64,000 bases of DNA from Elusimicrobiota bacterium (GTDB lineage Bacteria; Elusimicrobiota; Elusimicrobia; F11). The stretch spans positions 1 through 64,000 of the forward strand of contig JAJVIP010000010.1 of NCBI GenBank assembly GCA_022072025.1, given 5' to 3'. This document shows, in pieces, positions 1-64,000 of the stretch; within the stretch, counting starts at the first letter, position 1, and each line of letters starts with the position of its first letter. A model generated the notes under the pieces. It did no database searches. It was not told the DNA's origin and saw nothing but the letters and a program-made list of their open reading frames with translations. A program made the position numbers and the translations under genes.

Positions 1-896
1 TGATAGAGTGGGAGCGGCAGATTTAGAGCCCCGCCGTAACTTTCAGAGTCTTGATTTCGCCCTCTCTCAATCTCAACCATCGGTCCGATCTCCAAATCGG
101 GTTTAGCTGCGCTTGCTGCCAGATCGACTTCGGATTTCGATACCGCCGCTTGCGCCAGAGACGCCTGAAGCTGTGAACCCCGAACCGTTAGGGCTTCCGT
201 TGATGCTTCGACGCTTGGCCAGGTTTCTTTTTTACCAGGAAGGTTTTTTAAGACTGTTTCAAAGGGAACACCCGTCGCGATATCAAAATAAGCCTTTAAC
301 GACTCCTGTTCCTGTGAGAGTGCGGAGTTTTTCAGAACGTAGAGGCCTTGCGCCAGAATAAACGCATTGAGAGAAACATTCTGTTCGGGGCTCAACGCTG
401 GGCGGGATTTATATTGCTTGATGATCGTGGCGAACGTGGACAAAGCTTCATCAACAATTTTCTTTTCCGATGAGATTTGCCGCAACCTATGCAAATTAAG
501 AACCGTTTTTCGCGCAACCTCCTCTTTAGCGAGCGCCGCTTGAGCCAGGATGAGGTCTTTCCGTGCGGTTGCTTGGATCCCTCTTTTTTTTCGTTTGCTT
601 CCGAGTTCGATCGTGTGCAAATAAGCGGCTTGCGCTTTGAAAGATGGATTGTCGTCTCCATTTTGACTGGCGGCTTCTGATTCCAACTCCGGGTTTGGTC
701 GCTGACGCGCCAATGCGTCGTAGGCGCCTAAATTCTTCAATTGGATCTCGGCCCTAAGCAGGTCGGGATGGTTTTTTAAGGCGCAAGACAGAATATCCTG
801 CGCAGTCGTAATCTCGCAGGGCGGAGATTCACCGGCGTGAACCGACGCTGTCCAAAAAGAAAGAAGACAAATTGATACAGATAGTTTTTTTCGCAT
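1..896 (-). CDS. TolC/CzcC-type outer-membrane efflux protein, cut by window edge
   Basis: The frame runs open from ATG at 896 to the window edge, so the C-terminus is missing. The start follows AGGA at good spacing and a Sec signal peptide (MRKKLSVSICLLSFW... ending near VHAG). The mature part begins with an ALKNHPDL segment and an RPNPELE motif, followed by long Ala/Gln/Lys/Glu-rich helices, as in the outer-membrane factors of RND metal-efflux pumps (CzcC/CusC). Such proteins form a trimeric channel across the outer membrane together with a periplasmic adaptor and an inner-membrane pump. The partners would lie to the left, outside the window. The efflux fold is fairly sure; the metal specificity is only suggested by the CzcC-like N-terminus. 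Confidence 0.75.
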   Translation of the reverse strand, partial: MRKKLSVSICLLSFWTASVHAGESPPCEITTAQDILSCALKNHPDLLRAEIQLKNLGAYDALARQRPNPELESEAASQNGDDNPSFKAQAAYLHTIELGSKRKKRGIQATARKDLILAQAALAKEEVARKTVLNLHRLRQISSEKKIVDEALSTFATIIKQYKSRPALSPEQNVSLNAFILAQGLYVLKNSALSQEQESLKAYFDIATGVPFETVLKNLPGKKETWPSVEASTEALTVRGSQLQASLAQAAVSKSEVDLAASAAKPDLEIGPMVEIERGRNQDSESYGGALNLPLPLY

Positions 897-999
897 AAAT
901 AGTTCCTAAGTATGAAACGTTGCTAGGGCACAGAAAACCCTAAATGATGGCTGTTGGTTTATTGGAATAACAAGGGACAGCAGTCCCCGGTTGGAACAA

Positions 1000-1257
1000 T
1001 TAGGCGAGAGTTTTAGGAGGGTGGAAGAAGGACTTGGAAAAATCGCTGAAGGATAGAAGGGAATCGGGCGAAGGAATATATTCCGCTTTGGCAGATACCT
1101 TTTCGCTCGCCGTCGCGACTGGATTCACAAAGTGCGTTGAGCACACGCAACTGTGGCATGTGGCGCTCGCCACATCCTGGCAATCGGCGGCAAAAGCATC
1201 GATGGCGATGTCATGCGCGAAGACCAAGAACAAGAATAAAGGAATCCATTTCTTCAT
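1000..1257 (-). CDS. small secreted Cys-rich protein
   Basis: This is an 85-residue protein from ATG 1257. A TTG start 12 codons upstream would overlap the stop of the methylase gene (TTG inside CCTTGA) but would spoil the signal peptide. The N-terminus MKKWIPLFLFLVFAHDIA followed by AFAADC is a Sec signal. The mature chain carries five Cys, with CHSCVC at its core. Small Cys-rich periplasmic proteins often sit beside CzcC/Cus-type efflux genes, and this one lies just upstream of such a gene on the same strand, so a metal-related role is plausible but not shown. No family was recognised. Confidence 0.55.
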   Translation of the reverse strand: MKKWIPLFLFLVFAHDIAIDAFAADCQDVASATCHSCVCSTHFVNPVATASEKVSAKAEYIPSPDSLLSFSDFSKSFFHPPKTLA

Positions 1258-1289
1258 TGTGGCTATTTTTGCATGAAAACCAGTTATCT

Positions 1290-3017
1290 TCAAGGAGTTA
1301 TAGTCTTTTCCACGTATGCGTCGGATACTCGAACTGGGTAATTCGCCACCAACAACTCGAACTTATTTCGTGCCCCCAACTGATTCGCTCCCGTCCACAG
1401 GGTTTTGACGCGATAAGTTTTGAAGCCCTTGAAGAGATTCAGCTTCTCCAACTCGTAGCTTAATAGAAACCGGCCTTTGATGCTTTTAAGAACCGGCAGC
1501 ATTTCTTCTTCCTTGAAAAACTTCGCTCCAACCTTGCCGGTTTCCTTCGGCCAGTGAAGTGGATACGGCGGATCGAGATAAAAGAACGCATCTTTAGAGT
1601 CGAACTCCTCGATCACATCTTTCCAATCCCTGTTGACCAGCTTCACGCCTTGAAGCCGCTCTTTAATTTGCGGAAGCCGCTTCACCAGTTGAATCTCGTA
1701 TCCCTCGCCTTTGTCGCCATGACGCATACCTTCGATGCGGTCGGTGCGGCCCCAGTAGTTGGCCTTATTAAGATAGGCAATCCGGTAGAACCGCTCCCGA
1801 GGCGAGGCCGGCTCGTGGTTGAACACTTTTTTGACGTGGGCACGGGAGATCGTCCAATACTGTTTCTCCAGCCACTTCTGATCGTCCTCGTCCATGTGCT
1901 TGATGAAGCGATAGGCGAAGATCAAATCAGGGTTCACGTCGTTCAAGATCTCCTCATCCGACCTTTTCTTGTGGAAGAACACCTGCGCCCCGCCGCAGAA
2001 CCCTTCGATGAAAGTTTTGTGTTCGGGGATCATGGGCACCAGTTTCTTGCACAGCCGGAACTTGCCGCCGGGGCTTTTGAACGCGCCTTGGATTTTCTCG
2101 AAATCGACCGCTTCATCAAATTGGGGCAGGAAAAGCGGCATCGCCGCTTCCATGCCTTCGGGCTTGGCCTCTAATTCCTTGTCGATGTAGAGATGCTTCT
2201 TCTCCAACGGACGTTTTGAGACGAGAAGCTCCGTCACCCATTCTTGATTGCCGCCCGGGCCGCGCATTTGGTTGCGCCGCTTCACGCGGTAGACGTTCAT
2301 CCCTTTAAACGCGGCTGGCCGATCCGTGTACGAAACGATCCAGTCGCCTTTGAGCGTTTTCAATGTCTTTACGAACTTCTCTTCCTCAAAGCCAAAATCA
2401 AACAGGTTGAACGTGCCCGGGTATGGCGGGTCGATGTAGAAGAAGGTGTCCTCGCCGTCGTATTTCTTGAGAACATCCGAATAGTCCTTGTTGTGGACGA
2501 CCACGTTCTTGATCCGCTGTTGGGCGCGTGTGATGTTGTTTTCGAAATCAATCGTCACGCCAGCGTTGGCTGGATTAAAAGAACTGCCGCGCATTTTTCC
2601 GTAAGAAGAGCGGGTCAGGTAATACGATTTGTAGAAGCGATCCATATCCGTCACTGGCTTCATCTTCTTGAGCCGCTCGTGCGTCTCTTTGTTGATCACC
2701 CAATTCCGTTTGGCCAACGCGGCGCGATCCTCTGGCGTGTGATCGCGGATAAACCGGTACATGAAGGCAATCTCGGAGTCTCGGTCATTAAGGATTTCTT
2801 GCGGCGATGGATCTTTAGCGAAGAGAACCGCCGCGCCGCCCGCAAATGGTTCGACGTAGGTTTTGTGGTACGGGATGTACGCGGCGATTTTATGCGCGAG
2901 CGCCCGCTTTCCGCCGTAGGATCCAAACGCCTGCCGGACGCCTTTTTCGACGTCAGTTACTTGGATCGCCGGCCGTTCGTCTGCTTTGGTTTCAGTTGAA
3001 ATTTCTGTTGGCTCCAT
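1290..3017 (-). CDS. tandem-duplicated D12-class adenine-N6 DNA methyltransferase
   Basis: Two complete Dam/D12-type methyltransferase domains lie in one 575-aa chain. Domain 1 has GSYGGKR (32-38), the SAM-binding PFAGGAAV (57-64) and catalytic DPPY (196-199). Domain 2 has SPGGK (315-319), GFCGGAQV (339-346) and DPPY (482-485). A single Dam is about 270 residues, so this is a true head-to-tail duplication joined by a short linker around residues 270-305. ATG 3017 has GAGGTG in front, and the gene starts 2 nt after the portal gene, so it belongs to the phage late operon. It probably methylates phage DNA against host restriction. Both catalytic motifs are intact, so both halves may be active, perhaps on different sites. 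Confidence 0.85.
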   Translation of the reverse strand: MEPTEISTETKADERPAIQVTDVEKGVRQAFGSYGGKRALAHKIAAYIPYHKTYVEPFAGGAAVLFAKDPSPQEILNDRDSEIAFMYRFIRDHTPEDRAALAKRNWVINKETHERLKKMKPVTDMDRFYKSYYLTRSSYGKMRGSSFNPANAGVTIDFENNITRAQQRIKNVVVHNKDYSDVLKKYDGEDTFFYIDPPYPGTFNLFDFGFEEEKFVKTLKTLKGDWIVSYTDRPAAFKGMNVYRVKRRNQMRGPGGNQEWVTELLVSKRPLEKKHLYIDKELEAKPEGMEAAMPLFLPQFDEAVDFEKIQGAFKSPGGKFRLCKKLVPMIPEHKTFIEGFCGGAQVFFHKKRSDEEILNDVNPDLIFAYRFIKHMDEDDQKWLEKQYWTISRAHVKKVFNHEPASPRERFYRIAYLNKANYWGRTDRIEGMRHGDKGEGYEIQLVKRLPQIKERLQGVKLVNRDWKDVIEEFDSKDAFFYLDPPYPLHWPKETGKVGAKFFKEEEMLPVLKSIKGRFLLSYELEKLNLFKGFKTYRVKTLWTGANQLGARNKFELLVANYPVRVSDAYVEKTITP

Positions 3018-3019
3018 TT

Positions 3020-5131
3020 CTACACCTCGCTAATGAATGTGCACCGGCAGTTGGGATGAATTGGCAGAAGGCTTCTCGCCTCATCCATGCCGAGCGTTTT
3101 GCCCAGCTTCTCGCCGGGGATGGACTCCGACACCGCCCGGCATTCGGGGCAGGCGTCGGTCGACAAAAGGAAAACTACTTTCTCGATGCCCGCCTGATTG
3201 AGCGCGTCCAGATTTCCTTCGTTGTAGGCGCGGTTGGCTTCCGTTCGGGCGATCAGCTCCGCCGCCGATGACCGCGACACGCTTCGCGTATGGCCGGTCC
3301 GAACAAGATTGCCTTGCGCGTCGATTACGGGACGGACGTTCACCGACGCGAAGGAATCAATTTGATCTTCAACGCGGGACTGCAATTGCTGGAGGGATTC
3401 ATTGGCCGCGATCCCTTCAATGAGAGATTGGCGAAGCGACGCCTTGATCGCTTCCGCGACGTGACTCGCCAACGTCGTGGCGTTGTTGCGTAGAACCTCA
3501 TCCAACTCACCGCTGATATCATCAATATCGCGGAGCTTGTTCCGCTTGGCCGCGAGTTTGAGCGCCCGGGCGGCGGCTTCCAGCGTGTGCTTTTCCAGAA
3601 CACGAGCGATCCCGTCTTGGTCGATCAACTCCAAGATGATTTCCAGATCGTCCAGCCGCTTCATGGCGTTCGTGAATTTATATTGGCGCAGCGCGACGTC
3701 GTGATACCGAACCGTCAATGGCTCCATCGCAAGGTCGGTCTTTTCAATTTTCGGCGCGATTCGCTCGCGGACAATCGTTGGAACCCGCCGCAATACCGCG
3801 TCTTTGATCCGGCGAAATTGATCCTCCATCGCCCGCACAAACCGGTTCTCCAGATCCAACACCGAGCGCGGCGTTTCAACAATCGTTTGAGAGGAAGTCA
3901 GTTTTCCTTTCACGACTTCGTCCTCGGCTTCCTGAATGAATTTCTCCAACTCCGGCATGCGCGGAGCGACAATGCGGCGAACTTCCTCCGGCGTGAACAC
4001 ACCGCCCTGCAGATAAATGTTGAAGATATCCGCCTGATCCTTCTCATCGATGGAACGCTTATTGAACTGGAACGACCAATCCTGAATTCCGAAACCCTGA
4101 CGGATGATGCGCTTGGTGATTTTCTCGGCCAGTCGCATCTGAAACGGGAGGATGGTCTCGTCATAAAAGGTCTGCGTCTGATGTTCGCCAGTTCCGGAAC
4201 CGATATTGCCGGTTTCGATGATGGAGACCTTGCTCGGCGGGACGCCGTAGACGGCGAGGATTTCGTTCCGCGTGAACTCGCGAAGGTCAAGAAACTCCAT
4301 GTCCTTTTGGTTCACACCGATTTGCCGGTACTCGGTGTCGCCTTCCAGCACCAAGTCCGCATGCGCGAGGTCGGGGTTCCGCGCCCGGGCGTTCAAGAAC
4401 TCGCGGTTCCGCTCCACCTGCTCGGCGGTTGAGTTCTTCATGATGAACGCGCCCTTGATCTTTCCGCCGTTGATGAAAAACGCCCGGTTATAGATCTGCG
4501 CGAACTTGTCCACGGTGATTGGCAGGATGAGCGATGCGAGCGGCGAGAGGCCGTAAAGGGTCGCGCCTTTGGTTCCGAGCTTGAAATGGATTATCTCATG
4601 CGGTTCGAAATCCACCCGTCCGCTTTTTGCGGCGAGCGAATATTTCGGCATCTGGACATAACCTTGGATCAATCCATGCTCGTTCGCCTTGACCCGCACC
4701 GTTGTGGCGTCCAGATTCCACAGCTCCTTTGGCTTCCCGTCCGCGCCGCGAACGACCTCCATGAAAGCGTTCCCAAATACGTGAGTATCGCGGGTGATGT
4801 CGTCTAAGATCTCAAGAAAGGTGTCGTTGGGATTGCAGTTCGAAAAGAACTCGGAAAGCGTCTCGGCGTTTCGTTGATCGGGGTTGGGCTTTGAGGGAAC
4901 CAGCGTGTATCCGCGCGCCGTCACCGCTTTGCAAATCACGCCGACCACGGCTCTCACCCACGAAGTCTGTTCGTACATCTGGTTGTAGATTTCCAGATCG
5001 ACCTCCGGCAGGATTCCCTCGGACGCGCTCAACCCCAAAACGTGCGACACCACCTGCCGTGAGGATTTCTCGACCTCGCCTTTGATGACGCCCGGAAACA
5101 AAAACTTCGCCAGCCGCTCTTTGATGCTCAT
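3020..5131 (-). CDS. phage portal protein fused to Mu-F/SPP1 gp7-like minor head domain
   Basis: This 703-aa protein combines two head-morphogenesis functions that are usually separate genes. The N-terminal 400 residues are portal-like (MYEQTSWVRAVVGVICKAV near 52-70; GLSPLASLI and NGGKIKGAF further on; a GTGEHQTQTFYDETILP stretch). The C-terminus has the minor-head signature: paired Cys at 661/664 (CPEC) and HPNCRC at 692-697, preceded by ELIARTEANRAYNEGN. The portal forms the dodecameric DNA-entry vertex, and gp7/F proteins assist head assembly or DNA ejection. The ATG overlaps the terminase stop (ATGA) and has GGAGG in front. Portal identity is strong; the fusion is direct from the continuous frame. 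Confidence 0.85.
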   Translation of the reverse strand: MSIKERLAKFLFPGVIKGEVEKSSRQVVSHVLGLSASEGILPEVDLEIYNQMYEQTSWVRAVVGVICKAVTARGYTLVPSKPNPDQRNAETLSEFFSNCNPNDTFLEILDDITRDTHVFGNAFMEVVRGADGKPKELWNLDATTVRVKANEHGLIQGYVQMPKYSLAAKSGRVDFEPHEIIHFKLGTKGATLYGLSPLASLILPITVDKFAQIYNRAFFINGGKIKGAFIMKNSTAEQVERNREFLNARARNPDLAHADLVLEGDTEYRQIGVNQKDMEFLDLREFTRNEILAVYGVPPSKVSIIETGNIGSGTGEHQTQTFYDETILPFQMRLAEKITKRIIRQGFGIQDWSFQFNKRSIDEKDQADIFNIYLQGGVFTPEEVRRIVAPRMPELEKFIQEAEDEVVKGKLTSSQTIVETPRSVLDLENRFVRAMEDQFRRIKDAVLRRVPTIVRERIAPKIEKTDLAMEPLTVRYHDVALRQYKFTNAMKRLDDLEIILELIDQDGIARVLEKHTLEAAARALKLAAKRNKLRDIDDISGELDEVLRNNATTLASHVAEAIKASLRQSLIEGIAANESLQQLQSRVEDQIDSFASVNVRPVIDAQGNLVRTGHTRSVSRSSAAELIARTEANRAYNEGNLDALNQAGIEKVVFLLSTDACPECRAVSESIPGEKLGKTLGMDEARSLLPIHPNCRCTFISEV

Positions 5132-6510
5132 GCCAAGTCCTCCACGAAACTGATCCGGCCTTTCGACCGGTATCCGCTCACCGCTTCAATCGCCATGTAA
5201 AGCGCGTCCAAAAGATCGTCCTCGCCTTTTGGGAAATGGAGCAGATCCTCTTCCAAGTCCGGCAGATTATCGGGAAGCCGGATGGCTCCATTTTCGAACC
5301 GAACCGCGAGACTTCGGAGCCGCCGCTGTTTGTCGCCTTGCGCGGAGACGCCTTCAATCGGCATGGATTTTGCTTCCGGGTCATCCCTCAATGCTTGGAC
5401 AAGCGCATGCTGATAGGCCGTGACCTCGATATTCACGAGACACGGCTTGTAAACGCGGCAAATGCGTTTGATGGTTTTGACCTGCGCGGGAAACTCCATG
5501 TGTTCCTTGTGGGCGTCCAGAACGAAGATGTCTTTGTCGCCCTCCGGCACCCCGACCACCACATAAGCGAATTTCGACTCCGATTCTTTGGCGGCCGCGG
5601 CCAAATCGACGCCGATGTAGATGTTCATGCTTTCGGGCCGTTGGGTGTATCGGCAGGATCTCAGCCATTCGATTTTGAAGTCGGAGCCTTCCTGACCAGA
5701 CACGTCGTTCAACATCTGGCAGTAATAGCTGGCGGTGCCCATCGCGCCTTTGAGCTCATCCAGCTTCTCAGGCGAGAATCGTTCTGGGAAAAGAATCTGG
5801 CGCTGGCCGCTTTTGTCTTTCCATTCCGCCGACTGGACGATCTTGGTCCAATGTTTGAATCCCGCATCCGCCAGAATTTGTCCGTACATGTCTTGCGAGT
5901 GCCACCTTGTGCCCACCAACACCAATTGTCCGTTCGGCTCGAGCGCGGGCAAGATCACGTTCTTAAACCAGTTCAGGAGTTTCAGTCGCTGGTGCGGGGT
6001 GTAACTGTTGTTGTTGCTCACGGGATCGTCCAACACGATCAAATCGTTGTGGAGCGAAACCAAATTCCCAAGAACGCCGCCCACGGAGAAACTGGCTTCT
6101 TTGGAGATGCGAGTCCTCGGAATCACAATCGAGTCCTCGGTCCACTTGGACGCCGTCGTTTCCCACGATCCGTAGCGGGCGAGGAACCGCTCGTTGGAGG
6201 TGATGTGTTCTTTGATCTCCCGGAGAAAATTGCGGGCGTTGGAGAGAGTCTCGTTCACGATCAAGATCCGCATGTTGCGGTCTTGAACCAAACGCCAAAG
6301 CGTGTAGGCCGTTGTGATAGCGGATGATTTCATGTGGCCGCGCGGAGCCATGAGCATCAAGAACTGGCTTCGCAACAGCTCTTCAAACCAGCCCATGTGG
6401 AGTTTGGTGAACTGGTCGAATCCGAGTGTCCGCCGAGCGAAGATGAACAGGTCCCACAATCTCTGCTCGGCCTCGGTCATCTCCAGTGTGGGCTCGGGTT
6501 TTTCACTCAT
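5128..6510 (-). CDS. phage terminase large subunit
   Basis: Packaging ATPase-nuclease of 460 residues. The Walker A-like motif APRGHMKS is at 55-62, Walker B LIVLDD at 157-162, the coupling motif VGTRWH at 199-204, and the C-terminal RNase H-like nuclease begins with IYIGVDLAAA (catalytic Asp near 302), with a late acidic DDLLDALY. The frame is open upstream to 6591, but ATG 6510 has GAGG six bases in front and is chosen. The gene overlaps the portal start by ATGA, which implies coupled translation. The Walker A has Arg-Gly-His in place of the usual Gly-Lys run, as in several terminase families. Confidence 0.9.
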   Translation of the reverse strand: MSEKPEPTLEMTEAEQRLWDLFIFARRTLGFDQFTKLHMGWFEELLRSQFLMLMAPRGHMKSSAITTAYTLWRLVQDRNMRILIVNETLSNARNFLREIKEHITSNERFLARYGSWETTASKWTEDSIVIPRTRISKEASFSVGGVLGNLVSLHNDLIVLDDPVSNNNSYTPHQRLKLLNWFKNVILPALEPNGQLVLVGTRWHSQDMYGQILADAGFKHWTKIVQSAEWKDKSGQRQILFPERFSPEKLDELKGAMGTASYYCQMLNDVSGQEGSDFKIEWLRSCRYTQRPESMNIYIGVDLAAAAKESESKFAYVVVGVPEGDKDIFVLDAHKEHMEFPAQVKTIKRICRVYKPCLVNIEVTAYQHALVQALRDDPEAKSMPIEGVSAQGDKQRRLRSLAVRFENGAIRLPDNLPDLEEDLLHFPKGEDDLLDALYMAIEAVSGYRSKGRISFVEDLA

Positions 6511-6734
6511 GCCAAACCTCGGACGAGGGCCCGCCCCAGAAAAAGTGTCGAATAAAAAATTATGGGATACAGGGGCCAAAAGTGTCGACAAAAAACCAAG
6601 GAGGGTGCATCCCCCGTTTGTCGTCCGAAATTTACGCTATTTGAAAATTGTTTCATTCCCGCTTCTCCGACGGTGGGAGTCGCTTGACATAATGACGCAT
6701 TAAGTCCAGCAGGAACCCCATTCAATTGCGCCAT
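6507..6734 (-). CDS. doubtful 75-aa frame bridging small and large terminase genes
   Basis: The ATG follows the small-terminase stop directly (TAAATG) and the TGA overlaps the large-terminase start (ATGA). That geometry is what a coupled gene would show. The product has no recognisable domain, and the DNA here is lower in GC and repeat-bearing, unlike the neighbouring genes. It may instead be a non-coding packaging or promoter region that happens to be open. Confidence 0.2.
   Translation of the reverse strand: MAQLNGVPAGLNASLCQATPTVGEAGMKQFSNSVNFGRQTGDAPSLVFCRHFWPLYPIIFYSTLFLGRALVRGLA
6541..6588. repeat. direct repeat AAAAGTGTCGA, candidate packaging or regulatory site
   Basis: AAAAGTGTCGA occurs at 6541-6551 and again at 6578-6588, a 37-nt period, each preceded by a C/G-rich run. 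It lies in the 224-nt gap between the small and large terminase genes, where cos/pac sites or small-subunit binding sites are often found. The repeat is seen directly; the role is inferred. Confidence 0.4.
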
Positions 6735-7280
6735 TTAACCCTCCTTCCCTTCGCTTTCGGCGTCCACCGTCACCGCCTTCTCCACCGCCGTTGCGATGTC
6801 GACCCCAGCCTCGGCCAGGTTCTCTTTGGTCATATTCTGACCCTCGACCTTTTTTCCTTTTCTCTCGATGATGAACTCGCGAAAACGCACCGTATCCTCT
6901 GCGGTGGCGCTCTCGAAGATCGGCTTTGAAAGCCTCGCGCCTCCAAGAGAAGGCACCGTCGAGTCGTTCACGTATTTCCACATGAGCGCCGACATCTTTT
7001 CGTCCGCTTTGCGCGATTTGACGAACATATTCTTGATGAGGCGCAACCGCGTCTTCCAAACCAAAAGCTCAATCTGCTGATAAATCCGCGCGATGATCGG
7101 GTTGCCGCCGCCGGGGAAATCTCCGTCCGGCATCTTCTCCAAGTGGTACAGAAGCGTCGTTCTTGCGATCCCCGCTTTCTTTGCCGCTCGGAACGGGTTC
7201 TCGCCCCGGCGGATCATGTCCAGCGCCTCGTTTATTTTTTCAACGGAATGCTTCTGGCCGTGCCGTTTGGTGAGAGCCAT
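6735..7280 (-). CDS. phage small terminase subunit (HTH)
   Basis: The position directly upstream of the large terminase and an N-terminal helix-turn-helix (FRAAKKAGIARTTLLYHLEK) fit a small terminase subunit, which recognises the packaging site and loads the large subunit. The C-terminal half is helical and charged. The frame extends to 7424, but ATG 7280 (MALTKRHGQKHSVEK) is preferred because the upstream part would run across the neighbouring zinc-binding gene. Even so, the two genes overlap by 49 nt. The ribosome site is weak, so the start is uncertain. It could also be another phage DNA-binding regulator. Confidence 0.65.
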   Translation of the reverse strand: MALTKRHGQKHSVEKINEALDMIRRGENPFRAAKKAGIARTTLLYHLEKMPDGDFPGGGNPIIARIYQQIELLVWKTRLRLIKNMFVKSRKADEKMSALMWKYVNDSTVPSLGGARLSKPIFESATAEDTVRFREFIIERKGKKVEGQNMTKENLAEAGVDIATAVEKAVTVDAESEGKEG

Positions 7281-7483
7281 TCCGCGCGATCCGCTTCCCG
7301 GAGCCGCTCCCGCATCTGCTTCTGATATTTCCGCTGGTAACTTTTTCGCCACTCGATCCAACACCCCGCGTGATAAATCTGATTGCAAAACCACGGCCAC
7401 AAAACCTTTCCGCACAATCGGCATTTCCGTTTCGGCGGCTCGATCAATCTTTTTTCGCTAGATATTCTTGCCTTTGCGCTCAT
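7232..7483 (-). CDS. small zinc-binding phage protein
   Basis: This 83-residue basic protein has CRLCGK and a second pair, C-x6-C-x-x-E (FCNQIYHAGCWIEW), which would give a four-Cys/His zinc site. A long Arg/Lys/Gln helix (KSYQRKYQKQMRERLREA) follows. The ATG touches the stop of the resolvase gene (TAGATG), and GGACGATAG precedes it. It resembles small HNH-less zinc proteins next to terminases, but the catalytic HNH residues are not visible. Function unknown; nucleic-acid binding is inferred from charge and zinc site. Confidence 0.55.
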   Translation of the reverse strand: MSAKARISSEKRLIEPPKRKCRLCGKVLWPWFCNQIYHAGCWIEWRKSYQRKYQKQMRERLREADRAEWLSPNGTARSIPLKK

Positions 7484-7936
7484 CTATCGTCCATCAACTT
7501 TCAAACTGTCTACGCCACGCGTTCGTGTGGTTTCTTCTGAACTGCGCTTCAAAGGGATCTTGGCGATGACTTCCGGTTTCGAGTCGTGCCACACGCCCAT
7601 CACGCGAGGCAAAATGTATTTGTCGTTCGTGACCACGCATCCTTCTTCCATCGCGTCGAACAAAACCTTGCCGTAGTTGTGCGCGTCGCAGTTGGTTCGG
7701 GGCAGGATAAACCAGAGATCGATGTAGGCATAAGACGCGATGGGCTGCAGTTTCTCGCGCCGCATCAACATTCGGAGTTCAGACCCAACCGAGCCAATAT
7801 AGACCCGCGCCTCTTGGGTCAAGATGTCCCGGCAATTGCGGCCCATGCGGACCGGATGCATTCGTGCGTTGGTGGAAGGGCAGAGCGGTAGGAAGAAGAG
7901 AATTCCATCGGTCAGCGTCTGAATGGAAATGGTCAT
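7484..7936 (-). CDS. RusA-like Holliday-junction resolvase
   Basis: A protein of about 150 aa from ATG 7936 (a GTG at 7975 is also possible but lies inside an inverted repeat). The core RTNCDAHNYGKVLFDAM, followed by NDKYILPRV, matches the RusA pattern D-x-D-N-x-x-K-x-x-x-D-A with a later acidic position. RusA cuts four-way junctions during phage recombination or before packaging. Here the first Asp pair reads C-D-A-H-N, so one acidic residue differs from E. coli RusA. It sits between the primase and the terminase genes, a common RusA position in lambdoid-type phages. Confidence 0.65.
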   Translation of the reverse strand: MTISIQTLTDGILFFLPLCPSTNARMHPVRMGRNCRDILTQEARVYIGSVGSELRMLMRREKLQPIASYAYIDLWFILPRTNCDAHNYGKVLFDAMEEGCVVTNDKYILPRVMGVWHDSKPEVIAKIPLKRSSEETTRTRGVDSLKVDGR

Positions 7937-7956
7937 ACCCGCCATGCCCCCGCAGG

Positions 7957-8058
7957 CTGGTGACGGGGATGACACCCTTCAACGTTATCCCTGTTACACG
8001 CGCACGCGCGCACGCGCGTAACGGTCCTTATGTAGCGGGGTGTCATCCGCGTCACCAG
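7957..8058. repeat. nested inverted repeat with alternating CG/CA core
   Basis: The outer arms CTGGTGACGGGGATGACACC (from 7957) and its complement ending at 8058 match over 21 nt with one mismatch. Inside, GTTAC (7993-7997) and GTAAC (8018-8022) flank a purine-pyrimidine alternating tract of CACGCGCACGCGCGC type, which can form Z-DNA or a second hairpin. It fills the gap between primase and resolvase genes. An origin, an RNA processing or attenuation hairpin, or a recombination site are all possible. Confidence 0.6.
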
Positions 8059-8077
8059 GACCCCGTTCTGGGCACCC

Positions 8078-10180
8078 CTATTCATGGTATTCGCTCTGAT
8101 TTTCATCGGTTTTGATCGTGATCCCCAGGAAACCCCGGCGGCGCTTGTCCCTCCACCGTTCAAACCCTCGTTTGAGCACCTCCTCCGAGAATTTTTGGAG
8201 GGTGCCGGGGTACTCGCCCCAGTTTTCAGCCCATAACTTCCACGAGCTGAATAGGTCTTCAGTGGTGCATCGAACGGAGGGATGCACAAAACAGTGGTCT
8301 TCCATCCACCGCCGCATGGCGTCTTGGGACTCGAAGTATTCTTCTGTGGCCGACAAAACGACCGCGGGGGGGTTGAGCCCCGTGCGTTGCCATTCCAAGC
8401 ACCCTTCCAACGCCCATCGCAGAATGCCATCCGATTCGCGGAGCAAGCGCTCCGGCAAAGTCTTGTCTCGTTTTTCTTGTGGAATTGTGACCGTGAACGG
8501 AATCAGGTGAAGCCTACGCCTCATAGCTTCGTCCACATCGCGGATAGCGGGCTTGTGGTTGCCCGCGATTAACAACTTGAACTGCGGCTTGTACTCGAAG
8601 AAATCTTGCCTCATGAACCGCGCCGATATTTTGTCGCCGCCCGTAAGCGACTTGATCCGCGACTCGGCCCACCTGCGGCCTTTCTCCACTTCAATCGCGG
8701 TGACAAGGCGCGCGCCCATGAGGTTCGCCAAATCTGTCGGATGCCGGTCGGATCGGGACTCCATGAAGGTGTCCATCGCAGCGTTGGTCGCGTAATCGCC
8801 AAGAATCGCCGCCAGCGTGTTCACGAACACCGATTTCCCGTTGGCTCCCGTGCCATAGAGAAAGAACAGCGCGTGTTCCGTGGTGACTCCGGTGAGCGCG
8901 TAGCCGGCCACCCGCGCCAGATACCGCTGAAGATCCTCATCGCCGCCCGTTACGTCACTCAAAAACGATTTCCAAGCGGGACAATCGCCCTTCGGAATGG
9001 CGTTCGACATTTTGGTCATGTAATCGGATCTGGCGTGAGGCAATGTCTCGCCTGTTTTCAAATCCAACACCCCGCCGCGCGTGTTCATCCTCCACATGTC
9101 CGCGTTCCATTGCTCGGATGTGGCCGCGTGTTTACGATCCGCTCGCGCCATGCGTTCCACTGCCGCAACCGTGGTCGCCCCCGCAACTTTGGCCGCGATC
9201 TTGGGTTTCTTGCATCGCGCCGATGCCGCACGGCAAATGAGACGCGCCAGATCGTAGGCTTTGAGCGTGGTTTCATTGCGCCAACAAGCGCCGTCCCACA
9301 TGAGCCACCGGCCCCACGCCGCGACGTATCGCCAATCTTCTGCGTGTTTCTCGGTGTACTCCAGGGCCAGCGCGTCGTCTGTGAAACCGGGTGGCCTGAT
9401 ATCCTCCTCTTCGGATTCTGAGTGCGTTCCGTTCTGGAATACCGGCGCGTCTTCCGGCGGATAACGGGCGATGCTCGCCGAGATGTTTTCGATTTCCTTT
9501 TCGTCCAATGGTGGGGAGCACCGCTTCTGGTTGACGGTTTTGAGCGCGGCGGCGATTTCGTCCGTCTCCAAACCGCGCCTCCGCATGGATCCGGCAAGGC
9601 TTGCCATCGTCGCGTTTCTTTCGCCTTCGGGGATCACGCCATTGGTGTGGCCGTTTGTGCCATTCAGAATTGGCGCGGCGTGATGCTCGCGGTTCTCTTC
9701 CATCTCCCTCACGACGCGCGGGATCGCGGCCAGTGGGTATTCCGAATCGAACCATTCGTAAGGAACGCCGTCGATGCTTGATCCGGGAGCGACAACGTAT
9801 CCGCTGTCAGCTTTGAGATCAACACCGGGCAGAAGCCCGTTCCGACTCTTCAATGGCTCCTCCAGCAAATAATAGAGATGCCATCCGCCGCTCGGCGTTT
9901 TCGCCATTAGGGTCGGCGTGATGCCTTTCACTTTTTCGATGGACTCTCGTCCCTTCGCGCCATTTTTAACGTCGATGTCGACCACGGCCAACTTGGAAAC
10001 CATGCCGGTGGCGATGCCGATGTTGGCGTCGGGGTATTTTTCCCACCACCGTTTGGCGGCGAACACAGATTTGGTGGCGTCTTTGAATCCATTCGGCGTC
10101 AGCGGACGTTTCGCATTGGGCGCAACGGGGAACACCGCCCAGCCAAGTTCGATGTAGGCGAGAGCTTGTTCCAAACTCAC
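8078..10180 (-). CDS. PriPol primase fused to D5/SF3 helicase
   Basis: Phage replication protein of 700 aa. The N-terminus is a bifunctional primase/polymerase domain (GWAVFPVAPNAKRP; metal Asp in VVDID at 68/70; His in GGWHLYY at 98-104). The middle links to a D5-type N-terminal domain. The C-terminus is an SF3 helicase with Walker A GTGANGKS (443-450), Walker B-type RLVTAIEVEKG and sensor LLIAGNHKP. It would both prime and unwind phage DNA. The GTG start overlaps the upstream helicase stop (GTGA). All key motifs are intact. Confidence 0.9.
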   Translation of the reverse strand: MSLEQALAYIELGWAVFPVAPNAKRPLTPNGFKDATKSVFAAKRWWEKYPDANIGIATGMVSKLAVVDIDVKNGAKGRESIEKVKGITPTLMAKTPSGGWHLYYLLEEPLKSRNGLLPGVDLKADSGYVVAPGSSIDGVPYEWFDSEYPLAAIPRVVREMEENREHHAAPILNGTNGHTNGVIPEGERNATMASLAGSMRRRGLETDEIAAALKTVNQKRCSPPLDEKEIENISASIARYPPEDAPVFQNGTHSESEEEDIRPPGFTDDALALEYTEKHAEDWRYVAAWGRWLMWDGACWRNETTLKAYDLARLICRAASARCKKPKIAAKVAGATTVAAVERMARADRKHAATSEQWNADMWRMNTRGGVLDLKTGETLPHARSDYMTKMSNAIPKGDCPAWKSFLSDVTGGDEDLQRYLARVAGYALTGVTTEHALFFLYGTGANGKSVFVNTLAAILGDYATNAAMDTFMESRSDRHPTDLANLMGARLVTAIEVEKGRRWAESRIKSLTGGDKISARFMRQDFFEYKPQFKLLIAGNHKPAIRDVDEAMRRRLHLIPFTVTIPQEKRDKTLPERLLRESDGILRWALEGCLEWQRTGLNPPAVVLSATEEYFESQDAMRRWMEDHCFVHPSVRCTTEDLFSSWKLWAENWGEYPGTLQKFSEEVLKRGFERWRDKRRRGFLGITIKTDENQSEYHE

Positions 10181-11895
10181 GATGAAACTCCGACAGGGAT
10201 GGCGGGCTCGGAGCGGTTGCGTCTTTGAAATGTGTTCAACGCCCGCATGATCTTTTGATGGTTGAACCGCAGGTTCAGAAGACAGGACGCTTTGTACCGC
10301 GTGATGGGGCCCTTCAACACCTCATGCGGCAAATATTGAAGTTGTTTCGGAGTGGGCGGACTTTGAAGCCATCGACGAGATTTGTGCGCCGCCTCTTCTG
10401 TTTCATTTGAGTTCATCCAATCGTCGGCGGAAGCGAGGCACGCGACGCGGTCGCCCACATACAAAACTTGAGGCCATTGACCTTCGGCGCCGCCCACCGC
10501 GTGACACAGGCCGTTCATCTCCAGCACAACGCTCCACGCCACAAACCCCGTGGCCGCGAGAATTGATCCGTCGCCATTCACGTCGCACCATTGGAAGGAC
10601 GATCGCGCGAGAAGATCGATCTCGGTCATCTCGAACTCGTCCAGTGTTTTCTCTTTGGCGACGGGGAATTCGTGGCCGCAGAACGGGCACTCGCGCACCC
10701 GAATGGGAACCTCTGCCTCGCATTCGGGACAGATTTTTAAAGGAGGAACGCCGGAACGCTCTTTGTCCTCCTTCTCATGATCATCCAAATCAATGTCTTG
10801 TTCCAGCGAGCCGTGCGTAAGCGCCGACGTTCCAAAATCCAAAACAACGCAATCGGTTTTGACGAGGCCCGGATAGCGGTCCGGCTCGATTTTTCTTAAC
10901 CCGCGCCCAACCATTTGGACGAAGGTGGATTTGTGGGAACAGGGACGCAGCAGAACCACGCAGGAAATGGGTGGGCAGTCCCAGCCTTCGGTGGCCACCG
11001 CGACGTTCACCAATACCTGGGTTTCACTGGAGTCCAGCCGCTGGAAAACGGCCTCGCGCTCCGCGTCCGGCGTTTCGCCGGTCACCATCTCCGCAGTAAC
11101 GCCCGCCGCCACAAACGCCGCCAACACATGTTCCGCATGAGCAATGGTGGAGCAGAACACGACCGTTCTTCGTTCGGCTGCTTTCTCCCGCCAATGACGC
11201 ACAATGGCGTCGGTGATCGGTTTTCGGTCCATGATCATCGCTACCTCGTTCATGTCGAACTCGGAAGCGAGCCGGCGCACGTTTCTCAACTCCTCTTGTA
11301 CGCCGAGATCAATCACAAACGTGCGGGGCCGAACCAATTGGCCGGACGCGATCATCTCCCCCAATGTGATTTGGTCGGCGCAGTTGTTGAAAATGTTTCG
11401 GAGCGATTTTCCATCTCCGCGATTGGGAGTGGCGGTCACCCCGTAGATCTTTATGCTTTTGTTCTTTTCTTTGGCCGCGTCGATGATGCGCCGATAGGTC
11501 GCGGCTTCCGCGTGGTGCGCTTCGTCTACCACCAGCAAATCCAGCAGAGGCATCTGAGACAAATTGTTTTCACGCGAGAGCGTCTGCACCATCGCGAACA
11601 CCGCGTCGCCGTCCCACGACTTCGCTTTCGCGTCAACCACCGAAACATTCAGATGCGGATTAACCTTGCGAAACTTGTCCATGTTCTGCGCGGTGATCTC
11701 ATCCCGATGGGCGAGAATCGCCGCCTTTGGATTACCAACCCTTCCGCCGTGACCATTGAGCATCTGGCCGATCACGGCGGAAAGCATGATGGTTTTACCG
11801 GAACCCGTCGGAGCCACGCCGAGCGTGTTGCCCCGTTCAAGAAGCGCTTTGACGCTCTTCTCGACGAATTCCTTCTGGCGTACGCGAAGTATCAT
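10177..11895 (-). CDS. phage SF2 DEAH helicase
   Basis: DNA helicase of 572 aa: motif I APTGSGKT (28-35), motif II DEAH (124-127), motif III VTATPNR, motif VI QMVGRGLRK. A C-terminal zinc ribbon follows (CPEC then CPFCGHEFP, near residues 390-410). This is the RAD3/UvsW-like type that remodels forks and recombination intermediates in phages. It lies between the DUF669/Sak4 recombination genes and the primase, which supports a replication-recombination role. The start has a weak ribosome site. Confidence 0.85.
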   Translation of the reverse strand: MILRVRQKEFVEKSVKALLERGNTLGVAPTGSGKTIMLSAVIGQMLNGHGGRVGNPKAAILAHRDEITAQNMDKFRKVNPHLNVSVVDAKAKSWDGDAVFAMVQTLSRENNLSQMPLLDLLVVDEAHHAEAATYRRIIDAAKEKNKSIKIYGVTATPNRGDGKSLRNIFNNCADQITLGEMIASGQLVRPRTFVIDLGVQEELRNVRRLASEFDMNEVAMIMDRKPITDAIVRHWREKAAERRTVVFCSTIAHAEHVLAAFVAAGVTAEMVTGETPDAEREAVFQRLDSSETQVLVNVAVATEGWDCPPISCVVLLRPCSHKSTFVQMVGRGLRKIEPDRYPGLVKTDCVVLDFGTSALTHGSLEQDIDLDDHEKEDKERSGVPPLKICPECEAEVPIRVRECPFCGHEFPVAKEKTLDEFEMTEIDLLARSSFQWCDVNGDGSILAATGFVAWSVVLEMNGLCHAVGGAEGQWPQVLYVGDRVACLASADDWMNSNETEEAAHKSRRWLQSPPTPKQLQYLPHEVLKGPITRYKASCLLNLRFNHQKIMRALNTFQRRNRSEPAIPVGVSS

Positions 11896-11913
11896 GGAAC
11901 GCGGCCGCCGTAA

Positions 11914-12396
11914 TTAGAACTTCAAGTCGGGTTGAGACGAAGCCGCGGCCGCCGCCGGTTGTTGAGGCGCGGGAGTTGGCGAGGCGGGTTTTGATTGCGC
12001 GGGTTCTTCGCCCTCCACAAAGAACTTGGAAACCTTGTTTCGCTTCTTGCCCTCGTACTCATCCACGATGACGTGAGCGCGGCAGTATTTGTGGAGATAT
12101 TCGTCGGTATCGAAATCGAGCGAGCCATCGTACGGCAATCCCAGCGCGTGGTTCACGCGAAGCCAGATGCCATGCCCGGGTTGTTTGGCGGGAATGAAGG
12201 TCACCGTGTGGAAACAACGGCCCACCGTCTTTCCTTCGAAAGTCATGATGTCGAAGGTGAGATCAACCTTTTGGCGTTTTGTTTCGTTGGTCAGGCCGTC
12301 TGTTTTATCAATGACCTCGACGATGTAATCGCCTTCCGGGGCCAGCGGGAAACCCGCGCTTTCTTCTTTGGCGTCTGCTTCTATTTGAACTCTCAT
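11914..12396 (-). CDS. DUF669-like single-strand-binding phage protein
   Basis: 160 aa. The pattern [26 protein letters not shown], and a C-terminal [11 protein letters not shown] followed by a Pro/Ala/Gln-rich acidic-ended tail resembles the DUF669 family, small OB-fold-like proteins found with Sak4 and helicases in phages. The disordered tail ending DLKF recalls the protein-interaction tip of SSB. It overlaps the Sak4-like gene by ATGA. A single-strand DNA-binding role is inferred from family context. Confidence 0.7.
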
Positions 12397-13202
12397 GATT
12401 TGCCTCCTGCGGTGGCGTTCGCCACATCTTTTTGGATTGGATTGGTTGCGGTCGGTTTGAAGACGGCCTCGAATGCGGAATAAGGATTCTCGCGAGGGAG
12501 CATGATGGTTTTGTCGTTCAGCTCGTCAACGCGGGAGCCCCATGTTCCGAGCGGTCCGCCTTGAAAAGTGACGTAATAGGCGGTTCCGGATCCCAGCGGT
12601 TTTTTGAAGACGTAGCCGATCATGTCCGCCTGCGCCGCGACAAACGCTCCAGCCTTGCCAGGCATGTTGATCCCGGCCGGCGTGATGGGATTACCGTTCG
12701 CGTCCAGCTTCGGCTCTTTGCAATGTGCGATCAGGATCACGAGCTTCTTCGACGCCTTGAGGAATAGCGTCAGGCTTTCGACGCGGCGGCGATACTCGCC
12801 CCACAACTCGAAACCATCGACGCCTTGTTTTCTCTCGGTGATGGTTTCAAGGCCACGCGCATGAGCGATCTCGTCCTCAAGCCAATCGCTCAACACGTCA
12901 ACCGTGTCGATCACAATCGTCTTGATGGACGGTTCTTTCACAACCGCCTTCAACACGTCGCGGAATGCGTTTAAGTCCTCGATGTTGTGGATCCGGCCCG
13001 ATACGCGATCACCGCCGCTCGTCTCAAGTTCCAAAACGTAGGAATCGGGAAACGATCCGGCGAAGGTGGACTTGCCCGATTTCGGATGACCGACCAAGAT
13101 AAATAGACCTTCCGATGGGAGCCCGGTTTTTGGTTTGGTTCGGTACGGAACCAACACCGGCCCCGGACTTTTTGCCTCTTCTGATTTCTTTTCTGCTGTC
13201 AT
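12393..13202 (-). CDS. Sak4-like RecA-fold ATPase
   Basis: 269 aa with Walker [10 protein letters not shown] (38-46) and a Walker B-like strand [16 protein letters not shown], followed by a Gly-rich segment with PGKAGAF. This is the compact RecA-core layout of phage Sak4/AAA_24 proteins that promote single-strand annealing together with a phage SSB. ATG 13202 has an ideal AAGGAGG site. Neighbours on both sides (DUF669 and a PD-(D/E)XK nuclease) form the expected recombination trio. Confidence 0.8.
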
Positions 13203-13231
13203 TTTGTCGCCTCCTTAATTGATGAGTGAAT

Positions 13232-14005
13232 TCAAAACATGAAATGCGGTTTATCGAGCGCCTCTTTGAGGCTCTTCGCGGCCAGAAAGGCTTGGAAAGA
13301 AAGGTTGAGGTCGAAGAGTTCTTTGGCCTCGAAATCGATGGGCGGTTTTTTCCCGAAGCGGACGATGATCGCCTCCTCAACCGGAAGGCCGAAGGTTTCG
13401 CGGAACGCCTGTGCGTAGGCGGCAACTTGGAGCGCGTATTCGGTCCAGATGCCGGATGAGGTTTTCCAGTCGAGAATGATGAGCTTGCCGTTCCGCCGGC
13501 CGAGCGCGTCCAAACTCCCGCCGAATCCGTGTTCAACGCTAGCCACTTTGGTGTCGCCCATGACCAATTCGATGCCGGATTTCATCCACCAGTCCCGGAA
13601 GGATTGGACAGGCCCCTCGATCGCCTCCGGGACTGACTCGGGTTCTTTGCCGTGGATGATGAGATCGATAAAAGCGTGAGCTTGGGTGCCCAGGTCAGCG
13701 GCTTGATCTTTGATTTGGTCGGGACGTTTCTTGGCTTCCTTGAGGATGGTTTCAATCCACGGCTTATTCAGAATGATCTTCGCGATATCTTTTCCATCGA
13801 GACGTTTGATGAGAGCGGACTCAACGGAGGCGAGCGCTTCTTTTTTTGCCCACGGAACGAGGGCGGGTTTGTTGATCACCGAAAGGAATCCCGTGACGCT
13901 GGGGTAACGAACCGCAACGTCATGGGACGACACGTCATACAGATGTTGCTTTCCCTGAATGATGAGATCGACGCGATATTTCGGCAGGAGCAAAGGAGGG
14001 TTCAT
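13232..14005 (-). CDS. PD-(D/E)XK exonuclease, Cas4/RecB type
   Basis: The core GGSLDALGRRNGKLIILDWK contains the catalytic Asp, a turn, and the D-x-K of the PD-(D/E)XK fold, with a preceding GTQAHAFID helix and a following YALQVAAYAQAF, as in RecB/Cas4-like phage exonucleases. It would resect ends for the Sak4-like annealing protein. ATG 14005 (AAAGGA ten bases upstream) is chosen over ATG 14026, which would overlap the previous gene. The product is 257 aa. Confidence 0.8.
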   Translation of the reverse strand: MNPPLLLPKYRVDLIIQGKQHLYDVSSHDVAVRYPSVTGFLSVINKPALVPWAKKEALASVESALIKRLDGKDIAKIILNKPWIETILKEAKKRPDQIKDQAADLGTQAHAFIDLIIHGKEPESVPEAIEGPVQSFRDWWMKSGIELVMGDTKVASVEHGFGGSLDALGRRNGKLIILDWKTSSGIWTEYALQVAAYAQAFRETFGLPVEEAIIVRFGKKPPIDFEAKELFDLNLSFQAFLAAKSLKEALDKPHFMF

Positions 14006-14009
14006 AACG

Positions 14010-14309
14010 TCACTGTTCCTTTGCATGATTCAGGTTCTCGTCCCGGTCGATTCGCTCAACGCTAAATGCACCTTCGCCGAACTCACGCGTGACGTGGGAC
14101 GTGAAGATTTGAGCGATGTGCTGACCCACATCCGTCCCTTTGTCGATGACGCACACTTTCTGGACGCGGTCAAAGTAGAACGATGCGTCCAGCCGGACTT
14201 TTGACTTCCCGAAAACGCTCTCCGTGTCGAACACGGACCAGAAGAGCGTTTCCTCTATGTCCTTCGACGGTATGTCGGCGCGGAATTGGAATCGATAAAG
14301 TTCGTTCAT
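14010..14309 (-). CDS. phage protein of unknown function
   Basis: 99-residue mixed charged protein (MNELYRFQFRADIPSKDIEE start). It ends just before the exonuclease gene and is in the same early operon. No Cys cluster, signal peptide or membrane segment is visible, and no family was recognised. The alternating hydrophobic pattern suggests a small alpha/beta fold. Confidence 0.6.
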   Translation of the reverse strand: MNELYRFQFRADIPSKDIEETLFWSVFDTESVFGKSKVRLDASFYFDRVQKVCVIDKGTDVGQHIAQIFTSHVTREFGEGAFSVERIDRDENLNHAKEQ

Positions 14310-14366
14310 GGTTATGCCTTCACCACAAACAAACGGGTTCTTTCTGCAATCTGACGCGTCTATTTT

Positions 14367-14960
14367 TTAGACGTAGGTTTTGAGACCTCGCTTATAAAAG
14401 ACTTTCCGTAGGCGTTCGATTTCACGATTCAGCGTTGTCCGCTTCATGTGGAGGGCCCGCGCCGCATCGCTGATGTTCGTTCCCGACAACAAAAGCTCGC
14501 AAACCCGCTTTTGGACGGAATTCAGATCCTGAAAAACCGCCCGGAGGTCGAACTGGAGATCCTTTTCCTCATGAATCACCAGCTTTTCCATGCGGCGAAA
14601 GATGAATTCCTCATCCACGATTGCTTTGCCTTCGTCTTCCAACCCGGCCTCACTCACATTGTGAATCGATTCACTGAATAAATGCACCTTCCGCTTATCA
14701 GCATGCACGGCGTCGATCATGTCCCGAACATAGTTGTCGAGAATCCGGCTCATCACGGTCCTCTCCGAAGCCGTGATTTCGGTCCATCCCATCGTCGTTT
14801 CACGCTTCAAATGAATCTGGAGCAGAAGATCCTGTCTGAGATCTTCATAGTCCCCCGGTGTGAATCCGTGCTTGCCGACTAATCCCTTCGCCTTTCCTTC
14901 TGCCAACGCCAACTCCCATTGCGCGAACGCAACGTATCCGACCCGATTTTTGTCTGGCAC
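14367..14960 (-). CDS. phage sigma-70-like regulator
   Basis: 197 aa from GTG 14960, which has an excellent GGAGGA seven bases upstream; a longer frame to 15008 lacks a site. The N-terminal half has DYEDLRQDLLLQIHLK, similar to the region 2 helix of sigma factors. The C-terminal half, SVQKRVCELLLSGTNISDA followed by ARALHMKRTTLNREIERL, is a region-4 helix-turn-helix. It heads the early operon, so it may be a phage sigma or late-gene activator. Region 2 promoter-melting residues are not obvious, so it could bind DNA without core polymerase. Confidence 0.65.
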   Translation of the reverse strand: MPDKNRVGYVAFAQWELALAEGKAKGLVGKHGFTPGDYEDLRQDLLLQIHLKRETTMGWTEITASERTVMSRILDNYVRDMIDAVHADKRKVHLFSESIHNVSEAGLEDEGKAIVDEEFIFRRMEKLVIHEEKDLQFDLRAVFQDLNSVQKRVCELLLSGTNISDAARALHMKRTTLNREIERLRKVFYKRGLKTYV

Positions 14961-15009
14961 CTGCGCCTCCTCCGGGTCGGATCCGGATGGAGGTGGGCCC
15001 AAACGCAAA

Positions 15010-15057
15010 GGAGCCCAGTCGCATCAGGAACAAACCCTGATTGCGCGACTGGGCTCC
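15010..15057 (-). other. very strong hairpin upstream of the sigma-like gene
   Basis: GGAGCCCAGTCGC (15010-15022) pairs with the complement ending at 15057, extended by an inner ATCAGG/CCCTGAT stem, with a six-base loop. On the minus strand it is followed only by a short T-rich stretch (TTTGCGTTT), so it could be a weak terminator, an attenuator, or a protein-binding site in the leader of the early operon. Confidence 0.6.
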
Positions 15058-15171
15058 AGCGTGGCTTTGGCCGAAAGGCTCTCGCCTGCTTTTGGCTCTG
15101 TTAGAATCGCTTAAGTGATTTTTGAAGCGGCACGGGCGCTATGGCTCTGACCGCTAAAATTATTTTTCTCT

Positions 15172-15405
15172 CTAAGTCTCTCCCTGTGTGCTCGATAAAT
15201 CCGTGAGCTGGTAGAAAGCCATCAATTGAGGCGTCAGCATTTCGTTCGCGGTCCGAAACCATTGACGACACCTGTTGCACCACGTAACGGTCCAACCACT
15301 CCCACCAAGATGAGATCGAGTGGGACGCTGGCATCCGGGGCAAACGATGCGCATGGCGCCGCGAACCTGCGCGGGCAAGTGATGGTGTTTGTCGTTTTCT
15401 TCCAT
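15172..15405 (-). CDS. small zinc-ribbon protein
   Basis: 77 aa with CPGC (residues 22-25) and CNRC (43-46), a standard four-Cys zinc ribbon, and a His-rich N-terminus. ATG 15405 lies 13 nt past the T-tract of the terminator that ends the cargo operon, so transcription probably needs its own promoter or read-through. Small zinc ribbons of this kind are common in phage early regions. Function unknown. Confidence 0.55.
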   Translation of the reverse strand: MEENDKHHHLPAQVRGAMRIVCPGCQRPTRSHLGGSGWTVTWCNRCRQWFRTANEMLTPQLMAFYQLTDLSSTQGET

Positions 15406-15417
15406 TGGTTAGGCAAT

Positions 15418-15453
15418 AAAAAAGGCCGTCATCCGATGAGATGGACGACAGCC
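15418..15453 (-). terminator. intrinsic terminator of the sigma/Panacea/TGT-like operon
   Basis: On the minus strand GGCTGTCGTCC pairs with GGATGACGGCC over 11 positions (two G-T pairs) with an 8-nt loop and is followed by six T. It lies 39 nt after the stop of the 62-aa gene. Confidence 0.8.
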
Positions 15454-15492
15454 TCCGTTTTCCGGTCAGCCGTGCTTAGAGATGATTACAGC

Positions 15493-15681
15493 TCAGAGAA
15501 ATTTGATTTTCTTTTTCACGTATTCCGCAGAAACAGGAATGCCGTTTTGTACCTGTACCTTTGCCAGTTCGCCGTGATTAAGATCCTGACAATGGTTAAT
15601 GAATTTTATCCAAGCCGCGTGTAATTCGCTGGGCTCGTCGTTTCTCTTTTTATCGAATTGATATGCGTCCTTGGTTTCCAT
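15493..15681 (-). CDS. 62-aa protein, last gene of the cargo operon
   Basis: ATG 15681 is preceded by GGCGGAGGAAAGTGGAC, a strong ribosome site lying inside the end of the TGT-like gene, which this gene overlaps by 76 nt in another frame. The product has a charged N-terminus (METKDAYQFDKKR), a Trp/His-rich middle (AAWIKFINHCQDLNHGEL) and a basic tail ending in VKKKIKFL. It resembles no family I can name. Its coupling and position before the terminator argue that it works with the three upstream genes, for example as an accessory or immunity factor; this is inference. Confidence 0.65.
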   Translation of the reverse strand: METKDAYQFDKKRNDEPSELHAAWIKFINHCQDLNHGELAKVQVQNGIPVSAEYVKKKIKFL

Positions 15682-16967
15682 GTCCACTTTCCTCCGCCAT
15701 CTAGGCCAAAATCCTGCAGGGTGTCTGCCCAGATTTTTAAATGGTTCGCTTCGGCAACTTCTGACGTCTCGGCGAGGCGGGCTGCGTCCTTGATGCGGAA
15801 GCACACGTCCTCAAGAGAGTGACTGGCCACGCGGTTCATTTCGTTTCGCTGGACGTTTAGAAAATGTCTTTCGCAAAACCCCGGGCGGCTCATAACAGAG
15901 ACAAATGACTCGAGCCTCGTGCCGTAGGCTTCGGAACAAAGTCGGCACTGGCATCGGAACTCCGGCACCGCCATTAGAATTCCGAGCGCTTGGTTCAGCT
16001 TGTACGCACGATGAAGTGGTCCGATATAGAACTTGGGTTGCACCTCGGGCGGAGGAGCCCAGCGATACGAGGACAAGTTTCGATAAGACTTGAAGGAAAG
16101 ATCGCAAGAAAACGCCGAAAGACCGTAGTTCGATAACAGAATTGAAAGAAACCCACCGTAGATTTTGACGATTGGGTGCTCCGCGTCCGAGAGTCCGGAG
16201 ATCAACCGTATAAGTCCTCTAATGTGCGCCGGCGATGCCTTTTCCTCCTCGAACCCGTTCACCCACAAAAACGTCCCGTCTGCTTCGGTGGCCGAAAAAT
16301 CCCGAACAATTCTTTCAATCGAGGCAAAATCCGCTAGGCACCCAGGCGTAAAGCAGATCCCTTGATAAAGCCTTTCTCCTTGTTGCTTAAATTTTCGTGA
16401 CATCTGGAATAGCTTGAGGGTTCCGTCGTACCAATCGTCGCCGACTTTCTTAATGTGAAAGAAGGGAGCAATCAGCACCGCTGGCTTTACAGCGTAGCTT
16501 TGAAAGCGACCGCTATCCCCTGCCAGCAGGTCATATTTGTCGAGAGGCGCTTGTGAAAAATCCAACTGTGGCGACGAAAGCTTTGACCGTTGAAATTCAA
16601 GACAGTTTTCTGAGATCTCCTGGAGAATGCCTGTCTGGGTCGTAATGTCCTTCGCGAAGACCTTCACCTTCCCGACTCGCTGTTCAAGGAACGCGCTATA
16701 CCGCGATGCGACCGTTCGAAGCGAATTTCGGACGCCTGGCTTGTCCCTCTGCGTGACGTGCTTGGGATCGAGCCCGAACATATAAAGCATCGGCTCTACC
16801 CAAAACGGTTTCCGTAATCCGCGCACCACCTCTTCAAGCGATTTAGCGAGCGTTGCGCCTACCTGAAACCCATCAAGAAGCGGAGCCGCGTCGATGATTA
16901 CCTTCTTGTCGCTGACGCGAGGATGAAGGAAAATTCTGAACGTTCCGCGGGGATCACTTTTCTGCAT
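15606..16967 (-). CDS. TGT/DpdA-like protein of the cargo operon
   Basis: 453 aa from ATG 16967 (GGGAGG five bases upstream; overlaps the previous gene by 14 nt). The C-terminal part holds CQCRLC (Cys 339, 341, 344) followed 24 residues later by a His (368, in CERHFLN). This is the C-x-C-x2-C...H zinc site of tRNA-guanine transglycosylases, where the spacing is about 26. The preceding GGFLSI and SYRNLSSYRW segments fit the late strands of a TIM barrel. TGT enzymes swap guanine for a 7-deazaguanine in tRNA; the DpdA branch does so in DNA. No preQ0 synthesis gene is near, so the substrate is open. The N-terminal 200 residues are poorly conserved relative to classic TGT. Family call is moderate. 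Confidence 0.5.
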   Translation of the reverse strand: MQKSDPRGTFRIFLHPRVSDKKVIIDAAPLLDGFQVGATLAKSLEEVVRGLRKPFWVEPMLYMFGLDPKHVTQRDKPGVRNSLRTVASRYSAFLEQRVGKVKVFAKDITTQTGILQEISENCLEFQRSKLSSPQLDFSQAPLDKYDLLAGDSGRFQSYAVKPAVLIAPFFHIKKVGDDWYDGTLKLFQMSRKFKQQGERLYQGICFTPGCLADFASIERIVRDFSATEADGTFLWVNGFEEEKASPAHIRGLIRLISGLSDAEHPIVKIYGGFLSILLSNYGLSAFSCDLSFKSYRNLSSYRWAPPPEVQPKFYIGPLHRAYKLNQALGILMAVPEFRCQCRLCSEAYGTRLESFVSVMSRPGFCERHFLNVQRNEMNRVASHSLEDVCFRIKDAARLAETSEVAEANHLKIWADTLQDFGLDGGGKWTWKPRTHINSIKRETTSPANYTRLG

Positions 16968-17793
16968 CGTGGCCTCCCTGGCTGCCATTGTTCGATCCGT
17001 ATGGCCTCCTGAGATACTTTTCGCGCACCAGCGACCGTGTCGTCGTTTCCTCATATTTATTGTAGGTGTAATCCATGAGTTGGTCAGTCGACATGCGGCC
17101 ATAGGTATCAACAATCTTTTTTATCTTTTCAATAATTTCCGGCTTTTCCGCAGTCACAGCATCTGCAATTTTCCGAGCAATTGTCTTTCCACGATCCGTT
17201 AGCTCGTAAACAGTCTCCACTTTCTTCTCATTTGGAACTCCCAATTCGCAATTTCCATCTCGATTAGAATTGGGATGCAATTTTCTGAGAATGTTTCGGC
17301 TTTCAAGATGATCGACATCCTTTGGAACATTTTCGTCAAATGCCCCAAAGTTATAGGCGTAATGACCGTAGAAGTTATCAATCAAACTATCGCACTCCCC
17401 TTCTTTTCCAAGCAAGAAGAGCAACTTGACGAGCTTTGTACGACCCCACACCTGATTCATAAAGTGAAGAAGCAGAATCAAAATATCTTCACGCTGATCA
17501 AGGAAAGATCTCAGATTTTCAGAGAGATTTTCGAGAGGCTTTAAACTCGCCAGTTGCTCCTCGACCTTCGAGAAAAGACGGGCGCTGACCTCAGAGGATA
17601 GCGGTGGATATTGACCATGCGCGAGATAATTCCGCGCCGCAGTTAGCGCCATGATTAACGCACCCAGTTCTTTAGACTTTTCTCCATTAGCCGCCACATA
17701 ATCCTCAACAGACGGCGCGGTTCCGGCGTTCAGTAAGTCGAGATAATCTGAGAGCAATTGAGCCTCTCGTTGTTCGTGTTCAAAACTAGTCAT
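16954..17793 (-). CDS. Panacea/DUF4065-like protein with sigma-regulator-like N-terminus
   Basis: 279 aa. The N-terminal 90 residues (LLSDYLDLLNAGTAPSVEDY) resemble the short N-terminal segment found on partners of ECF sigma factors and on some serine kinases. Residues from about 105 to 260 match the Panacea/DUF4065 pattern: GRTKLVKLLFLL, YNFGAFDENV, a winged-helix-like YELTDRGKTIA, and a final MSTDQLMDYTYNKYEETTTRS. Panacea domains are known as antitoxin modules that pair with varied toxins. The ATG is inside the end of the sigma gene with AAGGAGGG in front. It could be an anti-sigma factor, an antitoxin for the next gene, or both. Confidence 0.6.
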   Translation of the reverse strand: MTSFEHEQREAQLLSDYLDLLNAGTAPSVEDYVAANGEKSKELGALIMALTAARNYLAHGQYPPLSSEVSARLFSKVEEQLASLKPLENLSENLRSFLDQREDILILLLHFMNQVWGRTKLVKLLFLLGKEGECDSLIDNFYGHYAYNFGAFDENVPKDVDHLESRNILRKLHPNSNRDGNCELGVPNEKKVETVYELTDRGKTIARKIADAVTAEKPEIIEKIKKIVDTYGRMSTDQLMDYTYNKYEETTTRSLVREKYLRRPYGSNNGSQGGHDAEK

Positions 17794-18595
17794 AGGATTG
17801 CCCTCCTTTTTCCGAGACCACTACCGGATCCCATAACTTTGCTAGCTGCGCGGAGGCCCTATACTTCAGTGCCCTAACGGCCTCATCCGTGATTCCCATG
17901 ATACCTGCCGTCTCTTTTACGCTCATTCCATTAAAGCCCCGCAACGTCAGCACGAGACGGTGCTCCTCTGACAATTGCGCCATCAACTTTTCAATCTCCA
18001 AATGTGTTTCGCTTTCATCATTCGATCCCCAACCGGTCGCGGCATCCGCGGCGAAGGCGGACAACTCGATCTTGCGCCGGTTCCGGCCACTAATTTTTGG
18101 ATCTCCATCCTTCATATCTATGCCATCCACATTCCCTTCGTATTCCTGACTGCTGTCGCCCAATGGCACATTACCTCCATCTTGTTGCTCGGAATTTTCC
18201 AAAGGCCATTGACCCTGTCCGTTTCCATCCTGGTGAGAGTCCGGATGCCGCTGATCTCCGTTACCCACCACAACAGCTTTTGGGTGATGCCTGGCCTCTT
18301 CACGGTAGAAGCTGCGCGCTGTGTTGCTGGCAATCACGTACAGCCAGTTTTGCAAAGGGCATTCGCCGCGAAAGCGGGTGATTGAGTGAAGGGCTTTAAG
18401 AAGGGTCTTTGACAATATGTCCTGCACGTCGGAGAGGTCCCTCGTCCATTCAAGTGTTCGAGGGTCTTGGAAGGTGCGGGGTCTCGCGGCCCGGCAGATC
18501 ATCTGGTAAGTCGGTTCTTTGTACCGATTCCAGAACTCCTGCCGAGCATCGAGATCGCCTGCTTTGAGGCGGCTTATTAGTTCTTGTTCGTCCAA
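17786..18595 (-). CDS. ECF-type RNA polymerase sigma factor
   Basis: 269 aa from TTG 18595 (AGGGGAG nine bases upstream). Region 2 spans about residues 1-100 (DLDARQEFWNRYKE; DLSDVQDILSKTLLKAL; NWLYVIASNTARSFYRE). Region 4 spans about 200-255 (LSEEHRLVLTLRGFNG and ETAGIMGITDEAVRALKYRA). Between them is an unusually long Gly/Asn/Asp-rich linker of about 90 residues. It probably directs polymerase to its own operon and possibly to phage or defence genes. It is the first gene of a tight four-gene unit. Confidence 0.85.
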   Translation of the reverse strand: MDEQELISRLKAGDLDARQEFWNRYKEPTYQMICRAARPRTFQDPRTLEWTRDLSDVQDILSKTLLKALHSITRFRGECPLQNWLYVIASNTARSFYREEARHHPKAVVVGNGDQRHPDSHQDGNGQGQWPLENSEQQDGGNVPLGDSSQEYEGNVDGIDMKDGDPKISGRNRRKIELSAFAADAATGWGSNDESETHLEIEKLMAQLSEEHRLVLTLRGFNGMSVKETAGIMGITDEAVRALKYRASAQLAKLWDPVVVSEKGGQSYD

Positions 18596-18687
18596 GCTCG
18601 AGTGCTCCCCTCTTACGCCTTTTGACTGTCACCGAAGATAAGGCGCACGAAAATCGAAAATGTGACGAACTTGGTTCAAAAATGGAC

Positions 18688-18717
18688 AAAAAAATGCCGG
18701 GCGAGGGAGTCCCGGCA
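18688..18717 (-). terminator. intrinsic terminator upstream of the sigma operon
   Basis: TGCCGGG and CCCGGCA (7-bp stem, 9-nt loop) are followed on the minus strand by seven T. It lies about 95 nt before the sigma start, so it either shields the operon from leftward read-through or acts as a leader attenuator. The remaining gap between 18596 and 18878 holds only this and the direct repeat below. Confidence 0.75.
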
Positions 18718-18787
18718 CGAGGGATGCTCGATTATACCGCCATTTCATTCGCATACGAATTGAAAATCAGACTTTTTCAGCCCACCA

Positions 18788-18819
18788 CTCGGATCACTGC
18801 GTCATCTCGGATCACTTCG
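18788..18819. repeat. direct repeat upstream of the excisionase gene
   Basis: CTCGGATCACT-x-CG is present at 18788-18801 and 18806-18819, an 18-nt period, 60 nt before the excisionase start. Tandem sites like this are typical of Xis or regulator binding; the role is inferred. Confidence 0.5.
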
Positions 18820-18878
18820 CCGTTTGTTTAAGAGACACCGGAATCAATTGACTCATTGGCAAAACGAAGGTAGGTCCT

Positions 18879-19082
18879 GTGGGCGATATAGAAGATCATC
18901 GAAGGTTATTAACGTTCAAAGAAGCCGCGCTTCGGCTTCGAGTTTCACCCTATACGTTGAAGGAGTGGGTTCGCCTGAGAAAAATCCGGGCCGTTAAATT
19001 TACTTCAAGAATAATCCGGCTCGAGGCGGAAGCTATCGATCAATTTATCCAAGTTCACCGAGTTATTAAAAAGGAGGTCTGA
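18879..19082 (+). CDS. excisionase-like MerR/HTH_17 DNA-binding protein
   Basis: 67 aa from GTG 18879. The fold LTFKEAALRLRVSPYTLKEW, then a basic RKIRAVKFTSRIIRLE wing and an AIDQFI helix is the winged HTH_17 module of phage excisionases. It ends 3 nt before the integrase start and its last codons carry the AAGGAGG of the integrase. It likely binds the att arms or the repeat at 18788 and sets the direction of recombination. Confidence 0.8.
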   Translation: MGDIEDHRRLLTFKEAALRLRVSPYTLKEWVRLRKIRAVKFTSRIIRLEAEAIDQFIQVHRVIKKEV

Positions 19083-19085
19083 AAT

Positions 19086-20135
19086 ATGGCAGTCGCATTA
19101 CGACAACGAGGGAAATCCTATTCCGCCTATTGGCGTGAAGATGGAAAGGTAAAGGAGAAATCGCTGGGGAGCAATATGCGACTGGCGCGAATCGAGATGT
19201 CTGCGATAGAGAAGCGACTTGATGACAAGAAGAACGGCGCTGAAAAGGAAATACTTTGGGAGGACTACGTCGCACGATATATGAATTTTTGCGAGACCAA
19301 CATGGCACCAGCCACGGTGGTAAGGGTCCGAGTAGTTTTCTCCAATATCAGAAAATATATGCCCCTGAGAAATTTGCGGGACATGACTCCTGAATTTTTG
19401 GAGGAATACAAACTCGCCAGAAAAAATGCGGGCATCGAGCCATCGACCATCAACCGCGAAATCGTCACGGTAAAGTCATCGATGAAGAGCGCCGCCCAGT
19501 GGGGCTATGCCTTGCCGAATATTTGGGGCGTTCGGAAGATGCCGACCGTGAAAAAGCGGCCGGTCTTTTTCACGCATGAGGAAGTGGAGAAGCTGCTTGC
19601 CGCCGCCGACCCGCTTTGGCAAATGGCCATCCGGTTGGGCGTGTTCCTTGGCCTTCGTCGCGGAGAAATGCTGAATCTTCGGTGGGACGATATCGATTTT
19701 CAAAACGACATCGTTCGCATAAAACCAAATGAAGAATGGCATCCAAAGGACAGAGAAGAGAGAGAAATTCCACTGCACCCCGAATTAAAATCTCACCTGA
19801 ATCGATGGCGGGCCGCCTGTAAAAACGATGAACAGCGAGTGATCCCTTGGTATTACAAGGTCATCGCCTTTTCTCAAGCATTCAGTCGCATCATTCAACG
19901 AGCCGGCATCAACAAGGGATCGCTCCACACGCTTAGGCACACCTTCGCCTCACATTTGGCGATGGCAGGAGTGGATTTACTCCGGATTGGACGAATGATG
20001 GGGCACTCGACGGTCGTCACAACGCAGATCTACGCCCACCTTTTATCATCCAGCCTCAAAGAAGCGATGACCTTCATGCCTGCGTTTGGATCGAATGGGG
20101 CGCTAAACAGCCACGTTGCAATTGAACGCTCTTAG
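19086..20135 (+). CDS. phage tyrosine integrase
   Basis: 349 aa with a complete catalytic set: Arg191 (GLRRGE), His281/Arg284 (HTLRHTF), His307 (MGHS) and Tyr316 (TTQIYAH). N-terminal residues 1-55 are an arm-binding-like basic region and 55-140 a core-binding domain. ATG 19086 has an ideal AAGGAGG. It lies at the right edge of the left phage block and is the only gene there on the plus strand besides its excisionase, so the attachment site is expected near 20136-20210 or at the 3' end of the next gene. No matching left att was found by eye. Confidence 0.92.
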   Translation: MAVALRQRGKSYSAYWREDGKVKEKSLGSNMRLARIEMSAIEKRLDDKKNGAEKEILWEDYVARYMNFCETNMAPATVVRVRVVFSNIRKYMPLRNLRDMTPEFLEEYKLARKNAGIEPSTINREIVTVKSSMKSAAQWGYALPNIWGVRKMPTVKKRPVFFTHEEVEKLLAAADPLWQMAIRLGVFLGLRRGEMLNLRWDDIDFQNDIVRIKPNEEWHPKDREEREIPLHPELKSHLNRWRAACKNDEQRVIPWYYKVIAFSQAFSRIIQRAGINKGSLHTLRHTFASHLAMAGVDLLRIGRMMGHSTVVTTQIYAHLLSSSLKEAMTFMPAFGSNGALNSHVAIERS

Positions 20136-20208
20136 AGGCGAATGGAATCTGGCGAGGATTTTAGGCGATTACGGAAATGCGGGCGAAATATTTTCTCGAC
20201 GCCCTCCA

Positions 20209-21561
20209 TTAAGATCGTCTACAGCGTCGCTTGAAATCTTCTCCCAGATCATCATTAATCCGACTTACTTCTTTACTCTTGATAAGGGTTTTGTCCACCA
20301 TTAGAAAATATGAGGATTCTTTCTTGTCAGCCAGGACTTTCAAAATGGGCGATTTCTCCGAAATCTCAGATCGCTCATGACCTTCGATGACGAGAATCGA
20401 ATTATGCTTATCCGTTGAATATGCGGAAAACTTTACCCCATCGAGCACCGTCAACTGCCAATCTTCGTATTTCTTTTTTTCAGCGATACTTCGACTCGCA
20501 ATTTCGGCTTCGTGGGGTTTCAATCGGATTACTTCAGGCAACCGCCGCTCATAAAAAATACGGGCAAGCGACCGAAGATCATGGGAGACGCCTTTCCCTT
20601 TTGTCGCAATTAGTTCAATGGCCTGCCATACATCCCAATCTTTGAGCGACCGGTAGAGAGAAAAGTTTCCATGACGGAACTTATCGATGTCAACCTTCGC
20701 AGGCGATCCTCCATGAAACCTAGACATGAACCTTTTCTGGTTCGTTAGATAGTTTCTCAAGGGATCCGTGAGTTGGTTTGCGATTCCTTTTCCCTGTTCA
20801 ACGAAGTCGCTAAGTTTTCTTAGGAAATTAATCAGCAAATATTCTGCGGCGATGAGCTTGGGGTGGTGATAGACGTGTTGCGTCATCAGACGGCGGGCCA
20901 GAAGATAATGCTCAAGGGCACCAATTCCTTTGCCGGAAATGGCGATGCGCTTGGTATTTCCAACCTTTTCAATCTTCATGCAATGCAGAATCCACTCCAA
21001 GTCATAATTCCCGTATGGCACCCCACAGAATTTTCCATCCCTCAATAAGTAGTCCATCCGATCCGCATCCAAGCCCGACGATACGATGTCCCAAATCGTT
21101 TTTGGGATCACGCCAGGTTTTTTGTCATCTCGCTCAATAATTTGACAGATCAACTTTGGATCTCGCACAACCTTGCCGAGATCACCGCTCAAAAATTCCT
21201 TCGTCCAGTTCTCATGGCGGATCAACGGCTTATCGTCATGCTCCGTCAACTTTTCGAAAGAATGAGAGAAAGGGCCGTGCCCTATGTCATGCAGAAGCGC
21301 TGCCAGAACCAATGCTTCCTGATCGCGGCCGCCAATTTTTAATTTCTTGGTGATCCGATACGCCAAATATGCGGTTCCGATGCAGTGACTAAACCTTGTA
21401 TGAACTGCGCCGGGGAAGACCAAGTCGGCAAGGCCCAGTTGTTTGATATGCCGCAAGCGCTGAAAATCAGGGAGGTCGATGATCACCTTGATCATCTTTT
21501 TCCATTTGTCATCGACTTCCATCATCCCGTGGATGGCGTCGTTCATGCCATGCATGCCCAT
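20209..21561 (-). CDS. HD-domain phosphohydrolase (COG1078, dNTPase-like)
   Basis: 450 aa. Metal ligands of the HD fold are visible: His59 (TRFSHC), His91-Asp92 (ALLHDIGHGPFSH) and the later Asp in GLDADRMDYLLRDG. The opening NDAIHGMMEVDD and RLRHIKQLG are typical of the COG1078/SAMHD1-like family, which hydrolyses dNTPs or other nucleotides. Some members deplete dNTPs against phage. It abuts the integrase end, facing it, so it is either the host gene at the insertion site or prophage-edge cargo. Confidence 0.8.
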   Translation of the reverse strand: MGMHGMNDAIHGMMEVDDKWKKMIKVIIDLPDFQRLRHIKQLGLADLVFPGAVHTRFSHCIGTAYLAYRITKKLKIGGRDQEALVLAALLHDIGHGPFSHSFEKLTEHDDKPLIRHENWTKEFLSGDLGKVVRDPKLICQIIERDDKKPGVIPKTIWDIVSSGLDADRMDYLLRDGKFCGVPYGNYDLEWILHCMKIEKVGNTKRIAISGKGIGALEHYLLARRLMTQHVYHHPKLIAAEYLLINFLRKLSDFVEQGKGIANQLTDPLRNYLTNQKRFMSRFHGGSPAKVDIDKFRHGNFSLYRSLKDWDVWQAIELIATKGKGVSHDLRSLARIFYERRLPEVIRLKPHEAEIASRSIAEKKKYEDWQLTVLDGVKFSAYSTDKHNSILVIEGHERSEISEKSPILKVLADKKESSYFLMVDKTLIKSKEVSRINDDLGEDFKRRCRRS

Positions 21562-22308
21562 CTATTTACCCGCGAAATTGGTGAATCTCATATCTTTTAA
21601 GTGTGGGGTGGATATCAACGCTCTTCAAGGCGGAAAAATTAGTTTTGGAGCCGCCTATTGCACCCTTGGCGCACATTGCCAACACTGTTTGCCACCGTTT
21701 CCGAACTGCCATACAAATTCGATGGCAGATTTTTAAGCGATGCCATACAAACTGCCATACATCGTGTCTCTTCAAACCAATCATTAGCCACCATCGCCCA
21801 TCATTCGCCGCATTGGGGAGAGCCCTCGAAAAGGGCAATTTTGGTGACAGCTTTTCTTGAAAAATGAGATTGGGAACGGCGAGGAATTCTGCAGATTTTC
21901 GACGACGTTTGCGGTTCCCGTCGAGAGAATCGGCGATTTTGGATCAGGAGGCGAGGGCGAGGAGTTCGGGGCGGATTAGGGGAGAGGCTATTTTTACTGC
22001 GCTGGTCTCGGAACCATCGTAATGGCATCCCACGTAGTATAGCAGCTCGACGGAAAGCCAGCATTTTTGCCATACGTTTTGCCGTACGATTTTTCGGAGA
22101 ACGCTACCGTGACAAGTGATTGCACTTCAGATTCAGACGGTACAGTAGCAAGGTTCATATCGATTGTGGCCGTAAAGTCGCCCTCCTGAAATCCGAATTA
22201 CTATTTTCAAATCTTCCATCCAAAGCTTGATCCCTTTACGCCTTAGAAGGTAGCTGTGGTGGCCACGGGCGGATCCAAATGCCCGAATTACCAAAGGAGC
22301 TCACCAAC
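21562..22308. other. 747-nt gap with TGCCATAC repeats and hairpins
   Basis: No convincing gene. The octamer TGCCATAC occurs at 21707, 21741, 21753 and 22069, with a variant TGCCGTAC at 22080; three of the copies continue as ACA. GGGAAC (21873 on) and GTTCCC form the ends of a 45-nt imperfect hairpin, and AAGTGATTGCACTT near 22111 is a short palindrome. The stretch may be a decayed gene or a protein-binding region at the edge of the insertion. Confidence 0.4.
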
Positions 22309-22581
22309 ATGCCCAAGAAACCAAAAGCACCAAAAAGCAAAACCGCCAAAGAAGCGAATAAAATCCCCGTCCCCGTGGTCGACACGGCAACAGCGGCGGA
22401 TAAAACGCCCAAAGGAAGGCCGCCTCTTCGCGCCATCCGGGTTGACGACGAATTGCTTAAAGCCGCTAAAGAATACAAAAAGGCCAGTGGTAAGAGTTTC
22501 TATACGCTCGGCTATGAGGCTGTCCGTGACCGCCTCGTTAAGGAAGGCTTCCTTGAACCATCTCCACAAGAAAAACCCTAA
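22309..22581 (+). CDS. ribbon-helix-helix-like small protein
   Basis: 90 aa from ATG 22309, chosen because AAGGAG lies nine bases upstream; a longer frame starts at 22279. The N-terminus is Lys/Pro-rich and flexible. The C-terminus RAIRVDDELLKAAKEYKKAS then FYTLGYEAVRDRL reads as a beta strand and two helices, the RHH fold of small DNA-binding proteins. Role unknown. Confidence 0.6.
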   Translation: MPKKPKAPKSKTAKEANKIPVPVVDTATAADKTPKGRPPLRAIRVDDELLKAAKEYKKASGKSFYTLGYEAVRDRLVKEGFLEPSPQEKP

Positions 22582-22703
22582 GTTGAATTCGCCTACAGTT
22601 CTCTAGCCGCTTCCCCCCTCGGAAGGCCTTGCTTTTGCGGGAACCCGCTGTACGGTCCCAGTCCTGATGGCGCAGTTGCGCCGAATCAAAGGAGGTGGGG
22701 CAA

Positions 22704-22853
22704 GTGGGCGAACCTTACGCGATTCGCAAAGCGTTCCGCAAATGGTACTCGCAGAATTACATAGAAATCCTGGACTCCGTTGTCATGTTCTATGTTGGGA
22801 TGTTGCTCTTGATCGGCGTTTACGTCGTTTTGGGCTACTTCAAAATCCTGTAG
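22704..22853 (+). CDS. 49-aa single-pass membrane protein
   Basis: GTG 22704 follows a textbook AAAGGAGGTGGGG. The product starts MGEPYAIRKAFRKWYSQ, an amphipathic basic segment, then a hydrophobic span from about residue 26 (MFYVGMLLLIGVYVVLGY) to the end. Such proteins often regulate membrane partners. It converges with and overlaps by 19 nt the end of the cyclase-like gene on the other strand. No family known to me. Confidence 0.6.
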   Translation: MGEPYAIRKAFRKWYSQNYIEILDSVVMFYVGMLLLIGVYVVLGYFKIL

Positions 22854-23518
22854 GACCAAAGGGCGTCCAGGTCCTCGGGATCAATCCCCTCTGGGCACAC
22901 AGCCGGTCTCTTTATCTTTTCGAATTTCACTCGCGCTCTCGCCTTTGTATCAGCCCCCACAATTTCCCTAACCGTCTCGTGACAGATGCGCGGCGATTCC
23001 TTTTCCACTCCCAACAACCCGAAGGCGATATCGACCGCATATTCCGAGTAGTCCACCTGGATCTTTGTTTTGTCCAAAGGATGACTGGCCTCTAGTTTTA
23101 GAACGTCGCCGGCCGCCACCCTGATTCGGAATCCATCCGGCCGGGGATAATTGAGGTGTTTGATCAAGGACTGAACCGATCGGACAAGCTTGTCGGCGTG
23201 ATCCAACATTTCGACGACCGAGGTGGCCTTTTTTTCCTGGGGCAATTCCAACACGGCCATGAGCCCATCGGCGAGAAGTTTAACAAAGTAGCCACTCCCG
23301 TTTCTGAATCGAATGAACGTGTCATAAAGGGCGATCATAAATCGTGCGTGTTTTTCCGATGATAAAAATGGACGACTGCGCCATCGTCGAAATCGAGTCG
23401 TGTCACCGAAGAGCACGAGGGCAAAAACCCGCTTGCCTTTGACCCGTGGATTTCGCTCGAGGAATTCCAACGTGAGGGGTGTTTGATCGACTTTAGGGTG
23501 CCTGATTTTGGTCGCCAT
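22835..23518 (-). CDS. class III nucleotide cyclase-like protein, probably catalytically altered
   Basis: 227 aa from ATG 23518 (TGGAGATAGGA in front). LFGDTTRFRRW and VKLLADGLMAVLELP align with the two metal-Asp strands of class III cyclases (Asp39, Asp84; Lys80 in the purine position). Further on, VDIAFGL stands where the family has V-N-x-A-x-R-L, so the transition-state Asn and Arg are missing. It may bind a nucleotide without cyclising it. It is a lone gene with a hairpin-plus-T leader. Confidence 0.5.
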   Translation of the reverse strand: MATKIRHPKVDQTPLTLEFLERNPRVKGKRVFALVLFGDTTRFRRWRSRPFLSSEKHARFMIALYDTFIRFRNGSGYFVKLLADGLMAVLELPQEKKATSVVEMLDHADKLVRSVQSLIKHLNYPRPDGFRIRVAAGDVLKLEASHPLDKTKIQVDYSEYAVDIAFGLLGVEKESPRICHETVREIVGADTKARARVKFEKIKRPAVCPEGIDPEDLDALWSYRILK

Positions 23519-23531
23519 TCCTATCTCCAAT

Positions 23532-23570
23532 AAAAAAGGCGCCGCGACCCATCCTGCGGGCAACGGCGCC
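23532..23570 (-). terminator. hairpin plus T6 in the leader of the cyclase-like gene
   Basis: GGCGCCG and CGGCGCC (23538-23544, 23564-23570) with an inner GCCC/GGGT, followed on the minus strand by six T and then directly by the ribosome site of the gene at 23518. It is either a terminator of an upstream transcript or an attenuator. Confidence 0.65.
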
Positions 23571-23732
23571 TTGACTCAGCTCAATAGCGCAATTAATTTA
23601 TCAGATCATTATAGAGATTACCGGCGAGAAACGCATCTAAAAATGAGGGTGAGATTTACACTTCGATTTCTTGTAACGGAATTGTTGAAAGGATGTCATC
23701 ATTTCTTCATTAGCGGGCATTAAGCTTCCAGG

Positions 23733-24086
23733 ATGGAAGCTACTCCTATAAAAACACCGGAGCGACGCCGCCACCGTCGGTTTCAGACCGAGTTTGATGT
23801 AGATTTGGTGCTCTTCTCCGGCAGCCGGGCTGGCGATCAAATCACTGGCAAGGTAATCAATATATCGAGAGAAGGGGTTGGAATTATTCTTCGTTCAGAG
23901 GTCGCGCGCGGAACCCAAGTCGCTCTAACTATTTTCTCTGATGAAGATCAGTCGGTTTGTTCCGGTGAGGTTATTTGGAGTAGAGAAATCAACGGAGAAA
24001 TAATTCAGGGCATACGGATTTCTCAATGGTCCTATCTTGATCCCGCAATCGAGCGTCAAATCCAAACGACCAAATTACCGCTTTAA
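23733..24086 (+). CDS. PilZ-domain protein
   Basis: 117 aa, a single PilZ domain: the N-terminal RRRHRRF supplies the R-x-x-x-R c-di-GMP clamp and NISREGVGI the D/N-x-S-x-x-G motif. Both are intact, so c-di-GMP binding is likely. The gene is alone on the plus strand and ends against the convergent lipoprotein gene. Target unknown; motility, secretion and polysaccharide synthesis are usual. Confidence 0.85.
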   Translation: MEATPIKTPERRRHRRFQTEFDVDLVLFSGSRAGDQITGKVINISREGVGIILRSEVARGTQVALTIFSDEDQSVCSGEVIWSREINGEIIQGIRISQWSYLDPAIERQIQTTKLPL

Positions 24087-24793
24087 TCATTAATCACCCC
24101 AGGATTCATCCCATATCCGGTCCCTTTCTCAAAAACAATAGGCGGCAAATCGAATCTCTCTCCCGAAATTCTTACGTCATTAAACTTGATCTTGAGCTTC
24201 CGAACAGCACTGGAGATAGAAGACAAAGTAAGCCTAAAATTATAACGACTACTCACTACATTCGTTAAACCATTGATGGGCTCGTACTCGTAATGCGTCT
24301 GGCTAGTCCAATGCTGCACTTGCCAAACGCCCTTTGTTTCCATCTGAGGCTCAATTTCAATTTCTACATTTGAGAAATCGATCTGAAGTTTAGCATCCTC
24401 ATATCTTCCTCCTACATTTAGGGAAATCAAAAGGTCGCTAGGGATCACGGCATCTGGGGAGTGCTTGGTTATGGCCTTATAAATGCCTGGTGGCCACGGA
24501 ATGAGAGGAAGGAATGCGGGGCCCAGGGTTAGAATCTGCTCTTCTCCGGCATTCGTATAAACCAAAAAAGATACGCGATGCTTCTTCGGAGAAAGATATA
24601 TGGTGCCAGCACCATGCTTCGAGAATTTCCACCTGTAGTGGTTATTAACCTGCAGATCTTCGTTTGCTTCCTTTTTGTTTACTTGGGGACTCAGACCTCG
24701 ATAACGAATAACCGCAGAACAACCTGTGCAGACGACCATTATAAGAATGGCCGTCATTAGGTGGAAGATTTGCAAGAAACGTGTTTTTCTCAT
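24083..24793 (-). CDS. lipoprotein of unknown function, coupled to the Rhs fragment
   Basis: About 236 aa from ATG 24793, which overlaps the Rhs gene stop (ATGA). The signal peptide ends in VCTGC, a lipobox. The mature part is beta-rich with a SPKKHRVSFLVYTN start and no known domain. Its coupling to an Rhs tip suggests an immunity or anchoring role, which is inference. Confidence 0.6.
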   Translation of the reverse strand: MRKTRFLQIFHLMTAILIMVVCTGCSAVIRYRGLSPQVNKKEANEDLQVNNHYRWKFSKHGAGTIYLSPKKHRVSFLVYTNAGEEQILTLGPAFLPLIPWPPGIYKAITKHSPDAVIPSDLLISLNVGGRYEDAKLQIDFSNVEIEIEPQMETKGVWQVQHWTSQTHYEYEPINGLTNVVSSRYNFRLTLSSISSAVRKLKIKFNDVRISGERFDLPPIVFEKGTGYGMNPGVIND

Positions 24794-25866
24794 TCTTGTG
24801 AATAAATAATTACTGGAGCCCACGGCCCGGAAAACTGAGCGGCGTAACTCGTCACAAATGCCGGTGGCATAGTGATTATATTAGCAACTGCCTGATTTCC
24901 AAAGAGATAAGCGTTACTTACATGCTGCGCGTTCATCCAGGTATCATGAATCTGGGAAACAGATTGCATACCAGGGACTGCACTGGCGGCTCTCATGGCT
25001 GGACTTCCCTGATGCCAAAACCCACCTCCTACTGCATCATTACTCCCAAATACATCCGTACCTGCAGGAGGACGATAATTTCCAGGTCCAATGGGATACG
25101 AATGATTTGGAGAATCCAAGGGGACTCCAGGAGTTGGATCAGCACCGTATCCAACTGATCTTGTAAAATAGGCATTCGCGGCCTCAGCCCCGAAGGTGAG
25201 GCCAGCGGCCGTCCAGACGCCTCTAGGATCTGCACCATGCGCCTTGGCAAGGCCCGCGCTGATTGCTGACTTTCCCATTCCCTTTACAACCCAATTTGCG
25301 TTGGTGTTTCCAATCCCTGAAAACGCTCCGGAGATAGCAGCTCCCTCCAAACCTCCACGTATTACCGATGTCAACATATTGCCTCCCGTTCTTCGTGCAA
25401 TGTACGCGGAGGACAATTCTCCCGAAACCGCTCCCCACCCCACAGCCGGACCGCCTACACCAAACGACGCGGCCGCGATCGCTTGACCGGCTAAAATGGC
25501 GCGACCGTTATCGAAAGAAGCAAGATATGCGCTTCCCAAAAAGGGATCAAAGGCTTGAAATGTAAGACCCGCAAATTCTTTGTGTTGGCCAATCCAATTT
25601 CCGGCTTTGTTGATCGATTTGCTTAGCCAACTGTGCCCTGTTGGGTCGACATTATTCATTGGATTGTTTCTGACGTATGCGTACCGATTCAGACTCTGAG
25701 GGTCCGTCGGAGCTTGCACGATATCGTCCGCGCTGATAAAGCGGCCGACGGCGGCGTCATAATATCGAGTAGGCAATATGAACCCAGTCACACCTACGGC
25801 GTGCGCCCTCAAATTTAAGGCGGTACAGAGTAACGTTGCAATTAACCACGATTTTCTTTTAATCAT
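24790..25866 (-). CDS. orphan Rhs core with its own signal peptide
   Basis: 358 aa. Residues 1-23 are a Sec signal peptide. Residues 30-80 hold the Rhs-associated core: RYYDAAVGRFISADD, SLNRYAYVRNNP, NVDPTGH. Normally this core follows hundreds of YD repeats; here there are none. The C-terminal part is a variable tip, with GSPAMRAASAVPGM and HDTWMNAQHVSN near the end. It may be a displaced Rhs tip, a secreted toxin, or a domesticated fragment. It is translationally coupled to the genes before and after it. Confidence 0.7.
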   Translation of the reverse strand: MIKRKSWLIATLLCTALNLRAHAVGVTGFILPTRYYDAAVGRFISADDIVQAPTDPQSLNRYAYVRNNPMNNVDPTGHSWLSKSINKAGNWIGQHKEFAGLTFQAFDPFLGSAYLASFDNGRAILAGQAIAAASFGVGGPAVGWGAVSGELSSAYIARRTGGNMLTSVIRGGLEGAAISGAFSGIGNTNANWVVKGMGKSAISAGLAKAHGADPRGVWTAAGLTFGAEAANAYFTRSVGYGADPTPGVPLDSPNHSYPIGPGNYRPPAGTDVFGSNDAVGGGFWHQGSPAMRAASAVPGMQSVSQIHDTWMNAQHVSNAYLFGNQAVANIITMPPAFVTSYAAQFSGPWAPVIIYSQE

Positions 25867-26858
25867 ATCTGCCTCCTGGCTGAATTAAATTGAGGGACAT
25901 CTTTGGGATGCACAAATCCCAGTTCATCAAGTTTCTTCGAACATTCTGCTGCCATCGCCAAATATTTTTCTGCCTCTGCGCCATTGGAACGCTTCGCCAT
26001 CATCCTGTTGGCGTTCGCCAAATTCATCCAAGCACCAGCAAGTTTTGGATTTAACTTTGTGGCTATCTCCAGATATGTAATTGCCTTAGACAACTGGCCT
26101 CTTTGTCCAAACCAGATGCCATTTACGGCAACCAAATCACCAAGCGATTTGCGGTAGGAAAGAGTTTGCAAATAGGCTCCGCTCTTACGACCACGCTCGC
26201 TCACCATAAAGTCTTTCGCGTAACCCTCATCGGGAACGTATCCACCATTGCTGGTGGTTTCTATATTTTGCTCCTTGAGATTGGGATCGACATAACGCAC
26301 AAAACTGTGGTCGGGTACGCTTACAGGATAAACTGGCCAACCAAGACGTTGCGCGACGGCAATATAAAGGACAGGCATGGTGAAACAATTGCCTCGTTTG
26401 GTATCTAGCACGTTGTTCAGAAAATAATATTCTGATTTTCGCGCAACAGATAAATCCCGAGTACCCTGGAATTTTTCATGAAGAAGTAAAACGGTATTGA
26501 GGCATCGAACTCTCTGATCGGGGTTTTTAGTCCCTTTGGCCAATCGGCGCACCTGATCTGCCAAAACATCAATCCTCGCTGAGTAGGAGGCGACATCGGT
26601 GTCGGGATATATTTCTTTCGCTAGAGTGAGGGAGATGATTCCGATGTCAACCTGGTCTTCCGGCATATTTAAAAGTTCGTAAACGGATGCTGGATTCTTT
26701 GGAGGAACTACTGAGGAGATAGCTGAAATATACGGGCTCGTTTTACGACGGGAAACGGCATTAGAAAATTGTCCGCGCCCAATCCACATCGCGGATCCAA
26801 TCAACAGGATTACAGCGATGCTTGCACAAACCATCCGGACATTTTTTAGACCCTTCAT
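25863..26858 (-). CDS. membrane-anchored transglutaminase-like/TPR protein
   Basis: 331 aa. An N-terminal hydrophobic segment (residues 8-26) anchors or exports it. Residues about 130-215 have the SirB1/transglutaminase-like core: RGNCFTMPVLY (Cys158) and VPDHSFVRYVD (His184). The C-terminus has TPR-like helices (GQLSKAITYLEIATKLNP and following). Such proteins may cleave or cross-link peptides or act as non-catalytic scaffolds. It heads the Rhs/lipoprotein unit and overlaps the Rhs start by ATGA. Confidence 0.7.
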   Translation of the reverse strand: MKGLKNVRMVCASIAVILLIGSAMWIGRGQFSNAVSRRKTSPYISAISSVVPPKNPASVYELLNMPEDQVDIGIISLTLAKEIYPDTDVASYSARIDVLADQVRRLAKGTKNPDQRVRCLNTVLLLHEKFQGTRDLSVARKSEYYFLNNVLDTKRGNCFTMPVLYIAVAQRLGWPVYPVSVPDHSFVRYVDPNLKEQNIETTSNGGYVPDEGYAKDFMVSERGRKSGAYLQTLSYRKSLGDLVAVNGIWFGQRGQLSKAITYLEIATKLNPKLAGAWMNLANANRMMAKRSNGAEAEKYLAMAAECSKKLDELGFVHPKDVPQFNSARRQI

Positions 26859-26901
26859 ACCTTGAAGGATCTCGTTTTACTGTGATGAATTGAAGAACAC
26901 T

Positions 26902-26971
26902 GCCGCATACCACCTCCGTGAAGAGAAGAGTGGCGCCCTGAGGGGGCCGGCTAACTACGCCGGAGAGCGGC
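26902..26971 (-). ncRNA. cloverleaf-like leader element
   Basis: An outer stem GCCGC/GCGGC (26902-26906, 26967-26971) encloses three arms: CCAC/GTGG (26910-26913, 26930-26933), CCC/GGG around 26936-26944, and CCGGC/GCCGG (26947-26951, 26959-26963). It lies 44 nt before the transglutaminase-like gene. A four-way junction in a 5' leader could be a riboswitch. The strand is inferred from the downstream gene; no known class was recognised. Confidence 0.35.
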
Positions 26972-27000
26972 CAAAAGTGATGAAGAGATTAACAAACGAA

Positions 27001-27038
27001 TGTAAATTTAGTGTAAGGCGGGTGTAAAACAATCGTAA
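27001..27038. promoter_or_regulatory. four TGTAA direct repeats, 11-nt period
   Basis: TGTAA begins at 27001, 27012 and 27023 and CGTAA at 27034, exactly 11 nt apart. Same-face direct repeats of this period are how PhoB/OmpR-family response regulators bind. They lie about 145-180 nt upstream of the transglutaminase-like gene and just past the end of the cyclase gene. Confidence 0.6.
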
Positions 27039-27042
27039 ATTT

Positions 27043-29214
27043 TTACTGATTTGAGGCTAAATTGAGGGAATCGCCGCCTGAAGAGCCGTTGCTTCCTAAA
27101 TCTTTCGTTCCTTTCAACTCGTAAATAACCACAGGTTCACTAAAACCTTCGAGATGTTGTGGAGGTAGAGCCAACACTACCACATCATCTTTCACATTTT
27201 TATACGTCGCCGGAGAAATTAAAACTTGGCTTTCCTGAGCCATATCTTCCAGCCGCGCCACCATATTCGGGGCGTCTCCAACTACCGTATATTCAGTTCT
27301 TTCTCCTGACTCAACGTTCCCTGCGATCACTTCACCTGAAGAGATTCCGATACCAATCGATATTTTTTCAGCATGGGCCCATCCATTTCGCTTATTCGTT
27401 CGCGTGATCGCATCCATAATGGCCGCTGCGCAAAGGACGGCTTTCTTATCAGGATCTGACCTATCAGGTAAAATCGGCAATCCGAAATTTGCCATCACAG
27501 CATCACCGATGAATTTATCAATTGCTCCACCATGTTGAATAACCGACTGCGAAACAACCTCACGAAATTCCTTCAGTAATTTCACAACAGACCGTGGATC
27601 CAACCGGGTACTAAGGGAAGTAAAGTGCCGAATATCGATCATCATCACAGTCACCCATGCTCGCTCCCCTTCTTCGTCGTCTCGAAAACTCTCCTTATTT
27701 CTTAGTACTTCTTCAGCTACAGCTCTTCCGGCATACGGAATCAGCGCGTTATTCTGTTCGTGAGTAAAGAAATTATCCAGCATGGTATTGGCTCGGTCAA
27801 TTAAGGTTTTGAGCCAAAAAAGATTTCGACCAACATAAGAAGAGTATCCAAGCTTTGAATTTCCAAGAGCAATCAAACCAATGAGACTATGGTCATGGCT
27901 TTTAAAGATCGGGAAACAGATATCCGCTTGAAGAATTTCCATTTCATCCCTGAGTTCCTGCCGATCCCAATCGGCCAAGATCCGATTTTTCAGGCGGTCG
28001 ATAAAGATTTCCCTTTTTTCCATTTTCAGGAATTGAATTAGGAGATGTTCTTCTTTTAGAAAAAACCCTTTCGCGTCGGCTGGCAATCCCCACTCTCGTA
28101 CAATTCGATAAAAAGGCTTTTTTGAGGCTTTCATCATCAGGCAGCCCGTTGAAAATCCTGCTTCCCCGTTCTGCAACCCTTCAAAAAGAGTCTTCAACAA
28201 ACCCTCCTTGTCCTGCGCCAGCGAAATCTTCTGCAATAAATCCTCAATTTTTTCAGCTTGCGCCGACCGATCACGAAAGAATATTCGATCCGTCACTTTC
28301 TGAATGTAAAACCGCCTTGGTAATACGACGAATGCGGTAACGATCGATCCGATACACAAGGCGACAATTTCACCAATGGAGATATTTTCGCCCTTCATAA
28401 TTTGATTCACGATCATTTGCATCGTCAGGAACGTAAAGCACATGATCATCGCCGTAAACAAATGGGATATGGTCTGACGAACACATTCTGTGATTTGATA
28501 AAGACGAGTTGATGTAACCGGAATAGCCATCACCATTAATGCAACTGTCGAGGCCGAGTATAGGGCGGGCAAACACTCTTTGGGCAGACTTTGGAATGGG
28601 GTGACCATATAGGATGCGAATGTTATTCCAACACATGCTGATGAGAATCCAATCAAAAGCAGACGATTTCTGTGTGCTTTTTCAGTGGCATTAAGTCCAG
28701 TTTTAACGACGAGGATCAAACCCCATATGATCGGAATTGCAAATACGGTAATGAGCCCAGAAAAACCGCTCACAAACCTCGGCACCGTTAACCCATGCAC
28801 TGTTAATGGAGCGAACAAATTTTCCTGAAATGAAAACAAATAAAACCCGCCTGAAAATACATATGCCAATTGCATTAGGTGTTCAGACGGTTTGGATATC
28901 ATCGCACCTCTTTCATTCCGCCCGGGGTGGTTCAAGGTCCGAAGTATCTGGTGAAACAGTAGGGGTGGGATCAACAAAAGACATGCCAAATGGGTGTGCC
29001 ACCAGAACTGATCAGCGGCCCCCGCACCAGACAAGTCCAGAAAAACAAATGAGAAAGCGGCCATCCCTATGACCGTACAAAGGGTCGCAAAAATTCGATT
29101 TGCTTTTCTCTGGTGAGTATTTAAAAGCACCCACGCGCTCAGCATAATGTTCAGAACTGCTGAGACAAAAATAGCAATCGACGCGAGATTTCTCGGCGAA
29201 TATGAGAACTCCAT
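27043..29214 (-). CDS. membrane adenylate cyclase with GAF-like middle
   Basis: 723 aa. Residues 1-320 contain about eight membrane helices, of the type seen in the N-termini of sensor kinases. Residues 330-490 look GAF-like. The C-terminal class III cyclase domain is complete: MMIDIRHF (Asp527), DKFIGDAVMANFG (Lys567, Asp571), and VVGDAPNMVARLE (Asp647, Asn650, Arg654). The Lys/Asp purine pair predicts cAMP. It is the last gene after the FadL/PilZ-HMGR/kinase/receiver set, 112 nt downstream of the receiver, so the unit joins lipid-type uptake to cAMP output. Confidence 0.88.
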   Translation of the reverse strand: MEFSYSPRNLASIAIFVSAVLNIMLSAWVLLNTHQRKANRIFATLCTVIGMAAFSFVFLDLSGAGAADQFWWHTHLACLLLIPPLLFHQILRTLNHPGRNERGAMISKPSEHLMQLAYVFSGGFYLFSFQENLFAPLTVHGLTVPRFVSGFSGLITVFAIPIIWGLILVVKTGLNATEKAHRNRLLLIGFSSACVGITFASYMVTPFQSLPKECLPALYSASTVALMVMAIPVTSTRLYQITECVRQTISHLFTAMIMCFTFLTMQMIVNQIMKGENISIGEIVALCIGSIVTAFVVLPRRFYIQKVTDRIFFRDRSAQAEKIEDLLQKISLAQDKEGLLKTLFEGLQNGEAGFSTGCLMMKASKKPFYRIVREWGLPADAKGFFLKEEHLLIQFLKMEKREIFIDRLKNRILADWDRQELRDEMEILQADICFPIFKSHDHSLIGLIALGNSKLGYSSYVGRNLFWLKTLIDRANTMLDNFFTHEQNNALIPYAGRAVAEEVLRNKESFRDDEEGERAWVTVMMIDIRHFTSLSTRLDPRSVVKLLKEFREVVSQSVIQHGGAIDKFIGDAVMANFGLPILPDRSDPDKKAVLCAAAIMDAITRTNKRNGWAHAEKISIGIGISSGEVIAGNVESGERTEYTVVGDAPNMVARLEDMAQESQVLISPATYKNVKDDVVVLALPPQHLEGFSEPVVIYELKGTKDLGSNGSSGGDSLNLASNQ

Positions 29215-29326
29215 CCCCTAAGGGTTACCGCTTAGCGGTTGAAGTGCAAGAATTTTTGTTTTTTATTGTTGGTAATGAAAAACAGCACGAGAAATCGCTG
29301 GTTTTCCGAAGGACTTACAGGGGGTC

Positions 29327-29848
29327 TTAACTCGAAGATTTTGTATCGGAGGATTTAAACCGTTTTTCCTTCACCGACATCTCGTCAAGGTACTTGGCCA
29401 GGCTTGGAGTCAACATCTGATACTTTTGGCTTAACGCAAACGCAACCAGTGCCGTGAGGTTGTTGAACATTCTCTCGTTCGCTTCAAGTTTATTCGCGAA
29501 AAGAGGCTCCTCTTGCCTCGACAATATATACGCGTTGTAAAATTGTGACCCCAAATCATCTTTTGAGCTCATGTGAACGCTGTTGCCCACAACCGGAAGG
29601 TCACGAAGTTCCTTGTGCAACCGCATTTCTTGGAAAATCTCGTGCCCATTTTTATTTGGCAATTCCAAATCAAGCACCACCAAATGCGGGCGAAATTCGA
29701 GCATCTTGGAAATAGCCTTGGATCCGTCATGAACCATTTCCACGGTGAGCCCATGATCCTCAAAATCAGCGGCAATAATATTCGCCGTATCCTCATCATC
29801 CTCAATAATTAAAATCTTAAAAGTTGCGCTAGACCCCACCGGATTCAT
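29327..29848 (-). CDS. response regulator (receiver plus helical tail)
   Basis: 173 aa; receiver domain with acidic pair EDDED (16-20) and phospho-acceptor Asp60 (VVLDLELPNKNG). The usual Lys of receivers is not in the normal place, and the C-terminal 70 residues are helical with no DNA-binding domain. It overlaps the kinase gene by 20 nt, so it is the kinase's likely partner. Confidence 0.85.
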   Translation of the reverse strand: MNPVGSSATFKILIIEDDEDTANIIAADFEDHGLTVEMVHDGSKAISKMLEFRPHLVVLDLELPNKNGHEIFQEMRLHKELRDLPVVGNSVHMSSKDDLGSQFYNAYILSRQEEPLFANKLEANERMFNNLTALVAFALSQKYQMLTPSLAKYLDEMSVKEKRFKSSDTKSSS

Positions 29849-31952
29849 TCGCTAATCCTCCTTTCAATGGCTGCTTAACATCCTGAACATAATCCGAAAC
29901 GGCTGGAATTTCAAGTATAAATCGCGCACCCAGGGGATTTTGAGAATTTTCGGCAAAAATATTGCCTTTATGCATTTGAATTATCCTCAAAGCGTTCGAA
30001 AGTCCCAACCCTCCCATACCTTCCTTCCCGTTTTTGATTTGGAACCGCTCCTTGAAAATGTTTTGAAGGTGTTCTTCTGGAATCGTATCTCCTTCATTTG
30101 TGAATTCAATTCGGTAGTTCCCATTTTCTCTTTTTCCAACAACCTGAATCGAGCCATCTTCCGGCGTGTACCGCAACGCATTGCTAATCAAAATCTCAAA
30201 AACGGATTTTAGGTCACCGGAATGCCCCAAGAGATTGGTTAAATCCAGATCGCGCAGATCCTTGGTCAAGCTGATTCTCTTTTCCTTTATTGATATTTCG
30301 TGAGAGCCTAGCCCTTCCGAAATAATTTTATCGATATCAATCGGAATCAATTCATACTTATCGCGCAAGGCCTCATCTGCAATTCTTGAATCTTGCAGCA
30401 AGAAATTCAAAAACTCACCGAGTTTTTTCATCGTCTTTTCGATTCTCGGAACAACTCTTTCCAGGCCTGAATCCATGCCATTTTGAGACGCCCTTCTTAC
30501 AAGGAAATCAACGCCAGAGTTCAAGGGTTTTAGTGACTGATTCAGTGTATGCGCCCAATTAATAGTTTCTTTCGCAGCTCTTGAAACGGCCAACACATAG
30601 CGGAGTGCGGTGCTGGTTTCGGTCACTATGATGTTTAGCCGGTTGATATCGCTGACAAAATAAGGATGGCCATCGGTCTTGACGCCCAACGTTAATAGCC
30701 CTGAAACTCGGTCCAAAACAATGAGTGGTGCTATAACTTCAGCTTCTAGACGGTTGAAAGTTGCCTCAATTTGGGCATATGCATCCTTGTCCAGGAATCC
30801 TTCAGCTTCGCTTTTCACTAATACCTGTTTATGAGCCTCAAGATACTTGATCAGAGGATCGGATGCTTCAATCGGATCAACAATCCTTTTTGAAAGTCCA
30901 ATCTGGCCTTCGACTTGAAATATATTTTTGTCGTGCTCTAGAATCAATACAGCACACTGATTTGTGGGGAACTCATCCCGCGAAATTTGAGTAACAGTTT
31001 CCGCAAGATCAAAAATCTTATACCCAGCTTCTTTAATGCGATCAGATAGTGTTCGAATGCGTTCTATTCTCTTGGGATCGGCCACGCCACTATGGATACG
31101 AAGAGTGGTTATCCATTCATAAATTCTTGATTGAATAAGCGGGACAATCAAACACATTCCAAATACGACAACACCAATTCGAGAACTGCCAGTCAGAATT
31201 AAAATAGCCCCGAAACAAGCTAGCCCAGTGAGCCCCGAAGACAGTAAATATTTTGTCGCTTCTCTAAATAACAATCTTAAATCCCATAGCCTGTATCGAA
31301 GAATGGCGTAAGACATGATTAACCCGTAACTAATCGTGAAAAAATTATCAATCGGAGGCGCATTAATATCCAAAACCAAACTGAAATAAAGGGTCCCTCC
31401 GGTAACGAGAATGAAGTATGCGAGCAGAAAATATTTAACCTGGTTTCGTTTCGCCGCCTTGCTCTGTTGCATGAACTGCCACAAAATGAAAACACAGTAA
31501 GAAACGCATGCCGTATACAGACCCGTGAATACATACCAAAGAGTGGCCGGCTCTGCGATGCTCCGGTAGTCAAATCCCCTTATGACCTCTTTTATAAACC
31601 ACGGTCTTAATGCTGGAATCCAATTTAAAATCAGGAAAAAAGCAGAGCCTGAATAACTCAAGAACAGGATTCTTTTTCTTTTTTGATAGGTATTTGTGAA
31701 GGTGAGAAGAAAATGGAGGTAAAAGCTAGGGGCGAGGCAAGCTCCCGTGTAAAGGATTAGATCGAATGCATAGGCGTATTTATGATCAAAATAACTTTCG
31801 CCTAAACATCCCAGCACCCAAAGACAAATACTGAAACTTACTAGACCGAATCGCTTTCCAAGATCCCGATTATCTGCCTTTCTCCAAACGATCGTGCCAA
31901 CGGCGGTTGTAAATATTAAAGCTACCGAGGCGGAGAAGGCGTAAAAATTCAA
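29829..31952 (-). CDS. multi-pass sensor histidine kinase
   Basis: 707 aa. Residues 1-280 hold about eight membrane helices like those of the cyclase downstream; 290-450 are GAF-like. The kinase core has a divergent H-box NWAHTLNQSLKPL (His468), N-box ISNALRYTPEDG (Asn591) and G-box GMGGLGLSNAL (645-655). It overlaps the PilZ-HMGR gene by ATGA and the receiver by 20 nt. The H-box lacks the usual H-E-x-R, so autophosphorylation needs testing. The ligand may be lipid-like given the FadL gene, which is inference. Confidence 0.85.
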   Translation of the reverse strand: MNFYAFSASVALIFTTAVGTIVWRKADNRDLGKRFGLVSFSICLWVLGCLGESYFDHKYAYAFDLILYTGACLAPSFYLHFLLTFTNTYQKRKRILFLSYSGSAFFLILNWIPALRPWFIKEVIRGFDYRSIAEPATLWYVFTGLYTACVSYCVFILWQFMQQSKAAKRNQVKYFLLAYFILVTGGTLYFSLVLDINAPPIDNFFTISYGLIMSYAILRYRLWDLRLLFREATKYLLSSGLTGLACFGAILILTGSSRIGVVVFGMCLIVPLIQSRIYEWITTLRIHSGVADPKRIERIRTLSDRIKEAGYKIFDLAETVTQISRDEFPTNQCAVLILEHDKNIFQVEGQIGLSKRIVDPIEASDPLIKYLEAHKQVLVKSEAEGFLDKDAYAQIEATFNRLEAEVIAPLIVLDRVSGLLTLGVKTDGHPYFVSDINRLNIIVTETSTALRYVLAVSRAAKETINWAHTLNQSLKPLNSGVDFLVRRASQNGMDSGLERVVPRIEKTMKKLGEFLNFLLQDSRIADEALRDKYELIPIDIDKIISEGLGSHEISIKEKRISLTKDLRDLDLTNLLGHSGDLKSVFEILISNALRYTPEDGSIQVVGKRENGNYRIEFTNEGDTIPEEHLQNIFKERFQIKNGKEGMGGLGLSNALRIIQMHKGNIFAENSQNPLGARFILEIPAVSDYVQDVKQPLKGGLANESGGV

Positions 31953-33607
31953 TCTTGTTCCTCTGAATCAGCCACCTTGCGTGATCGTAAAGCAAGGTCG
32001 GCGGCGGCAAACTCCCCACTCGCTAAAGCACCGCATATCGAAATTTCTCCGGCCAATAGAATTGCAGCCACGATTTCAGCGAATTTCTTTGCTTTCCCTG
32101 CACCATAGCATCCCATTAACTTAAGAGCCTCCTGCTGAGGAGGAAGGGAAGTTCCGCCACCAACAGTTCCAACAAGAAGTTGCGGAAATTTCGTTGTCAC
32201 TTTTAAATCTCCTGAGGCAATCACCTCAAACGTCAGTATACCGTGACTTCCATTAACGACTTGAGCGACATCTTGCCCTGTTGCGATAAAAATACCGGCC
32301 AGTCCATTCGCGAAATGAGCATTGATGCCGATCATGCCGGCCTGCATCCCGCTTAACAGTGCGGAATACCAAAACGCATAGACATCTTCCGGCTCTGCTC
32401 GCATATAACGCTTTACTAAGGCTCTCGGAAGGATAACCTCTGCAGTGACGTCTTTTCCATAGCCCATGATGAAATTGTAAAAGGACGGTTTTTTGTCCGA
32501 CGAGAAGTTAGACCGCAAGAAATATGCCTGAGGTTTTACCTGATCGACGATCCAGCGACAGGCATGATCTGTGGCAATATTGATCATATTTAGACCCATC
32601 GCATCACCCGTAGTGTAGGCGAAATTCAAAGCCACTCTATTTCCTATCGGGAATGCAGTGATTCTTATCAATCGCCCGAAACGCGTGGTTTCCTGGGCTT
32701 TAAGTTTTATTACACTGTCATTTTCTTTTATCCACGCGATAAACCGTACGCTTTCATTGAGATTCTTAAATGTGAAAACTGGGTCAAGGTGCAACTCGTC
32801 TTTATGGATTGTGACCCGCGCGCCTCCTGCTTCGTTCACCAATAATGCCCCTCTATGATAGGACTCAACCATGGTTCCCTGCGTCGTCGCAATTGGGACA
32901 TAAAATAGACCTTGGGCATATTGCCCCTGAACCAATATCGGACCGGCGATGCCAAGTGGGACGCTTGTAATCCCCACGAGATTTTCAATGTTTTGATTCA
33001 ACTTGGTCGACTCGTATGGGAAATTGGAAATGTGCTTCAATTGGCTCCCAGTTTTTGCCTCTAACCACCGCACCCTTCTGCTGACCGCAGAAAGTTGATA
33101 ATCACGTTCTTTTTTCTTGCGCGGTAACATCTCTGAGAAGCCGACAATTCCAGTATTGTTGCGTCGATTTTTTAGGATCCTTTTATTTTTGGTGCTGGAT
33201 TCTTCCTTCTTTCGTCGATCCTCTGCATTTGTCCTTTGATCCAATAGCATCTCGCGAGTATCCGTAGGTCGATTTACATATTTCTTGAAAGTTTCTTCTT
33301 CAACACTATTTTGAAAAGACAAGAACTGAACACCATAAATTTTCCGCTCATCATTTCGCCAAACAATTTTTCCAATCCCTTTGACGATTTGTTGCGACTG
33401 CGGCAGAATCGCTTCAATGTTGATTGTCTCAACTCCAGGAATTGAAGTGTCTGTGGTCAAGCTTAAACCGGTTTCACTGATATTTTTTGTGGAACCCATT
33501 TGAAAGGATACTCCATCGTTAGTTGAGTTATTGAGCTCAACTCGAATCGGTAACCTTTCAACCAGCCTAAGCGCCCGGCGTCTATTATGAGGGGATTGAA
33601 TCTCCAT
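31949..33607 (-). CDS. PilZ domain fused to HMG-CoA-reductase-like domain, two catalytic residues changed
   Basis: 552 aa. Residues 1-110 are a PilZ domain (NRRRALR at 8-14 and NISETG at 42-47). Residues 190-540 are HMG-CoA-reductase-like: ENLVGITSVPLGIAGP, DKKP (Lys372/373), TTGDAMGLNM (335), ATGQDVAQV (Asp446). The catalytic Glu of ATTEG is Gln243 (ATTQG), and the C-terminal S-H-x-x-H-N-R segment is replaced by AADLALRSR, so the catalytic His is lost. Lys and Asp remain. It is probably no ordinary mevalonate enzyme; it may bind CoA thioesters under c-di-GMP control. First strongly coupled partner of the kinase gene. Confidence 0.8.
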   Translation of the reverse strand: MEIQSPHNRRRALRLVERLPIRVELNNSTNDGVSFQMGSTKNISETGLSLTTDTSIPGVETINIEAILPQSQQIVKGIGKIVWRNDERKIYGVQFLSFQNSVEEETFKKYVNRPTDTREMLLDQRTNAEDRRKKEESSTKNKRILKNRRNNTGIVGFSEMLPRKKKERDYQLSAVSRRVRWLEAKTGSQLKHISNFPYESTKLNQNIENLVGITSVPLGIAGPILVQGQYAQGLFYVPIATTQGTMVESYHRGALLVNEAGGARVTIHKDELHLDPVFTFKNLNESVRFIAWIKENDSVIKLKAQETTRFGRLIRITAFPIGNRVALNFAYTTGDAMGLNMINIATDHACRWIVDQVKPQAYFLRSNFSSDKKPSFYNFIMGYGKDVTAEVILPRALVKRYMRAEPEDVYAFWYSALLSGMQAGMIGINAHFANGLAGIFIATGQDVAQVVNGSHGILTFEVIASGDLKVTTKFPQLLVGTVGGGTSLPPQQEALKLMGCYGAGKAKKFAEIVAAILLAGEISICGALASGEFAAADLALRSRKVADSEEQD

Positions 33608-33629
33608 CGTACCTTCCTCCAGAAATTAA

Positions 33630-34958
33630 CTATCTAAAATTGTATCTGACATTCACGCCGAGAATGTGGATCATGGCTTTGTATTCGCCACTGATATCGG
33701 CCGCGGCCAAACCACCATTTTGTGACTGTCCTAAATTATTGTTGATCGTCGTGGTCTTGTAGAAAATAGGATTGTAGACCGTGTCAATTGACCAAGAATT
33801 CTTCGAATAAGACGGCCCGATGCTTAACCCAATCTTGTTCATATCAGGCACCGCTGGAGAAAAGGTTGATTCAGGATACACAGCGGGAATGTAATAGGCG
33901 CCGGCGTTGAGTTTCCATGTTTCGGTGAATCTGTAATTACCCCCAATTGAGGCGCTCCACACATCGCGCCAATCCAATGGCACTGGCGCACCAGCGAGGG
34001 CTCGCTGGGTCGCTGTCGCGTTGGGAAGATTAATCGCCAGTTCTTTATTGGATGACCAGTCATACCAAGCAAGATTGAAACCAGCTTCCCATTTATTTTC
34101 CCTCGAATACTTGTAACCAAATTGAACATGTTGGGGATAAAATAGATCAGTTCGAACTGGGGTTTTATAATCCGTTCCTCCAAAGACTCCCGCGCTCGCA
34201 GATGCTCCCGACAGCCCGGTTATCTCGAGATCTCCTTCGATCTTGGTCTTTACTTCGCTGTGATAGGCCAACCCAATAGTGTGACTTGGAGATGGATTAA
34301 AAAGCATTCCTGCATGGTATCCCCATTGGCTACCGTCCCCGGAAAGCCTGGAGTTGGCATCGGAAGAGCCTGCCGTTGGAAAACCGACAGCGGTATTAAT
34401 CACATCCACGTTTGCCTTTTTTTGCAAATCAGCATCCATGGTCCAAAAATAGTCAACGCCCAAACCCAGAGCCATCTTTTCAGAAGGCCGATAAGAAAAC
34501 GCAGGAGTAATATCTACCATCTTTAATGTGGACTTCGTGGCGACATATCTAACATTGCTGGTATCCGACCATTCAGTTTCCAAACCAAAAGGGCTGAGCA
34601 CCGCGATACCAAAACCATATTTTCCATCACCCCATCCATAGGTTGCAGCCATATTTGGGACTATTGGATAACCAGTTTTCATCTTGTCGGACGTCCCATT
34701 GCTCCCTGTGCGCTCAGCAGAAAATCTGTAAAACATCATCCCTAAGGTACCACTATACTTGCCGAGATCTCCGATGGAGGCAGGATTGTTGTAAACAGTG
34801 GTTGGATCGTTCTTGCTGCCAGTAATCGCCAGCAGTTGGCTCAAATGTTCAGCGCTTGTAACTTCATTAGCAATGCCTCCGGACCCTAATCCAAAAACAA
34901 CAGATTCTGAAAACACTATGGCGCTGACAAGACCAACAATGCGTCGGATATTTCTCAT
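33630..34958 (-). CDS. FadL/OmpP1-type outer-membrane transporter
   Basis: 442 aa with a signal peptide (residues 1-22) and a FadL signature after it (GSGGIANEVTSAEHLSQ, TTVYNNPASIGDLG), then alternating strands typical of a 14-stranded barrel and a C-terminal aromatic residue (VNVRYNFR). FadL proteins pass long-chain fatty acids or other hydrophobic compounds across the outer membrane. It lies 22 nt upstream of PilZ-HMGR on the same strand, pointing to import of a hydrophobic signal. Confidence 0.85.
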   Translation of the reverse strand: MRNIRRIVGLVSAIVFSESVVFGLGSGGIANEVTSAEHLSQLLAITGSKNDPTTVYNNPASIGDLGKYSGTLGMMFYRFSAERTGSNGTSDKMKTGYPIVPNMAATYGWGDGKYGFGIAVLSPFGLETEWSDTSNVRYVATKSTLKMVDITPAFSYRPSEKMALGLGVDYFWTMDADLQKKANVDVINTAVGFPTAGSSDANSRLSGDGSQWGYHAGMLFNPSPSHTIGLAYHSEVKTKIEGDLEITGLSGASASAGVFGGTDYKTPVRTDLFYPQHVQFGYKYSRENKWEAGFNLAWYDWSSNKELAINLPNATATQRALAGAPVPLDWRDVWSASIGGNYRFTETWKLNAGAYYIPAVYPESTFSPAVPDMNKIGLSIGPSYSKNSWSIDTVYNPIFYKTTTINNNLGQSQNGGLAAADISGEYKAMIHILGVNVRYNFR

Positions 34959-34980
34959 TCACCCCTCCTATGTGTATGAA

Positions 34981-35184
34981 CTAGCTTCGAACCAGTGGAC
35001 AATCCGGAAATTTTCTCTTGAGAAGCGTTTTTGTGGTAGGCCGTGGCTTGGCTCCACGGGTCCATTTCAGCATCGTTCCATAACTAATCCCCGATTTCCG
35101 AGAAAACTCGTCATAGCTGAGATCCTTCTTCTTTAACCATACCTTGAAATTGTTTCCACTGTTGTGGCCGTTTTTACTTTTCAC
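34981..35184 (-). CDS. XRE-like helix-turn-helix protein
   Basis: 67 aa from GTG 35184 (GGAGAG in front). WLKKKDLSYDEFSRKSGISY followed by TMLKWTRGAKP is a short HTH. The gene ends 22 nt before the FadL start and is first in its row, so it may autoregulate the operon. Confidence 0.6.
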   Translation of the reverse strand: MKSKNGHNSGNNFKVWLKKKDLSYDEFSRKSGISYGTMLKWTRGAKPRPTTKTLLKRKFPDCPLVRS

Positions 35185-35421
35185 GTTCTCTCCAGATTTG
35201 TCGTAGTCATAGTAATTAGGATAGAGCTTATACTATCCCAAAACTTCTTAAAAACAAAATTAAATTCTATGGAAATCTTGTAAAGAGAATGGTTACAAGA
35301 CCAAAATTAATCGGCTTAATATTGAAAACGGGTCCAGAAAACGAGGGGAATTTTAATTTCGCTTGGACTAGCTGAGGGACGTTAAGAAGGGGATTAATTG
35401 AGTGATAAACAGCAGGATTTT

Positions 35422-35526
35422 CTAAGAAGGAATCCCTCTTGGAAACAAAAAGCACATTGTTCCAATAAACATTAGACACCAAACAATCGCAAAAATAACC
35501 AGATCGCCAATTCCAAGTTGTTCCAT
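35422..35526 (-). CDS. 34-aa single-pass membrane peptide
   Basis: ATG 35526 has AAAGGA six bases upstream. The chain MEQLGIGDLVIFAIVW and LMFIGTMCFLF is almost all membrane span, ending FPRGIPS. It lies 20 nt after the kinase stop, so it is probably in that operon and could modulate the kinase; the rest of the 35185-35421 gap holds no gene that I can see. Confidence 0.5.
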   Translation of the reverse strand: MEQLGIGDLVIFAIVWCLMFIGTMCFLFPRGIPS

Positions 35527-35546
35527 TTTTTATCCTTTTTGGAACG

Positions 35547-36275
35547 TCATAATGGAATCTCAAACCAAAATCGAGAACCTTTTCCGACCCCCTCAGAATC
35601 GACACGAATCTCACCGTGGTGCGCTTTAATCCATATCGAAGCGATGGTCAGGCCGATCCCACTACCTTTCGATGTTCGGCTTTCACTTTGAAAAAAACCG
35701 TCAAAAACGAATGGCAAATCTTCCTGTGAAATTCCTGCTCCAGTGTCCTCGACGGTAACAGATATTCTGCCGCCGCTCTCATCGATTGTCATTCTGATCG
35801 AACCCTTTTGCGTGAACTTAATTGCGTTTGAAAGCATATTTGAAATAACCAACCGAATTTTTGATGAATCACAACGCACCTTTACAGGGGCTCGATCAAG
35901 ACCGGCACAATCAAAACAGAGTCCCTTTAGCTTAACAAGTGGTTGATACCGGTCCTTTTCTTCCTTGCAGATTTTCACAATATCCGTGGGGCGAAGAATT
36001 AGCTCACGCCTTTTTCCACCGACTGTATACATATCGAGCAAGTCGTTGATCGAAACTCTTAACCGGTGAATGTTTCGCTTGATCATGCCGACATAGTGAT
36101 CGCCATTCCTAACTCCATCAAGATTCGGGTTGTTAATGATTTCCAACGCGCCCTCAATTGCCGCCAAGGGACTTTTCATCTCATGTGTTAGTCCAACTAA
36201 ATTGTAATTCCAAAAATCTGATCGCGGCCGGTTGATAAGTTTTTTAATGTCTGGAGGGCTTGCGTATTTTTCCAT
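35547..36275 (-). CDS. sensor-less histidine kinase
   Basis: 242 aa: DHp domain with H-box LTHEMKSPL (His31), N-box NMLSNAIKFTQKG, G-boxes DTGAGIS and GSGIGL, and a C-terminal GKGSRFWFEIPL. No sensor or membrane segment. It overlaps by 32 nt the DHp-only gene upstream. As a complete core it may be driven by the split partners. Confidence 0.9.
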   Translation of the reverse strand: MEKYASPPDIKKLINRPRSDFWNYNLVGLTHEMKSPLAAIEGALEIINNPNLDGVRNGDHYVGMIKRNIHRLRVSINDLLDMYTVGGKRRELILRPTDIVKICKEEKDRYQPLVKLKGLCFDCAGLDRAPVKVRCDSSKIRLVISNMLSNAIKFTQKGSIRMTIDESGGRISVTVEDTGAGISQEDLPFVFDGFFQSESRTSKGSGIGLTIASIWIKAHHGEIRVDSEGVGKGSRFWFEIPL

Positions 36276-36507
36276 GATTCAAGTGCTCCTTTCTGTTAGG
36301 GTTTAATTCAATGAGCTTTTCAAACCTCGAAAGCAAATCCCGCAACCGATGTAGATTCCGATCCACCATATCGAAATACATTTTCCTCTCATCGTCGGAA
36401 AATAGGTTATTTCTAATCTTATCATTCGCAATTTCCGAAGCGCTTTCGATAATTGCGATCAAGGACAGCCAATCATGCCTGAGGTCGTCAAAATTTCTTG
36501 CCTCCAC
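36244..36507 (-). CDS. stand-alone DHp-like protein
   Basis: 87 aa. DLRHDWLSLIAIIESASEI (His11) matches the H-box helix of a dimerisation/phosphotransfer domain, followed by a second helix RNLHRLRDLLSRFEKLIEL. There is no ATPase domain. It could be a phosphotransfer or dimerisation partner of the next kinase, with which it overlaps. Confidence 0.6.
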   Translation of the reverse strand: MEARNFDDLRHDWLSLIAIIESASEIANDKIRNNLFSDDERKMYFDMVDRNLHRLRDLLSRFEKLIELNPNRKEHLNHGKIRKPSRH

Positions 36508-36524
36508 GCTAGACCTCCTGACTC

Positions 36525-37094
36525 CTATTTCTCGATCTTCACTCCAATTCCTTCGACATTTTCAGACGAGAGTGTAATTCCAAAGGTTGGGGCAAGGGCG
36601 GCTCCATCCAAGCGTTTCCTTTTTATTTCTTTTGTTTTTTTCCATGTCCATTTACAAATTAAGAAGAATTCTTTTAGAGTAAAATCAAACGATACCAGCT
36701 TGCGACATATCCGGTCTGCAAGAGCGAATTCGGCTATTGGATCCACCGCAGGCACAAAGATTTCGAAAACCGTTCCCTTTGCTTTTGAACTTACGACCTT
36801 CAATCGACCTGCGATTGCAGACAGATTTCCTCTAATCAAAAGAGCGCGGCCACCCAAAGGCGTGTGATCTATCTTACCGTCGAAAATTTCCAATTCGTCC
36901 TGAGTCAGAGTGATCGCGGGGACTTCAAATCGAATAGTTTGATCGCCATATTCTGAAAGCATGGCTACTCTCTGAATTTCTGGCGTGGGGAAGGCGCTGC
37001 TCCTAATCCACGACGTCAGCAAATCCAACGCGGTATCTAAGCATTCATGAATTCTTTTATTATCTTCCAAGGGACACGCCATCCTTAACTTCAT
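36525..37094 (-). CDS. degenerate HATPase-like protein
   Basis: 189 aa. GGRALLIRGNLSAIAGRL and SSKAKGTVFEIFVP recall the end of a histidine-kinase ATPase domain, but the N-box and G-boxes are missing or altered. It is 17 nt upstream of the DHp-like gene. Together they look like a kinase split in two, with ATPase before DHp. Start uncertain (ATG 37094 or 37082). Confidence 0.45.
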   Translation of the reverse strand: MKLRMACPLEDNKRIHECLDTALDLLTSWIRSSAFPTPEIQRVAMLSEYGDQTIRFEVPAITLTQDELEIFDGKIDHTPLGGRALLIRGNLSAIAGRLKVVSSKAKGTVFEIFVPAVDPIAEFALADRICRKLVSFDFTLKEFFLICKWTWKKTKEIKRKRLDGAALAPTFGITLSSENVEGIGVKIEK

Positions 37095-37144
37095 TTATTT
37101 CGATATTTCTGTGCGGTTGATTTTTGAATACTTTTTCCATACTT

Positions 37145-37651
37145 CTATTTTTCGCTATTCACTCCGATTTCCGTGACGTACTTATCCTCAAACACAGGGG
37201 GTTTCTCAAGCACATTCGCAAGTGAGGTAACGTGTATCTCTTTTCCAACGAAATCTTTATTTTCAGAAGAAATTAATTTCCCAAAATACGTAATAAAAGA
37301 CCACGAGGTGGTCCCTTCTTCCATCACGCGAGTTACCTCAAACGCGCTACCGGCCGGCAACACTCCGAGGATTTTCGACCCATAAAACCTATGAGGGAAT
37401 TTGTCTTTCATTTCTTCTTTTTTGGGCACATCACTAGTCCCATATTCATCAACAGTTATTTCCTTAGAGTCGCTGTGTTGATACAAAACCAGATCCATTT
37501 TCGTTTCGAATTTCTTTCCAACAACAAATGCATATTTCGGTTCTTGGGTGTGATTAATTGAAACCTTTCTTGCCATTCCGGTTAAAACAAAAACGGAACC
37601 ACAAATTAAAAAGCTTGCTGTAATGCGCCGTAAGACCACTGATTCCTCCAT
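37145..37651 (-). CDS. exported small protein downstream of the hydrolase
   Basis: 168 aa from ATG 37651, which has GGGCGG in front; the longer frame to 37711 lacks a site. Residues 8-27 are hydrophobic (ITASFLICGSVFVLTG) and act as signal or anchor. The rest is charged with no known domain. It overlaps the end of the hydrolase gene by 46 nt, suggesting coupling and possibly a chaperone or inhibitor role. Confidence 0.5.
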   Translation of the reverse strand: MEESVVLRRITASFLICGSVFVLTGMARKVSINHTQEPKYAFVVGKKFETKMDLVLYQHSDSKEITVDEYGTSDVPKKEEMKDKFPHRFYGSKILGVLPAGSAFEVTRVMEEGTTSWSFITYFGKLISSENKDFVGKEIHVTSLANVLEKPPVFEDKYVTEIGVNSEK

Positions 37652-39864
37652 TTTTCCGCCCATTTTTTGACTGCGTCTTCGTAATGTGCAAATTGATGAG
37701 CGATTCCCCACTTTGCTCCGACATCTATATCCTTCTGGACATTAGAGTTCGAACTGCGCCCCCAATTCCAAGGCAACGCAAGATTTGTGATTATTTTATA
37801 TCGATTCCCTAAGTGAGGAACAAAATCACCCCTATTCCATAAATTCTCAGCACTCGCTAGACCCTCTGCCTTGGCGTCGATATTCCATTCGGGACCAGCC
37901 CCTAGATAATGAATAGCGGCCCGTTCCTCCTTCGATAACAGGGTCAACGCCTGCTTAAAAATCGCGCTTCCTTGGCTATGAGCGACGACATAAACTTCTC
38001 CCTTCTCTTTAATTCCTGTGCGAATCGCCTTGGCTGTATCCAATGAAGGTTTGTCGATCATGCCGAGATACTCGTGAGCAATAATTTGAATGAAGTCGCC
38101 TATGCCAAACCAGTGAGTACCGTTTTTAATCGTTGTCCCAACCTTGACCTGAAAACCAGTTTGTACCACGTCAGCTATTAACTTGGCAGCCTTATCATTA
38201 TTTTTGATCCCGTTAATCGTTATGACTGCCGGACCGTTTGAATCAAACTGTATCTTGTTTGAGCGATTGAATATATCGCCTGTAACAATACCAATCGCAA
38301 CCCCTGTTGTGATTCGGACCGCAGTCCACGCCTGTTTTATCACGGGCAAATTGAAAACAGTTCGAAGAGTTCCTCCGGCAATTAGAAAAGGCGTCTTAAT
38401 GATTGTCTTTGCGATGTCAAAAAATCCATTTCCGTCCTTTTTTTTGCCAGCGAAGCCATCGATGGTACGATCATTCTCGGTCGTGACGTTTTTATTTAAT
38501 CCAGAAATCATTCGAAGTTCCTTGATTCCCATGAAACTTGGATTGTTGAATCCTGCCGCCAAAACAAACTTGCCCGGCTCTTGCTGCTGCATGGCACCCA
38601 GTTCCTGCCGCATGTTCTTGACTTCCGACCATCGCCCGGTGAGCATGTAACCGAGATTGCGAAGGCCATTCATCAATGAGAAACCGGATTTAGGCGCATC
38701 GGCACCAGGCGGTGCGAACGACACGTTGATGCCGAGGTGTTCTTTGCCCATCAGATTCGCAATGTCTCTCACGTCACCAACTTGTTTCGGTGAAATGCTC
38801 CCGTCTGGGGTTACTTTGAGCGGTGATTCAGCCACATCCACGTCGTTAAACCGGAAACTGGCTCTCGGCCCCACCAAAAGAGGGGCCGGCACGTTGTCAC
38901 GAATTAATTTAAATGCCTCGCCGCCATCCACCCCATCAACGGGCTTCCACGTGATCGTGGCGCTTGGCGAACCTTTTCCTTTAAGCGTGATATCGAGCGA
39001 GAGAATGCGGCCATCATTTTCATGAGGCGACTTGACCGTAAACTCAACGGCGTTTCCTTGAGTTTTTATGACGCCGGAGTATTCGGTGATGAACCGCTTG
39101 AGATTGGATTCATTTTTAACGGAGTCGATGCGGATTTCGTAGTTCTTGGACACCTGGCCTTGCACCGAATCTCGTGCCGCGACTGTCCATTTTTCATCGA
39201 ATCCCTGCAGAAGTTCCATTGTCGGCGGTTTGGGCCGTGTTCCACTGGGCACGTCTGACACGGACATCTTCGACATCTGATCTTGCCGCTGATAGAACTG
39301 AACGAAGCTATTGTAGGAAGAGTTGAGATCACCTTTCTGATTGAAGCGGTCAATCTTGAAGGAATTACCTTGCGTGTCTTGATAGAGGCGGGTGTAGCTT
39401 TTCGGGATTTGAGAGCCCTGATCGAATTTTACCTTGCCCAAATCCATCATCACTGAATTGGGCGCGATCTGGCCTCCAATATCGAACCGGATGTTCGCCT
39501 GATAGTGGTCATATCTCTTCATCTCCGGACTAAAATGGTTCGCTTCCCACTTGTACGCGAACATGTCCGAGCCGATATCGCGTACGAAAATCTCCGGCAT
39601 CTTCATGGTGTGCATGTTGATCGCGAGATCCGGCATGACGAACGACTGAATATTGGGACTGAAGGACGGCGGCTCTATTCGGGGAATGTAGTTGTAGCTT
39701 AAAGGGTTGAAGTCGCGGCGCTGGTAATCGTTAATGCGGGTATTGGGATTCGAGAAGGAGCGGTAGTCATCCCAACCGGCAAAAGCGCCCGTCCCCGACG
39801 ATGCGACGAGGATGGAACACAAAAAAAGGCGCAGCGATGCCGTTGTGATCTTCCGAATAATCAA
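37606..39864 (-). CDS. large secreted alpha/beta-hydrolase-like protein
   Basis: 752 aa with a Sec signal (residues 1-29) and an N-terminal 500-residue region of unknown fold. From about residue 540 the chain fits an alpha/beta hydrolase: AVITINGI strand, then VVAHSQGSAIF (Ser630), RGDFVPHLG (Asp680) and HQFAHYED (His723 or 727), a plausible lipase-type triad. The middle has Gly/Val-rich, possibly membrane-active segments. A secreted lipase or effector is likely. Confidence 0.6.
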   Translation of the reverse strand: MIIRKITTASLRLFLCSILVASSGTGAFAGWDDYRSFSNPNTRINDYQRRDFNPLSYNYIPRIEPPSFSPNIQSFVMPDLAINMHTMKMPEIFVRDIGSDMFAYKWEANHFSPEMKRYDHYQANIRFDIGGQIAPNSVMMDLGKVKFDQGSQIPKSYTRLYQDTQGNSFKIDRFNQKGDLNSSYNSFVQFYQRQDQMSKMSVSDVPSGTRPKPPTMELLQGFDEKWTVAARDSVQGQVSKNYEIRIDSVKNESNLKRFITEYSGVIKTQGNAVEFTVKSPHENDGRILSLDITLKGKGSPSATITWKPVDGVDGGEAFKLIRDNVPAPLLVGPRASFRFNDVDVAESPLKVTPDGSISPKQVGDVRDIANLMGKEHLGINVSFAPPGADAPKSGFSLMNGLRNLGYMLTGRWSEVKNMRQELGAMQQQEPGKFVLAAGFNNPSFMGIKELRMISGLNKNVTTENDRTIDGFAGKKKDGNGFFDIAKTIIKTPFLIAGGTLRTVFNLPVIKQAWTAVRITTGVAIGIVTGDIFNRSNKIQFDSNGPAVITINGIKNNDKAAKLIADVVQTGFQVKVGTTIKNGTHWFGIGDFIQIIAHEYLGMIDKPSLDTAKAIRTGIKEKGEVYVVAHSQGSAIFKQALTLLSKEERAAIHYLGAGPEWNIDAKAEGLASAENLWNRGDFVPHLGNRYKIITNLALPWNWGRSSNSNVQKDIDVGAKWGIAHQFAHYEDAVKKWAEKWRNQWSYGALQQAF

Positions 39865-40315
39865 CTCCGAGGGGATGTTTGTTGTGTCGCATTTGTGTCT
39901 TGAACTTTTGGGGAATCAACCGCGCCCCTAACCTCACGCGTTTGGTCCCCCAAAAACCCAAGGGGTGGAACGCTGGAAATAATTAGGACGAGATTCTACC
40001 TCCAAGAGTGGAAAATCCAAAATCAATTATTTGTAAAGATTTTCGCCCGCCCAGGCGGGCCCGCCAAAGATTCAACTTGGCTCTCATCCCCATTAGAAGG
40101 TAGTGCTGCCAATCGCCCCAATTCCGACTGCGATTCCCCGAATCGGCGAATTCGTAAACCCTTTGATTTTTATAGGCGAATTTGACATCGAAAGGCCTTG
40201 ATTGATTCGCGAAGTAGCTGTACTTGGGTCCGGACAGAGCGGCAAAAATAGCCCAAACGGGGCAACGGGTTACACGAACGGCGCAACGTGGGCGATTAAA
40301 CGGAGGAAAAACACC
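39865..40315. other. 451-nt intergenic gap with hairpins
   Basis: No gene seen. CTTTTGGGGAATCAACCGCG (39905-39924) pairs with the segment at 39937-39956 with a 12-nt loop, in the leader of the hydrolase gene. GCCCGCC-CA-GGCGGGC (40045-40060) is a tight GC palindrome. A promoter for the plus-strand cassette should lie near its right end but is not recognisable. Confidence 0.5.
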
Positions 40316-40873
40316 ATGCACTGTAGCGCATACGTCCTGGTCCCAACCAAATCAGCGAACACAAGCGAAGAAGCGCGGCATTACGTCAAAACATACCTTG
40401 AGAAAAATCACTTCTGCTCACCAAGCGAGCGATGGGATTATAACCCCATCGATTCCGTCGTCATCGGCGGCCGTTGGTCTGGGAAATTGGCCGAAGTTCA
40501 TCTCGATGAAAAGAAGGTGAGGAAATTTTGGTCGGCGTGCCGAAAAAAAGGCGTGAGCCGCATGATGAACAATAAAAGCAACCAGCAAAGAATCGGGGAG
40601 GCACTCTTTGCAAAGTATTTTCCTGAAATTGACCTCAACCGAACGCCTTGTCTCTTCTTCCGCGATAGCTACGAGAGAAAAGGCTTCGCCGATGACGCCA
40701 TGATCGTCGACGAAATCATCTGGGACAAAATCATCGAGCCCGGGTTGGAAGCCGATTTGATGGACGGTGGCGCGGTGATTCACACGCAAACAAAAAACGA
40801 ATCCGAAACAAGCCTCAACAAGAAGGACGTCATTGGAAAATGCTGGTGCGTGGTCATCGATTTCCACAGCTAA
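40316..40873 (+). CDS. cassette gene 1, unknown function
   Basis: 185 aa from ATG 40316 (CGGAGG nine bases upstream). The segment SVVIGGRWSGKL is a noticeable GGRW-type motif, followed by a CRKKG basic patch and an acidic C-terminal half. No named domain. It is the first of five plus-strand genes that share Shine-Dalgarno spacing and end in a recombinase, so it is probably mobile-element cargo. Confidence 0.6.
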   Translation: MHCSAYVLVPTKSANTSEEARHYVKTYLEKNHFCSPSERWDYNPIDSVVIGGRWSGKLAEVHLDEKKVRKFWSACRKKGVSRMMNNKSNQQRIGEALFAKYFPEIDLNRTPCLFFRDSYERKGFADDAMIVDEIIWDKIIEPGLEADLMDGGAVIHTQTKNESETSLNKKDVIGKCWCVVIDFHS

Positions 40874-40893
40874 ACAAGGGAGGCGACATCAAT

Positions 40894-41127
40894 ATGAAAA
40901 ACATCACATTCAGACGAGACGATTGGGTTGAAATTGTCGAGGCGCTTGGATCGAAGATTCGCCAGATCGAGTTGGTCCAACTGGGGACAGAAGATCGTCC
41001 CGGCCAAGATAAAGAATGGATCGCGCATCTACTACGAATCATTCGAAAAATCGAAGGGACGAATTGCCGAGGAACCGATTTCGCCGTTTTCAAGAAGCAC
41101 GTCATCACAACAAAAGGAGGCAAATAA
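40894..41127 (+). CDS. cassette gene 2, small unknown protein
   Basis: 77 aa from ATG 40894 with GGGAGG upstream. Helical, charged, with a C-terminal KKHVITTKGGK. No domain recognised. The spacing of 20 nt to gene 1 and 4 nt to gene 3 indicates one transcript. Confidence 0.6.
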   Translation: MKNITFRRDDWVEIVEALGSKIRQIELVQLGTEDRPGQDKEWIAHLLRIIRKIEGTNCRGTDFAVFKKHVITTKGGK

Positions 41128-41131
41128 AATC

Positions 41132-41581
41132 ATGAACGCCATCAAAACGACAATCGGAGAGAAATATCTCTCCAAAAAAGGAACGCCGGTAACGGTCGTC
41201 GGTCACAAAGGCGACAAGGTCATTCTGAAAGTTTCGGGGTCGGATAACGAAGTTCCGGTCGCCAAAGACTACGAACTCCAGCCCTACAACCGGGCTCAGA
41301 TAAGCAAGGACGCGCGCCACTTAGAGCAGTCGAACGGCACCAAGACCGGACGAAAGCCACGTGGTGAATCAGTGTCCGCGATCATTGACCCGCTGTTGTT
41401 CGCCGGTGGCAAAACTGTGAAGGAAATCGCCGAGCTGGTGACGAAGAAAGCGGCCGCGCTGGCCAAGGGCCGAGATATGGAAGCCAATGTCCGGGCCAGA
41501 ATGGTGACCTACTCCCGCAAGGGTTGGAAAGTCGAAAAGAACGACCGGAAACACGTGAAGGTCGTCAAATCCAAGAGCTAA
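41132..41581 (+). CDS. cassette gene 3, small basic protein
   Basis: 149 aa from ATG 41132 with AAAGGAGG. The N-terminal part is KOW/SH3-like in feel (GTPVTVVGHKGDKVILKVSG). The C-terminal half holds a helix-turn-helix-like TVKEIAELVTKKAAALAKG and a basic YSRKGWKVEKNDRKHVKVVK end. DNA binding is plausible from the charge. Confidence 0.55.
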   Translation: MNAIKTTIGEKYLSKKGTPVTVVGHKGDKVILKVSGSDNEVPVAKDYELQPYNRAQISKDARHLEQSNGTKTGRKPRGESVSAIIDPLLFAGGKTVKEIAELVTKKAAALAKGRDMEANVRARMVTYSRKGWKVEKNDRKHVKVVKSKS

Positions 41582-41595
41582 GGAGGACGATTAAA

Positions 41596-41907
41596 ATGCG
41601 AATCAATCGAGGCGACAAATTCTGGGTGGTGGTCGACGCGAGGCCCGCCAGTGAATTGGCGGATATCCTTTTCGAGACCACCCTTGAAGGATTGGAGCGC
41701 CAATTCAAAGGCGGACTGACGTGCGATGACAATCCGACAATCTTCATGGACGCTGCAGAAGCCGAAGGCCAGGCCCGCGCCCGCCTTGTCATCGCAAAAG
41801 CGGTCCGGGCCATGCGGCAGGCCCCGGATATATGGCCATTAAAAAACGCCCGCTTCATTCAGATCCAAGACGGGAATGGAGAGACGCTTTTCGAAGCCGA
41901 GCTATGA
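41596..41907 (+). CDS. cassette gene 4, unknown
   Basis: 103 aa from ATG 41596 with AAGGAGG. Mixed alpha/beta (FWVVVDARPASELADILF), C-terminus IQIQDGNGETLFEAEL. It overlaps the recombinase start by ATGA, so it is coupled to it. No domain named. Confidence 0.6.
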   Translation: MRINRGDKFWVVVDARPASELADILFETTLEGLERQFKGGLTCDDNPTIFMDAAEAEGQARARLVIAKAVRAMRQAPDIWPLKNARFIQIQDGNGETLFEAEL

Positions 41908-42797
41908 ACCGGAAAGACGCCGAACTTCTGGCCCGATTCCTCGCGCACATTCGCGGGGAATGTGGGCTTTCCAAGGCGACGGAAAGCACGTATCGTTACC
42001 AGATCGAGTCTTACTTATCCCGCCTCGCCGCCATCAAAACGAATCTCCGCCGCGTTACCAAGGCCACTCTCCTTTCGATTCTGGAACGCCGGCGCAAGGC
42101 GGGCGCCACCTCCGGCACCTTGTTCAATTTCATCCTGGCCATCCGCCGATTTCACCGTTTCCTCACGGAGGACGACACCGGGTTCATCGATCCAACGGCC
42201 GGAATGAAGCTCCCGAAGCTCACTCAACGAATCCCCAATCCATTGAGCGTACAGGAAATCGAGAGATTTCTTGATCTGCCGACGGGAAATAAGTTCACGG
42301 GCCTTCGTAATCGTGCGTTGTTTGAGTTGGCCTATTCCTCTGGCCTTAGGGCGAGCGAGATGGTGGGGCTGCAACGCGATCAGATCAGGCTGGAGGAAGG
42401 ATGGATCCGGGTCAAAAAAGGCAAGGGAGGCAAGGACCGAGTGGTCCCGATAGGCCCGAAGGCAACCGAATCAATAACCCGATACTTAGAGGCGCGGGAA
42501 CGGCGATTCGGCGGCATTAACGGCCCACTCTTTTTGAATTTAAAGGGCAAACCTCTCAACCGTGGCGGGTTCTGGTGGCTGGTTCGTCAACGAGCGCGTC
42601 AGGTAGGATTAGAGGACCGTCTAACACCCCATTTGATCCGGCATTGTTACGCGACTCATTTGTTGGCCGGAGGAGCTAGCCTCCGCGCAATCCAGGAACT
42701 GCTCGGCCACGCAGATATTTCCACAACGCAAATCTACACCCATGTTGATTTGAATTTTCTGACCAAAACGTGCAGGGATGCCCACCCAAGATACTGA
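41904..42797 (+). CDS. XerC/D-type tyrosine recombinase
   Basis: 297 aa with all catalytic residues: Arg149 (SGLRASE), His243/Arg246 (TPHLIRHCYATHL), His269 (LLGHAD), Tyr278 (TTQIYTH). N-terminal 1-90 is the SAM-like core-binding domain. It overlaps cassette gene 4 by 4 nt, and its stop is directly against the convergent HTH-receiver gene. It likely mobilises the 40316-42797 cassette; the site is not visible. Confidence 0.9.
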   Translation: MNRKDAELLARFLAHIRGECGLSKATESTYRYQIESYLSRLAAIKTNLRRVTKATLLSILERRRKAGATSGTLFNFILAIRRFHRFLTEDDTGFIDPTAGMKLPKLTQRIPNPLSVQEIERFLDLPTGNKFTGLRNRALFELAYSSGLRASEMVGLQRDQIRLEEGWIRVKKGKGGKDRVVPIGPKATESITRYLEARERRFGGINGPLFLNLKGKPLNRGGFWWLVRQRARQVGLEDRLTPHLIRHCYATHLLAGGASLRAIQELLGHADISTTQIYTHVDLNFLTKTCRDAHPRY

Positions 42798-43349
42798 TTA
42801 GAGGAGCCGACTCACCATCTTGACGAAGTCAGGCGTGGAAAAAGGTTTGGTCAGAAACGCATCGGCACCGGCTCTTAAGAAAACTCGCCTCGATTTTTCC
42901 GCTTTGTACCCGGTAACAGCCAATATCTTCGTGCCTTTTAAATTGGGTGACTTCCTAATGATCCGGCAGACTTTGATGCCGTTGATGCTGGGAAGCAGAA
43001 GATCGAGGATTACCAGATCCGGGCGTAAATCTCTTGTTTTGAATCCTGCCTCATAGCCATCCGTTGCCTCATCAATCTCTACCTTGGGAAACGCATGTTC
43101 AATCAGTCGGCGCATCAAACGGCGAGTGGGAAGCTCATCGTCCACGATCAAAACCCGTCGCACAGAAATGTTGAGGGTCCGAAGAAACTCTGCCAGATCC
43201 GATTCCAATACCCGATTCCGTCCGCCGGCCGTACGGAAGGCGCGCAACTTGCCGCCTCTAATCCATCGATAGACGGTCGTCGGAGTAACGTGGCATCGCT
43301 TGGCTATTTCAAATGTTCCAAGTGCTTTCTGTTTTGGTTCCTTCATCAT
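42798..43349 (-). CDS. HTH (excisionase type) fused to receiver domain
   Basis: 183 aa from ATG 43349. Residues 10-55 are an HTH_17 module (GTFEIAKRCHVTPTTVYRW and GGKLRAFRTAGGRNRV), which is the order of an excisionase. Residues 62-183 are a receiver with acidic pair VDDE, Asp116 (VILDLLLP) and Lys in LTKPF. Transcription control by phosphorylation is likely; the DNA target is unknown. Confidence 0.85.
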   Translation of the reverse strand: MMKEPKQKALGTFEIAKRCHVTPTTVYRWIRGGKLRAFRTAGGRNRVLESDLAEFLRTLNISVRRVLIVDDELPTRRLMRRLIEHAFPKVEIDEATDGYEAGFKTRDLRPDLVILDLLLPSINGIKVCRIIRKSPNLKGTKILAVTGYKAEKSRRVFLRAGADAFLTKPFSTPDFVKMVSRLL

Positions 43350-43501
43350 GATATGAGTTCGATCAAATGTAACCTGAAAACCCCCAAAATTCACCGACCA
43401 ATCTCAAATAATGCAACGCTTAGTTTCGTTAATTAGTTCGGCAAGTCAAGAGAAACACCGCAAGTCGTGCAAGGCACCGTGAATATGATGTGGTAGAATT
43501 C

Positions 43502-43600
43502 GTGGGACGCCCCAGACGCGCCCCTCTCACAGTACGCGGACCGGGGACGTCCCAACCCCCGCCGGGCAGCTCCCCTCCGAACTAACCCGGCGAGATAAAG
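43502..43600 (+). pseudogene. remnant of a REP-associated tyrosine transposase start with palindromes
   Basis: GTG 43502 begins M-G-R-P-R-R-A-P, the usual N-terminus of RAYT transposases, but the frame dissolves into Pro-rich sequence and stops at AAC-TAA near 43582. The DNA is palindromic: GGGACGCCCC pairs with the GGGGACGTCCC (A bulge), and GCCGGG with CCCGGC further on. It looks like a decayed transposase head turned into a REP-like element. Confidence 0.4.
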
Positions 43601-43610
43601 TTATGCACCG

Positions 43611-43961
43611 CTAACGAAAGACGTGGAAACTGATCTCGTCCAACGTAAACGGCTTGAGCATAAAACCATCAAATTCCGAGACGGCCCGAGATCCGTATTC
43701 GGACCGCGCGGACATCATAATGATTCGCATGTCCGGCCTCAGCAACCGAAATCTCTTCGCCAATTGAAATCCATCCGGCCCTTTACCCAGTTCCACATCG
43801 ATAAAGGCAATCTCAAATTCGTTGCTTTGAATAATCTCATTCGCATCTTGATCGTTGGCCGCCAACTCAACCTGACACTTTTCACGAGTCAAAAATCTTG
43901 AAAACAATCTGCGCAGAGCATAGTGGTCTTCAACAATCAGTATCCGCTTCATTCCAAACAC
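43611..43961 (-). CDS. stand-alone receiver protein
   Basis: 116 aa: acidic pair VEDH, Asp55 (AFIDVELG), conserved Thr/Ser (MMSAR) and Lys (LKPFT). No output domain, CheY-like. GTG 43961 or ATG 43952 is the start. Confidence 0.85.
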   Translation of the reverse strand: MFGMKRILIVEDHYALRRLFSRFLTREKCQVELAANDQDANEIIQSNEFEIAFIDVELGKGPDGFQLAKRFRLLRPDMRIIMMSARSEYGSRAVSEFDGFMLKPFTLDEISFHVFR

Positions 43962-43982
43962 TCTCCCCTAATAGTCGTCCAT

Positions 43983-44095
43983 AAAAAAATCGGGCGGTAA
44001 GCACACCCCGAGCCTTACGAGGAACCCAAGATGACCACCGCCCTTTCGGTTCGCTTGCGAGAACCTAGAGCGACAGTCAATCTCGCACTCGTAAG
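43983..44095 (-). ncRNA. structured RNA, copy B
   Basis: On the minus strand: CTTACGAG (44095-44088), a hairpin GGTTC...GAACC, GGGCGGT (44043-44037), CTCGTAAG (44021-44014), ACCGCCC (43998-43992), then seven T. Stems a/a-prime and b/b-prime interleave, giving a pseudoknot or two alternative folds, with b-prime before a U-tract as in an intrinsic terminator. It shares the order of elements with copy A while the stem sequences differ and still pair. Confidence 0.65.
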
Positions 44096-44263
44096 TGCTG
44101 TTACCTTTTCAACATCCGGTAACAGTTCCCCATTCCTCATGAATGAGCTGCGGGACGACCTTTTATGTGAGAGAGTTTTCCTACTTTGCCGTTCTATGCC
44201 TCCTCAATTTGAAGACGATAGACGAGGTCTCGATCAAGAAACCATCTCGACCAATCGTTCCTT

Positions 44264-44380
44264 AAAAAAAATTGGGGCGAACGATGCACCCCAAGCCGTA
44301 GAAGGGACATGAGATGACCGCCGCCCCTTTCACCCGCTTTCGCGGGCTAACGCGACGATCAGTCTCCGCACTTCTACGGC
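44264..44380 (-). ncRNA. structured RNA, copy A
   Basis: On the minus strand: GCCGTAGAAG (44380-44371), hairpin CCCGC-GAAA-GCGGG, GGGGCG (44327-44322), CTTCTACGGC (44304-44295), CGCCCC (44279-44274), then eight T. Same a-b-a-prime-b-prime order as copy B, with compensating changes in all three stems. Unpaired parts GTGCG, GTCGC, GAAAGGG and GGTCATCT are kept. The gap 44096-44263 has one further hairpin (CTGTTACC/GGTAACAG, 44098-44125). Confidence 0.65.
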
Positions 44381-44548
44381 CCGGCCTCCAATAATCAGAA
44401 GGCCGGTTCCCCTGTTTCAAAAAACAGGTTACGGAACGATCAAACTTGGAACACTTTTAATACAAAGAACAACTTCATCTCGTGGATTTCAAAGACCGCC
44501 GAAATGATTTATCGACGGAGGATTATACATCAATAACTAACGGCATGG

Positions 44549-44567
44549 TTCCGTCAGTGTACCGTCA
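44549..44567 (+). promoter_or_regulatory. TTCCGTCA box pair before the 58-aa gene
   Basis: TTCCGTCA (44549-44556) and TACCGTCA (44560-44567) are an 11-nt direct repeat 27-45 nt upstream of ATG 44594. The same core is palindromic before the receiver gene at 45213. Confidence 0.45.
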
Positions 44568-44593
44568 GACATTCCTTAGATACCCTTTTTTGT

Positions 44594-44770
44594 ATGGGAA
44601 AGGAGCCGTTGCACGGCACACAGTGGTACTACAGCAAGGGGTACAAAAACCTCACTATTTTCGTGCCGAAACAAACGTATTTAAAAATTAGCCGGTTTGC
44701 GCGAAAGCAAGAGAAGTCACTGCAGAAGACGCTTCGGAAGATTTTGGTGGATTTTGCGAAGAAGCTTTGA
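44594..44770 (+). CDS. 58-aa ribbon-helix-helix-like protein
   Basis: ATG 44594, no clear ribosome site. The segment GYKNLTIFVPKQTYLKISRF followed by QEKSLQKTLRKILVDFAKKL reads beta-helix-helix, basic, like small RHH repressors. The TTCCGTCA boxes in front could be its own operator. Moderate because the start is weak. Confidence 0.45.
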   Translation: MGKEPLHGTQWYYSKGYKNLTIFVPKQTYLKISRFARKQEKSLQKTLRKILVDFAKKL

Positions 44771-44790
44771 GCCTGCGGATATTAAAGCTC

Positions 44791-45213
44791 TTACAGATTG
44801 AAGACTGACTTCAGCCCAAGTTGCGCCAGCGCATCTGAAAATTCGCGGAAATTGAAAGGCTTTTTGAGGTAATTGTTTACGCCTTCCAATTGTTCTTTTT
44901 CTCTGTCTCTTTGCCCCAGTGCAATGACGGGCACGTCCTGAATTCTCAGATACCCACGCAGAATCCGGATTAACCCTTCTGCCTCCCCGTCCTTTCCGCC
45001 CTCAACGATTATGAGGGACGGTAGAATCTTGACGTCGCGGCCGGAATAAGAACCTGTTCCAAAAACATACTCCAACGCCTCTATGGACGTCTTAACGGCG
45101 ATGAGTTTATGATGAAAACCGTTTTTCTTGAGGACCTGAAGGATCGAGGCAGATTCATTCTCATCTCCGTGGACCAGCAAAATCGTCGGCTCATGTTTCA
45201 GTGAATTCGTCAT
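44791..45213 (-). CDS. degenerate receiver protein
   Basis: 140 aa with receiver fold (ILLVHGDENE; Lys in LKKPFNF), but the phospho-acceptor is Glu71 (LIIVEGGKDGE) rather than Asp. It may act as a constitutively on-state mimic. A palindromic box lies in front of its start. Confidence 0.7.
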   Translation of the reverse strand: MTNSLKHEPTILLVHGDENESASILQVLKKNGFHHKLIAVKTSIEALEYVFGTGSYSGRDVKILPSLIIVEGGKDGEAEGLIRILRGYLRIQDVPVIALGQRDREKEQLEGVNNYLKKPFNFREFSDALAQLGLKSVFNL

Positions 45214-45235
45214 TCTATGACCGTAATTTTAATAC

Positions 45236-45253
45236 TGACGGAACATTCCGTCA
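45236..45253. promoter_or_regulatory. palindrome TGACGGAA-CA-TTCCGTCA
   Basis: Two 8-nt arms are exact inverted copies. It sits 23-40 nt upstream of the start at 45213 and shares TTCCGTCA with the repeat at 44549. A shared operator is inferred. Confidence 0.5.
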
Positions 45254-45339
45254 AAACAGATGCCTTCAATTCGCATCGTGCGGGTGTAATTTTTTAGTAA
45301 AGGGTCAGCCCGTTAATTTTCAACCGGCTTCCCGATCAA

Positions 45340-45678
45340 TCATATTCTCAACCTCTCTTTGAGTTCATCGGTCGTGAATGGCTTGATCAACATTGGACTC
45401 AACCCCATCTCCCGAACTTTGATCTCATTGGTGGAGTCAGCAGACATGACAACAATTCTCAGGCTACGGCGCATATCGAGAAGCAAAACCGCCAGATCAA
45501 TTCCATCTTCGGTTCCTAGATTCACGTCGACAAGAGCCGCATCAAATTCTTCCAATCCGACTTGTTCCATCGCCTCGGCGTGACTCGATGCTTCGATGCA
45601 CTCAACCCCCATCATTTTGAGCAGACGAGTGAGAAGTTTCCTAACGATAGGATCGTCGTCTACGACGAGTAACCGCAT
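45340..45678 (-). CDS. stand-alone receiver protein
   Basis: 112 aa: acidic triad VDDDP (6-10), Asp51 (ALVDVNLG), VMSADS, Lys in LIKPF. CheY-like with no output domain. It lies just left of the phage lysis genes and faces the same way, but is likely host. Confidence 0.85.
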   Translation of the reverse strand: MRLLVVDDDPIVRKLLTRLLKMMGVECIEASSHAEAMEQVGLEEFDAALVDVNLGTEDGIDLAVLLLDMRRSLRIVVMSADSTNEIKVREMGLSPMLIKPFTTDELKERLRI

Positions 45679-45705
45679 GGGATCATTGCCTTGTCGGTAA
45701 CCGGA

Positions 45706-46014
45706 TTATTGTTCAGGCGTCTTCCTCAAAAGAGTTCGGATCGCGCCAAATAAATTCAATAGATATTTATCGATATCCCTGGCGCTCGATGCCGCTCCTC
45801 CGGATCCCAGGCCAATGGCCAGGGACGTCACAACATCAGACCCTTGGGAATAGGCATAGACCCCCGAAGAAATGACCCCAAGAATGATCGGGATGAGCGC
45901 ATTCCATCCCGTTTTTTTCACTCCCCATTGATCCGTTTTAAGGATTTTCTTAACCGCCGCTGTTGCGAACGGCAGTAATGCGGTAATGACCGCTACGATG
46001 CTTGTTGGTTCCAT
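45706..46014 (-). CDS. holin-like membrane protein
   Basis: 102 aa with two to three hydrophobic spans (IVAVITALLPFATAAV; ALIPIILGVISSGVYAY; SLAIGLGSGGAAS) and a charged C-terminus. ATG 46014 has AAAGGAG. It is directly downstream of the amidase gene, the usual place of a holin. Class not assignable. Confidence 0.65.
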   Translation of the reverse strand: MEPTSIVAVITALLPFATAAVKKILKTDQWGVKKTGWNALIPIILGVISSGVYAYSQGSDVVTSLAIGLGSGGAASSARDIDKYLLNLFGAIRTLLRKTPEQ

Positions 46015-46026
46015 TTGGATTCTCCT

Positions 46027-46689
46027 TTAGAGTTCGGCCCGGAACACGTCCATGTTCCATGCATTGCCCGGGCACGATTTTTGTCTCGGAATTTTCAGAA
46101 GATCAAAAACTTCGCGGTGGCCGATGACCTGGTCTTTTGGGATTTTGAACGCGTCCATCAACGTCCGTGTGACCATGAGATTGAAATCCCACAGCTTTGG
46201 GTCAGGAGAAACGGCGTCGTAATTTCCAATGCAACAGAGGCCGATAAATTCCTCGTTGAACCGGTTCGAGACACCCGAGACGCCCGCATGAGCGCCGACG
46301 ACGGACAGGGGCCTGCCCCAATCAAACACAGGCTCTCCGTTCACCAGCTCCGTTCCGCCGTGGTAGCCCACGTCTTTCCAAGGCTTCTGAAAAACTTTTC
46401 CCAGCCCGTTTTTCAGACGACGGTCGAATTCCTCAGCGGACACAATGTCGAAATCGACCCGATAAGAAGTGTGGTAGTGGACGATGGCGTTCCAATCCCG
46501 CGTGACTTTGTCTGCCGAAGCGGAATGATGCCAGCAGATTCCTTTCCACTGTCGGGATCCGGCGACCGGGATCACAAGATCCATCTTGGGCTTTGGCGGC
46601 GCCGCAGGTTCGGTCGTTGCAAACTTCTGATCAGGGGATGAGAACAGGGCATCCATTATTTGTCTTAAAACTTGGAGTAACCATTCCAT
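46027..46689 (-). CDS. endolysin, N-acetylmuramoyl-L-alanine amidase
   Basis: 220 aa Amidase_2 domain: zinc ligands ICWHHSAS (His54/55), VIGHREV (His191) and KSCPGNAW (Cys206), plus GAHAG (134). It cleaves the amide bond between MurNAc and the stem peptide. The first 15 residues (MEWLLQVLRQIMDAL) could be a signal-anchor helix. Confidence 0.85.
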   Translation of the reverse strand: MEWLLQVLRQIMDALFSSPDQKFATTEPAAPPKPKMDLVIPVAGSRQWKGICWHHSASADKVTRDWNAIVHYHTSYRVDFDIVSAEEFDRRLKNGLGKVFQKPWKDVGYHGGTELVNGEPVFDWGRPLSVVGAHAGVSGVSNRFNEEFIGLCCIGNYDAVSPDPKLWDFNLMVTRTLMDAFKIPKDQVIGHREVFDLLKIPRQKSCPGNAWNMDVFRAEL

Positions 46690-46693
46690 CGCT

Positions 46694-47077
46694 TTATCCC
46701 CCCAGAAGCCGCGCTTTCAAAATTTGATAGGCCATCGCCACGAGGCCTCCCATAACCCCGGTGAAAGACACCCAAAATATTCCCGCCATGATTCTTCCGA
46801 TGATTCGTTCGTGGTGTTTGTTGTTGGATGTCTCGACGGCGAGCTCATGTTCAAGATTGTTTATCTTGACGGCGAGTTCCGTTATCTTGGCGGAGTTCTC
46901 CTGTCCCGTTTTGCTGACGCCGAAATCAAGCCGGTTAAAAAGATGATCTGTGCGTTCTTTTTCGGAATGAACCTTTTGGAATAGCTCACTCACGTGATCT
47001 TTGAGTTTGTCGATCTTCTGATCGGCCGCTAAATAAAGGGAATAGTCGTGGGGCTTGCCTTCGTAATCCCGGTCCAT
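46694..47077 (-). CDS. coiled-coil, single-TM phage lysis protein
   Basis: 127 aa, long heptad region from about residue 15 to 85, then a hydrophobic span GIFWVSFTGVMGGLVAMAYQI near the C-terminus. Its place between tail genes and endolysin suits a holin or spanin-like accessory. Confidence 0.55.
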   Translation of the reverse strand: MDRDYEGKPHDYSLYLAADQKIDKLKDHVSELFQKVHSEKERTDHLFNRLDFGVSKTGQENSAKITELAVKINNLEHELAVETSNNKHHERIIGRIMAGIFWVSFTGVMGGLVAMAYQILKARLLGG

Positions 47078-47080
47078 GAT

Positions 47081-47512
47081 TTATTTCTCCTGATAGTTCA
47101 CGAGGAAAAAGGCTTTTTGACCGCCGCTGATCCCCACAGCAACTCCGTTCACGCTCTCATTCACGTTCCCTTCTAAATTCAATTCGATGAATCCTCCCGT
47201 TTGGTCGCCCCGATATACTTTGTGGATCAATTTGTTCGTGGTCGCGAACCGCAAATCAATTTCTGCGCCCGTCGCGGATTCCAATGTGATCATCACACCC
47301 TTCACCACAATTTTCTTTCCGGCTGTGGGGGTAACCACTATCACCGTGCCAGGTCCGATTTTTTCAAGTGTTGCCGTGATGATCCCGAAACCGTTTCCCG
47401 CCACCGCAACCGGCAGAGGATTTATCTGGGAGACACGTCTGATCTCATTGGTATCCTCGAAGAGAAGCGTCGGCGTCCTGTTCCCGTCTCTTAAAGCGTC
47501 CTCGTTTGCCAT
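47081..47512 (-). CDS. small phage structural protein
   Basis: 143 aa, beta-rich (GTVIVVTPTAGKKIVVKGVM). No family recognised. Between large tail protein and lysis genes; a tail-tip accessory is likely. Confidence 0.55.
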   Translation of the reverse strand: MANEDALRDGNRTPTLLFEDTNEIRRVSQINPLPVAVAGNGFGIITATLEKIGPGTVIVVTPTAGKKIVVKGVMITLESATGAEIDLRFATTNKLIHKVYRGDQTGGFIELNLEGNVNESVNGVAVGISGGQKAFFLVNYQEK

Positions 47513-47524
47513 TTTGTCTACCTC

Positions 47525-50500
47525 CTAAATCTCGGTCATCTCGGCGTCCACCGTGTGACCGGCGTTTTTGAAAAGCTCTGTGTAAGAAAGCGGTATCTCT
47601 TCGACCTTCCACGCCACGTCGAAAATATCTCTCGTGCGAAATTTGGGCTCCGGCCAGAACGTGACTAGGGCGTTCTCTTTGAACGCTTGTTCGAGAACGT
47701 CCTTGAGTTCCTTTTCAACAAGCGTCACCGTCCATCGGGAGCTGTATTTGTCACGACCGCGGTAGGCCACAACCTTTCCACCCAAGGTGCGAAGAGTTCC
47801 CGACTCCACCATTTCGCGTTTCGGCTCGTATCGCGCGAAATTGGGCAGGGCCACCAGGAGCCGGCCGGCGTAGATTTCGCCGAGCGTTTTAAGATCATTG
47901 GGTGTTTGGCTTGTCTCGATGGCGATAATGATTTGTGCGGTGAGCTTCGGAGGGAACGTAATGATGGCGTCCGGCGTCAGCAGTTCACCTGAGAAAACTG
48001 TCTCCGGGTTGTTTGAGTTCAACTCCGTTAGAGTGATCGCGATCTTTTTGAGACTGGTGTTCCGAAAGATGATGGTGTCGATAATTTCTTCAAAAAATAC
48101 TGCTCCCTTTTTGAATCCCAGTATCAACGACCAGCTGATACCGAAACCCTCTATCCCTGTGGTCGAAATCCATTGGGTTTCGTGATCTCCGTCTTTGACG
48201 TTGGGAACTTTGGCCTGGTTTTCCGGCTGTGCTGTTCCGACCGAGGAAGACACGGCGACCGCGTCCGGCGTGATAGCGTCCAGAGAGAGAATGAGAGGCG
48301 TATCGTCGATCAGCGGCTCAATCTCCCACGAAAGAAAGAGGATTTCCGGGCCGGGCGATTCCGAAAAAAGATCAAGCTCCACCTCGATAAAGGAGCCCGG
48401 CGCGACGTCCAAGTCCAGTTCGTTTCCGAAAACGCTCGGCACGAACTGTCCGGACTCTTTGAAGGAAGCGTTGTTGAGCACGTCCAAAGAATCGGCCGAG
48501 CGGGCTTTGACGGCGATGGGGGCCGGCTCCGTTTGGATCAGGGTGGACGGGATGACTTTGATCTTGCCCAACTGCGCCCGGGCTCCGAGTGAGTCCCGGA
48601 ACCGGATGAAGCCACTTGTGGCCCCGCTGGTCGGGATATCCGTCTCCACGGAATCATAAAGCTGAGTTGTACCCGAAGGCATGTCGGAGAGATCGCTGTC
48701 TCCGAGAACGAGCCAGGGCTGGTTGTCGTTGATTTTAATGTTGAGCGGCTGGCTCGAGGTGTCGAAGCGGATGACACCCTGATCATCTTTCGCCTTGAGA
48801 GTTAGGACGCCGCCAACGACAGCAATCTCAAACGTCCACAATGTGGACTCTTTGCCGGCCGGAAGCACCTGATCGCCCGCGCCCGGAACCCACGTTTGGG
48901 TCGATTCATTCCAGCCCACAAAAACACCATCCGACCTGCAGGCCACAAACCCAAATCGGTGAGAACCGTCTCCTCCCTTGGCTCGGCGGATGATAATCGT
49001 GTGGTGAGTTGCCGACGTGCCGAGGCCTCCGACACGAATGTCATTTGGGACCGGAAAAGTGGCCGCGTTGAAAATCGAGAAGATGTTGAACGTGGCTCCG
49101 TTTTGCATCGCGGCCACGTCTTCCAATTTCCAACGGACGGTTGCATTAAACGAAACGGGGACCGGAGCGGTCTTCACAAGAATGGCGTCGGCATCTCCGC
49201 TTAGGATGTTCATCCTTAAAAACCCAAGCGACGAAAACACGTTGGCGTTTCGCTGGTACACCGTCCATTCCGGACTAATCACGAAGGCGTCGAATAAATC
49301 CTGAAACACCGCCGCCAACGTCGCCATGCCGTTTACGATGGCGATGGAAGATGACTTTTCGACGGCCCTTCCCCAATCACTGTTGGAGTCAATGATCCTC
49401 CGGTAGGTTAGAGGTGGTTTTTCCTCTTCCGGAGTTGGGGCCGGCGCGGACTCGGGTGTGAATTCAAGCGAATAGAGTTCGAGGATCGGTGACGGGCTCG
49501 CCTTTGTCAGCAAAACTTTGGTCTCGAAGAATTTCGCCAGCGGAATGCTAAGGATGGCCTTCTCGTAAAGGTTCTGCGGGTTGCCGGGATCAAAGGAGCC
49601 TGGCTCGGTCGGCACGATCGCGCCGAACGCCGCCGCTTCCAATTCAGCGATGGTGTTCCCCAATCGGAATTGAAGCTCCACTTTGTCGCCGACAACCGGG
49701 AGCTGACGGCGAATCTCAAAGTTTTCGAGTTTGGTGTTGACGCCGAAACTGTGGCGCAACCGGAGAAAGCCGGTCGGGAATTCAACGGGCGGTGAATTAA
49801 GGTTCAGGTAATCTAAATCGAACGCGACGCCGAACGAGGAATTGAAAAGAGATGTCGAGCCGATATCGAAAAAAATGTCTCCACCTAAATCCCTCACATC
49901 CGGCGAAACGGACGTCTCCAATAGAATGTTGGCGGGGGTGTCAGAGTGATAGAGAAGATATTTGAGCCCGTTCCCCACGCGGGTTACTTTCAGGTTGAAA
50001 ATGTGCGGATCGTTGGCTAGAAACCCGTTTTGAACATTGATGTTCGGCCACGTCCCGGAACCGGAAGCATGAATGGTTCCGCTCTGATCCACCATGCGAG
50101 CGTCGTAACTCACATTGAAATTGTTTTGGGTATTGAACCGGAACTCATGAAGGAGTTTCGCGGTCCGAGCGGCGCCGTCGTAAGTTCCTCGCGTTCCTTG
50201 CAAAATCCCAATCACAAACTGGCCCGAATTGAATATCGGAGCGAGACGTCTTAGCCGGAAACGAAGCTCCATTTCCCAATCGCCCTGCGCGAAATCGCGA
50301 ATCATGTGGATGTGTTCACCACTCCCGCTTGTGTTCTGATACTCGAAACTTAGAAACCCGCCGCCCTCCGTAGGCTTGGGGTTCAAGTCGATAGCCCGGC
50401 TGATTCGGAAATAGAAATCATGCGTCGGCACAAATTGTGTGTTCCATTGTCCCGTGCTTCCGTTGAGGAACATGAGGTTCTGGCCGGGCAGATCCTGCGA

Positions 50501-51058
50501 CAGGTCGTAGAGCCAATTGATGTGTTCGCCGGAGGATCCGATGGGATTGGTGGTGAAGACAATCCACAACTTCTGGCCGGACGGGAGCTGAGGGAGGTCG
50601 GGAAAATCAAACACCGTCCACCCATTGATCGGCGTCAAGCTCGCGTAGGGAATCGTGCGGGATGCTAAGACGTTCCCGGAGGGATTGCCGCTGTCGTCGT
50701 CTCGGATCTCGACAATCAAATCAGGCGAAATCGTCGTTATGACGAACTCTTCGAGTTTCAGCTGGATCTCACTTAACTGAATCGGTATCGGCAGGGTGAA
50801 CGACTGCGCGAGCTTGGTTCGTAAATTGGTGACGCCCAGCGGCTCATCGGACGGCCCCGACGGATCAAAGGCCGCAATCAGGGAATTGGTGATGTGGCCT
50901 TTCCAAAGCGGATCCCGTACTCCATCATTGAAATCATCGGCAAGAATAAGAGGCGTGGCTCCCGGTGACAGAACGATGCCGGTATCATCGGTATCGATAC
51001 CGACGTTCTCAACCGCCTGGTCCCATTCCGCTTTGGTGTCAAAGGACAGTTTCGGCAT
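47525..51058 (-). CDS. large tail protein with lectin-like repeats
   Basis: 1177 aa. At least two concanavalin/LamG-like segments, each led by a D-D-F-N-D or L-F-D-A type motif and W residues (near residues 40-60 and 600-650), separated by flexible stretches rich in Pro/Glu. The chain ends with a charged YRGRDKYSSRWTVTL segment. Likely receptor-binding or tip protein. It starts 2 nt after the preceding tail gene. Confidence 0.65.
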   Translation of the reverse strand: MPKLSFDTKAEWDQAVENVGIDTDDTGIVLSPGATPLILADDFNDGVRDPLWKGHITNSLIAAFDPSGPSDEPLGVTNLRTKLAQSFTLPIPIQLSEIQLKLEEFVITTISPDLIVEIRDDDSGNPSGNVLASRTIPYASLTPINGWTVFDFPDLPQLPSGQKLWIVFTTNPIGSSGEHINWLYDLSQDLPGQNLMFLNGSTGQWNTQFVPTHDFYFRISRAIDLNPKPTEGGGFLSFEYQNTSGSGEHIHMIRDFAQGDWEMELRFRLRRLAPIFNSGQFVIGILQGTRGTYDGAARTAKLLHEFRFNTQNNFNVSYDARMVDQSGTIHASGSGTWPNINVQNGFLANDPHIFNLKVTRVGNGLKYLLYHSDTPANILLETSVSPDVRDLGGDIFFDIGSTSLFNSSFGVAFDLDYLNLNSPPVEFPTGFLRLRHSFGVNTKLENFEIRRQLPVVGDKVELQFRLGNTIAELEAAAFGAIVPTEPGSFDPGNPQNLYEKAILSIPLAKFFETKVLLTKASPSPILELYSLEFTPESAPAPTPEEEKPPLTYRRIIDSNSDWGRAVEKSSSIAIVNGMATLAAVFQDLFDAFVISPEWTVYQRNANVFSSLGFLRMNILSGDADAILVKTAPVPVSFNATVRWKLEDVAAMQNGATFNIFSIFNAATFPVPNDIRVGGLGTSATHHTIIIRRAKGGDGSHRFGFVACRSDGVFVGWNESTQTWVPGAGDQVLPAGKESTLWTFEIAVVGGVLTLKAKDDQGVIRFDTSSQPLNIKINDNQPWLVLGDSDLSDMPSGTTQLYDSVETDIPTSGATSGFIRFRDSLGARAQLGKIKVIPSTLIQTEPAPIAVKARSADSLDVLNNASFKESGQFVPSVFGNELDLDVAPGSFIEVELDLFSESPGPEILFLSWEIEPLIDDTPLILSLDAITPDAVAVSSSVGTAQPENQAKVPNVKDGDHETQWISTTGIEGFGISWSLILGFKKGAVFFEEIIDTIIFRNTSLKKIAITLTELNSNNPETVFSGELLTPDAIITFPPKLTAQIIIAIETSQTPNDLKTLGEIYAGRLLVALPNFARYEPKREMVESGTLRTLGGKVVAYRGRDKYSSRWTVTLVEKELKDVLEQAFKENALVTFWPEPKFRTRDIFDVAWKVEEIPLSYTELFKNAGHTVDAEMTEI

Positions 51059-51060
51059 TT

Positions 51061-53814
51061 CTATACCTCAACCAAATCCAATTCCGTTCGCATGTCCATC
51101 AGCGAATGGGCGATTCCGACAATGCGGGCGTCGAATGGTTGCGCGATCGGACGGGGAGAAGCGATATTCAGCGTTACACGGTCGCCGAGTTCGAGTTCCG
51201 GCATGAACCGGGCGGTAAGCGTGGCTCGCCGTTTGGGAAGGTGGTAACGGGTGAAGTAACGCTTGGCCATCACCGTGGCGAGGTCGACGTCCGTTTGGAA
51301 GACAAGGTTTCCTCCGCCGACAGAGAGCGGTCTCACACCAAACCGATCAATACTTGTCGGAGGCGTTTCGCCCTCCGTTTCAGAGTCCACTTCTTTGACA
51401 AAACTGCCGAAGGATGCGCGGATCTTGTTATAAACGCGATCCCATCCAGGAGTGAAAGTATTCACCTTCTCAACATTTGAATCATCGAGTGTCAGAACCG
51501 GCGCAGGTGAAGCCTGCTTGTTTCGAAAGAAGAAAGCGCCGTCACCATCAAGCCCGATTTCGAAATCCGCGATCTTCGCGAGTTCATTGATCACATCCAG
51601 AATGGATTGGGTGCCGAAATTCGCCATTGAGACCAGCACGGTTCGCGTCTGAAAATGGATGAGACTCTCTCTCTGTATCGGAGCGATCAGACTGGAAGTG
51701 GTTATGAGGCTGATGAAAATCAATTTCTCTGTTACGACGGCGAAATTGATGAATGCGAAGTCATCCGTCTCAATAGAATCGCCGGGGCCCAAGGCCTGGT
51801 AATAACTGAAGCCGGAAGACGAGTTGGCCACGGCCGCGGTAAACCGCTGGATCTGTCCGTCGTTGGCGAAAAACGTCCCCTTCCAGGTGTCCCAGGAGAC
51901 AACTCCGGATCCGGCATCGATCACGTTCGACGCGGATAGAGCGGGAAGGAACAACCGCTTGGCCGCGACCAAATCCGAATCCTCTGTTCCGGTGATCTGG
52001 ATTTTGAATTTGATGAAACGCGGGAATGTGACGTTTGTGAACGCGCCCAAGTTCGACCCATTGGAAACGGATTGTTCAGGCGTGTAGCCGATCCCGTCCG
52101 CGCTCCACGAAAAAAAGTATTGGAAGAAGGATGGGCTTCCTTGAAATTCCTCCGAGAAGAAAGGGCCGAGCGTGTTGATGAGTGAGAAACTGGTGAGGCC
52201 TGCCAAATGGACGCCATAATCGACGATTTTCTCCCAGGTTCCCACCGGAAGTCCGGCGCTCGAACCGTTGTAACGGAGATAATCCAATTGGAAACTCATT
52301 TGAGTGAAGGCCAAGGCGCGAAGATAAACGCCAACCGATGCGCCGGCCGGTGCCGAGCCCAACGCGCCGGATCCCACTTGCGATCCATCGATAAACAACT
52401 GCCAGGTGTTGGATGAAGTGTTGATCTGAAGACGTAGATTCCTGAAATTGGTTAGGTCGGCCGCAAAGGGGCCAAACGTACTCCCGCCTGTTTGGACCCG
52501 AACCTGGCTGGTATTTTGAATAAGGATTTGAGCGCCCTGCGATGTCAAGAAAACGAAAGAGCCGATCTCGATCTGGCCGTCGATCTGCGTCACTTTGATC
52601 CGAACGGAAACGCATCTCGAAAGTCCGCTGCCGTCTTCTTTTGAGTTCTCCAGGTGATAGAAACTCAAATTCGTGGGCGGCATGTTGACCGATAGAATCC
52701 CGTTGGCGACGGACCTCGTGGCACCGGCCGCCTCGTTAAGCTCTTCCACCCAAGGGTCGCTTGAGCCCTCTCCCACTTTTTCTTTCTCTTCTTCTGGAAG
52801 GAATAACCCTTCGTATTGAGAAGTCCACAACGGCGTGATGGCATCCGGCACTCGGATGAAATTGAGGCGCGAAGGCGTCCCACCCTGCCATTTGGCTTTG
52901 GTATCGAAGGCGTCGATGGTGACGAGGCCGTCTCCTGTGGGCGGAGCCTCTTCGACGGCCACCTTGGCCCCTCGCAATTCGTAAAGGTTGAAATCGTTTT
53001 GGAGGGTGTGAAGAATTTCGCGTTCCACCGGCGGATCAAAAACGACCTGCTCGACAACGCCGACCGGCACTTGAGGAACGGTGGCCAGGAGATCGTTCAC
53101 CACCTGGTGAATCTCCTGATCTTTTTTCCAGATGACATAGTCGGCGCGAACCTCTTGACCGGGCCCCGGCTGGGCGGAGATGAAAGTAATCTTGCCGGGT
53201 TGAAGGGGATCGTTCAGATTAGAGAGCGAATAACGGAGCCCAGGCCGGAGCGGCTCGCCCGCGACGCGGATTTCGTTGACGGCTCCAACGGGAAATTGTG
53301 AGGTCAAAAACTCCGAGATGACGCCGTCGCCGATGCCGAGGAGTTCGTTCGTAACCAAAATGCCCGCGGCGTCTCCTGATTGCGTGCGGAGCAAAGCGTC
53401 TAAGCTTTCAATATCGAGCTGAACCGTAGGCGTGCCGGAATCTTCATTGACGTCCTCGATCACTCCCATGAAAACCGCAAAGGACTCTTCCAGTCCATTG
53501 ACATTGAGTCCCAAGGTGATTCGAATTCGTGAACGGTAGAGGAAAAATCCAGAAAAACGAAATGATGTTTCGTCCCATAGGCGATCAGAATTATTGACCT
53601 CGATTCGAATATTGGAAGCTTTGAATTCATTTAGGGCGTCGGTATCAAGCTTCCATGAAAGCCGGTCCAGCCTAACGACCTCTGAAGTGATATCGATGGG
53701 CGACGCCTCCCAGCCCAGACCGGTTGCCAGTCGACGGAACAACTCAATCTTCCGCACCGGATTGATCAGACTGGAATCCTGGATTGCCTTGTAGTCCGCG
53801 GAAACGGTTTTCAT
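51061..53814 (-). CDS. tail tip/baseplate protein with lectin-like insert
   Basis: 917 aa. It begins like a distal-tail/hub protein (PVRKIELFRR; LDIESLDALLR) and ends with a gp27-like RRATLTARFMPELELGDRVTLN. The middle, near residues 380-520, has a LamG-like fold. It overlaps the tape measure gene by ATGA. A role in tail tip assembly is likely. Confidence 0.7.
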   Translation of the reverse strand: MKTVSADYKAIQDSSLINPVRKIELFRRLATGLGWEASPIDITSEVVRLDRLSWKLDTDALNEFKASNIRIEVNNSDRLWDETSFRFSGFFLYRSRIRITLGLNVNGLEESFAVFMGVIEDVNEDSGTPTVQLDIESLDALLRTQSGDAAGILVTNELLGIGDGVISEFLTSQFPVGAVNEIRVAGEPLRPGLRYSLSNLNDPLQPGKITFISAQPGPGQEVRADYVIWKKDQEIHQVVNDLLATVPQVPVGVVEQVVFDPPVEREILHTLQNDFNLYELRGAKVAVEEAPPTGDGLVTIDAFDTKAKWQGGTPSRLNFIRVPDAITPLWTSQYEGLFLPEEEKEKVGEGSSDPWVEELNEAAGATRSVANGILSVNMPPTNLSFYHLENSKEDGSGLSRCVSVRIKVTQIDGQIEIGSFVFLTSQGAQILIQNTSQVRVQTGGSTFGPFAADLTNFRNLRLQINTSSNTWQLFIDGSQVGSGALGSAPAGASVGVYLRALAFTQMSFQLDYLRYNGSSAGLPVGTWEKIVDYGVHLAGLTSFSLINTLGPFFSEEFQGSPSFFQYFFSWSADGIGYTPEQSVSNGSNLGAFTNVTFPRFIKFKIQITGTEDSDLVAAKRLFLPALSASNVIDAGSGVVSWDTWKGTFFANDGQIQRFTAAVANSSSGFSYYQALGPGDSIETDDFAFINFAVVTEKLIFISLITTSSLIAPIQRESLIHFQTRTVLVSMANFGTQSILDVINELAKIADFEIGLDGDGAFFFRNKQASPAPVLTLDDSNVEKVNTFTPGWDRVYNKIRASFGSFVKEVDSETEGETPPTSIDRFGVRPLSVGGGNLVFQTDVDLATVMAKRYFTRYHLPKRRATLTARFMPELELGDRVTLNIASPRPIAQPFDARIVGIAHSLMDMRTELDLVEV

Positions 53815-55730
53815 ACCGCCTCCCGAGCGAACCGGTCTTGTTTGGAGAGGATGGATTTGACGAGCTCCGCGCCTTCCGCCGCGCCGGACCGGGTTACCTC
53901 GGAGATGCGCCGCATAAGGAGTCGCACCTGTTCTTCATTGGCTCCCTGGACATTGATGGTGTTGTTCTGCGTGACGGAGACATGGACGTCGCCACCAAAC
54001 TTCCCCAGCCGGTCGAGTGGGATAACCGCCTCCGGCCCCGATTCGCCCACCTGAGCAAAGGTCGGGCGCCGGACAACACCACCTTCCGCGAGTTTTATTC
54101 CCTTGAACGCGCCGCCGCCGATCGCGCCCACCGCAAAGATTCCGCCCAACACACCGAGCCCACCGGTTGAGCCACGCAAGATCGCGGCTTCGATAGCGAT
54201 GCGCGTAAAAGTTTCGATAGCCGTCCGAAGAACAGATTTGAAAACGGAATCGAACACGGCCTGCATGTTCTTGCCCTCGAGAATGACATCGGCCATCGCG
54301 CTTCCGACAGAATTGGCAAAGGTGCTCGCCACCGATTTCGCGCCTTCCTCAAGAGCCTTCATGTCTTCGTCCAATGATTCGCGGGCCTCCTTCGATTTCA
54401 GCTTGGCGATCTCCACCGCGGCAACCCGAGCCTGTGTGATTGCCTCCTCGGTCAAAATTCCCTTGGCCTGGATGTCGTCCAACTGCCGAAGCCGTTGCTC
54501 CTTTTCAAGCTCGATCAGCTCAAGCTTGGCTTCAAGCTTTTCTCCATCAAGCTCAAGTCGCTCCGCATCCAGCCGCGTGATCGTGTCGTGGGCGTCTTGT
54601 GCGGCCTTTCTTTTTTCCTCCGCCTCTTTGCGGGCCTCTTCGACCGACTTTTGGGTGATGCCGGTTTTGATCCTTTGCTCTTCCTGCGCGATCTGCTGGC
54701 GCTCTTTGGAGTACCGCTTGTCGATCTCCGCTGCTTGCTCGGCGGACGCTTCCTCAATGGCCGCAAATTCGTCCGCAAACCGTTTGTGCCTGGCCTGGGC
54801 CCCGTCAAAATTGAGCGTGAAGACTTCCTTGATAAACTCGGCGAAATCCTTCACGTTAAGCCGGGCGTGAGCCGCCCAGTTGGCGATCACGACACCGAGA
54901 ATTTCGAAAAATTGAGTGACCTTGCTTAGAGCGCCGAGTAGAAAGTTAAAGGCGGGCAAAACCCCCGCCCCCACGGTCTCTTTGAAGTCGTCCAATCTAT
55001 TTTTTGAGATGGCGAGTTGTTTCGCGTACCCTTCCTGGGTTTCCGCCGCTCCCAGGAATTTTTTAGAGAGCACGTCCACCACTTCTTGCGCGGTATTGGC
55101 GTCACCGATGAACGCGCCGAACTCATTTTTCAGAGCGCGGAGGCGGGAGGAATCTCCTTGAAGGATAGGGCTCAAGAGTTCGAGAACCGTGCCCAAGTCG
55201 CGGCCGGAGGATGAAGCTAACCCGAACGCTAGTCGCGTGGCTTGCATGGCTTGGCCGACGTCGCCCGTGATTCGGACGAGCCGTCCCATTGCCTCAAAGG
55301 TTTGCGTGTCGGAAAACTGCGTCACCGCTTGTTGCTGAGCGGCGAAAGCAAGAATCGCTTCTTTCGATTGGGCGAACGATCCACCGGTCGCGTCGACGGC
55401 AAAGGCGAGCCGACGAAGTGCCTCTTCCTCTTGTAACGCGGCATCGGCCGAAGATTTGAAGAAAGCCGTCAGTCCCGCAACGGAAGCGATCCCAATAAGG
55501 CTGGTCGCCAATTGCCCTGCCGCGCTCTTGACCGAATCGAGAGATTGCTGGGTTTGTTTTCCACTCCCAGCCACTTTCTTTAATCCCGTATCGATGCGAT
55601 TGGACGAATCGAAGATTTCCTTGGCGAAGCGGTCGGAGTTCTTCGCCGCTTCCACCATCATCTCGGAGAGCTTTTGAATTGTCGGAGAGGCCTCGTCGAT
55701 GGCCTCAAACTGAATCTGAAGTCCGGGCAT
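53811..55730 (-). CDS. tail tape measure protein
   Basis: 639 aa, largely helical with a coiled-coil middle rich in Glu/Ala/Lys/Arg (residues 330-450) and hydrophobic Gly/Ala spans around 510-550. By the usual 0.15 nm per residue this gives a tail of about 95 nm. Position after the chaperone gene is standard. Confidence 0.85.
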   Translation of the reverse strand: MPGLQIQFEAIDEASPTIQKLSEMMVEAAKNSDRFAKEIFDSSNRIDTGLKKVAGSGKQTQQSLDSVKSAAGQLATSLIGIASVAGLTAFFKSSADAALQEEEALRRLAFAVDATGGSFAQSKEAILAFAAQQQAVTQFSDTQTFEAMGRLVRITGDVGQAMQATRLAFGLASSSGRDLGTVLELLSPILQGDSSRLRALKNEFGAFIGDANTAQEVVDVLSKKFLGAAETQEGYAKQLAISKNRLDDFKETVGAGVLPAFNFLLGALSKVTQFFEILGVVIANWAAHARLNVKDFAEFIKEVFTLNFDGAQARHKRFADEFAAIEEASAEQAAEIDKRYSKERQQIAQEEQRIKTGITQKSVEEARKEAEEKRKAAQDAHDTITRLDAERLELDGEKLEAKLELIELEKEQRLRQLDDIQAKGILTEEAITQARVAAVEIAKLKSKEARESLDEDMKALEEGAKSVASTFANSVGSAMADVILEGKNMQAVFDSVFKSVLRTAIETFTRIAIEAAILRGSTGGLGVLGGIFAVGAIGGGAFKGIKLAEGGVVRRPTFAQVGESGPEAVIPLDRLGKFGGDVHVSVTQNNTINVQGANEEQVRLLMRRISEVTRSGAAEGAELVKSILSKQDRFAREAV

Positions 55731-55733
55731 GGG

Positions 55734-56111
55734 TCAGACCGCCTTCGTCGGCTCGGGCGGTTCCAGTGAGAAGTTGACGATTTCGATGAAGAGTCCAGCG
55801 GCAAGTTCGTGATGAGCGAGAATATGGTCGATGCATACCGCGATCTCTTCGTCCTGAAAGGCCAAACGCGGAGATGACACACCGGCCAGAAGAACGCGCT
55901 TCATCCGAGACAAGGTAGGGTTGGCGATCAGGTCTTTGATTCGGCCGGACAAGGCGTCCCGGTCCTGCCGGGCCAATGCCCACAAATCTTCGTTCTCATC
56001 GGCCAATAGAAGGAGCGGCGCCCGGCGAATCCGAAAGATCAGATCGCAAACGCGCACCGTTTTTTCTTTTTTCAGCCTATTCTTCAATTCTTCGACGGAA
56101 ACCGGTTCCAT
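55734..56111 (-). CDS. tail assembly chaperone-like protein
   Basis: 125 aa between major tail protein and tape measure, helical, no domain motif. The position is that of the G/gp12-type chaperone. No slippery-site extension was visible, so a frameshift product is not claimed. Confidence 0.6.
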   Translation of the reverse strand: MEPVSVEELKNRLKKEKTVRVCDLIFRIRRAPLLLLADENEDLWALARQDRDALSGRIKDLIANPTLSRMKRVLLAGVSSPRLAFQDEEIAVCIDHILAHHELAAGLFIEIVNFSLEPPEPTKAV

Positions 56112-56126
56112 GTTGCTCCTACTTAA

Positions 56127-57089
56127 TTAATAGGAGGGAACAGCGTTGGTCAGGATGGATTGAAGGCTGTATCCCGCCGCGATGTTGTACTGGGCCTCGA
56201 AGGTGACCGCCGCTCCCAATAGGTCGTCCAGATTTCCAAACGGAAACGCGGTGTAGCGGGCCTCGGGAATCACGAATTCGAGTTGGTTTTTGAAGGTGTC
56301 CTCGATGATGTCGCCGGTCAAGATGATGTTGAGCGCCGCAAGTTCCGCGTCCAAGAACTTCTGCCTCTGGGCTTCAGATTCGAAATAGATCTCAAACCCG
56401 CCGTCGATAATGAACCGGCCCGGTGACAGGATGTCTTTGGCGTCGCGTGATTGAATGAGCGTCCGTTGCGCCACCGACCCGTTGTCCACGTTGAGCGTCC
56501 AGTTCTTCACGTTCACATCAGACACCCCGTCGATCTTGAAATCCGTCTGGAAAAACATGAGCGGTTTGGGCGAGCCGTAGGTTGGAGTGAAGGCTGAGGC
56601 GGGTTCCTCGGTCTTGAACAGGAGATCGACGTTGACCAACCCCTTTCCGTCAACCGCTCCCGACAGGGCCAGTTTTTTGATGACAGTGAGCGGATAACGT
56701 TTCCTCGATAATCTCCGGTCGACGAAAAAAGTAAAGGACGGCATTTGGATGTCATTGAGACGTGAGAATGTGTGGCGATAGACCGTGGGCGAATTGGGCG
56801 CGTCCGGCTGGATCGTGGCCACGGCACCGAGGCACCCCATCAGGAGATCCCCAATGGTGGAGGCTTCGACATCGACGGTGGCCAGCGTTCCGGTTCCTTC
56901 TTTGATTCCCGGCGCCGACGGAAAGCGTTCCTTGAACCCCCGGATCCGGTCGTCGGGAATGAGAACGGAGGAATAATTCAGTTCGCTGTCCGCTCCGACC
57001 GCGAGAAATTTGGCGGGGCTCGCTTCTGCCACACCCCGACTGGCCTCTTTCTTGAATCCGAATATCTTCTGCTCTGTTGCGAATGGCAT
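56127..57089 (-). CDS. major tail tube protein
   Basis: 320 aa, beta-rich. Contains VTFEAQYNIAAGY near the C-terminus. Position right before the chaperone and tape measure genes and the AAGGAGG site support it as the abundant tube protein. Confidence 0.75.
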   Translation of the reverse strand: MPFATEQKIFGFKKEASRGVAEASPAKFLAVGADSELNYSSVLIPDDRIRGFKERFPSAPGIKEGTGTLATVDVEASTIGDLLMGCLGAVATIQPDAPNSPTVYRHTFSRLNDIQMPSFTFFVDRRLSRKRYPLTVIKKLALSGAVDGKGLVNVDLLFKTEEPASAFTPTYGSPKPLMFFQTDFKIDGVSDVNVKNWTLNVDNGSVAQRTLIQSRDAKDILSPGRFIIDGGFEIYFESEAQRQKFLDAELAALNIILTGDIIEDTFKNQLEFVIPEARYTAFPFGNLDDLLGAAVTFEAQYNIAAGYSLQSILTNAVPSY

Positions 57090-57107
57090 GATGTTGCCTC
57101 CTTAAAT

Positions 57108-57599
57108 TTATTTTCGACTGCTTGTTTCCACAGTGAAGTTCAACGCCACCGCGGTCATATCGGCGTTGATGGAAGCCACGAGGTTGTCCTCCGGCGGCTC
57201 CCACTCAATTGCTCTCAAAATCGAAAAAAGGATCTGTCCGTTTGGCAGAGATAACTGTCCCAGATCGACGTTGTCGATCAGAAGCTCCGCGATCTTCTGC
57301 GCGTCGACGGTCTTCGACCGGACGATCTCCTGATTGGGCCCGAAGGCTCCCACGAAAACAATTCGAAAGTTGTAGACAATCCGGTACGTCTGGCCGGTCG
57401 TGATCCGCTCAAGATTTGTCGACGGCGACGGCTTGACGAACACCGCCGGGACGTTGTCGCCCAATGTCTCAAGCGCCGGGAAAAATTCCAGCGCGCCGAT
57501 GGTGACCACTTTGAGTCCCATCAACCCCGAAAGATTTTGATCGATCAGTTCAACGATCCGCTCAGCGATCAACGTCTCGTGAAGCCGTGGGGCCGGCAC
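57108..57599 (-). CDS. tail terminator-like protein
   Basis: 163 aa. AERIVELIDQNLSGL and a mid-chain ITTGQTYRIVYNFRIVFVG fit a tail-terminator fold (lambda gpU/HK97 type). Position between HK97-gp10-like and tube genes agrees. Confidence 0.6.
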   Translation of the reverse strand: MPAPRLHETLIAERIVELIDQNLSGLMGLKVVTIGALEFFPALETLGDNVPAVFVKPSPSTNLERITTGQTYRIVYNFRIVFVGAFGPNQEIVRSKTVDAQKIAELLIDNVDLGQLSLPNGQILFSILRAIEWEPPEDNLVASINADMTAVALNFTVETSSRK

Positions 57600-58075
57600 T
57601 AACCGCCTCCCGCTTCGGCCAAAGCCTCAAGGATCCGGCCCGTGAAAATCAGTTGGGCCCTCGGCCCGGCTTCTTCCAGCGCGGGCATGAGATATGGTTG
57701 CGCTTTGAATCCGCGCCTGCGTATCGCTTCCGCAACTCCGTATCCCGCATGCTCGTCTTTGAGCCTCCGGCGGGCCCATACTTTGAGCGCGTCAATGTTG
57801 GGCCGCCAGCCTTGCGTCCGGCCAAACTCCAAAACTTTCGCGTAGGGAAGCGCGGATCCCACGGTTCCGATAATGCGGTTACCTTCCACCGCCACGTTTT
57901 GGACGATGGAAGCTCGAAGAAGACCTCGCCACACCGGCGCGTTCCGTTTCGCCAAACTCTGAATGGCGATGGCGGTGTCGCGCATTCCCTTAAAGAGAGC
58001 GAGTTTCATGCGGTTGGGGATCAGTTCCATGATCTTCAACACTTCTTGAGATCCTTTGATCGTCACGCGAATCAT
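57599..58075 (-). CDS. HK97 gp10-like tail-completion protein
   Basis: 158 aa; RNAPVWRGLLRASI and GSALPYAKVLEFGR with AQPYLMPALEE are signature parts of the gp10 family. It overlaps the adaptor gene stop by 4 nt. Confidence 0.8.
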   Translation of the reverse strand: MIRVTIKGSQEVLKIMELIPNRMKLALFKGMRDTAIAIQSLAKRNAPVWRGLLRASIVQNVAVEGNRIIGTVGSALPYAKVLEFGRTQGWRPNIDALKVWARRRLKDEHAGYGVAEAIRRRGFKAQPYLMPALEEAGPRAQLIFTGRILEALAEAGGG

Positions 58076-58422
58076 GATTTGGTCTCCGACAACTCCGCCT
58101 CCAGATGATGGTCAAAGAAATTCTTCGCTTCCGTCACGATGTAATTTTCTCCCGTCGCTTCATTGGTCACCTCAAAATTCTCCTTAAGCCCGGCCGATGG
58201 CAGATCGGCCAAATTCACAAAGAGCCGAGCAGATCGTCGCGGGGTTTGCCCCAACACATTCCTGTCCAGCCCCGTACTTCCGGGGTTGAGCCTTGCCTTC
58301 ACGTTGGTCGCGATCTCCTGATGCTCATACACCGGCCTTTTCGTTCCCGCGACGAAACTCTGCATCGGCCTCCTTATGGTGATCCGGTCCGTTAACAAAC
58401 GATCAGGGATCGATCGCGCCAT
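58072..58422 (-). CDS. head-tail adaptor/stopper
   Basis: 116 aa, starts with DRLLTDRITIRRP and contains HQEIATNVKARLNP, as in SPP1 gp16-type stoppers. Position between connector and gp10 agrees. Confidence 0.7.
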   Translation of the reverse strand: MARSIPDRLLTDRITIRRPMQSFVAGTKRPVYEHQEIATNVKARLNPGSTGLDRNVLGQTPRRSARLFVNLADLPSAGLKENFEVTNEATGENYIVTEAKNFFDHHLEAELSETKS

Positions 58423-58437
58423 AGCGATTTCACCACC

Positions 58438-59031
58438 TTAAGCGAAATCCACACCCGACCGGACGCCCCAGGCTTCCCACGCCCGATCCAACTCGTCGTT
58501 TAGTTTCTTGAAACTGCGGCTCTGGGAGAAATCGCCAATGCTCTCCGAATCCACCAAAGCGCCGTTCTTGGCGGAGAGCGCGGTTTTTGCCACGATCAAA
58601 GTGGCGATCTTTTCAATCAACGGTGGGACTTTGTTGTATCCCGAAACCCCTTCGATCTCAACGTTTTGGTAACCCTCGTTGAACACACCGTATTTGAGTG
58701 TGACGCTTCCTGTCCGTTTGTTGACGACATAAGCCGTCGCGGAGATTTCGGCTCCGTCCATCTCCACACTCGCCACCTCAAGAAGCGGAAAACATTTCGT
58801 GAAAACGCGGATCAGTCCGTTTCCGTCCACCTTCTCTTCGAAGTTAACCGGCCGAAAGCACATCCCTGTTCGCCGGTCGATCTCCTCCATCGCTTCCTGG
58901 ATCCATTCCGGATTGACCTCGAACTCCTGTACCTCTCCGTCCGTCACAGCGCTCACCAGCGCGGAATTGGTGTAAGAAAACGTCGCCGTCGCCGCGACGG
59001 AAGCCGATAAGAGAGAGACAACCGCCGTCAT
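58438..59031 (-). CDS. head-tail connector (gp6-like)
   Basis: 197 aa; helical N-terminal part (PEWIQEAMEEIDRRTG) and later LIEKIATLIVAKTALS fit the gp6/gp15 connector fold. First of the connector set. Confidence 0.7.
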   Translation of the reverse strand: MTAVVSLLSASVAATATFSYTNSALVSAVTDGEVQEFEVNPEWIQEAMEEIDRRTGMCFRPVNFEEKVDGNGLIRVFTKCFPLLEVASVEMDGAEISATAYVVNKRTGSVTLKYGVFNEGYQNVEIEGVSGYNKVPPLIEKIATLIVAKTALSAKNGALVDSESIGDFSQSRSFKKLNDELDRAWEAWGVRSGVDFA

Positions 59032-59378
59032 TTGGATTCGTCCTTGATTCGTTGGTCATAGGTGTTCAATTTTTCCTGAAGCCGCGTTGTCAGTTCGGCG
59101 ATAGCGTCGTCCTTGGCCTTCCGGATGGCCGCGATCCGCTCCTCCGATAATTCACAGAGAGCGGCGAACCTCTCCACAAAAGCGAGGGCCTCTATTAATT
59201 TCTGGTGATTGTTTTTTATGTTCTGGACGAACCGATGGCGTTTGACAGCGGCGGGGGTTAGGGGAGTGTTCGCCGAATCGGTGAAGACCGACACCTTCGG
59301 CGTGTGATCGCGGATCGTATGATCTCGGAACGAATGATCCTTAATCCGGTGATCAATAACCGCCAGCTCCCTCTCCAC
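59028..59378 (-). CDS. small phage protein with coiled-coil tail
   Basis: About 116 aa if it starts at GTG 59378, after the previous gene's stop; a longer frame runs into that gene. It has a repeating D-H motif (IKDHSFRDHTIRDHT), then a helical Glu/Ala/Lys/Arg tail. Function unknown. Confidence 0.5.
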   Translation of the reverse strand: MERELAVIDHRIKDHSFRDHTIRDHTPKVSVFTDSANTPLTPAAVKRHRFVQNIKNNHQKLIEALAFVERFAALCELSEERIAAIRKAKDDAIAELTTRLQEKLNTYDQRIKDESK

Positions 59379-59395
59379 TGGAATCCATCTCGCCT

Positions 59396-60727
59396 TTACC
59401 GGCCACCGGTTCCATCGCCGACGCCGGCCGTCTTTGAGGCGGTGGTGTCCGAGGTCGGAATATTGGAGGTGCCGTCTGACCACGACGTGACGGTGTCTTC
59501 CGTTTCCAGCTTGTAAGCGAAAGTCTGGCCGTTTTGCGGAAAGGGAACCTCGATGTCCGGACGGCGATTCACAAGATTGCCCGCGCTGTCATCAAAGGAG
59601 ATCCGTCCTGTCCCTTTAGGAATGAGGGTCGAGTTCACCTTAAGCGCGGAGCCGGGGTTGAAAACGGCGCCGAGAGACCGGAAGATGTTGTACCCATCGG
59701 CGTTGGAGTCCGCGACAGCGTCCCAGGACACGACGACCTTGTTCGAGGCGACTTCCGTCGCCAAATTCTGCACGATGGAACCGATCAGCTCCACGAACAC
59801 AAGGTGTTGATTCTCCGTCATCACCTCGCTCGAGAGATTGGAAGCGTTCCCCTGGGAATCAATCGCGAACAGGTAATAGGTGAAATCCTTGCCGTTGTCC
59901 GCGTCGGCCGGCGATTGATCCTGTAAAGAGGTCGAGACGGCGGAGATTGCGTCGTTCACCGTCACGACGCCGGAGGCCGCGAGGACGTTCGCCAAAGTCG
60001 GCTCCGACAGAGGCGCGTTGCCGGGCACGCGATAAAGCTGGTAGTGATCAAGATCCTGCAAGGTCGTCTCGTATTCGACGATGATCTTGTTGCCGGATGT
60101 AAATCCTCCGGCCGCTTCCGTGATCACACCCGTGGGCAAGTCAATCGTGTAGTGAGTGGTCTCCGTCTTCTCCGCGAGAGTCACCGCTTTGATCACAGAA
60201 CCCGACAGGTGAGAGAAGAACAGGCCATTTTTCAGGACGATTTCGCCTGTGCCCGTGTTGACGGATTTCACCTCGATATACTCTTCCTTGCCTGTCACAC
60301 CATCCTCAATCACGATGACGGCATCCGGGACAATATCAACGGGAACGGGCGTGACGACGTTGATGACCCGCTGGCCGTGAACTGTGCTTGCGGACAAAGT
60401 TGTTTGATCGCCGGACGTCGCGGTCCGCTCATAGACCGTGTAGGAGCCCGCCACAACCGGATCAAATTGGAGTTCGTGAACCGCCCCGTTTACACCGTCC
60501 GCAAAATCGGGGGTGTTATCAGGATTCTTGAGGAGCTCGCCGCCGATCACTTCGTTCTGCGTAGGCGCCGTCCAGTTAAGAGTGATACGGGTTTTCCCTT
60601 TGGGGGTGGGGCCGTCGACAAATTGGAGAGCCTGAATCAGCCCGAGGATGGGCGGCTGTGGCGCGAGAATATCCGCCGCGAGATTTCCAATAACCTGTTG
60701 TGAAAGTAGAGACTCAAGTGTAGCCAT
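59396..60727 (-). CDS. fibronectin-III-like tail fibre or decoration protein
   Basis: 443 aa of beta-sandwich pattern (KTRITLNWTAPTQNE; NKVVVSWDAVADSNADGYNI), typical FN3-like tail decoration. No enzymatic motif. It lies between the long fibre and connectors. Confidence 0.6.
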   Translation of the reverse strand: MATLESLLSQQVIGNLAADILAPQPPILGLIQALQFVDGPTPKGKTRITLNWTAPTQNEVIGGELLKNPDNTPDFADGVNGAVHELQFDPVVAGSYTVYERTATSGDQTTLSASTVHGQRVINVVTPVPVDIVPDAVIVIEDGVTGKEEYIEVKSVNTGTGEIVLKNGLFFSHLSGSVIKAVTLAEKTETTHYTIDLPTGVITEAAGGFTSGNKIIVEYETTLQDLDHYQLYRVPGNAPLSEPTLANVLAASGVVTVNDAISAVSTSLQDQSPADADNGKDFTYYLFAIDSQGNASNLSSEVMTENQHLVFVELIGSIVQNLATEVASNKVVVSWDAVADSNADGYNIFRSLGAVFNPGSALKVNSTLIPKGTGRISFDDSAGNLVNRRPDIEVPFPQNGQTFAYKLETEDTVTSWSDGTSNIPTSDTTASKTAGVGDGTGGR

Positions 60728-60744
60728 GATAAATTCCTCCCAAA

Positions 60745-63525
60745 TTAAACCGCTGTGCGATTGTCGCCGATGGTATTTGACTGACCGCTGCTATCGGTTA
60801 TGGACGCAAAATTGTTTTTGACGATGTTGTCCACGGCGCCGCTATTCAAATTGATGTTCGAATGCACATAGTTGCCGTGAACGGTGTTTTTACTTCCCTG
60901 AATATTGATCGTTGTTTGAAAAATACCCGGATTGGTGGTGGTCAGACGATTGTTTACAGCGATGGTTTGTCCGGTGACCAGAAGAGCTTGTTTGGAGAAA
61001 TTGAAAATATGCGTCGTTATCACACAATCCCTGATAATTCCAGAAGCCAGGGTAATGAGATGGCTCGAAGAGGTGTCCAGGTCCGATATTTCGCAATTGA
61101 TGAATTCGACGGAGTTAAGAGAGACGCTTCCCAGAGCCAACCGACAATTATGGAAACGTTTGTTGCCACCGCTATTGTTGGCGAGTTGCACGGCGGTTAT
61201 GACGCTGTTCGCAACATGAATGTCTTGTCCCACGGAAACGAAAGCCTGTCCGCCCGTTCCGCAGTTGATTTGGCAAAAATCAAGGAAGATTGGACCGGAG
61301 CCCATATCAATTCCCGACCCCACGTTTCCGCATTCAATCTCAACCTCAACCAACCGGACGGGGCTTCCCAAAAGCCACATGGCCTGACGCATAAAAGCCG
61401 TGTCCGTGATCTGGGAGATGTCGAGCTTCAGGCGAGACAATTTTCCGCCGGTGGGAACAAACAGAACGTACCGCCCTGAAAATCCGGTCATAGGCGACGT
61501 GCCTCGGATAACGGTCGCCGGGCCCTCGCCTTCAATTTCAACATTGGCGGGCAAGTCGAGTTTGTCGTTAATCGCGAATACGCCGGCCCTCAGAATTATT
61601 TTTCCGCCGCCCGCCCCGGAAACGGTCGATATGGCGCTTGCCAAATTGGAGGTGTCCGTAGCCGCAACGCCGGTGGGACTCAACACGGCCGAGGCCACTG
61701 TTTGACCGCCGCCTCCACCGCTGGCCGCGGCGATTGTGATCTTCTTGTTTGGTCCGTCTTGGGTCAGGGTGACGTTCGCGCCAGCTTCGAGCTTTACGTC
61801 GCCGACGAGCGGACTTCCTTCGCCCAATTTTCGGATTCCGGTGACAAAATTATCGGCGATGGTGTTCGAAGCGGCGCTGTTGTCCGTGACAACGGCACCC
61901 GCGTTTCCGACAATCATGTGATTGGCCGCGTTTAGTTCAAGAAGGATCGTTGCACCGTTCAGAATATTTCCAACAACGATGCTGTTGGTCGATCCGCTTC
62001 CGAGAATGACCGCGTTGCTGCCGGATCCCACAGCGATCAAGTTTCCAACGGCGACTTTGTTTGACGTGCTCATCCGGATTCCGGCGCCGGAAATCGTTCC
62101 CTGGCTTTTAATCAAACGGCAATTGACGACTTGTGTCGGTTGCTGCATGAAATCGTTCACATTGCCGGACTGGTTCTGCGTGATGGCGCAGCTGTCGATC
62201 AACTCGCCGCCTTGAACGATCGCGGTGGAGAGCGCGTTGCCGTCATTGGTGATGATGCAATTTCGCATTTGGCCGCCGGATCCGAGAAATATGAATGAGC
62301 CGGTGGAGAGATTCCGTTTGAAGGCGCAATCAAAGATGAAGGGACGAGTCGAATTCATGAGGATGCCGCTAAACGGGTTCCCGGTCCGATTGGGTTTGTT
62401 TTCATCCACGGTCAGATCCTGGAGGCCGTTGTCGGACCCGGAGGCGCTGATCGAGGAGACTCCGCCCATCGTCGGATCGCAGAGAATAACCGTGGCGTCC
62501 CGGCCCTGACCTCTCAAAACGACTTTCGTCCCGATGTTTAAGGTCGCGCTGATGTTATACGTGCCTTCCCGTAAAAGAACGGTGCCTCCACCAGCCGAGG
62601 CCGCCACATTGAGAGCATTCTGAATATTCGACGTGTCCGTTGCCGCAACGCCAGTGGGCGCATCCACGACTTGGGTGGCATAGCCGCCGCCTCCGCCTGC
62701 AGCCGCTTCAATCGTGATTTTGTTGTTTGGACCGTCCTGAGTCAGGATGACGTTGGGACCGGCTTCCAATTTCACATCACCAGTTAAAGGAGAAGCCTCG
62801 CCTATTTTTCGAACGCCGGTCACCCCGGCATTAGCGAAATTGATCTTGTTGTTCGGCCCATCCTGCGTCAATTGCATTCCGGCGCCCTGCTCCAGCTCAA
62901 CATCCCCGGATAAGCCGCTCGCTTCTCCGGTTTTCTTAAGGGACGATACGCCGCTTGTTCCGGACGCTTGAATCGTCACATCACCGGTTCCGTCCGGTGG
63001 GCTGACCGAGATACCGGATCCAGCCACGATTTTTCGGACCGAGGTACGTGCGGTGTTCAACGTTGGCACGTCCATCAAGATATTGGTTGGAGTGTTACCC
63101 GTGTCGGTGTAATTTGACGTTGACTCTCCCGCCACCTCGACCAGAAATTTCTCCTGGCCGGAAGAAGTTGATTTGTAGATCCGATAAGCGGTCGCTCCCT
63201 TAACGGTTTCCCATTGAAGGATCACAGGCAAAGGTGTCACGGGTTGACTTACCTGCGCCTCAAGAACGACAGGAATTTTGTTTTCGGGGGTTTCGCCGGC
63301 CGCGTTGATCGCGGTGACCTTGTAGAAGTAGATCGTGCTCCCCAAGAGTTCGGACCCGACCGCCCCGGAGCCGAGAGTGGCAAGCAGGGTCCGAGGCGGT
63401 CGTAAGGTCCCTTGCTGGGCGTGGGCGTCCAGCAAATCCAGATTGGCGTTATGTCCCGCGCCCCAATTCAGGTCGCCGGTGTCCCGCTTGGTGAGCTTTA
63501 ACTTGTCGGTATAGATTTCAGCCAT
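60745..63525 (-). CDS. duplicated-module tail fibre with right-handed beta-helix
   Basis: 926 aa from ATG 63525 (GAGGG in front). Residues 1-220 are fibre shaft. A short module G-E-x-S-x-L-x-GDV-x-L-E-x-G-x5-LTQDGPN-x-K-I occurs three times. Two long halves each have a TDTSN-led beta-helix (about 320-590 and 620-926), pectate-lyase-like with Asn ladders. It probably binds or degrades surface polysaccharide. Confidence 0.7.
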   Translation of the reverse strand: MAEIYTDKLKLTKRDTGDLNWGAGHNANLDLLDAHAQQGTLRPPRTLLATLGSGAVGSELLGSTIYFYKVTAINAAGETPENKIPVVLEAQVSQPVTPLPVILQWETVKGATAYRIYKSTSSGQEKFLVEVAGESTSNYTDTGNTPTNILMDVPTLNTARTSVRKIVAGSGISVSPPDGTGDVTIQASGTSGVSSLKKTGEASGLSGDVELEQGAGMQLTQDGPNNKINFANAGVTGVRKIGEASPLTGDVKLEAGPNVILTQDGPNNKITIEAAAGGGGGYATQVVDAPTGVAATDTSNIQNALNVAASAGGGTVLLREGTYNISATLNIGTKVVLRGQGRDATVILCDPTMGGVSSISASGSDNGLQDLTVDENKPNRTGNPFSGILMNSTRPFIFDCAFKRNLSTGSFIFLGSGGQMRNCIITNDGNALSTAIVQGGELIDSCAITQNQSGNVNDFMQQPTQVVNCRLIKSQGTISGAGIRMSTSNKVAVGNLIAVGSGSNAVILGSGSTNSIVVGNILNGATILLELNAANHMIVGNAGAVVTDNSAASNTIADNFVTGIRKLGEGSPLVGDVKLEAGANVTLTQDGPNKKITIAAASGGGGGQTVASAVLSPTGVAATDTSNLASAISTVSGAGGGKIILRAGVFAINDKLDLPANVEIEGEGPATVIRGTSPMTGFSGRYVLFVPTGGKLSRLKLDISQITDTAFMRQAMWLLGSPVRLVEVEIECGNVGSGIDMGSGPIFLDFCQINCGTGGQAFVSVGQDIHVANSVITAVQLANNSGGNKRFHNCRLALGSVSLNSVEFINCEISDLDTSSSHLITLASGIIRDCVITTHIFNFSKQALLVTGQTIAVNNRLTTTNPGIFQTTINIQGSKNTVHGNYVHSNINLNSGAVDNIVKNNFASITDSSGQSNTIGDNRTAV

Positions 63526-63535
63526 ATTTTTTCCC

Positions 63536-63958
63536 TCAAAATCCGTAGCCCAACAGATCGAACGGAGAAGCGCCGTAGCCGCGAAGAGGAGAACCAAACG
63601 GCCGCTGGCTGTACGGTGGAAAACTAAAGCCATTGGTGTCCGGATCCCCGTATGGAGCTTCTCCGAAAGGACTTTCGCCGCCTCCCGCCTCTTCAACCGC
63701 GACAACGACATAAAAGCGGTCCGGCCCCGCTTGCGGATCGGTGTCGTCGAATTGAAACACGCCCGTCCCCAGCGTCGCCTCATCCGCGATCTTCTCGCCC
63801 AACTCATTTTTCGCGTTTGACCGGTACACCCGGAATCCGAGTAATTTGTGCCCCACTTTGACGCTGACCGGATAATCAGCCCAGTTCAAACGAACAAATC
63901 CAGGTTCGCCGGAGGCCACTCGAAAGTTCGGAACAGGTGGAAGAGGAAACACGGGCAT
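63536..63958 (-). CDS. FN3-like small tail protein
   Basis: 140 aa: an FN3-like N-terminal region (PGFVRLNWADYPVSVKVGHK, GFRVYRSNAK) and a Pro/Gly/Tyr-rich C-terminal end. It is 10 nt upstream of the fibre gene. The frame is open further up to the window edge, so the start is uncertain. Confidence 0.6.
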   Translation of the reverse strand: MPVFPLPPVPNFRVASGEPGFVRLNWADYPVSVKVGHKLLGFRVYRSNAKNELGEKIADEATLGTGVFQFDDTDPQAGPDRFYVVVAVEEAGGGESPFGEAPYGDPDTNGFSFPPYSQRPFGSPLRGYGASPFDLLGYGF

Positions 63959-63968
63959 ACGGGTGCCA

Positions 63969-64000
63969 TCATCTCCTGGATTTTTTCTTACGCTTGGACT
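63969..64000 (-). CDS. end of a further gene, cut by window edge
   Basis: The frame TCC-AAG-CGT-AAG-AAA-AAA-TCC... ends S-K-R-K-K-K-S-R-R and TGA at 63969-63971, a basic C-terminus. Only nine residues are visible. Confidence 0.3.
   Translation of the reverse strand, partial: SKRKKKSRR

Follow-up and report, generated by a model that had tools for sequence, protein, structure and literature searches.

Panacea antitoxins bind and neutralise very diverse toxins directly (PMC8832971, PMC10440598), and the PanAT systems built on them are two-gene pairs. The operon described here lies in a 64-kb window of Elusimicrobiota DNA (the whole stretch analysed) and shares with PanAT the Panacea domain, a short and tightly overlapping gene arrangement, an association with mobile elements and a diverse partner. 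However, that partner is a TGT-like barrel, of which we found no mention in PMC8832971 or PMC10440598, the module holds a third gene encoding either a nuclease or a sigma factor, and the Panacea protein of our operon carries a sigma-linked N-terminal extension.

Two further groups of systems are relevant for comparison. TGT-superfamily proteins occur in phage or defence contexts in the Dpd systems (PMC6884629), as well as in archaeal and bacterial defence operons of the BREX-related capture (BRC) type with GNAT and TGT (PMC12839542). In contrast to BRC, the module is much smaller, lacks PglZ, HerA/FtsK, DUF6079 and DUF4007, and has Panacea and PD-(D/E)XK proteins instead. In type III-E CRISPR, the ECF-type CASP-sigma is held by a soluble partner, Csx30, in antiviral immunity, and the motif of this sigma factor is found in promoters of neighbouring genes of the CASP locus (PMC10028731); CalpS/CalpT is presented as a type III CRISPR system (PMC11417357). 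Similarly to CASP-sigma and Calp, our operon may tie a sigma factor with a soluble partner to immunity, the partner here being a proposed one; unlike them, it has neither CRISPR nor protease, its proposed inhibitor is the Panacea protein and its cargo is TGT-like. CalpS/CalpT, too, reportedly comprises an ECF-type sigma factor that is held by a soluble partner and linked to antiviral immunity. No protease gene was recognised in or beside the operon in the window or in two of its relatives (L013 and L015).

The Panacea/TGT-like core looks like an undescribed anti-phage module. Our leading reading of the operon, for which we would claim somewhat less than an even chance, is a prophage-borne defence (superinfection-exclusion) cassette, in which a Panacea protein and a catalytically altered TGT-superfamily barrel would be gated by a sigma/anti-sigma pair. 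The defence role itself is inferred.

Operon architecture, sigma factor and Panacea protein

All four open reading frames of the operon were recovered on the minus strand. Gene 1 (17786–18595) encodes an ECF-type sigma-70 factor of 269 aa with a TTG start, in which sigma regions 2 and 4 are both present and both exceed the Pfam cut-off (Sigma70_r2, 2e-6; Sigma70_r4_2, 3e-11; TIGR02937, 2e-17). It is followed by gene 2 (16954–17793), encoding the 279-aa Panacea (SocA/DUF4065-like) protein, by gene 3 (15606–16967), encoding the 453-aa TGT-like protein, and by gene 4 (15493–15681), encoding an accessory 62-aa protein. Successive genes overlap by exactly 8, 14 and 76 nt, and a G-rich Shine-Dalgarno site precedes every one of the four. 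Upstream, an intrinsic terminator on the same strand (18688–18717; hairpin plus U7, folding z −2.8) insulates the operon from read-through; its loop exceeds the limit of the terminator scanner, and the hairpin was found by folding. The downstream terminator (15421–15456, minus strand) was recovered by the terminator scan. On the plus strand beyond the upstream terminator lie an excisionase/HTH gene (18879–19082; phrog_66, 5e-7) and a tyrosine integrase gene (19086–20135; phrog_1, 1e-64), with replication and recombination genes on the other side of the operon. The original prediction had described an ECF sigma factor, these overlaps with strong Shine-Dalgarno sites, flanking terminators and a cargo position between integrase and replication genes, all of which our analysis reproduces.

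Gene 4 is the least conserved part of the operon, with a homologue in one of three relatives (L014, 3′ of the TGT-like gene) and no match in family searches. Rfam and tRNA scans of the operon region found nothing. We note that the same phage holds a second sigma-like gene at 14367–15008.

The motif GTTACTTTTT-N12-CG[CA]CTAAT (as a single-sequence consensus, GTTACTTTTT-N12-CGCCTAAT) lies 5′ of the sigma gene in all three Elusimicrobiota loci that include this region. Near-exact copies occupy the equivalent place in L013 and L015, and a scan of two 2.8-Mb genomes reveals copies at ≤1 mismatch confined to the module in these two relatives, implying that the sigma factor may autoregulate the operon in Elusimicrobiota. 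In the window, the putative ECF-sigma promoter GTCACATTTT-N11-CGCCTTAT (18638–18666, minus strand) lies 43 nt 5′ of the sigma start. This copy is degenerate, with three mismatches and a spacer of 11, and is the sole match at ≤3 mismatches in the 64 kb. The self-regulation proposed earlier is supported by this promoter-like motif common to the sigma-bearing loci. The motif is absent from the structural and replication genes of the phage; the zinc-ribbon gene adjoining the module in L013 is the one phage gene beyond the module that carries it.

These signals bear on a different explanation, in which the operon is a phage life-cycle regulator without defence function: the sigma factor and a Panacea anti-sigma would form a lysogeny/induction switch, with the TGT-like protein as ligand sensor. 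The operon does adjoin the integrase and excisionase genes, the phage has its second sigma-like gene, and the motif, beyond the module, is found at no phage gene except the neighbouring zinc-ribbon gene. However, the motif is not seen at structural or replication genes, and a switch of this kind would be senseless on the plasmids and archaeal chromosomes where a sigma-free core is accompanied by nucleases and SIR2. We consider this explanation rather unlikely.

The assignment of gene 2 to Panacea/DUF4065-like proteins, also made earlier, holds: the protein matches the PDC-M19A profile (E=4e-12), which matches Panacea proteins at 1e-16 to 2e-7, and can be matched position for position to annotated SocA/DUF4065 proteins in an alignment, while its Pfam SocA_Panacea match (0.007) stays under the cut-off (17.8 vs 25.7 bits). 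Despite this likeness to the PADLOC candidate PDC-M19, none of the PDC-M19 models recognises the TGT-like gene or the nuclease gene, and the locus is therefore not PDC-M19. Alignment with nine Panacea relatives reveals an N-terminal extension of ~95 aa (17506–17793, minus strand) that is present in sigma-linked Panacea proteins only. It has no significant match among known anti-sigma domains and weakly resembles the N-terminus of an ECF-linked kinase in L086 (E 0.32). We propose, from its distribution, that this extension may be a sigma-binding, anti-sigma-like segment.

The TGT-like protein

Gene 3 had been predicted to encode a TGT/DpdA-like protein retaining a zinc site. The site C339-x-C341-x2-C344...H368 is indeed found (segment 15864–15953, minus strand), and its three cysteines are kept in 12 of 15 family members. 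A profile of the family finds archaeal TGTs via this C-terminal segment (E 1e-5 to 1e-3), and hhalign gives P 78% and E 2e-5. The zinc segment is therefore detectably, if remotely, homologous to archaeal TGT, and this part of the prediction stands. The remainder of the protein is more divergent. The window protein has no Pfam match, including to the TGT profile PF01702, which matches a single one of the 15 members (E=0.046), and no PHROG match. Its AF2 model is a low-confidence barrel (mean pLDDT 60), for which TGT structures are the commonest among the top Foldseek matches, all weak (E≥0.06); the model of a second family member (pLDDT 53) gives mixed TIM-barrel matches, and neither model has a Foldseek match at E≤0.001. 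PDB sequence searches found nothing useful, and aligning the barrel halves globally with hhalign gave no informative result. The window protein is the founder of a new family. In a viral fold library, one high-probability match was obtained, the unnamed A0A516LV99.

The family alignment suggests an altered active site. At residues 282–292, where TGT has its catalytic Asp (strand 8), no acidic residue is conserved in the 15 members, with the segment placed by motif order and a low-confidence alignment. The catalytic Asp is thus apparently not conserved, while an acidic residue at position 58 is invariant and Y314 is retained. Consequently, DpdA-type base insertion is doubtful, and the DpdA-like half of the earlier assignment is not upheld.

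The same evidence weighs on a Dpd-like reading, in which the TGT-like protein would put a modified 7-deazaguanine base into phage or host DNA, base modification being one of the two roles that the original prediction had suggested. The TGT homology of the zinc segment fits such a role, as does the finding that DpdA2, too, has diverged beyond the reach of PSI-BLAST with DpdA (PMC6884629). In contrast to Dpd systems, however, the nucleophile position has no conserved Asp, the Pfam TGT profile and PHROG both miss the protein, and DpdB, DpdC and preQ0/7-deazaguanine synthesis genes are absent among the window proteins scanned, flanking genes included. Given also the low-confidence barrel, we regard base modification as very unlikely. 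A displaced housekeeping TGT was likewise rejected for gene 3, since a separate host TGT is encoded at another place.

Relatives and their gene neighbourhoods

Among ~340 Elusimicrobiota genomes searched, the Panacea-type gene and the full-length TGT-like gene occur in the same four genomes only. The order sigma, Panacea, TGT-like is repeated in L013 and L015, and the operon thereby passes the gene-order test by which the original prediction could have been refuted; in L014, whose contig ends at this locus, Panacea is followed by the TGT-like gene. The repeated order is therefore more than chance. All three relatives lie in prophage-type DNA, near an integrase where flanks exist. We note that the window, L013 and L014 loci (three of the four) sit in related phages, and part of their conservation thus reflects shared descent.

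Outside Elusimicrobiota, the TGT-like family is present on Haloarcula and Arthrobacter plasmids, in Asgard archaea and in one IMG/VR prophage. Across these groups and Elusimicrobiota together, a Panacea gene adjoins the TGT-like gene in 18 of 19 loci; TGT-like genes without Panacea are seen in L027 and the divergent L092. A PD-(D/E)XK-like nuclease is encoded in 13 of the 15 non-Elusimicrobial loci, between the Panacea and TGT-like genes, and a PIN RNase gene often accompanies these sigma-free relatives. In the Elusimicrobial loci the ECF sigma factor takes the nuclease's place. Scans of viral_contigs returned no relatives, whether the query was a single protein (from Haloarcula, Arthrobacter or Heimdall) or the alignment of Haloarcula sequences, nor did tblastn of the phage collection; a mixed alignment, A2, had diverged too far to serve as a query. 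Matches in L005 and L006 (E 4e-4, inside ~990-aa frames) were judged to be chance.

The nuclease also bears on a type II-like toxin–antitoxin for prophage maintenance, with the TGT-like protein as tRNA-modifying toxin, Panacea as antitoxin, and the sigma factor and the 62-aa protein as regulators. Gene overlap with the antitoxin first would suit this arrangement, as would the direct neutralisation of diverse toxins by Panacea antitoxins (PMC8832971, PMC10440598). However, the window and almost every relative have three to four genes, and relatives carry the nuclease between the presumed partners, unlike PanAT pairs; the catalytic Asp of TGT is apparently not conserved. The two-gene Panacea antitoxin–toxin picture is too simple, because most relatives hold the nuclease as a third gene, and we find this explanation unlikely.

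Alternatively, the TGT-like barrel might read modified bases or tRNA fragments and recruit the PD-(D/E)XK nuclease in a recognition-type restriction, for which the sigma factor would be the read-out in Elusimicrobiota. Both the frequency of the nuclease with its replacement by sigma and the retention of acidic residue 58 and Y314, but not of the nucleophile, are consistent with this idea; it leaves the role of Panacea unexplained, and we consider it very unlikely.

Proposed mechanism and variants of the module

Returning to the reading as a defence cassette, we propose that the N-terminal extension of gene 2 would sequester the sigma factor while Panacea would neutralise the TGT-like protein. 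An infection signal, the presumed trigger, would break the Panacea-containing complex, and the freed sigma factor would transcribe the operon from its own promoter in a positive feedback. The TGT-like protein would then accumulate, act on nucleic acid (possibly tRNA or invader DNA) and halt infection. In sigma-free relatives, the same core would have the PD-(D/E)XK nuclease, often with the PIN RNase, as its output.

More broadly, and more tentatively still, Panacea and a TGT-derived barrel without transglycosylase chemistry could form a cross-domain immune module, the barrel acting as sensor or as an effector with new chemistry. Its outputs would be interchangeable: archaea and many mobile elements would use a PD-(D/E)XK nuclease, accompanied by PIN or SIR2 proteins, and Elusimicrobiota prophages an ECF sigma factor that is autoregulated and restrained by a fusion of Panacea with an anti-sigma segment. 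If true, the prokaryotic conflict systems, those of Asgard archaea included, would gain a widespread but unnamed module made up of Panacea and TGT-like proteins with either a nuclease or a sigma factor; TGT-fold proteins would be used without TGT's catalytic residue; and sigma/anti-sigma logic would gate an immune cassette in a further, CRISPR-independent case.

Gene context also speaks for defence: in the window, in L013 and L015 and in L045, the module sits as cargo on the integrase side. SIR2 genes adjoin it in L007 and L045, and an N-6 methylase gene does so in L011.

The four-gene operon and its prophage setting

The operon comprises four overlapping genes on the minus strand of the window, encoding a sigma factor (gene 1, 17786–18595), a Panacea-like protein (gene 2, 16954–17793), a TGT-like protein (gene 3, 15606–16967) and a 62-aa protein (gene 4, 15493–15681). 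Each open reading frame has a Shine-Dalgarno site, successive genes overlap by 8, 14 and 76 nt, a downstream terminator (15456–15421, −) ends the operon, and a hairpin followed by U7 lies upstream (18717–18688, −), all of which bears out the four-gene arrangement originally read from the sequence. Gene 1 is an ECF-type sigma factor. Gene 2 falls under the Pfam Panacea cut-off, matches the Panacea-type PADLOC profile PDC-M19A (4e-12), and can be aligned with annotated SocA/DUF4065 proteins. For gene 3, Pfam, NCBIfam, PADLOC and PHROGs yield no credible family, and gene 4 is likewise without a family match.

The surroundings are those of a prophage. An excisionase and a tyrosine integrase lie on one side, and the opposite flank carries a DNA methyltransferase, portal/minor head protein, terminase, primase, helicase, SSB, Sak4-like annealing protein and exonuclease; the predicted cargo position between integrase and replication genes is thus confirmed. 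Just downstream of the cargo lies the gene for a second sigma-factor-like protein (14367–15008, −; phrog_1740, 7e-5); L013 and L014, two other Elusimicrobiota loci, encode relatives. Immediately past the integrase, a 450-aa HD-domain phosphohydrolase (20209–21561, −) could be a host gene or additional cargo. Further along the window (31949–33607, −), one protein joins an N-terminal PilZ domain (5e-8) to an HMG-CoA reductase (3e-108); a domain of c-di-GMP type is an unusual partner for an enzyme of the mevalonate pathway.

The Panacea and TGT-like genes in other genomes

Among 341 genomes of the phylum, full-length relatives of gene 3 (35–39% identity) occur in three others (L013, L014 and L015), a count inflated by related phages, and a profile search places the gene 2 family in 4 of 336 genomes, exactly those four carrying full-length gene 3. 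The order sigma, Panacea, TGT-like recurs in L013 and L015, as sought by the original prediction; in L014 the Panacea gene, truncated by the end of the contig, precedes the TGT-like gene. The downstream sigma-like gene is common to the window, L013 and L014, which we therefore regard as related phages, and a zinc-ribbon gene is also found there in the window and L013. IMG/VR lists L013 as a viral contig too. Beside the module, L013 and L015 have a large serine recombinase in place of a tyrosine integrase. The context of L015 is different, and the module has therefore moved as a unit. Searching Elusimicrobiota with a profile built from the whole TGT-like family yields just one more copy, a divergent one. 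The divergent TGT-like gene of L092 (G030:C2:63000-70000) lacks the Cys site, and its neighbours, identified by eye, are a Ser/Thr kinase gene, methyltransferase genes and a tyrosine integrase.

Outside the phylum, tblastn with gene 3 found Haloarcula and Arthrobacter plasmids in which the TGT-like gene neighbours Panacea and a small PD-(D/E)XK-like protein, and a genome scan found a Heimdallarchaeota contig with Panacea, PIN remnant, PD-(D/E)XK-like and TGT-like genes. On that contig (L016, 3555–4602) the TGT-like gene is apparently broken by a frame change and the PIN neighbour is shortened. A nine-member profile added five full-length and four weaker relatives from other genomes of the same archaeal phylum, in operons of Panacea, PIN (confirmed by Pfam), PD-(D/E)XK-like and TGT-like genes, or variants. 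The IMG/VR contig L045 carries a repressor, TGT-like and SIR2 genes, PD-(D/E)XK-like and Panacea genes on the opposite strand, and then a large serine recombinase; these side-by-side genes (5968–11650) form a compact candidate defence island on a prophage contig. SIR2 proteins adjoin the module in L007 as well as L045, and an N-6 methylase does so in L011.

Among the relatives listed from the sequence collections searched, a Panacea gene is adjacent to the TGT-like gene in 18 of 19 loci (the exception is L027), a count that takes in the near-identical L028 and L029 as well as L069, whose weak Panacea match is to DarG, and in which Panacea identity was profile-checked for most loci. The Elusimicrobial loci all lack the nuclease, which was assigned from a D...ExK motif and weak Pfam REase/UPF0102 matches; 13 of the 15 loci outside the phylum have it.

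Relationship of gene 3 to TGTs

Sequence comparison indicates that the zinc segment of the family is homologous to that of TGT. In genome-scale searches the nine-member profile picks up archaeal TGTs by way of this segment (1e-5 to 1e-3), the long Asgard proteins being called TGTs by reading their TDSGTFQ and FFDSASY motifs, not by profile. A 15-member profile reaches 2e-6 to 4e-7 in a three-sequence test, and hhalign gives a probability of 78% (E 2e-5). The structure prediction proposed at the outset yielded, from five sequences, an AlphaFold2 model with pLDDT 60 and pTM 0.67; TGT structures are the commonest among its weak top Foldseek matches (probability up to 0.99, E 0.06), the first three being an unrelated protein. 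The model of a second member (pLDDT 53) has mixed TIM-barrel matches, including TGT. On these results, a TGT-like fold is likely but not proven.

Across the 15 members, an acidic residue at 58, Q126, P168, G271, GL282-283, Y314 and the Cys/His site are invariant or nearly so. The segment matching by order that of TGT's catalytic Asp holds no acidic residue conserved in these members, and we therefore do not class gene 3 as a DpdA or TGT enzyme. Of the TGT/DpdA-like assignment, the homology of the zinc segment stands and the enzymatic identity is not supported.

A putative sigma/anti-sigma gate

From this context we favour a defence cassette gated by sigma and anti-sigma factors, in which gene 2 would hold both the sigma factor and the TGT-like protein. 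Such gating may be likened to CASP-sigma/Csx30, an antiviral CRISPR system in which an inhibitor lets go of a sigma factor whose motif is found in promoters of the locus (PMC10028731), and to those Panacea proteins that neutralise many partners through binding (PMC8832971, PMC10440598). TGT-superfamily proteins have been recruited to defence in Dpd (PMC6884629) and BRC (PMC12839542). None of CASP-sigma/Csx30, PanAT, Dpd and BRC pairs Panacea with a TGT-like protein, as the operon does. Targeted searches of open-access papers found no description of this combination, in agreement with the original prediction; its novelty is provisional, since open-access literature alone was covered.

Comparison of upstream regions revealed the motif GTTACTTTTT-N12-CG[CA]CTAAT before the sigma gene, in two copies in L013 and one in L015. 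A second exact copy (zero mismatches) lies in the stretch from 9345 onward in L015, just after the TGT-like gene and before a 73-aa DUF2188 protein; L013 has an additional copy just after its TGT-like gene, with 3 mismatches. Across the 2.8-Mb genomes that contain L013 and L015, the motif matches with no more than one mismatch at this module alone; at up to 3 mismatches there are background matches, and a reversed control pattern gives as many or more, so that weak copies mean little by themselves. The best copy in the window (18666–18638; 3 mismatches, spacer 11) lies 43 nt before the sigma start; nowhere else in the 64 kb does the motif match this well, and simple shuffles give 0.3 matches per whole window. 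Because inspection of L013 and L015 is what brought the motif to light, both loci serve to define it, which leaves the window as the sole independent instance. Its position upstream of the sigma gene in all three, with close copies restricted to the module in two genomes, is the signature expected of an autoregulated ECF factor and supports the proposed self-regulation.

Panacea proteins of sigma-free loci start at the Panacea domain; those following a sigma gene have about 95 extra residues. This suggests, but does not prove, that the gene 2 extension is a sigma-linked segment and a candidate anti-sigma. A profile of the extension gave weak matches elsewhere and nothing stronger; one (E 0.32) is to the N-terminus of a kinase in L086 (1–2278), a locus of another Elusimicrobiota genome, where the Ser/Thr kinase gene overlaps an ECF sigma gene.
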